From a virus: 20,303 bases of DNA. The notes under the pieces were generated by a model, which did no database searches, was not told the origin of the DNA, and saw nothing but the letters and a program-made list of their open reading frames with translations. Shown here piece by piece: positions 1 to 20,303 of the stretch; the stretch's first letter is position 1; every line of letters begins with the position of its first letter. The stretch spans positions 1 through 20,303 of the IMG/VR virus record IMGVR_UViG_3300018476_000047; one strand, given 5' to 3'. The position numbers and the translations under genes were made by a program.

Positions 1-115
1 CGGTTTTTCTAAGGGGGGTTTGGACCCAGGTAGGGGGGGAAGGTTTGAGGGGGGGGGGTTGGGCAAGGGGGGGGGGCGGGGGGGTGGACTGGACAGGGGG
101 GTGGCCGGTGGCGGC
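1..115. other. Poly-G-rich low-complexity end, probable artefact
   Basis: This stretch is dominated by runs of 6 to 10 G on the plus strand, broken by short mixed segments. It has no open reading frame of note and its composition is unlike anything else in the window. Such G runs at a sequence end are typical of no-signal base calls on two-colour sequencers or of a poorly resolved contig end. A true G-quadruplex-forming phage end is possible but less likely. I see no gene or regulatory site in it. Confidence 0.6.
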
Positions 116-300
116 CCGGCTTTGTTAGGTACCTTAAAAATATAGATTTCCCAAAAATCCCATGATACTTTCATGTAACCTTCAAAAATAAAAAATCACA
201 TTAAATGGTTACTCGACAACGTGACCGTCAGTACAACTGGACTCATCAACTACATCCAGTCATATCTATCCAATCACCCACTATAAAATGGAGGGACGCC
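116..300 (+). promoter_or_regulatory. A+T-rich leader before the helix-turn-helix gene
   Basis: This non-coding leader is markedly A+T-rich from about 121 to 205. It contains the palindrome AGGTACCT (127-134) and an inverted repeat CATGA-TACTT-TCATG (161-175), which could be an operator for a small DNA-binding protein such as the one encoded next. A TATAAA box at 282-287 lies directly against the ribosome binding site GGAGGG (290-295), too close to serve as a normal -10 for that gene. I cannot identify a full promoter with a matched -35. The regulatory role is inferred from composition and position only. Confidence 0.3.
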
Positions 301-639
301 ATGACTGACACCACCGTACAACCGAACGTCGCACCCGGCCCGAACACAGCGATGATCTGTGCCAGCATCTGCTCATCGCTTGGTTTGATGTCGTCGGAAG
401 AAGTATCTGGCGTGTTGCAGGTGTCGCCACAGACACTGGCGACATGGCGCTGCAAACGGCGCGGCCCGCCGAGCATCAAGCTGGGCAAAAAAGTCTTCTA
501 TCTGATAACCGACTTCAGCGCGTGGATGCAGAACGAAGCGAAGAAGCAGCAGGAAGTAAAGTCACCTGCGCCCCGTGCCGCCCACACCACGTCCACATAT
601 AATTCGGAAAGCCTTAAGGAAGCGCGCGAGAACTTCTAG
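301..639 (+). CDS. Small helix-turn-helix DNA-binding protein (excisionase/MerR-like fold)
   Basis: This encodes 112 residues. Residues about 29-76 match the winged helix-turn-helix type of excisionases and AlpA/MerR-like regulators: an LMSSEEVSGVLQVS helix pair, TLATWR recognition helix, then RGPPSIKLGKKVFYLITDFSAWM, where the basic wing is followed by the closing helix. The C-terminal tail is polar and probably disordered. I chose ATG 301 because GGAGGG ends five bases upstream; the in-frame ATG at 205 has no ribosome binding site. The gene converges with the terminase large subunit gene and the two stop codons overlap in CTAG (636-639). It could be an excisionase, a transcription regulator of the late genes, or a DNA-recognition helper in packaging. 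The fold is well supported; the role is not. Confidence 0.75.
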   Translation: MTDTTVQPNVAPGPNTAMICASICSSLGLMSSEEVSGVLQVSPQTLATWRCKRRGPPSIKLGKKVFYLITDFSAWMQNEAKKQQEVKSPAPRAAHTTSTYNSESLKEARENF

Positions 640-2081
640 GTCCACGCTCCTGCACGCATCTTCTGGCGGACTGCTCGCGGCCTGCGCGTCAGCTTGATGG
701 CGAACGTCGCAGCCATGCCACCGTGCGCCGCCAGACATAAGTACTGCAGCGCGTCCATCACATGCGAGAATTCATTCTTGTCAGGCAGTAACTTGCGATT
801 TCCGCTTCTTGTTCTGGCGTAACGGTAACCTCCTCCCAGTGCTCTAACCAAGACAGGGCAACGGTCTCTATCAATAATGAACGCCGGTCCTCCGTCTCGC
901 TGCCCGAGCAGGAACGCCTCCACGGCCCGTAAACGCGGATCGATATCGTTGGTTGGTGCCGGGAAGGCGTGCATACCAAGTCGCTTGAGTACATCAAATG
1001 TCGTTTCTTCGTAGATGCTGCTTTTGGAAATTCCACTTGGATCTCCAACCATGGCAACTGGTTTTCCAAGATACCTCTCCTGCATCAGTGCCGGACGTAG
1101 CGCCCGCTCGACATGCATCTCCAGACCGATGTCTTCTGCGATCACCTCCTGTAGCACGAGTAAACGCCCCTTGTGGTCGAGTTGCCCGATGATGGAGCAT
1201 GGATCACGTCCGAAGTCCTGACCAACAATAAGTGGCTGTGCGGATACGGGGAGTACGTCAGCTTGTACGTGAAAAGCCCGATTGAAGGACTCCCGAAACA
1301 CAGCTGTGCCTGATGGGTCGTTGCCGTATTTGGCGTGAACATACCGAAGTACCCAGTCGGTGCTGTGCCCCCGCGCGAGTCGCTCATAGTAACTTCTCCC
1401 CTGCGTGATGCGCCGTTCGTCATCTACCGCGAGCTTCATCGTCTCTGCAGTTTGAGTGAGCCAAGGTAAATTCTCTGCGTCTGGCTCCAGTCCGCCGGGC
1501 TGGATGAAGATCTGCCAATCGAGCGGGACATCCTCATGCATGAACTTGTGCCACTCAGTACCTTCACTCGGCATATTGGTGTCGGCGATCATCCCAAACC
1601 ACGTAGCGCCGCCCATCTGTGCAGAAGGATAGCGCCCGAGCCGACCGGCCAGACTGTCTACTAGATCCACATGCATCTCGATAGCTTCCGACATCCACAC
1701 ACCCGTCAGCTGCATCGATAGCAATCGCCGTTGATCCTCCGGGGAGTCCAAGGGAATAAGCACCCACTCGCTCTTCACATCTCCCATCGTGATGTAAATT
1801 GTGTTGTCGCTGACCTTGTAGCTCACCAGTCCTTCCAGCCATTGAAGTATGTCCTTCAGCACCGTGTCTTTGAGTTGCTTGAGTGTCTGCCGCACGATAG
1901 CAAAGCGCGTGTAGCGCACGCCGTCATGAGAAGCTGCTTGTTCGCAGCTGCGTCTGAGTAATTCAAAGATGCAAGCAGTGGTCTTTCCCGAGCCGACAGG
2001 TCCGGCAATAAGCCGTCCGAAGCTGGCTGATTGCATGAAACGACCACAGGTGAAAGGAGCTTCATAGTTGATTGCTTTCAC
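636..2081 (-). CDS. terL: Terminase large subunit (packaging ATPase and nuclease)
   Basis: This 481-residue protein is the motor that cuts concatemeric phage DNA and pumps it through the portal into the empty head. Residues 27-35 (GPVGSGKTT) form the Walker A loop with K33 and T34. Residues 128-133 (VWMSEA) fit the Walker B and catalytic Glu position, with E132. The C-terminal nuclease shows the three expected acidic sites: D289 in GQDFGRD, D347 in MVGDPSG and D443 in HVMDAL. The length is normal for the family. The ATG overlaps the stop of the small-subunit gene as ATGA (2078-2081), so the two are translationally coupled. It is encoded on the minus strand, opposite to the portal and all later virion genes, which is unusual. 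Family assignment is strong; the DNA end type it makes cannot be told from the sequence. Confidence 0.93.
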   Translation of the reverse strand: MKAINYEAPFTCGRFMQSASFGRLIAGPVGSGKTTACIFELLRRSCEQAASHDGVRYTRFAIVRQTLKQLKDTVLKDILQWLEGLVSYKVSDNTIYITMGDVKSEWVLIPLDSPEDQRRLLSMQLTGVWMSEAIEMHVDLVDSLAGRLGRYPSAQMGGATWFGMIADTNMPSEGTEWHKFMHEDVPLDWQIFIQPGGLEPDAENLPWLTQTAETMKLAVDDERRITQGRSYYERLARGHSTDWVLRYVHAKYGNDPSGTAVFRESFNRAFHVQADVLPVSAQPLIVGQDFGRDPCSIIGQLDHKGRLLVLQEVIAEDIGLEMHVERALRPALMQERYLGKPVAMVGDPSGISKSSIYEETTFDVLKRLGMHAFPAPTNDIDPRLRAVEAFLLGQRDGGPAFIIDRDRCPVLVRALGGGYRYARTRSGNRKLLPDKNEFSHVMDALQYLCLAAHGGMAATFAIKLTRRPRAVRQKMRAGAWT

Positions 2082-2584
2082 TTCTCTTCACTCCGCTGCG
2101 GCGCGTGTTCGATGGTCACCTGCGGAGTAACATCCTTGGAAAATTCCAGCGGTGGAGCTTGCGGTCCCATGGAAATATTAATCACGAAACGCTCGCCGCT
2201 TGTGCCGACGACATCGTTGCGCTCGCCCAAGCCAGCTATCTTTGCCAGCATCTTGCCCGCTTCGATCTTGGCGGGGAGTGCTTCCGTCACGTCGTGTATC
2301 CGGCCATTCAACTCGGGGAGCCACTCCTCCAGCATCGATGCCGACTTGAGCTTTACCCGCTCGTGGGTGTTGAGCGCGGTATTCCACGCCTCGGTCTCGG
2401 ACTCCAAGAGGGCACGGAATTTCGTGCTTCGCTGTAGTCCAGACCATGTTTCGTCGGATATGGCATACTGTTTGAGTATGATTTCCAGTGGCTGGATGTC
2501 CATCGCGATCTCTCGCGCCAGCTTCACCAGCATGATATCGGCGTTGGCGGGGTCAAGAAGAAGTTGCGTCATGGTGCGTTCCAC
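2078..2584 (-). CDS. terS: Probable terminase small subunit
   Basis: This encodes up to 168 residues, mostly helical in the first 130, ending in a beta-rich tail (ERFVINISMGPQ) and an acidic-basic C-terminus. The small subunit recognises the packaging site on phage DNA and loads the large subunit. The call rests mainly on position, directly upstream of and overlapping terL by four bases on the same strand, and on size. A segment such as IILKQYAISDETW followed by F and ALLESE resembles the helix-turn-helix and following helix of small terminases. The first possible start is GTG 2584; ATG 2572, four codons in, is an alternative, and neither has a strong ribosome binding site. It could instead be an uncharacterised protein that travels with this terminase type. 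Confidence 0.65.
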   Translation of the reverse strand: MERTMTQLLLDPANADIMLVKLAREIAMDIQPLEIILKQYAISDETWSGLQRSTKFRALLESETEAWNTALNTHERVKLKSASMLEEWLPELNGRIHDVTEALPAKIEAGKMLAKIAGLGERNDVVGTSGERFVINISMGPQAPPLEFSKDVTPQVTIEHAPQRSEEK

Positions 2585-2633
2585 GGTCTAGATATAACTG
2601 TAATCGTCCCCGTCCCTGCGATAAGAGTTTAGC
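2585..2633. promoter_or_regulatory. Divergent intergenic gap between terminase and virion genes
   Basis: This 49-bp gap separates the leftward terminase pair from the rightward portal operon, so leftward and rightward transcription must start in or near it unless transcripts read through. The middle (2591-2604) is A+T-rich with TATAAC readable on the plus strand and TTATAT on the minus strand. No well-spaced -35 partner is visible on either strand; the TTGCGT at 2564-2569 is 23 bases from TATAAC, too far for a normal sigma-70 spacer. A phage-specific or activated promoter is possible. The regulatory role is inferred from gene orientation. Confidence 0.35.
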
Positions 2634-4697
2634 ATGGCAGTTGGAGCTATTGGACCTTTTCAGGGGCGAGGCGTGATGCGGGTCGTTCCGCCCGCGCAGC
2701 ACAACGCCGCCATTAAACTCGCCGACGAGGAAAAAGCCAGAGCCGCCAAACCAATCGATCAGGAAGTTGCAACGGGACTCGCTGGTTATATCCGTTCCGA
2801 GTTCGAAGCATTCAAGCAGCATCGCAATTCAGGTGGCTCCGGCTGGAGCGAACGGCTGCTGCATTGTCTGAGGGTGTTCAAGGGCGAGTATGACGCCAGC
2901 AAGCTCGCGGAGATCAAGCAGTTCGGCGGCAGTGAGGTCTTTGCCCGCATCATCTCCATGAAGTGCCGTGGCGCTTCTTCGCTCTTGCGCGATGTCTATC
3001 TCGGCAACGAGCGTCCGTGGGGGCTGGAGCCGCCCGCCGATCCCGATGTGCCGCCCGAAGTCATCCAGAGTATTACCCAGCTGGTAACTATCGAGGCGCA
3101 AACGCAAGCCCAAGCCGGTGCGCCCGTCGACGCCACGTCGATCAGGGATCGCACCTTCGGATTGATGGAAGCCGCGCGCCAAGCCGCCAAGAAAAAAGCG
3201 GCGAAACAGGCGCAGGTTGCCGAAGAGAAGATGGATGAAATTCTGAGCGAGGGGAAGTTCTACGAGGCGATGGCGGCGTTCATGGTCGACATCCCGATGT
3301 TCCCCTTCGCATGCATCAAGGGGCCAATCGTCAAGATCGTGCCCACTGTCGAATGGAGGGACGGCTCCGCGCTGGTCTCGCAGAAGCCGCGTCTTTTTTG
3401 GGAGCGCAAGTCCCCCTTCGACATCTGGTGGACGCCGGGTTGTGCCGACATTGAAGATGCTGCCGTCATTGAACGCTCGCGCGTCTCCCGCGCTGATCTC
3501 AACGACTTGCTGGACTTGCCGGGTTACGATGTGAAGGCGATACGCGAAGTACTTGACGACTACGGACGTGGTGGACTGAACGAGGACTGGGACACTACCG
3601 ACGCCGAGCGCGCGGTGCAGGAGTCGCGCGAAAATCCCAACATGAACCGTTCGGGGTTGATCTCATGCATAGAGTATCACGGGAACGTGCAAGGGCGGAT
3701 GTTGCACGAATATGGGATGAGCAAGAAGCAAGTTCCCGACGAATTGCGGGACTACTTTATTCAGGCGTGGGTAATTGGGCGGCATGTTATCAAAGTACAG
3801 TTATCGCCCAGCCCTCGAAAGCGCCACCCCTACTTCATCACGTCGTTCGAGAAGGTGCCGGGTACTCCAGTTGGAAATGGGTTGCCAGATATCCTCTCCG
3901 ATATAGGTGAAGTAGCTAATGCCACGTTACGCGCGCTGGTTAACAACCTCTCGATCTCTTCCGGTCCTCAAGTGGTCGTTAATACAGATCGTCTTTCCCC
4001 GGACGAGGATGGCGAGGATCTCTACCCGTGGAAACGCTGGCGCGTCACTTCCGATCCGATGGGCAGTAACTCGTCCCAGAAACCCATCGACTTCTTCCAG
4101 CCCAACTCCAACGCAGGTGAGTTGCTTCAAACATACCAGAAGTTCTCCGATCTTGCGGATGAACTGTCGGCGATACCGAAATACCTGTCTGGAGGCACGG
4201 CGGGCGGCGCGGGCCGGACAGCCAGTGGTCTTGCGATGCTCATGGGCAATGCTTCGAAGATCCTTCAAACGGTTGCCGCCAACATCGACCGTGATGTTTT
4301 ACAGGGGCTCCTGTCTAATCTGTTTGACATGATCATGCTGACGGACCAGTCGGGCATGCTGACCGGGCAGGAAGCGATCCGCGTCAAGGGTGTAACTGTT
4401 GCCATCCAGCGCGAGACTGAACGTTCCCGCCAGATCGAATTCCTGCAGGCCACCGCCAACCCCATCGACATGGAGATCATGGGCGCAGAGGGCCGCGCAG
4501 TTGTCCTCCGCAAAGTGTCGGACAACATAGGTGTCGACGGCGAGAAGGTCGTGCCGTCGGAAGACGATCTCAAGAAGAAGCAGCAGGAAGCCGCCCTGCA
4601 GGCGCAAGCGGCGCAAGCGCAAGGCAACCAGCAAGGCCCGGCCATGAACAACGATCAGGGGCCACGCACCAACACGGTCCAAGGCGGGCCGGGATAA
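2634..4697 (+). CDS. Portal protein (head-tail connector)
   Basis: This 687-residue protein should form the dodecameric ring at one capsid vertex through which DNA enters and leaves. Visible traits are the length, the N-terminal helical region with many aromatic and charged residues, the central FWERKSPFDIWWTPGC wing segment, the segment KYLSGGTAGGAGRTASGLAMLMGNA near residues 515-545, and a Gln/Ala-rich disordered C-terminus. The Gly-rich run followed by RTA-SG-LM and a helix is typical of portal proteins in short-tailed phages of this size class. ATG 2634 has only a weak upstream GATAAGAG; ATG 2673 is a possible later start with a better purine-rich leader. It opens the rightward operon, just across the divergent gap from the terminase genes, in the usual partner position. 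Confidence 0.88.
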   Translation: MAVGAIGPFQGRGVMRVVPPAQHNAAIKLADEEKARAAKPIDQEVATGLAGYIRSEFEAFKQHRNSGGSGWSERLLHCLRVFKGEYDASKLAEIKQFGGSEVFARIISMKCRGASSLLRDVYLGNERPWGLEPPADPDVPPEVIQSITQLVTIEAQTQAQAGAPVDATSIRDRTFGLMEAARQAAKKKAAKQAQVAEEKMDEILSEGKFYEAMAAFMVDIPMFPFACIKGPIVKIVPTVEWRDGSALVSQKPRLFWERKSPFDIWWTPGCADIEDAAVIERSRVSRADLNDLLDLPGYDVKAIREVLDDYGRGGLNEDWDTTDAERAVQESRENPNMNRSGLISCIEYHGNVQGRMLHEYGMSKKQVPDELRDYFIQAWVIGRHVIKVQLSPSPRKRHPYFITSFEKVPGTPVGNGLPDILSDIGEVANATLRALVNNLSISSGPQVVVNTDRLSPDEDGEDLYPWKRWRVTSDPMGSNSSQKPIDFFQPNSNAGELLQTYQKFSDLADELSAIPKYLSGGTAGGAGRTASGLAMLMGNASKILQTVAANIDRDVLQGLLSNLFDMIMLTDQSGMLTGQEAIRVKGVTVAIQRETERSRQIEFLQATANPIDMEIMGAEGRAVVLRKVSDNIGVDGEKVVPSEDDLKKKQQEAALQAQAAQAQGNQQGPAMNNDQGPRTNTVQGGPG

Positions 4698-4714
4698 CCC
4701 AACAGGAGAGTAAG

Positions 4715-4927
4715 ATGGCTAAAGGCAAGGTTATGAAGAGCAGCAGCACCCCGTTCGTGAAGGGTGGCACCACCAAGATGTTCGGCAAGCAGCACGTCGG
4801 CACCCAGACTCCCGGCCAGACTTCCACCAAGTCGAAGGCGGGCGGCAAATGGGCCAAGGGCGGCGGTGGCCACATGTTCGGCAAGCAGAGTGCCGGGCCG
4901 CGCCGTCCGGGCGTCACGGGCAAATAA
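4715..4927 (+). CDS. Small basic Gly/Lys-rich protein with duplicated MFGKQ motif
   Basis: This encodes 70 residues, strongly basic and rich in Gly, Lys, Ser and Thr, without hydrophobic core or membrane segment. The pattern MFGKQ-x-G-x-x-x-PG occurs twice (residues about 22-34 and 54-66), so the protein looks like an internal duplication joined by a Lys/Gly linker. A ribosome binding site AGGAG lies at the right distance before ATG 4715. Small proteins with a single or double MFGKQ-AGP-PG signature are, to my memory, frequent between portal and capsid genes of related phages, but I know of no function. Its charge would suit a DNA- or nucleic-acid-binding head protein or a packaged peptide; that is only inference. 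Confidence 0.75.
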   Translation: MAKGKVMKSSSTPFVKGGTTKMFGKQHVGTQTPGQTSTKSKAGGKWAKGGGGHMFGKQSAGPRRPGVTGK

Positions 4928-4928
4928 C

Positions 4929-5150
4929 ATGGTCGACTCGACCAGCGACGAGCGCATCGTCAACAATGTCGTCCGTCATGAGTACCGTGTCCTGACGGAC
5001 TTGGAGAAAGCGCGGATGAAGGAGATCAAGGACATGGGCCTTGAGTTCATCCGCTACTGCGACACGGCTGGACAATCCCGCGAGTTATCGCTCGCGGTCA
5101 CCAAGATGGAAGAAGCTGTCATGTGGGCAGTCAAGCACATCACGAGGTAA
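4929..5150 (+). CDS. Acb2/Tad1-like hairpin protein, candidate anti-CBASS/anti-Thoeris sponge
   Basis: This encodes 73 residues predicted as two helices. The first carries YRVLTDLEKARMKEIKDMG (Y19 to G37) and the second SRELSLAVTKMEEAVMWAVK (S50 to K69). The pattern Y-R-x-L, E, M, K, G followed by a helix ending in T-x-x-E-x-x-x-M-W-A-V matches the phage Acb2/Tad1 hairpin family as I remember it. Acb2 binds cyclic di- and trinucleotides and so starves CBASS effectors. The tyrosine and lysine I recall as ligand-binding in Acb2 (Y11 and K26) are 15 residues apart, and here Y19 and K34 have the same spacing. ATG 4929 starts one base after the stop of the upstream gene; longer in-frame readings overlap that gene and are unlikely. 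It lies inside the head operon. Family membership is fairly well supported; activity is untested. Confidence 0.68.
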   Translation: MVDSTSDERIVNNVVRHEYRVLTDLEKARMKEIKDMGLEFIRYCDTAGQSRELSLAVTKMEEAVMWAVKHITR

Positions 5151-5154
5151 CAAC

Positions 5155-5634
5155 ATGGCCGCAGTCACTTTCTATCGAAGCGTCGACGACAACGACTACG
5201 AGAAAACCATTCCGCTGGCGCAGACCGGGTCCGGCATCGCGCCGATCCAGCGGCGGGTGGATGACTACGACATCGAGAAGTTCATCAAGGCGCTGGAGGT
5301 GGCGGCGGGCATCCCCGTTCACACCGCCATCGACCGCAAGGACTTCACCCGGACGCTGCAGGCGGTGCAGATCAAGCTCAACCTGCGGACGGTTACCATC
5401 ACCATTGCGTCGCCAGCTGTTGTCACGCTGGCCGCCCATGGCTGGCTGGCCGGTCAGGCGATCCGGTTTCAGTCGACTGGTGCCCTGCCGACCGGCATTA
5501 CCGTGGGACCGACATACTATGTCAGTGCAACTGGTCTTGCGGCGGGTACGTTCCAAGTGTCGCTGACGCCGGGCGGGCCGTCGGTCAATACCACCGGCAC
5601 GCAGTCCGGCGTGCATAGCGCGTTCCCGGCCTGA
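5155..5634 (+). CDS. Virion-associated protein with C-terminal beta domain
   Basis: This encodes 159 residues starting at ATG 5155, four bases after the upstream stop. The first about 80 residues are mixed and charged. From about residue 80 the segment ASPAVVTLAAHGWLAGQAI, then TGALPTGITVGPTYYV and TFQVSLTPGG with TGTQSGVHS at the end, fits a small beta-sandwich module often found in phage structural proteins. The N-terminal part is not recognised. Upstream in-frame readings to 5041 would overlap the Acb2-like gene and lack a better start. The stop overlaps the next start as TGATG. Position before the scaffold and capsid genes suggests a minor head or head-decoration role, which is inference. 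Confidence 0.7.
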   Translation: MAAVTFYRSVDDNDYEKTIPLAQTGSGIAPIQRRVDDYDIEKFIKALEVAAGIPVHTAIDRKDFTRTLQAVQIKLNLRTVTITIASPAVVTLAAHGWLAGQAIRFQSTGALPTGITVGPTYYVSATGLAAGTFQVSLTPGGPSVNTTGTQSGVHSAFPA

Positions 5635-5819
5635 TGAAAGGCTTCATCAAACACAAGAATAAAGGGGCGCAGGTAATGCTCCCCAACCGTGAGGCCGTGA
5701 ACCAACTCGCACGCGAGGCGGAACAGCGGTCGATCAACAACTACGCGAAGGTGACGCCGTCAGGCAGTGGTGCGCTTGATGCGCCCGACATTACGGACAT
5801 GGTACAGGTGAAGTATTGA
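5634..5819 (+). CDS. Small conserved-looking phage protein, function unknown
   Basis: This encodes 61 residues: a basic start (MKGFIKHKNKGAQV), a short helix with NREAVNQLAREAEQRS, and a C-terminal tail with DAPDITDMVQVKY. The ATG overlaps the stop of the gene before (TGATG), consistent with translational coupling. An internal ATG at 5676 with a purine-rich leader is an alternative start. I recognise no family. It sits in a run of very small genes between portal and scaffold, a usual place for minor head proteins. Confidence 0.6.
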   Translation: MKGFIKHKNKGAQVMLPNREAVNQLAREAEQRSINNYAKVTPSGSGALDAPDITDMVQVKY

Positions 5820-6070
5820 ACGACAAGAATATGGTGCTGACCGCTGCGCATCTTGCATCGTCCGCACCCCAGCAGTGGGACGAGTTCATAGCGGCGCTGG
5901 CCGAATATGTTGACCACAGATGCGTCGAGTGCATTCAGTCCCCGCCTGAAATGCTTCAGGTCGCTCAAGGTCGTGCCCAGAGTCTGGTGGGACTAGGGCG
6001 ACTCTTGGAGGACTGCCGCAAGACCGCCGAGAGCATTCACAAGGCTGCTGAAAACAAGCAGCCGAGATAA
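5816..6070 (+). CDS. Small helical phage protein, function unknown
   Basis: This encodes 84 residues, almost all helical, with WDEFIAALAEYVDHRCVECI, then SPPEMLQVAQGRAQ and a final helix LGRLLEDCRKTAESIHK. The start is TTG 5816, overlapping the stop of the previous gene and preceded by AGGTG at a good distance; ATG 5831 is the fallback but is badly spaced from that site. The motif PPEM-x-x-x-AQGRAQ is, from memory, shared by small proteins next to scaffold genes in similar phages, without known function. A small head-assembly or adaptor role is likely by position only. Confidence 0.65.
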   Translation: MNDKNMVLTAAHLASSAPQQWDEFIAALAEYVDHRCVECIQSPPEMLQVAQGRAQSLVGLGRLLEDCRKTAESIHKAAENKQPR

Positions 6071-6085
6071 TCATGGAGTAAGACG

Positions 6086-7135
6086 ATGGCACCGAAACCG
6101 CGACTGGTCGACGACCCCAACACCTTCATTCCCCCGGCGGTGCGCAAGCAGGCCGAGCAGGCGGATGCCGCGTTCCGCGCCCAGCAGGGCCAGCCGCCCG
6201 CCGAGGCACCGCCCCCGCAGCCTCCGGAGCAGGAAGCGGCTCCCCCGCAGTTGGCACCGCCCCCGGAGCCGGTGCAGCTGCCGCTGTTCGCGCAGGGCGG
6301 CCCCGCTCCGCAGGCTCCTCCCCCGCAGGCCCCCCAGATTTCGGAAGAGAGTTGGGAGACGCGCTACAAGGCGATGGAGGGCAGATACAAGCGCGCCGAG
6401 GGCGATATCCGTTCGATGAGCGAACAGATCTCGTCAATGCAAAACCTGATGGCAACAATGCAACGCCCGGCGGAAACGCCATCAGAACTGCGTCCGCAGA
6501 GTTTGCTGACGGCGGAAGAGCGCACCGAATATGGCGACGAGTTCTTGGGTGTGGTCGCGCGCCGCGCCAAGGAAGAACTCTCCCCGGAGGTGGCTGCGCT
6601 GCGGGCCAAGCTCACCAATCTGGAGAAGCAGCTGGCTACGACCGCCGAGCAGAACACGACGCGGGCGCGCTTCGAACTGGAAGCGACGCTGGATACGCGC
6701 GTCCCGCACTGGCGCGATATCAATGTGTTACCCGAGTTTCATTCGTGGCTGGCATTGCCGGATATGTATTCCGGTGCTATTAGACATGACTTGTTGAGGC
6801 AGGCGTACGCGCAGAACAACTCTCCGCGTGTGATCAGCTTCTTCAAAGGCTTCCTTGATCAAGAGGCTGCCAGCGTCCCGCAAGGGTTCGGGTTACACAG
6901 CGCCGATGGACTGCAGACCAACGGCAAAGTCTCTCTCGAACAGTTTGCTGCACCGGGCAGAGCCAAGACTTCAGCGGCGTCTACCGCCCCTGCTGAGAAG
7001 CCCATTATCACGCGCGCCCAGATCTCGCAGTTCTATGCCCAGTCGGCATCCGGTCATTACCGGGGCCGCGAGGCAGAGAAAGCCCAACTCGAAGCAATGA
7101 TCTTCGACGCGGAGCGGGAGGGGCGTATCCGGTAA
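6086..7135 (+). CDS. Scaffolding protein
   Basis: This 349-residue protein most likely forms the inner scaffold on which the capsid shell is built. Residues 36-85 are a Pro/Gln/Ala-rich disordered arm; residues about 88-130 and 165-200 are charged coiled-coil-type helices (for example ALRAKLTNLEKQLATTAEQN). The end is a helical, charged module with ITRAQISQFY and EAEKAQLEAMIFDAEREGRIR, a C-terminus common in scaffolds that bind coat protein. GGAG lies before ATG 6086, and the gene directly precedes the major capsid gene, the usual place. No protease motif is visible, so self-cleavage is not suggested. The arm contains QLPLF (residues 64-68), discussed as a finding. A tail or internal protein is a weaker alternative. 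Confidence 0.82.
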   Translation: MAPKPRLVDDPNTFIPPAVRKQAEQADAAFRAQQGQPPAEAPPPQPPEQEAAPPQLAPPPEPVQLPLFAQGGPAPQAPPPQAPQISEESWETRYKAMEGRYKRAEGDIRSMSEQISSMQNLMATMQRPAETPSELRPQSLLTAEERTEYGDEFLGVVARRAKEELSPEVAALRAKLTNLEKQLATTAEQNTTRARFELEATLDTRVPHWRDINVLPEFHSWLALPDMYSGAIRHDLLRQAYAQNNSPRVISFFKGFLDQEAASVPQGFGLHSADGLQTNGKVSLEQFAAPGRAKTSAASTAPAEKPIITRAQISQFYAQSASGHYRGREAEKAQLEAMIFDAEREGRIR

Positions 7136-7162
7136 CCCTTCTCAATTCAGGAGTCACACACC

Positions 7163-8161
7163 GTGGCATATCCTCTCGCACCACAGGGAAGTACCCTTGG
7201 TACTTCCGCTTATCCGCTTACTGTCGGCATCCCCAACACCCTCGCAGCGACCGGCTTCATCCCTGAAATCTGGTCCGGCAAACTTGTCGAGAAGTTCTAT
7301 GCTTCGACGGTGCTGGCCGCGATCTCCAACACTGATTACGCGGGCGAGATCAAGAACCAAGGCGACAAGGTCAAGATCCGCACCAAGCCGACGATCTCGA
7401 TCAGCGACTACGCTGCCGACCAGACGCTGACGTTGCAGCGCCCGTCCGGTAACGTGATCGATCTCCTGATTGACAAGGGCAAGTACTTCAACACCATCCT
7501 TGACGATGTCATGGACGTGCAGAGCGATCTGAACCTGCTTTCGATGTGGTCCGACGATGCCGCCGAACAGATGAAGATCACCATCGACACGGCTGTGCTT
7601 CTCGCCATGAAGGATCAGGCGGCTACCCCTGACAACCGTGGTGCTGCTGCGGGCAAGATCTCCCACATCATCAATCTTGGTGTGACCGGTACCCCGCTCT
7701 CGGTTGTTGCTCGCTCCCCCACCACCGGCAAGGTCGAGATCGTGGATGCGATCCTGCGCCTCGGCCAGACGCTGGACGAGCAGAACATCCCCGAGACGGG
7801 GCGCTGGGTCGTGCTGCCGACGTGGGCTGCTACGCTGATCAAGATGTCGGAACTGCGGGAAGCCTATCTCTCGGGCGACTCCACTTCGATGCTGCGTAAC
7901 GGACGCATTGGCATGGTCGACCGCTTCACGCTCTACACGTCGAACCTGCTGCCGTCCGGTACGGCCAACGGTCTGGCGGCGGGCGAGTACCTGATGTACG
8001 CCGGTCACGCACATGGTCTTACCTTCGCATCTCAGATGACGAAGATGGAGACGATGCGTTCCGAGCAGACCTTCGGTACCATCATGCGCGGCCTGCAAGT
8101 GTTTGGTCACAAGGTCGTGGACAACACGGCAATCGCACAGGCGGTCATCTTCCCCGGCTGA
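7163..8161 (+). CDS. Major capsid protein
   Basis: This 332-residue protein should build the icosahedral shell. The start is GTG 7163, preceded by CAGGAG at about nine bases. Typical coat features are FIPEIWSGKLVEKFYASTVLA near residues 33-55, the GDKVKIRTKP strand after the flexible start, the long helix with VMDVQSDLNLLSMWSDDAAEQMK, and the late segment RFTLYTSNLLPSG. These fit an HK97-fold coat in the size range of short-tailed phages, and position after the scaffold agrees. No frameshift site for a minor capsid form is evident. A strong hairpin follows at 8180-8206, so expression may be tuned separately from the genes behind it. Confidence 0.92.
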   Translation: MAYPLAPQGSTLGTSAYPLTVGIPNTLAATGFIPEIWSGKLVEKFYASTVLAAISNTDYAGEIKNQGDKVKIRTKPTISISDYAADQTLTLQRPSGNVIDLLIDKGKYFNTILDDVMDVQSDLNLLSMWSDDAAEQMKITIDTAVLLAMKDQAATPDNRGAAAGKISHIINLGVTGTPLSVVARSPTTGKVEIVDAILRLGQTLDEQNIPETGRWVVLPTWAATLIKMSELREAYLSGDSTSMLRNGRIGMVDRFTLYTSNLLPSGTANGLAAGEYLMYAGHAHGLTFASQMTKMETMRSEQTFGTIMRGLQVFGHKVVDNTAIAQAVIFPG

Positions 8162-8179
8162 TAGCCCACAGCGATGTGA

Positions 8180-8206
8180 GTAGCCGGGGGGCGTGTCCCC
8201 GGCTAC
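8180..8206 (+). terminator. Hairpin after capsid gene, weak terminator or attenuator
   Basis: The perfect 10-bp inverted repeat GTAGCCGGGG (8180-8189) and CCCCGGCTAC (8197-8206) encloses a 7-base loop. It is followed by a T-containing but not poly-T stretch (TTGCATACTT). The stem is very G+C-rich and would be stable. It lies in the only sizeable gap in the head operon, just after the capsid gene. The lack of a U tract argues for partial termination or for protection of the 3' end of the capsid message. Confidence 0.7.
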
Positions 8207-8229
8207 TTGCATACTTAGGGGAGGGTACG

Positions 8230-8580
8230 ATGGCGCTTGAGACTGTGGCGAATTACGTCAACGAGGCGCGTGTCCTCCTGCAGGATATCGTGCCGCCGTA
8301 TCGCTATAGCGATGCCGAACTCGTTTCGAACCTGAACCTCGGCATCATGACGGCCCGGCGCAACCGTCCGGATCTGTTTTTGTCAGTTTCAACCATCCCG
8401 CAATTCATTGTCAGTGACGTAGCCAACCTCACGCTATTCAACATGGACCCGCAGTACCGGGTGGCGTTTCTGTTTTTCATGGTAGGCTTTGCGCAGCTGC
8501 GCGACGAAGAAGATACTCAAGACACCAGAGCCGCAGCCTTCATTGGGAAGTTCACCCAGCAACTGATGACACTCTCATGA
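8230..8580 (+). CDS. Head-tail adaptor-type protein
   Basis: This encodes 116 residues starting at ATG 8230, preceded by GGGGAGGG. The N-terminal helix LETVANYVNEARVLLQDIV, then PYRYSDAELVSNLNLGI and ARRNRPDLFL, matches a family of phage adaptor proteins (DUF6682-like, from memory) found after capsid genes. The rest is helical, ending in DTRAAAFIGKFTQQL. Such proteins form a ring between portal and tail. The upstream in-frame ATG at 8176 lies in the hairpin region and lacks a ribosome binding site. The assignment rests on pattern and position. Confidence 0.7.
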   Translation: MALETVANYVNEARVLLQDIVPPYRYSDAELVSNLNLGIMTARRNRPDLFLSVSTIPQFIVSDVANLTLFNMDPQYRVAFLFFMVGFAQLRDEEDTQDTRAAAFIGKFTQQLMTLS

Positions 8581-8590
8581 GTATTCTTGC

Positions 8591-9208
8591 ATGAGCTATG
8601 CAACAGAGCGCCTGATCAAGAATGCCAGAATATCCCTGCCGGGGTCGCTCGACGATGCGATCCTGCTGGAATTCTTCAACGTGATGGATCAGTTCTTTCG
8701 GGAGTCCAGCATCTGGACCGAAGGCATTCCATTCACGGCGTATCCGCACGAGCCCCTTGGCACGGTCTACTACATCGAACCGGAAAGCGTTTCGACCATT
8801 GTACGGTTGATCAGTGTGTCGAATGTCAATGGCTTCGCGCAACGCTGTCTCATGTCGGTACCCGGCGAGATAACTTTCATGTACTCGCCGCCTAGTCAAG
8901 AACCCGACGTTGATTACACTTACACAGCGGAGGTAGCCCTGAGCATCACCGACCCGGTGCAGCGCGACGGCTATCCGGAATTCCCGCAGTGGATGCTTGA
9001 GAAATACCACACGGGCATTCTCAGCGGATTGATAGGGCGAATGATGGCGCAGCCCGCCAAGCCCTACAGCAACCTGCAGCTGGCGCAGGCGCACATGGCC
9101 GCGTTCCGCAAGACGATATCGGTTGCGGGGACCGAGAGCCTGCACCGCAACGTCAACAACGCGCAGGCGTGGGTTTTTCCACGAAGCTTCTCAACGCGCC
9201 GGAGATAG
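8591..9208 (+). CDS. Head-tail connector / tail adaptor protein
   Basis: This encodes 205 residues. The first helix (RLIKNARISLPGSLDDAILLEFFNVMDQF) is followed by a beta-rich middle with IEPESVSTIVRLISV and DVDYTYTAEVALSI, then helices with GRMMAQPAKPYSN and QLAQAHMAAFRKTI. The last motif is common in adaptor-type proteins that follow the capsid gene and join portal to tail. ATG 8591 is ten bases after the stop of the preceding gene; its ribosome binding site is weak, so coupling with that gene is likely. The fold is probably an adaptor or tail tube subunit of a short-tailed virion. The exact role cannot be separated from the preceding gene. Confidence 0.65.
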   Translation: MSYATERLIKNARISLPGSLDDAILLEFFNVMDQFFRESSIWTEGIPFTAYPHEPLGTVYYIEPESVSTIVRLISVSNVNGFAQRCLMSVPGEITFMYSPPSQEPDVDYTYTAEVALSITDPVQRDGYPEFPQWMLEKYHTGILSGLIGRMMAQPAKPYSNLQLAQAHMAAFRKTISVAGTESLHRNVNNAQAWVFPRSFSTRRR

Positions 9209-9211
9209 TTC

Positions 9212-9628
9212 ATGGCCAACGCGATCTATCCCAAATGGAAAGAGGCGCTGCTGAGTGGCAGCGCGGACAGCGCGCTGACCGGGTCCGGCACAACTGGCCT
9301 GTTTGCGGCGCTGGTCGACACCGGGCTCTATACCTACAACGCCTCGCATGAGTTCTACTCCTCGCTGGCGGGCATTGCCGGGACGCCCATGGAAATCACG
9401 GCGGTCACACGGACCAACGGCATCGTTGACGGCAACGATGTCATCTATCTGGCGGTGCCAGCGGGTAACAATCTTGAAGCCATCGTACTCTTTAGAAAGA
9501 ACGCAGGTGCGAGCGGGACATGGCGGCTTGTGACTTATCTCGACGCTAACGTTACCGGGCTTCCGGTGCTGCCGAACGGCGGCGATATCACTGTTGTCTG
9601 GAACGCCGCTGGCATCTTCGGACTGTAA
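9212..9628 (+). CDS. Small virion (tail/fibre-associated) protein
   Basis: This encodes 138 residues. It is beta-rich with DVIYLAVPAGNNLEAIVLF, then WRLVTYLDANVTGLPVLPNGGDITVVWN and a GIFGL end, a pattern frequent in small phage structural proteins that are often paired with the next gene. The N-terminal MANAIYPKWKEALLSG is helical. GGAGA precedes ATG 9212. No specific role is known; a tail decoration or baseplate-like component is inferred from position between the adaptors and the fibres. Confidence 0.65.
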   Translation: MANAIYPKWKEALLSGSADSALTGSGTTGLFAALVDTGLYTYNASHEFYSSLAGIAGTPMEITAVTRTNGIVDGNDVIYLAVPAGNNLEAIVLFRKNAGASGTWRLVTYLDANVTGLPVLPNGGDITVVWNAAGIFGL

Positions 9629-9645
9629 CCCAAGGAGATAGAGAC

Positions 9646-10086
9646 ATGGTCGCGTTCAATAAAGTCGATGCATTCACGCTGGATTTGGGTATTGCCGCGC
9701 ACAACCTCACGAATGGCACTACCGCCGTACTCAAGACGGCGCTGACCAACACCGCACCAACGGCGGCATCTACGGTGTGGTCGACTGGCGCATTCCCTGC
9801 GCCCGCCGCCGCCAACGGCTACACTGCTGGCGGCAATACGCCTGCGTTCACGTCATTTACGCAAACGGGAGGCGTGGCTAAACTAGTCTTAGCGGACACT
9901 GTATTTACGGCCAGTGCGGGTGGCATTGGACCGTTCCAGTACGTGGTCCTCTACAACACCAGTAGCGCGGGCACCGCCAACAAGATCATTGGCTGGTACA
10001 ACTACGGTAGCGCGGTCACGCTGGCGGATACCGAAACCTTCACGGTTGACTTCGACCCGACACTGGGCGCGCTGACGATCACCTAA
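9646..10086 (+). CDS. Small virion (tail/fibre-associated) protein
   Basis: This encodes 146 residues, largely beta, with LKTALTNTAPTAAS near the start, the Gly/Ala-rich middle AAANGYTAGGN, and a C-terminal half with FQYVVLYNTSSAG, KIIGWYNYGSAVTLADTETFTVDFD. The last block is a common signature of small phage structural proteins next to fibre genes. AAGGAGA lies well placed before ATG 9646. It probably forms part of the tail or fibre base together with the gene before it; that is inferred from position. Confidence 0.65.
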   Translation: MVAFNKVDAFTLDLGIAAHNLTNGTTAVLKTALTNTAPTAASTVWSTGAFPAPAAANGYTAGGNTPAFTSFTQTGGVAKLVLADTVFTASAGGIGPFQYVVLYNTSSAGTANKIIGWYNYGSAVTLADTETFTVDFDPTLGALTIT

Positions 10087-10097
10087 AGGTTTACCTG

Positions 10098-13000
10098 ATG
10101 GCCCTCCCGGTCACGATCACCGGCATTAGTACGGCGGTCGCGCCGGTTGGGCCGTTCAAGGTTGCGGCGGGGAATTATCCAGTCGTCGCGCTTGATACGG
10201 CGTCAGTAGCGAGCGGTGATTATTCCACCTTTGATAGCCCGACGAGAGGAATAGCCCAGACATTTACCGCTGGTGTCGGCGGTTTGGTGGTTTTCAGTGC
10301 TACGGCCCAATTATCCAAAACGGGATCACCAACTGATAACGTATATGCCGAGATCAGGGCCACCGATCCCAATGGATCGCTTCTGGCAACCAGCAATCTG
10401 GTTGCCTGCTCGACCATAACCGGAACGACATACGCCGACGCTGGCACGGTTACATTTTTATTCTCATCGCCGCCGACCATATCAGCCAGTGCGTCCTTCG
10501 CAGTTTGCATTCTGCGGACGGGGACGGACGCGGTTAATTATCCAAGGGTAGCACGAAATGTAGGCGTTAGTTCTTACGCTGGAGGTTATTCTTACACTTG
10601 TACTGGAGGGACTTGGACCGGGAACACTTTAGCCGAAGTGTCCATGAAGATTAACACTGCCGTCACCCTCGCCACTGACGCCTACTATTTCTTCGGTCGC
10701 GACGGCACCACGGCGACGACACTGCAGGCGTATAAGGCTGGGGCCACTGAGTTAATTTATACAATCGTACAGGGTACGAGTAGCTCTACGACTTGGGGCA
10801 ATGGCAATAGTACTTCAAAAACGTATCAGACGTTTACGACTGGAGTATCCAGCACAGTCATTGTTTCGGTAGGCTGGACTATAGGCAAGACTGGTAGTCC
10901 GACTGATAATCTTACGGCTGACATTTATCTGCTCGATACTGGGACGAGCCGACCGACCGGATCGTCGCTAGGCACATCATCATCAATAGCTGCATCGGCA
11001 CTGACGACAGGAGCAGTTGAGCGCACGTTCATATTTACTACTCCGGTCGCTATCAGCCCGAGCACGCAATATGCTGTGGTTATCTCCCGAAGCGGTGCTG
11101 TAGATGCTGCCAATTATTTCAAGGATTATGAGGGCGTAACCGCTAATGTTGATGTTTCTCAGAGCGCCGGATATTGGAACGCAACGACACTTGCATGGAG
11201 TAGTATTCCCAGTGATCGCGTCTTAAAGGTTTTTGGCCCTTTCCTTGGCGGACCAGACACTGTTTGGGCCAGCGTCACCACCAAGACCGGCTTCACCACC
11301 GCGATATTAAATCTCAGCGCGTATCAGGTTGGCAGCGTCATCCATATGCTGGTGAACGACGGCACGGCATCGACCAGTGTCGCGACAAAATATCTGTCGT
11401 TCGACATGATGACCGAGGCGTTCCTCGCGACGACCGAGACGGTGGCGGCGGCGTCGGCGGTTGCGGGTCAGATGGGAGCTACGGTCTTTCACGGCTCGCT
11501 CGTTGTCCGTTCGACCGGCGAGGTGGTCGCGTTCTACAACGGCTTGCAGACCAATACATCAGGCACACCACGCGCACGGCTGTATTATTCGAGACGCACG
11601 GGCGTCAATACATGGGCGGCTGCGGTCAGGGTCGATGCCAATACAGGTATTGATAACATCGCCTATGATGCCTGCATTGCTCCGAATGACCGCGTTCATT
11701 TCCTGTTTTATGCCCCGACAAACACATCTTACCGGACCCTATCGGCTGCAAACGCGCTCGGGGCTTTAACCGCCTACTCTGCTTCAGCATTGCCAGCAGG
11801 GGGGCAGATGGGTTCAGGCACCTATGTGTCTGGTGGCACCACATATTTTATTTCGTCTCTGGCTAATCTGATCCACTACGGTGTCAGCACCGACACCACG
11901 ATGACGCTTGCCACGACAAGTAGTGCTGTGGATGGTTTTCCTACTCCATATATCTGCACCAACACTATGTTTGATGGGACTGATATCTATCAAGTCTACA
12001 TCGCCAATGCCAATTCTGACGCTTACGTCCTTAGATCGGCTGACAGAGCGGCGGCGAACAATGTAGGTATCGTCACTCTTGCCAATATAACCGGGCAGGG
12101 GCTGTCCAAAGACGGCAAGATCTACCAGCGCGGCAGCGATGTCGTCATCCCCTACATCGTCAACGATGCGGGGACACTGAAGTACAACGAATACACGGTT
12201 CGCACTGTCACGGCGGATGCGTGGAACAGCGGCGACAAGACCGCAAGCGTAACGCTATCCAACAGCGACAAGACAGCGACGCTTGGTACAGCTACTGGTT
12301 CCGACGCGGTGCGGTCCACCACGACCCACCCAAGTACGGGATCGGACAAGTTCTACGTTGAAATTGTAGTTGTCGAGGCTGGCGGAACCGTAGGGCTACA
12401 GAACGCAGCTGATGCACTAAATTCCGTCACCAACAACGTCCGTATTATGCAGGACGGAAGCATCAACCGTGTAAGCACCCCTACCGGCGGGAACATCGGC
12501 GCTCCAGTAAATGGAGACATCCTAAGCATCGCTTGGGATGCTTCTACAGACAAGATTTGGTTTCGCAGGAACGCGGGAAGCTGGGCAGGCACCGCCAATG
12601 GCGATCCTGTTGCGGGCACCAACGGCATTGATCTCTCTACGTTTGCGGCAGGCAACTACGCCATACGCGCCAGTTTTCCACTCGCAGGTGACGCTTACAC
12701 CATCCGCACCGAAGCAGCTGAATACACACAAACCAAACCATCTGGCTTCCTGTCATGGATGGGCGAGACGCTGGGGCCAGCGGGCTTCACGATGGCTGCT
12801 GCGACGGGCGTGTTTGCCGTTGCGGGTCAAGACGTAACACTGACTAAAGTCGGTGTAGTTACTCATTACACGATGCCCGCTGACACGGGTGCGATCACGC
12901 TGGCGGGTCAGCCGGTGGGAGTGCGCGTCGGGCGCAAACTTATAGCGGGCACAGGCGCGTTCGTTGCTGCTGGTCAAGCTGTAACACTGCGCCGTACTCG

Positions 13001-14081
13001 TGTGATGCCCGCTGCGCTGCGCGCGATTGCTGTTGCGGGGCAAGACGTAACGCTAACCAAGAGTACGCCGTTCCGCATTATGCCCGCCGCTACGGGCGCG
13101 ATCACTACTGCGGGTCAGGCAGTTGCGCTTCGAGTTGGCCGCAAGCTGGTTGCTGGTACTGGCGCAATCGCAAAAACTGGTCAACCAGCGGGGCTTCAGT
13201 ACGGGCGCAAACTTGTAGCAGCTAAAGGTGCGATTGCCGTCGCGGGTCAAGATGTAACGCTGACCAAGAGTACGCCGGTTACGCATCGCTCAATGCCTGC
13301 CGACACGGGGGCGCTTGCGCTGGCTGGTCAGGCAGTTGTGCTTCGCGCTTCGCGCAAACTTATAGCAGGGACTGGCGCGGTTACTTCGACGGGTAACGCA
13401 GTGACGCTGCGCCGTACTCGTGTCATGCCAGTCACTGCAGGGGCGTTTGCGCTTGCAGGGCAACCGGTCACGTTCCGTCGCACCCGCGTCATGCCGGTCA
13501 CTGCAGGGGCGTTTGCGCTGACAGGTCAGTCGGTCGCGCTTGTTTACGCCGACAACGAAGTAATGACGGCGGGCACGGGCGCTGTCGCGTTCGCGGGCCA
13601 GCCGGTCACATTCCGCTACACGCGCGTCATGCCTACTGCGGCTGGTGCGTTCACGCTGTCGGGCAAGAACGTTACGCTGACCATCCCCCCGCGTGAGTTC
13701 CTGTGGCCTAATGCAGATACGTCTCTTGGTGGGTGGACCAATGAAGTTGGCGGCACTACCGGCATTTATCAGTCAATCGATGAAGTGACCTTCAACGATC
13801 TCGACTACATTCAGTCGCCGCCGAGTGCCAGTGTAAGCCTTGCTGTGCGGCTGTTCGACGGCGCGACGGAGATTGTTGAATGGACCCACACCCCTACCGA
13901 ATTTTTTGTGACCGCAGAGCAAGTCCTAACCGCGCCACAAGTCGCTGCGATCTCCAATTTTGCAAACCTGTTTGTCGAGTTCGATGACGGTAACAGTAAT
14001 GTCTATCGTATGGCGCTAAGTAATCCGGCTGCCGGTGGCGCTTCGCCGGTTATGCTGCGCTACCGTTACAAGACGTTGTGA
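10098..14081 (+). CDS. Large modular tail fibre / adhesin, 1327 residues
   Basis: This should be a host-binding virion fibre. Two related beta-sandwich domains occupy residues about 36-185 and 235-380, each with QTF near the start, KTGSPTDN in the middle and a Gly/Tyr-rich end. Residues about 385-706 look like a sialidase-type propeller (RSTGEVVAFYNGL, ARLYYSRRTG, PNDRVHFLFY). Residues 707-893 resemble a SPRY/lectin-like domain (KFYVEIVVVEAGGTVGL, GDILSIAWDASTDKIWFRR). Residues 899-1201 hold 13 repeats around AGQPVTLR. A C-terminal domain (1202-1327) with LGGWTNEVGG and YIQSPP may be a knob. AAAGG precedes ATG 10098. The modules point to glycan or surface binding; no catalytic residues are evident. 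Confidence 0.8.
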   Translation: MALPVTITGISTAVAPVGPFKVAAGNYPVVALDTASVASGDYSTFDSPTRGIAQTFTAGVGGLVVFSATAQLSKTGSPTDNVYAEIRATDPNGSLLATSNLVACSTITGTTYADAGTVTFLFSSPPTISASASFAVCILRTGTDAVNYPRVARNVGVSSYAGGYSYTCTGGTWTGNTLAEVSMKINTAVTLATDAYYFFGRDGTTATTLQAYKAGATELIYTIVQGTSSSTTWGNGNSTSKTYQTFTTGVSSTVIVSVGWTIGKTGSPTDNLTADIYLLDTGTSRPTGSSLGTSSSIAASALTTGAVERTFIFTTPVAISPSTQYAVVISRSGAVDAANYFKDYEGVTANVDVSQSAGYWNATTLAWSSIPSDRVLKVFGPFLGGPDTVWASVTTKTGFTTAILNLSAYQVGSVIHMLVNDGTASTSVATKYLSFDMMTEAFLATTETVAAASAVAGQMGATVFHGSLVVRSTGEVVAFYNGLQTNTSGTPRARLYYSRRTGVNTWAAAVRVDANTGIDNIAYDACIAPNDRVHFLFYAPTNTSYRTLSAANALGALTAYSASALPAGGQMGSGTYVSGGTTYFISSLANLIHYGVSTDTTMTLATTSSAVDGFPTPYICTNTMFDGTDIYQVYIANANSDAYVLRSADRAAANNVGIVTLANITGQGLSKDGKIYQRGSDVVIPYIVNDAGTLKYNEYTVRTVTADAWNSGDKTASVTLSNSDKTATLGTATGSDAVRSTTTHPSTGSDKFYVEIVVVEAGGTVGLQNAADALNSVTNNVRIMQDGSINRVSTPTGGNIGAPVNGDILSIAWDASTDKIWFRRNAGSWAGTANGDPVAGTNGIDLSTFAAGNYAIRASFPLAGDAYTIRTEAAEYTQTKPSGFLSWMGETLGPAGFTMAAATGVFAVAGQDVTLTKVGVVTHYTMPADTGAITLAGQPVGVRVGRKLIAGTGAFVAAGQAVTLRRTRVMPAALRAIAVAGQDVTLTKSTPFRIMPAATGAITTAGQAVALRVGRKLVAGTGAIAKTGQPAGLQYGRKLVAAKGAIAVAGQDVTLTKSTPVTHRSMPADTGALALAGQAVVLRASRKLIAGTGAVTSTGNAVTLRRTRVMPVTAGAFALAGQPVTFRRTRVMPVTAGAFALTGQSVALVYADNEVMTAGTGAVAFAGQPVTFRYTRVMPTAAGAFTLSGKNVTLTIPPREFLWPNADTSLGGWTNEVGGTTGIYQSIDEVTFNDLDYIQSPPSASVSLAVRLFDGATEIVEWTHTPTEFFVTAEQVLTAPQVAAISNFANLFVEFDDGNSNVYRMALSNPAAGGASPVMLRYRYKTL
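12792..13700 (+). repeat. Array of 13 AGQPVTLR-type repeats (coding)
   Basis: Thirteen degenerate units of about 21-27 residues, consensus MPAATGAFALAGQPVTLRRT with a variable end, cover residues 899-1201 of the fibre. Unit ends fall in a few subtypes: RTRV, GRKL, LTKS and ADNE. Neighbouring units at 13422-13453 and 13488-13519 differ by one base over 32, spaced 66 bases, which points to recent duplication. The units probably form a beta-rich shaft. Confidence 0.88.
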
Positions 14082-14090
14082 GGATATAGT

Positions 14091-15122
14091 ATGGCTGCTC
14101 GATATTGGGTCGGAGGCACAGCGGCGTGGGACGCTACGGTGGGCACCAAATGGGCGCTCACGTCCGGCGGTGCTGGCGGTCAGGCTGTGCCGCTCGCCAC
14201 TGATGATGTCTTCCTTGATGCTGCGTCGGGCGCTAACACCGTAACGGTTTCGAGTTCTCGTACGTGTCTGAGCCTGAACTGCACCGGCTTCACCGGGACA
14301 CTGGCGGGCACGGGTGCGCCTATCCTCACGGTGTCGGGCAACATCACGCTGGTGGCGAGCATGACACTCTCCTCTACACTTTCCACATGGTTAATCAACG
14401 GCCCCAGTACCGTCAATCTCGCTGGCCTCACACTCGCTGCAGTGCAGCTTAATAGTGGTGTCGTGACCATGGCGTCGGACTTTAGATGTTCCGGCAATTT
14501 TGTGTTTACGGCAGGGACGTTCACTGTTGGGGCGTTCAACGTCTATCTGACGGGTGCTCAATTCTCATCCACCGGGACGGGGGTCCGCGTGCTGAATATG
14601 GGTAGTGGCACTTGGTACTTCGACGGTACTGGAGCTATGTCGTTTTTGATTTCTGGAACAAACGTCACCGTTAACAAGCAAACGTCTTCGCTTAGTGTTG
14701 GTAGGTTCCAGACTTCCGGAGCGACGAATGTTACCACGAGTATAAATTGGAACACTGTAACGCTGAATTACACCTTTCAGGACTGGAGCTTCATCATAAC
14801 CGGGACGAACGACTTCGACAGTATTGTTAATGCGGCTACGGCCTATGGGACTATTTCGTTTTCGTCGGGGGCGAACACTTTCATTGCTGGGTGGGTGCGA
14901 GGGACGCAGAAGATGCGTTATACCGCCCCAACCAGCGGCGTCGTCCAAGCATCTCTTATTACATTCACGCCTACCCCGATTGATCTAAGCGATGCCGCCG
15001 TCCTGAACCTAAACGTTAGCGGCGCTGGTGCTTACGCGGTTAATTCGGTGGACCTCGGAAACAACACCGGTATCAACTTCATCTATAGAGGCGCACGAGC
15101 CTCCTCAAACATCGGGGTTTGA
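14091..15122 (+). CDS. Beta-rich tail fibre protein
   Basis: This encodes 343 residues. The start MAARYWVGGTAAWDATVGTKW followed by SGGAGGQAVPLATDDVFLDA is a common signature of phage fibre and adhesin proteins. After it come short repeating strands rich in Ser, Thr, Val and Gly (LTVSGNITLVASMTL, VQLNSGVVTMAS, FVFTAGTFTVGAFNVYL) that look like a beta-helix or a stack of strands. AGGA overlaps the stop of the preceding gene and serves as its ribosome binding site before ATG 14091. The C-terminal part (IDLSDAAVLNLNVSGAG) may be a separate small domain. It is likely a further fibre or spike subunit; no enzyme motif is visible. Confidence 0.75.
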   Translation: MAARYWVGGTAAWDATVGTKWALTSGGAGGQAVPLATDDVFLDAASGANTVTVSSSRTCLSLNCTGFTGTLAGTGAPILTVSGNITLVASMTLSSTLSTWLINGPSTVNLAGLTLAAVQLNSGVVTMASDFRCSGNFVFTAGTFTVGAFNVYLTGAQFSSTGTGVRVLNMGSGTWYFDGTGAMSFLISGTNVTVNKQTSSLSVGRFQTSGATNVTTSINWNTVTLNYTFQDWSFIITGTNDFDSIVNAATAYGTISFSSGANTFIAGWVRGTQKMRYTAPTSGVVQASLITFTPTPIDLSDAAVLNLNVSGAGAYAVNSVDLGNNTGINFIYRGARASSNIGV

Positions 15123-15123
15123 C

Positions 15124-15441
15124 ATGGCCGCACCTTACAATCCTCCAGTCAAAAATGAAGACTTCATTATCCGCATCTCGCTTGAGGACATGATCACTGG
15201 CGGGTCGTGCAAAGTTAATCCGACGATTGCCGCAGGAGATTTCAAGGTCGACAAGGACGGCGCGGGCCTCACGAACGTCACTACGTTGCCCACTGTCAGT
15301 CCTGCGGGCAGCGTGCTGGTTCTGATTACTCTATCGGCTACTGAGATGAATGCGGACGTGGTCACTCTCGTTTGCATCGATCAAACATCTCCGAAAGAGT
15401 GGGCCGATTTCGTTCTGAGCATCCCAACAACAACGGCGTAG
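15124..15441 (+). CDS. Small fibre-associated beta protein
   Basis: This encodes 105 residues from ATG 15124, one base after the upstream stop. The order KNEDFIIRISLEDM, then VNPTIAAGDFKVDKDGAGL, LPTVSPAGSVLVLITLSATEM and ADVVTLVCID is a pattern I remember in small phage proteins next to fibre genes, where it forms an Ig-like domain of a fibre or its attachment. The longer in-frame reading from 15028 overlaps the preceding fibre gene and is unlikely. It lies three bases before the next fibre gene. A tail-fibre adaptor or fibre-tip role is inferred. Confidence 0.68.
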   Translation: MAAPYNPPVKNEDFIIRISLEDMITGGSCKVNPTIAAGDFKVDKDGAGLTNVTTLPTVSPAGSVLVLITLSATEMNADVVTLVCIDQTSPKEWADFVLSIPTTTA

Positions 15442-15444
15442 ACC

Positions 15445-18165
15445 ATGGCCCTTAAAATATTCTTCGGTGCGTCGACTGCCGGGAATGTTCGGGTTGCCGT
15501 CTCTTGGGTTGAACTACAGTTCAGGCCCGCCGCGCTAGGTATTGTCCTAGACCCATTGCCGGGGGTTATTGCGTTCAACGGTCAGCCGGTCGGGCTGCGC
15601 GCGGCGCGAAAGCTGGCTGCAGGGACTGGCGCGTTTGCCGCTGCGGGTCAACCGGTAGCCTTGCGAATAGGGCGCAGGCTTGCAGCGGGTACCGGCGCGG
15701 TCACAGTCGCGGGCCAGTCGGTCACGCTTCGGTACGCCGACAACCAGATAATGGTGGCGGCCACGAGCGCGTTCACGCTCGCTGGGCAACCGGTCACATT
15801 GCGTCGAACTCGCGTTATGCCCGCCGCAACGGGTGTGTTCACAGTCGCGGGTCAGCCCGTAACCTTCCGTTACACCCATGTCATGCCCGCCGCCAAAGGC
15901 GCGGTGGCACTAGCAGGCCAGCCGGTCAACCTGCTTCGTAGCCGCGTCATGCCTGCAGCAGCGGGCGCGGTCACGCTCGCGGGTCAGCCGATCACGTTGC
16001 GCCGCACGTACGTCATGCCCGCTGCCACTGGCGCGGTCACGCTTGCGGGTCAGCCGGTCGGGTTTAGAGTTGGACGTGTGCTGCGGGCCGAGGCTGGCAG
16101 TCCTGCCATTATTACTATCAGCGGCGCATCGTCAGAAACTGACTGGGGCAATGCCTCCTTCGGGATAGAGCGCATTGGGCAAACCTTCCTGTCGGTTGGG
16201 ACGCGCATCGACAAGATTGCTGCGCCATTAGGCAGGCTCGGCAATCCAGTTGATGGTGTATGCATAAAAGTATACGCGGCGGATGCATCGCACCATCCAA
16301 CCACACTGCTCGGCACTTCCAATGTGGTGGCGGGAAGTAGCCTCACCGCAGACGCTACACCAACGGTCGAGTTCACGTTTACACCGCAGATCACGGTTGC
16401 AAACGGCACCGAGTATGTGTGGGTGTTCGAGCGTACCGGCGCGCTTAATGACAGCAACGAATATCTGTCGCAAATCACCGATGCGTCCAGCTATTCGGGT
16501 GGTATTGCGATTTATCATGACGGTTCGTCGTGGAACAATATCTCTTCTGATATTCCATGCACGATCAGTCATGCGGGCGCGGGTACAGTCACGCTAGCGG
16601 GCCAGCCGGTTACGTTCCGCCGCACCCGTGTCATGCCTGCCGCAGCTGGCGCGTTCACGATCAGCGGGCAAGCCATCAACCTGCGCTACTCTGCCGATCA
16701 AAACACTAACATGCTCGCCTCGCCGGGCGCGTTTGTGAAGACTGGTCAACCGGTTACGCTGCGCGTTGCGCGCAAGCTGCTGGCGCAAGCGGGCGGGAGC
16801 AGCCCCGTCGATATTGTTATCAGTGGTACGTATACAGAAGCGGATTGGGGCGCTGCCCCTATAGTCAGTCTTGGTCAGACTTTCCTGTCGGTTGGAACGC
16901 GCGTCGACAAGGTTGCCGCACCGCTGGGCAGGATCAGTAATCCGGTCGATAGCGTAAACATAAAACTTTATACGACTGACGCATTACATCGCCCGACTAC
17001 GTTGCTTGGTACTTCCAACACCGTGCTTGGAAGCACTCTCGTTAACGCCGCGACACCAACGGTCGAATTCACGTTTTCACCATCAGTCACTACTGTGATT
17101 GGCACTGAGTATGCGTGGTCGTTTGTACGTACTGGCGTGGCGGATGACTCCAATAAGTACATGACGCAGGTGACCTCTTCGGGGTCAGCCTATCTGGGCG
17201 GGTCAGGTACTTACTACGATGGTTCGTCATGGGGCGATTACTTCACCGATCTTCCCCATACTATCAATCAAAGTATCGCTGGCGCTGTCGTTACCGTATC
17301 GGGCCAGCCTGTTACGTTACGCTACGCGCGCAAACTTCTGGCGGGTACGGGTGCGTTCACAGTAACCGGCTACGCCGTTACGCTGCGCTACGCCGACAAC
17401 CAGATAATGGCGGCGAACCTAGTTAACTTCGCGCTCGCCGGTCAGCCTGCAATACTGCGTTACGCGCACAAGATGGCCGCTGCGAAAGGCGCGGTTACTT
17501 TGGCGGGCCAGCCGGTCGTGCTGCAGGTTTCGCGCAAGCTCGCGGTAAGCGCGGGGGCGGGGGCGTTTGTACTGGCGGGGCAACCCGTCACCCTGACGGT
17601 CGTAACAGCTAGCACTACGCTGACCCCGGAGTTCTTTGCCAACCAGAATACGTTCTACGGACACGCTCTTACGAGCAGCTACACGATCACGTCTGCGTTC
17701 TACGCCGATCCGGATAATTTCTACACGCAGACGGTCACCAGCAACTACACCATCCAGCCTGCGCTCTATACCAACCCGGACACGTTCTATACGCATGTCC
17801 TAACGTCCTACCAGAACATCCGTCCCGAACTGTTCGTCAACACGAACATCTTCTACCAGCACAGGATCGAATTCGATCAGTTCCTCTATGCCGGGCTGTT
17901 TGTTGACCCTGACACCTTCCCGCCAGCGTATGTCGGGTTGGTCTATACCGACACTGAAGTCCTGTTCGTCACCTACGAAAACCGGCGCATGGGGGTGTCG
18001 GCTGAACGCCGCATGATGATCGTGGCCATGGAGGACAAGTCCATGGAGGTGCGACGCGGGGATCGCGTTGTAGATAGCCCGGCCCTTGTGCCTCTGGAAG
18101 GCAAGTCTATGGAGGTGCTGGACGAGGAAAATGATATGTTCGCTGGGCCAAGAGAAAGGGGATAG
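15445..18165 (+). CDS. Large modular tail fibre with three repeat arrays, 906 residues
   Basis: This should be a second host-binding fibre. Sixteen AGQPVTLR-type repeats occur in three arrays: residues about 40-216, 378-448 and 611-720. Between arrays sit two copies of one beta-sandwich domain (217-377 and 449-610), both with GQTFLSVGTR, NPVD, TLLGTSN and YYDGSSW-like ends. Residues 726-830 hold five FY-rich repeats, such as NPDTFYTHVLTS. The C-terminus has short repeats ending in SMEV (EDKSMEVRRGD, EGKSMEVLDE). The N-terminus (residues 1-39) is unrelated and may be the attachment. ATG 15445 is three bases after the upstream stop, so coupling is likely. The repeats link it to the 1327-residue fibre, suggesting shared origin by duplication and shuffling. 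Confidence 0.82.
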   Translation: MALKIFFGASTAGNVRVAVSWVELQFRPAALGIVLDPLPGVIAFNGQPVGLRAARKLAAGTGAFAAAGQPVALRIGRRLAAGTGAVTVAGQSVTLRYADNQIMVAATSAFTLAGQPVTLRRTRVMPAATGVFTVAGQPVTFRYTHVMPAAKGAVALAGQPVNLLRSRVMPAAAGAVTLAGQPITLRRTYVMPAATGAVTLAGQPVGFRVGRVLRAEAGSPAIITISGASSETDWGNASFGIERIGQTFLSVGTRIDKIAAPLGRLGNPVDGVCIKVYAADASHHPTTLLGTSNVVAGSSLTADATPTVEFTFTPQITVANGTEYVWVFERTGALNDSNEYLSQITDASSYSGGIAIYHDGSSWNNISSDIPCTISHAGAGTVTLAGQPVTFRRTRVMPAAAGAFTISGQAINLRYSADQNTNMLASPGAFVKTGQPVTLRVARKLLAQAGGSSPVDIVISGTYTEADWGAAPIVSLGQTFLSVGTRVDKVAAPLGRISNPVDSVNIKLYTTDALHRPTTLLGTSNTVLGSTLVNAATPTVEFTFSPSVTTVIGTEYAWSFVRTGVADDSNKYMTQVTSSGSAYLGGSGTYYDGSSWGDYFTDLPHTINQSIAGAVVTVSGQPVTLRYARKLLAGTGAFTVTGYAVTLRYADNQIMAANLVNFALAGQPAILRYAHKMAAAKGAVTLAGQPVVLQVSRKLAVSAGAGAFVLAGQPVTLTVVTASTTLTPEFFANQNTFYGHALTSSYTITSAFYADPDNFYTQTVTSNYTIQPALYTNPDTFYTHVLTSYQNIRPELFVNTNIFYQHRIEFDQFLYAGLFVDPDTFPPAYVGLVYTDTEVLFVTYENRRMGVSAERRMMIVAMEDKSMEVRRGDRVVDSPALVPLEGKSMEVLDEENDMFAGPRERG
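16093..16575 (+). repeat. Beta-sandwich domain, copy 1 (coding)
   Basis: Residues 217-377 of the 906-residue fibre form one copy of a 161-residue beta-rich domain with GQTFLSVGTRIDKIAAPLG, TTLLGTSNVV and YHDGSSWNN. It is clearly homologous to copy 2 at 16789-17274. More distant relatives lie near the start of the 1327-residue fibre at about 10203-10653 and 10800-11236. Confidence 0.82.
16789..17274 (+). repeat. Beta-sandwich domain, copy 2 (coding)
   Basis: Residues 449-610 of the same fibre form the second copy, 162 residues, with GQTFLSVGTRVDKVAAPLG, TTLLGTSNTV and YYDGSSWGD. The close protein-level match with copy 1, including its position between repeat arrays, indicates an internal duplication of domain plus flanking units. 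Confidence 0.82.
17620..17934 (+). repeat. Five FY-rich repeats near the fibre C-terminus (coding)
   Basis: Residues 726-830 contain five units of about 20-23 residues, consensus YTI-x-P-A-L-F-x-NPDTFYTH. Examples are FFANQNTFYGHALTS, FYADPDNFYTQTVTS and LYTNPDTFYTHVLTS. The last unit is diverged (GLFVDPDTFPPAYV). This repeat type is known from other phage fibres in my memory and probably makes a beta-rich rod or tip. Confidence 0.8.
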
Positions 18166-18167
18166 CG

Positions 18168-18461
18168 ATGAACTTAGGGAAGTATTTCAAGTCGCCTGAC
18201 GAGCGGAAACGCTATTCAATCGACTATACCGACTGGCTCGATACCGGAGAGCAACTCTCCGCAGTTACCTTCGAAGTAATTCCTGTCGATGCAGACCCTG
18301 TTGCTATCGATGGTATCGCTATCGAAACAGGTAATAAGAGCGTTGTGTTCTACGCTTCGGCTGGGCTCGACGGGAAGTCGTACAAAGCCATCGCGACTAT
18401 GACAACAAGCGGCGGACAGGTTAAAGAAGATACTGTCCAATACACGATAAAGGCTCCGTAA
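18168..18461 (+). CDS. Fibre-tail adaptor-like protein
   Basis: This encodes 97 residues: a start with YSIDYTDWLDTGEQLSAV and an Ig-like beta sandwich ending in SYKAIATMTTSGGQVKEDTVQYTI. The motif YSIDY-x-DWLDTGE is a common signature of small phage proteins sometimes annotated as fibre-tail adaptors. AAAGGGGA precedes ATG 18168, and its stop directly abuts the next ATG. It lies between two fibre genes, which supports a fibre attachment role. It contains a 7-bp inverted repeat CGGAGAG/CTCTCCG (18245-18261) that is probably just coding sequence. Confidence 0.7.
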   Translation: MNLGKYFKSPDERKRYSIDYTDWLDTGEQLSAVTFEVIPVDADPVAIDGIAIETGNKSVVFYASAGLDGKSYKAIATMTTSGGQVKEDTVQYTIKAP

Positions 18462-19610
18462 ATGGCCCTCACAGTCAAGCATCCATTTGTGTCGGCTAAG
18501 GGCGATGGTTCTGACGCGACACTGGTGCGCCCGTCGAACTGGAACGCTAGTCACAAGATCGAAATGGCGACCAACAAGATCATTGGACGCCTGACTGCCG
18601 GTCCCGGCGATGCGGAAGAACTTCCCGTTACGTCATACATGATGGGGCTACTCAACACAGCGGATTATCTCGCGCTCGCCGTGTTGTTGGGGCTCCCCAC
18701 TACGGGTGATGCCAAGCTGACGTTCAAGATTATTGCAGACTCGGGCTGGGTGCTGGCGAATGATGGCTCGATTGGTTCCGCGCTTTCGGGCGGAACGACG
18801 CGCGCCCATGCCGACACGGTAAACCTGTTTGCGTTCTTCTATAACACTTTCTCCGATGCCGTAGCCCCGCTGCAGACAAGCGCGGGCGCGGGAACGACGC
18901 GCGTGGCGCAGGGTACGGCAACGGCAGCATACAATGCGAACTGCCGCATAGTGCTTCCCAAGCAACTGGGCCGCGCGCTTATTATCGCCGGGACCGGTGC
19001 CAGCCTTACGGCTCGCGCGCTCGGTACTGTCGGCGGCGAAGAAACCCACACGATGACGCTGGCTGAACTTGTTGCGCATACCCACACGCAACAGGGGGCG
19101 TTCGCGGGTTCAGGAACGGGCAGCGGTTCTATCACTGCCACCGGCAGCGGCTCTTTTTCGGGCTCTACGTCGATCAACGCCGCGCCGGACCATCTTCACG
19201 GTATCAATGGTCAATCTACCCGGACGGGCGGTTCGGATCGCAGTCTTGATCATAGCCACACACAGACGTGGTCGGGTGGCACCGCGAACAATCCAGTCGT
19301 TGCGGGTTCTGGTCCGGGTGGTCATGGCGGCGGCGGTGCGTTCGGTCCGGCGGGCACCCTGACGCTGGGCGGCGGTGGCGTTGATCATACGCACATTCTT
19401 CCGGCATTCACGGATGCTGCGGATCGCACCCTTAACCACTCGCACACTTGTAGTGGCAGTGTCAGCGTCACCTCCATAAGTGGCAGCTGCTCCGTTACTA
19501 CCGTCTCCGTCAGCACGACGATATCCGGACAGACTGTTTCTACTGGCAGCACTACGCCGTTCAACGTCATGCAGCCGTGGACTGCATGGAATGTGATGAT
19601 CCGACTCTGA
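18462..19610 (+). CDS. Tail fibre with collar-like C-terminus and five HxH motifs
   Basis: This encodes 382 residues. The N-terminal region (KGDGSDATLVRPSNWNASHKI) is a common start of phage fibres. From about residue 200 the chain is rich in Gly, Ser, Thr and His, with HxH motifs at 206/208, 244/246, 264/266, 309/311 and 326/328. In long phage fibres such motifs bind metal ions along a trimer axis. The end NVMQPWTAWNVMIRL matches the phage tail-collar family. No ribosome binding site stands out; ATG 18462 directly follows the previous stop, so coupling is likely. The metal-binding role is known for related fibres and inferred here. Confidence 0.85.
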   Translation: MALTVKHPFVSAKGDGSDATLVRPSNWNASHKIEMATNKIIGRLTAGPGDAEELPVTSYMMGLLNTADYLALAVLLGLPTTGDAKLTFKIIADSGWVLANDGSIGSALSGGTTRAHADTVNLFAFFYNTFSDAVAPLQTSAGAGTTRVAQGTATAAYNANCRIVLPKQLGRALIIAGTGASLTARALGTVGGEETHTMTLAELVAHTHTQQGAFAGSGTGSGSITATGSGSFSGSTSINAAPDHLHGINGQSTRTGGSDRSLDHSHTQTWSGGTANNPVVAGSGPGGHGGGGAFGPAGTLTLGGGGVDHTHILPAFTDAADRTLNHSHTCSGSVSVTSISGSCSVTTVSVSTTISGQTVSTGSTTPFNVMQPWTAWNVMIRL

Positions 19611-19912
19611 TGGTTGAGAACGTGAAATCATGGATGAAAGAAAATCAGGCTTTGGTTTACTTTCTGATAGCGCAGATGGTTGCTATCGGCGCGGGTGCGG
19701 CGAGCGTCCTCGCGTACATGGTTAAGCTGGAGCAACGTGTCATGACGATGGAGACGCGCGGCGCTGAGTACAGCGTAGCGCGAATGTCGCGGATGGAAGA
19801 GAAGATCACGGTGCTGCAACAACAAATCATACAGAACCAAGAGACAATAAAAATAGTTCGTGATCAATATTTCAAGGATCGGGATAAATGGGACAGTAGA
19901 GATAGCAAATGA
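19610..19912 (+). CDS. Holin-like membrane protein with coiled coil
   Basis: This encodes 100 residues from ATG 19610, whose A overlaps the stop of the fibre gene (TGATG). One membrane segment spans residues about 13-36 (LVYFLIAQMVAIGAGAASVLAYMV). A long charged coiled coil follows (VARMSRMEEKITVLQQQIIQNQETIKIVRDQY). This layout is like XhlA-type lysis proteins or holins, although it is not diagnostic. Its stop overlaps the amidase start (ATGA), and its neighbour is the endolysin, which favours a lysis role. The in-frame ATG at 19577 lies inside the fibre gene and is less likely. An inner-membrane spanin part is another possibility. Confidence 0.6.
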   Translation: MVENVKSWMKENQALVYFLIAQMVAIGAGAASVLAYMVKLEQRVMTMETRGAEYSVARMSRMEEKITVLQQQIIQNQETIKIVRDQYFKDRDKWDSRDSK

Positions 19913-20303
19913 CATACAGCAGCATCGCTATCAGCAGCGGCCACGGCAAGTATGTGCGTGGCGCATCCGGTATTATCGACGAGGTCGATGAGGCCCGGAA
20001 GGTAACCGAGAAACTGGCAGGCGAATTGATCTCGCGCGGTGTTGCAGTCAACACGTTCCATGACAACACGTCAAAGAGTCAGAACCAGAACCTCAACACC
20101 ATCGTGAACTGGCACAATCAACAGAAACGCGAACTGGATATTTCAGTTCACTTCAATGCCTATGAGCAGGTGACCAAGCCAATGGGCTGTGAGGTGCTTT
20201 ACGTCACCCAGCAAACGCTCGCCGCCAAGGTGTCCAGCGCCATCGCAGCTTCGGGCTTCATCAATCGCGGAGCCAAAAAGAGGACGGATTTGTTCTTCCT
20301 GAA
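19909..20303 (+). CDS. N-acetylmuramoyl-L-alanine amidase endolysin, partial
   Basis: Only the first 131 residues are visible; the gene runs off the window end. The enzyme would cut the bond between muramic acid and the first alanine of the peptidoglycan stem. SSGHG gives zinc ligand H12, the segment IIDEVDEAR gives E25, and DISVHFNA gives H81, as expected for zinc amidases of the Amidase_3 type. The catalytic glutamate normally near the domain end is past the window. The ATG overlaps the stop of the holin-like gene (ATGA), so the two are coupled. No signal peptide is visible, so export would depend on the holin. Confidence 0.88.
   Translation, partial: MTYSSIAISSGHGKYVRGASGIIDEVDEARKVTEKLAGELISRGVAVNTFHDNTSKSQNQNLNTIVNWHNQQKRELDISVHFNAYEQVTKPMGCEVLYVTQQTLAAKVSSAIAASGFINRGAKKRTDLFFL

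Follow-up and report, generated by a model that had tools for sequence, protein, structure and literature searches.

In a viral stretch of 20,303 nucleotides (the window), we found that a 906-residue fibre protein, P0001, carries two beta-sandwich domains that enter an array of 22-residue repeat units at one and the same turn of the unit, with the phase of the repeat resuming beyond each domain. Relatives in which this joint is empty were found, and a sister of the inserted domain, 66% identical, occurs in the fibre of another phage (locus L046) that is built on a different repeat. We consider it probable that the shaft of P0001 is a solenoid that serves as a rack for in-phase, interchangeable jelly-roll binding modules. 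From the place of its gene and from its relatives, P0001 itself appears to be an adhesin of the phage tail-fibre type.

According to this explanation, the 22-residue units would form the coils of a beta-solenoid shaft, and two jelly rolls of ~160 residues would be set into a single turn of the coil, the one that follows LxAxxG, each joined by only a few linker residues. That turn would accept a domain because both domain ends meet it in phase. With such short connections, the solenoid could continue past the insert while the domain sticks out sideways. Binding domains would be gained, lost and exchanged, presumably by recombination, among fibre genes and among different shaft types, and the shaft would thus be a rack for interchangeable modules.

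The joint within the repeat unit

P0001 (15445..18165; like all features given here, on the plus strand) consists of a short N-terminal part, three blocks of 22-residue units separated by the two insert domains, and different C-terminal repeats. Block 1 (residues 39-216, 15559..16092) holds eight unit cores, including one unit with 2 extra residues, and is followed by insert 1 (residues 217-376, 16093..16572), a beta-sandwich of the jelly-roll type. Block 2 (residues 377-451, 16573..16797) has three unit cores; insert 2 (residues 452-610, 16798..17274) is 59% identical to insert 1; and block 3 (residues 611-719, 17275..17601) has five unit cores, giving 16 units of about 22 residues in all. 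The remainder (17602..18165) contains another repeat, of the FFANQNTFY / FYADPDNFY type, and a charged tail. Core-to-core spacing is 184 and 186 residues across the inserts and 22 (in some cases 24 or 26) elsewhere.

The original prediction placed each domain between the variable end of one unit and the core of the next. Its coordinates and the domain ends hold, while the start follows the variable end only loosely: each insert is preceded by LxAxAG and followed by VTxxGQPVT, and six residues of the next unit (LRAEAG or LLAQAG, phases 0-5) intervene between the variable end and the insert. The further idea that each domain replaces the start of a unit is contradicted, as no residues are lost; the left and right phases join with offsets of -2 and 0, which argues against an insert that substitutes for part of a unit. 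The joint is a turn within the unit, after LxAxxG, and not the natural unit border at the variable end. That border accommodates other events in 14 proteins with the 22-residue repeat, a set that includes P0001, P0002 (see below) and some near copies: short insertions fall at phases 15-21 in 45 of 57 cases and at phases 4-6 in 6 of 57, and arrays start at phases 15-21 or 0 in 12 of 14 (of 17 listed starts, three were excluded: one at a contig end and two that are edges of the P0001 inserts).

Because its two copies are homologous, P0001 by itself cannot prove that phase is kept. We therefore considered 13 domain insertions in three shaft types, with the domains masked and the sandwich envelopes widened by 12 and 4 residues, values chosen from strands predicted by AF2. 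The mean phase offset was 2.46, with P = 0.0002 against uniform phase if the insertions are independent. They are not, which counts against our preferred explanation, and when each homologous group contributed a single insertion, the median P was 0.028 (5-95%: 0.0005-0.18). One of the 13, the second LamG-like domain of L046, is off phase, with an offset of -10. The suggestion that placement is nonrandom is thus supported, and more weakly so once homologues are collapsed; domain insertion into these shafts appears to preserve the repeat phase.

One alternative is ordinary domain shuffling at any permissive loop, with no special role for the repeat units. This we regard as somewhat unlikely, and the second fibre of the window provides a case for it. 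P0002, of 1327 residues (10098..14081, leader MALPVTITGISTAVAPVGPFK), was predicted to open with related domains, and a profile built from the insert clade alone indeed matches its residues 41-186 and 222-373 (E 5e-9 and 8e-12). The first sandwich (site 1, 10197..10655) precedes a putative propeller-like domain (11253..12203 with 10683-10736), whose fold was guessed from the pattern of its sequence, and is absent in L069, L071 and L083. The second (site 2, 10737..11252) lies after LQAYK, in a loop of that domain, and is present in 5 of 20 rows; in the other 15 the site is empty, and both counts include near copies. Every combination of presence and absence at the two sites occurs among relatives. 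An SPRY-like domain (phrog_10080, 12213..12770), absent or doubled in relatives, lies between the propeller-like domain and a shaft of 22-residue units (residues 899-1195, 12792..13682) that has no domain insert; the Pfam SPRY cut-off was reached by the L073 homologue and missed by P0002. Since site 2 lies inside another domain, shuffling is not confined to unit borders, and the neighbouring sites are plain interdomain linkers. Moreover, domain families differ in the turn they use, and locus L068's own shaft insert sits at the other turn (phases 17/20). Against a general permissiveness, phase within shafts is kept better than chance, and a single turn is used by all three members of the insert clade in R22 shafts. 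Of the proposal that unit borders act as joints for shuffling, then, what survives is the kept phase, the existence of empty joints and the sister domain in a fibre of another repeat type; the joint itself is a turn inside the unit, and other sites lie off the shaft.

Some rows were removed or merged. L084 and L086 share 99.8% identity with L046, and L033 shares 90% with L079; L075, L076 and L080 are identical; and L039/L042 and L045 are, by eye, apparent copies of L038 and L041. L033 and L072 share a contig, as do L046, L048, L085 and L090, and L068 and L091. The sequences of L074 (at the locus end) and L078 are incomplete beyond the propeller-like domain. The propeller-like profile gathered sandwich domains on iteration, so only its matches above 200 bits were used; it had no match among PDB sequences. 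A 146-residue gene upstream of P0002 (9646..10086) also lies near fibre genes in L068, L079 and L005 (59-64% identity).

Predicted folds of the insert and the shaft

The AF2 model of P0001 residues 103-450 shows a confident jelly roll on a less certain shaft, with ten-residue blocks of the insert (model 121-270) at pLDDT 89-98. Its first strand spans residues 221-225 and its last 372-377, leaving linkers of 5 and 4 residues. Structure comparison likewise yields a jelly roll: the matches include phi812 9eui_Q (Z 16.6, rmsd 2.7, 153 aligned, model 115-276), the central fibre gp20 of mycobacteriophage Douge (8zdp_v, Z 13.7), the lectin-like domain of Cwp84 (4ci7_A, Z 13.7), the Bxb1 tail tip (9d93, Z 11.7) and the carbohydrate-binding modules (CBMs) 7zvo (Z 8.4) and 2cdp (Z 7.8). 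The jelly rolls of the phi812 baseplate (9euj_G, 9eui_Q), Douge gp20 (8zdp) and Cwp84 (4ci7) share the insert's fold at 7-17% sequence identity and in other contexts. Profile searches were less informative. Nothing in Pfam or NCBIfam exceeded a curated cut-off for P0001, P0002, P0003 or P0004, nor did anything in Pfam for insert 1 alone, and the best match of the insert profile among PDB sequences (E 0.52) was not convincing.

We think it most likely that the insert is a glycan- or receptor-binding domain. It might instead be a structural spacer or folding domain, a reading that we hold to be as doubtful as ordinary shuffling. That the insert reaches the cut-off of no curated family would fit a spacer, as would the occurrence of the same fold in a capsid protein of Cyanophage A4 (9jwb_Z); the lectin-like and CBM domains among the fold neighbours argue for binding, as does the fact that the domain comes and goes while the shaft remains.

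A beta-solenoid is the probable form of the shaft, with the units as its coils. The model of the shaft without insert is solenoid-like (pLDDT 79.4, pTM 0.78), with moderate or low pLDDT in the shaft blocks of the two AF2 models (44-80 in the first, 64-88 in the second). It aligned with tapirin (6n2b_A, Z 14.5) and pectate lyase (4z05_A, Z 13.4), both at an rmsd of about 3, and with the tail fibre of Agrobacterium phage 7-7-1 (9rkv_N, Z 10.9). Overall, the AF2 shaft matched beta-helices at an rmsd of about 3 and Z of about 9-14, and repeats with Z below about 13 may share the arrangement only; for the shaft-only model, the top VIA rows (LpxD) had an rmsd near 12. Foldseek gave no match to this model in the PDB at E<=0.001, and the best match of the shaft profile among PDB sequences (E 0.01) was not convincing. 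In a Foldseek comparison with viral models, 69 matches at E<=0.001 were recorded.

Fibrous trimers can have beta repeats of about 22 residues with conserved glycines. The shaft might accordingly be a trimeric triple beta-spiral or hairpin, as in adenovirus fibres, with the insert as a side domain of the trimer. Such intertwined trimers are invisible to monomer prediction, our models are AF2 monomers that ignore a likely trimerisation, and confidence in the shaft is moderate. Nevertheless, both AF2 models align with beta-helix proteins over nearly their whole length, and we judge a triple beta-spiral to be unlikely.

Relatives, empty joints and descent

The check proposed for the joint was a search for relatives in which it is empty, and such relatives exist. 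A syntenic homologue of P0001 in L068 (ORF 9221-10939) has a single insert, and a 391-residue ORF in L005 (8265-9437), whose shaft is C-terminally related to that of P0001, has none, so that copy number runs from two to one to zero. The insert is preceded by eight units in P0001 and by three in the homologue; domains may have moved along the shaft rather than between fibres, and gain or loss of units explains the difference equally well.

The sister domain in L046 points to exchange between unlike shafts. Nucleotide similarity between P0001 and L046 (blastn) begins at 16093, the start of insert 1, and a global alignment has only 2-4 identities in 15 outside the insert. Comparison of the two shaft types by hhalign gave E 0.91, that is, no profile relation. 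The two P0001 inserts and the L046 domain form a clade with support of 100/99 in a tree of 24 domains, and the clade persists (97/96, 9-row tree) when the L068 domain is added. Another sandwich in an L068 shaft (783-923) was rejected as a member, since the clade profile matched it only weakly (875-920, E 0.084); it had been found by a broader iterated profile, whose E-values are not independent because its seeds include domains of P0001 and P0002.

The weakest alternative is purely vertical descent: one old insertion, duplicated in P0001, with the L046 shaft repeats having since diverged, would make the identity of phase a matter of common descent, with no reusable joint. The two inserts and the L068 domain do form one clade, and a pair of sandwiches occurs in L046 too, with about 71 residues between them compared with 75 in P0001, as if the pair had been inherited together. 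Both pairs are joined in a single alignment by tblastn (P0001 211-620, 41%) and by blastp without the low-complexity filter (169-620), and insert 2 is 33% identical to the second L046 sandwich. However, the stretch between the domains aligns no better than shuffled sequence (score -18 versus -10 +/- 11), no match is seen between the shaft profiles of P0001 and L046, and the insert clade excludes the second sandwich of L046, which has a long branch. In addition, the L046 protein is homologous to P0002, which lacks this domain type. Similarity between the units flanking inserts 1 and 2 is somewhat above that of other unit pairs (61% versus 53 +/- 10%), but 20-24% of other pairs are equally alike; this excess is not significant, and we rejected insert 2 as a recent copy of insert 1 plus its flanks. 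Vertical descent alone is, on this evidence, more improbable still than a triple beta-spiral.

Wider searches added little. P0001 had no tblastn match among named phages at E 1e-5, and neither P0001 alone against viral contigs nor the insert clade against bacterial genomes yielded a confirmed relative. A match to the viral portal protein hints at a possibly rhizobial host. The repeat pattern occurred in 19 stretches of bacterial genomes, among whose ORFs one (L065, an alphaproteobacterial metagenome-assembled genome) carries the 22-residue array by a simple motif count. Two pattern scans of viral sequences returned 33 and 8 stretches, and the same kind of count placed arrays in 2 and 8 loci, respectively; the collections are not comparable, because the scan patterns differed.

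Known tail proteins and the meaning of a possible socket

Domain mosaicism of phage receptor-binding proteins is already known. The parts of PMC10684548 drawn on here describe shared domains in otherwise unrelated fibres and exchange across lineages, which is also what we see; they do so in general terms, and contain no repeat-phase rule or within-unit insertion. A closer parallel is provided by the evolved Dit and Tal proteins of siphophages of lactic acid bacteria, in which, in the portion of PMC9437275 used here, CBMs are inserted in a galectin domain between two long linkers and LEGO-like combinations occur between related phages. As there, P0001 has a domain of carbohydrate-binding type, a beta-sandwich, inserted in a structural tail protein and missing from relatives, as its borders and the empty joints reveal. 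It differs in that the carrier is a shaft of 22-residue tandem repeats and not a belt plus galectin domain, and in its single unit phase, its linkers of a few residues and its sister in a different repeat type; none of the families matched in Pfam, PHROGs or NCBIfam is a Dit by name.

With CBA120 TSP2 (6w4q) and the long tail fibre of Agrobacterium phage 7-7-1 (9rkv), P0001 would share a beta-solenoid shaft, in our case a predicted one, while the 22-residue shaft profile had no sequence match to these chains. The 7-7-1 fibre, as outlined in the sections of PMC12796354 consulted, has an N-terminal anchor, a beta-helical middle and a jelly-roll end; its jelly roll is thus C-terminal, whereas the two of P0001 interrupt the repeat array. 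A literature search on 22-residue phage-tail repeats, inserted beta-solenoid fibres and dorsal-fin tailspikes found nothing, which does not prove absence.

More tentatively, these fibres may exemplify a socketed-shaft architecture, a generalisation that we rate well below the rack itself and only a little above the likeliest of the alternatives. In each of several different shafts with repeats of ~21-22 residues, a fixed turn would serve as the socket, and the same binding domains would move between shaft types and phage backbones with the coil phase intact, so that reach (the number of units), shaft type and binding domains could evolve separately. If the turn really is a socket, natural fibres reveal where a repeat shaft can take up a folded domain and stay intact. 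They would also supply a testable rule: keep the repeat phase and use short linkers. Such a socket would further explain how phages can replace several binding domains yet retain their anchor and shaft, as an alternative to the usual picture, in which swapping is C-terminal.

The insertion joint and the repeat phase

The fibre protein P0001 (906 residues; 15445-18165, plus strand) contains 16 unit cores spaced 22 residues apart, or 24 or 26 at short indels; across its two beta-sandwich inserts (residues 217-376, 16093-16572; residues 452-610, 16798-17274), which share 59% identity, the spacing is 184 and 186. Using a unit profile trained on shafts from other phages (consensus LTADTGAFTLTGQAAGLRAARK, with the first L as phase 0), we found that across 14 proteins 45 of 57 short insertions fall at phases 15-21, and 12 of 14 arrays start at phases 15-21 or 0. 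These phases are the natural unit border, or variable end. With the domains masked, the shaft is left at phase 3 and resumed at phase 2 around insert 1, and left at phase 5 and resumed at phase 6 around insert 2; the unmasked readings are 6/2 and 2/6, respectively. Taken together, these phases place the joint at the LxAxxG turn and not at the variable end, after which the original prediction had the inserts begin. Nor do the inserts replace the start of a unit, as it had also proposed, since the phases on both sides show no unit part lost.

Thirteen domain insertions with units on both sides, from six proteins and three shaft types, gave left-right phase offsets of -2, 0, 0, +2, 0, -2, -5, 0, -10, -3, -1, +1, and -6 (mean absolute offset, 2.46; P=0.0002 versus uniform phase). 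When a single insertion was taken per homologous group, the mean was 2.67 and the median P was 0.028 (5-95%, 0.0005-0.18). We consider it likely, but not settled, that domain insertions keep the repeat phase. The P0001 inserts differ from known phage domain insertions in this phase rule and in having a tandem-repeat shaft as their carrier.

Arrays of the 22-residue unit without a domain insert also occur in L044 and L041. In public records, tblastn matched such an array at MW202742 5078-5716 (Podoviridae sp. ctVRi840 and kin) and at JF412297 42859-43725 (EBPR siphovirus 2 gp72), where the annotation is hypothetical. The C-terminal part of P0001 (17602-18165) is built from another repeat, of roughly 25 residues (FFANQNTFYGH, FYADPDNFYTQ, LYTNPDTFYTH, LFVNTNIFYQH, LFVDPDTF), and ends in a charged tail; similarity to a short segment of this part was found in three viral contigs (L087-L089).

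Insert copy number and a sister domain in another fibre

The virus record L068 carries a P0001 homologue (ORF 9221-10939; 552 residues counted from its ATG) directly after its P0002 homologue. It shares the VSWVELQF N terminus of P0001 and has three unit cores ahead of its insert, versus eight in P0001. This insert is of the same clade and in the same turn (left at phase 4, resumed at phase 5), and no second insert is present in the ORF. Record L005 has a 391-residue ORF that shares 42% identity with the C-terminal half of the L068 homologue. The N terminus of this ORF is different, and it carries no insert. The three shafts thus form a series of 2, 1, and 0 insert copies, bearing out the expectation that relatives with an empty joint would be found.

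The two inserts group with one domain of record L046 in a tree of 24 sandwich domains (support, 100/99), a clade that is retained when the L068 domain is added (97/96; 9-row tree). Insert 1 is 66% identical to the L046 domain and at most 32% identical to any other. The L046 domain lies in a protein of the P0002 kind (3,065 residues) with a different repeat (GTGxL, about 21 residues). Profiles of this repeat and of the 22-residue shaft do not match (hhalign E, 0.91). DNA similarity between the window and L046 begins at 16093, and in global alignment the protein flanks of the shared domain drop to background. The spacing of the domains speaks against a mobile domain, and it is possible that the insert pair of P0001 and a pair in L046 were inherited together: a second, more distant L046 sandwich lies 71 residues behind the first, close to the 75 residues separating the P0001 inserts, and local searches join the two pairs, but the stretch between the paired domains is no more similar than shuffled sequence. 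The L046 fibre (897-10091) comprises, with domain names assigned by eye, two sandwiches, a propeller-like domain, two SPRY-like domains, a CBM-like domain, two further sandwiches, two LamG-like domains, and a long GTGxL shaft.

Domain sites and shaft types in the P0002 family

The propeller-like domain of the 1,327-residue fibre P0002 (10098-14081, plus strand) is common to 19 confirmed loci; a pattern matched 65 stretches. In a set of 20 rows that counts P0002 and near copies, the junction of leader and propeller-like domain holds no sandwich in 3, one in 14, and two in 3; a second site, inside the propeller-like domain after LQAYK, is occupied by one sandwich in 5 and empty in 15. The two sites show all four combinations of presence and absence. 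Directly behind the propeller-like domain, P0002 and L083 have one SPRY-like domain, and L046 and its copies have two. L073 (5677-11220) has three after several shaft units, with single units between them, giving a periodic domain-unit pattern. The L068 relative has one at its C terminus (8704-9279), past where P0002 ends (LRYRYKTL/LRYRYKKL); a distant sandwich (7759-8181) also lies in the variable-end turn of its shaft.

The same front part is followed by differing shafts: the 22-residue type (P0002, L033, L068, L075, L079, and L077), GTGxL (L046, L070, L081, and L082), GAQVTASAGT (L073), and, by eye, EAADTAALNA (L083 and L071) and VTEANDT (L069). Shaft units of P0002 (13569-13667) and P0001 (16573-16672) share 79% DNA identity, a hint of either unit exchange or a common origin of both fibre genes.

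Predicted structure and a possible fibre cassette

In an AlphaFold2 model of P0001 residues 103-450 (14 rows), ten-residue blocks of the insert (model residues 121-270) reach a pLDDT of 89-98, and those of the remainder 44-80. For the insert (model residues 115-276), structural alignments were obtained with chain 9eui_Q of the phi812 baseplate (Z, 16.6; rmsd, 2.7; 153 aligned), Douge gp20 and the Cwp84 lectin-like domain (Z, 13.7 for each), and the Bxb1 tail tip (Z, 11.7); judging from fold and context only, the inserts may bind receptors. The model also aligns with beta-helix tailspikes over 1-348, a range that may include insert residues (6w4q_E: Z, 12.4; rmsd, 3.1; 184 aligned), suggesting that the units on either side of insert 1 stack into one solenoid. 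When the shaft was modelled alone (residues 35-218; 21 rows; pLDDT, 79.4; pTM, 0.78), the model matched beta-solenoids, including tapirin (Z, 14.5), pectate lyases (Z, 13.4), and the tail fibre of phage 7-7-1 (Z, 10.9); its top-ranked matches were LpxD, with an rmsd near 12, and Foldseek alone gave none at E<=0.001.

The 382-residue protein of 18462-19610 has histidine-rich stretches, matches the tail protein phrog_8763, and presumably resembles a collar-type tail-fibre end.

The window is an entire IMG/VR virus record (20,303 bases), and its portal shares 61% identity with the portal of Rhizobium phage RHph_TM27A. A search of eight virus records with cassette genes, several of them fragments, turned up neither the portal nor the capsid of the window; both were recovered from the positive control, RHph_TM27A. 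L068 carries homologues of a 146-residue gene (9646-10086), P0002, and P0001; L079 carries the first two, and L005 the 146-residue gene and a repeat shaft. Over the 30 kb of RHph_TM27A compared (of 60.9 kb), 8 of 10 ORFs tested at 636-9208 have a match, including terminase, portal, and capsid; 18168-18461 and the beginning of 18462-19610 also match, whereas none of six ORFs tested in 9212-18165 does. With matches on both sides and none for the six ORFs tested within this interval, the fibre genes look like a replaceable cassette.
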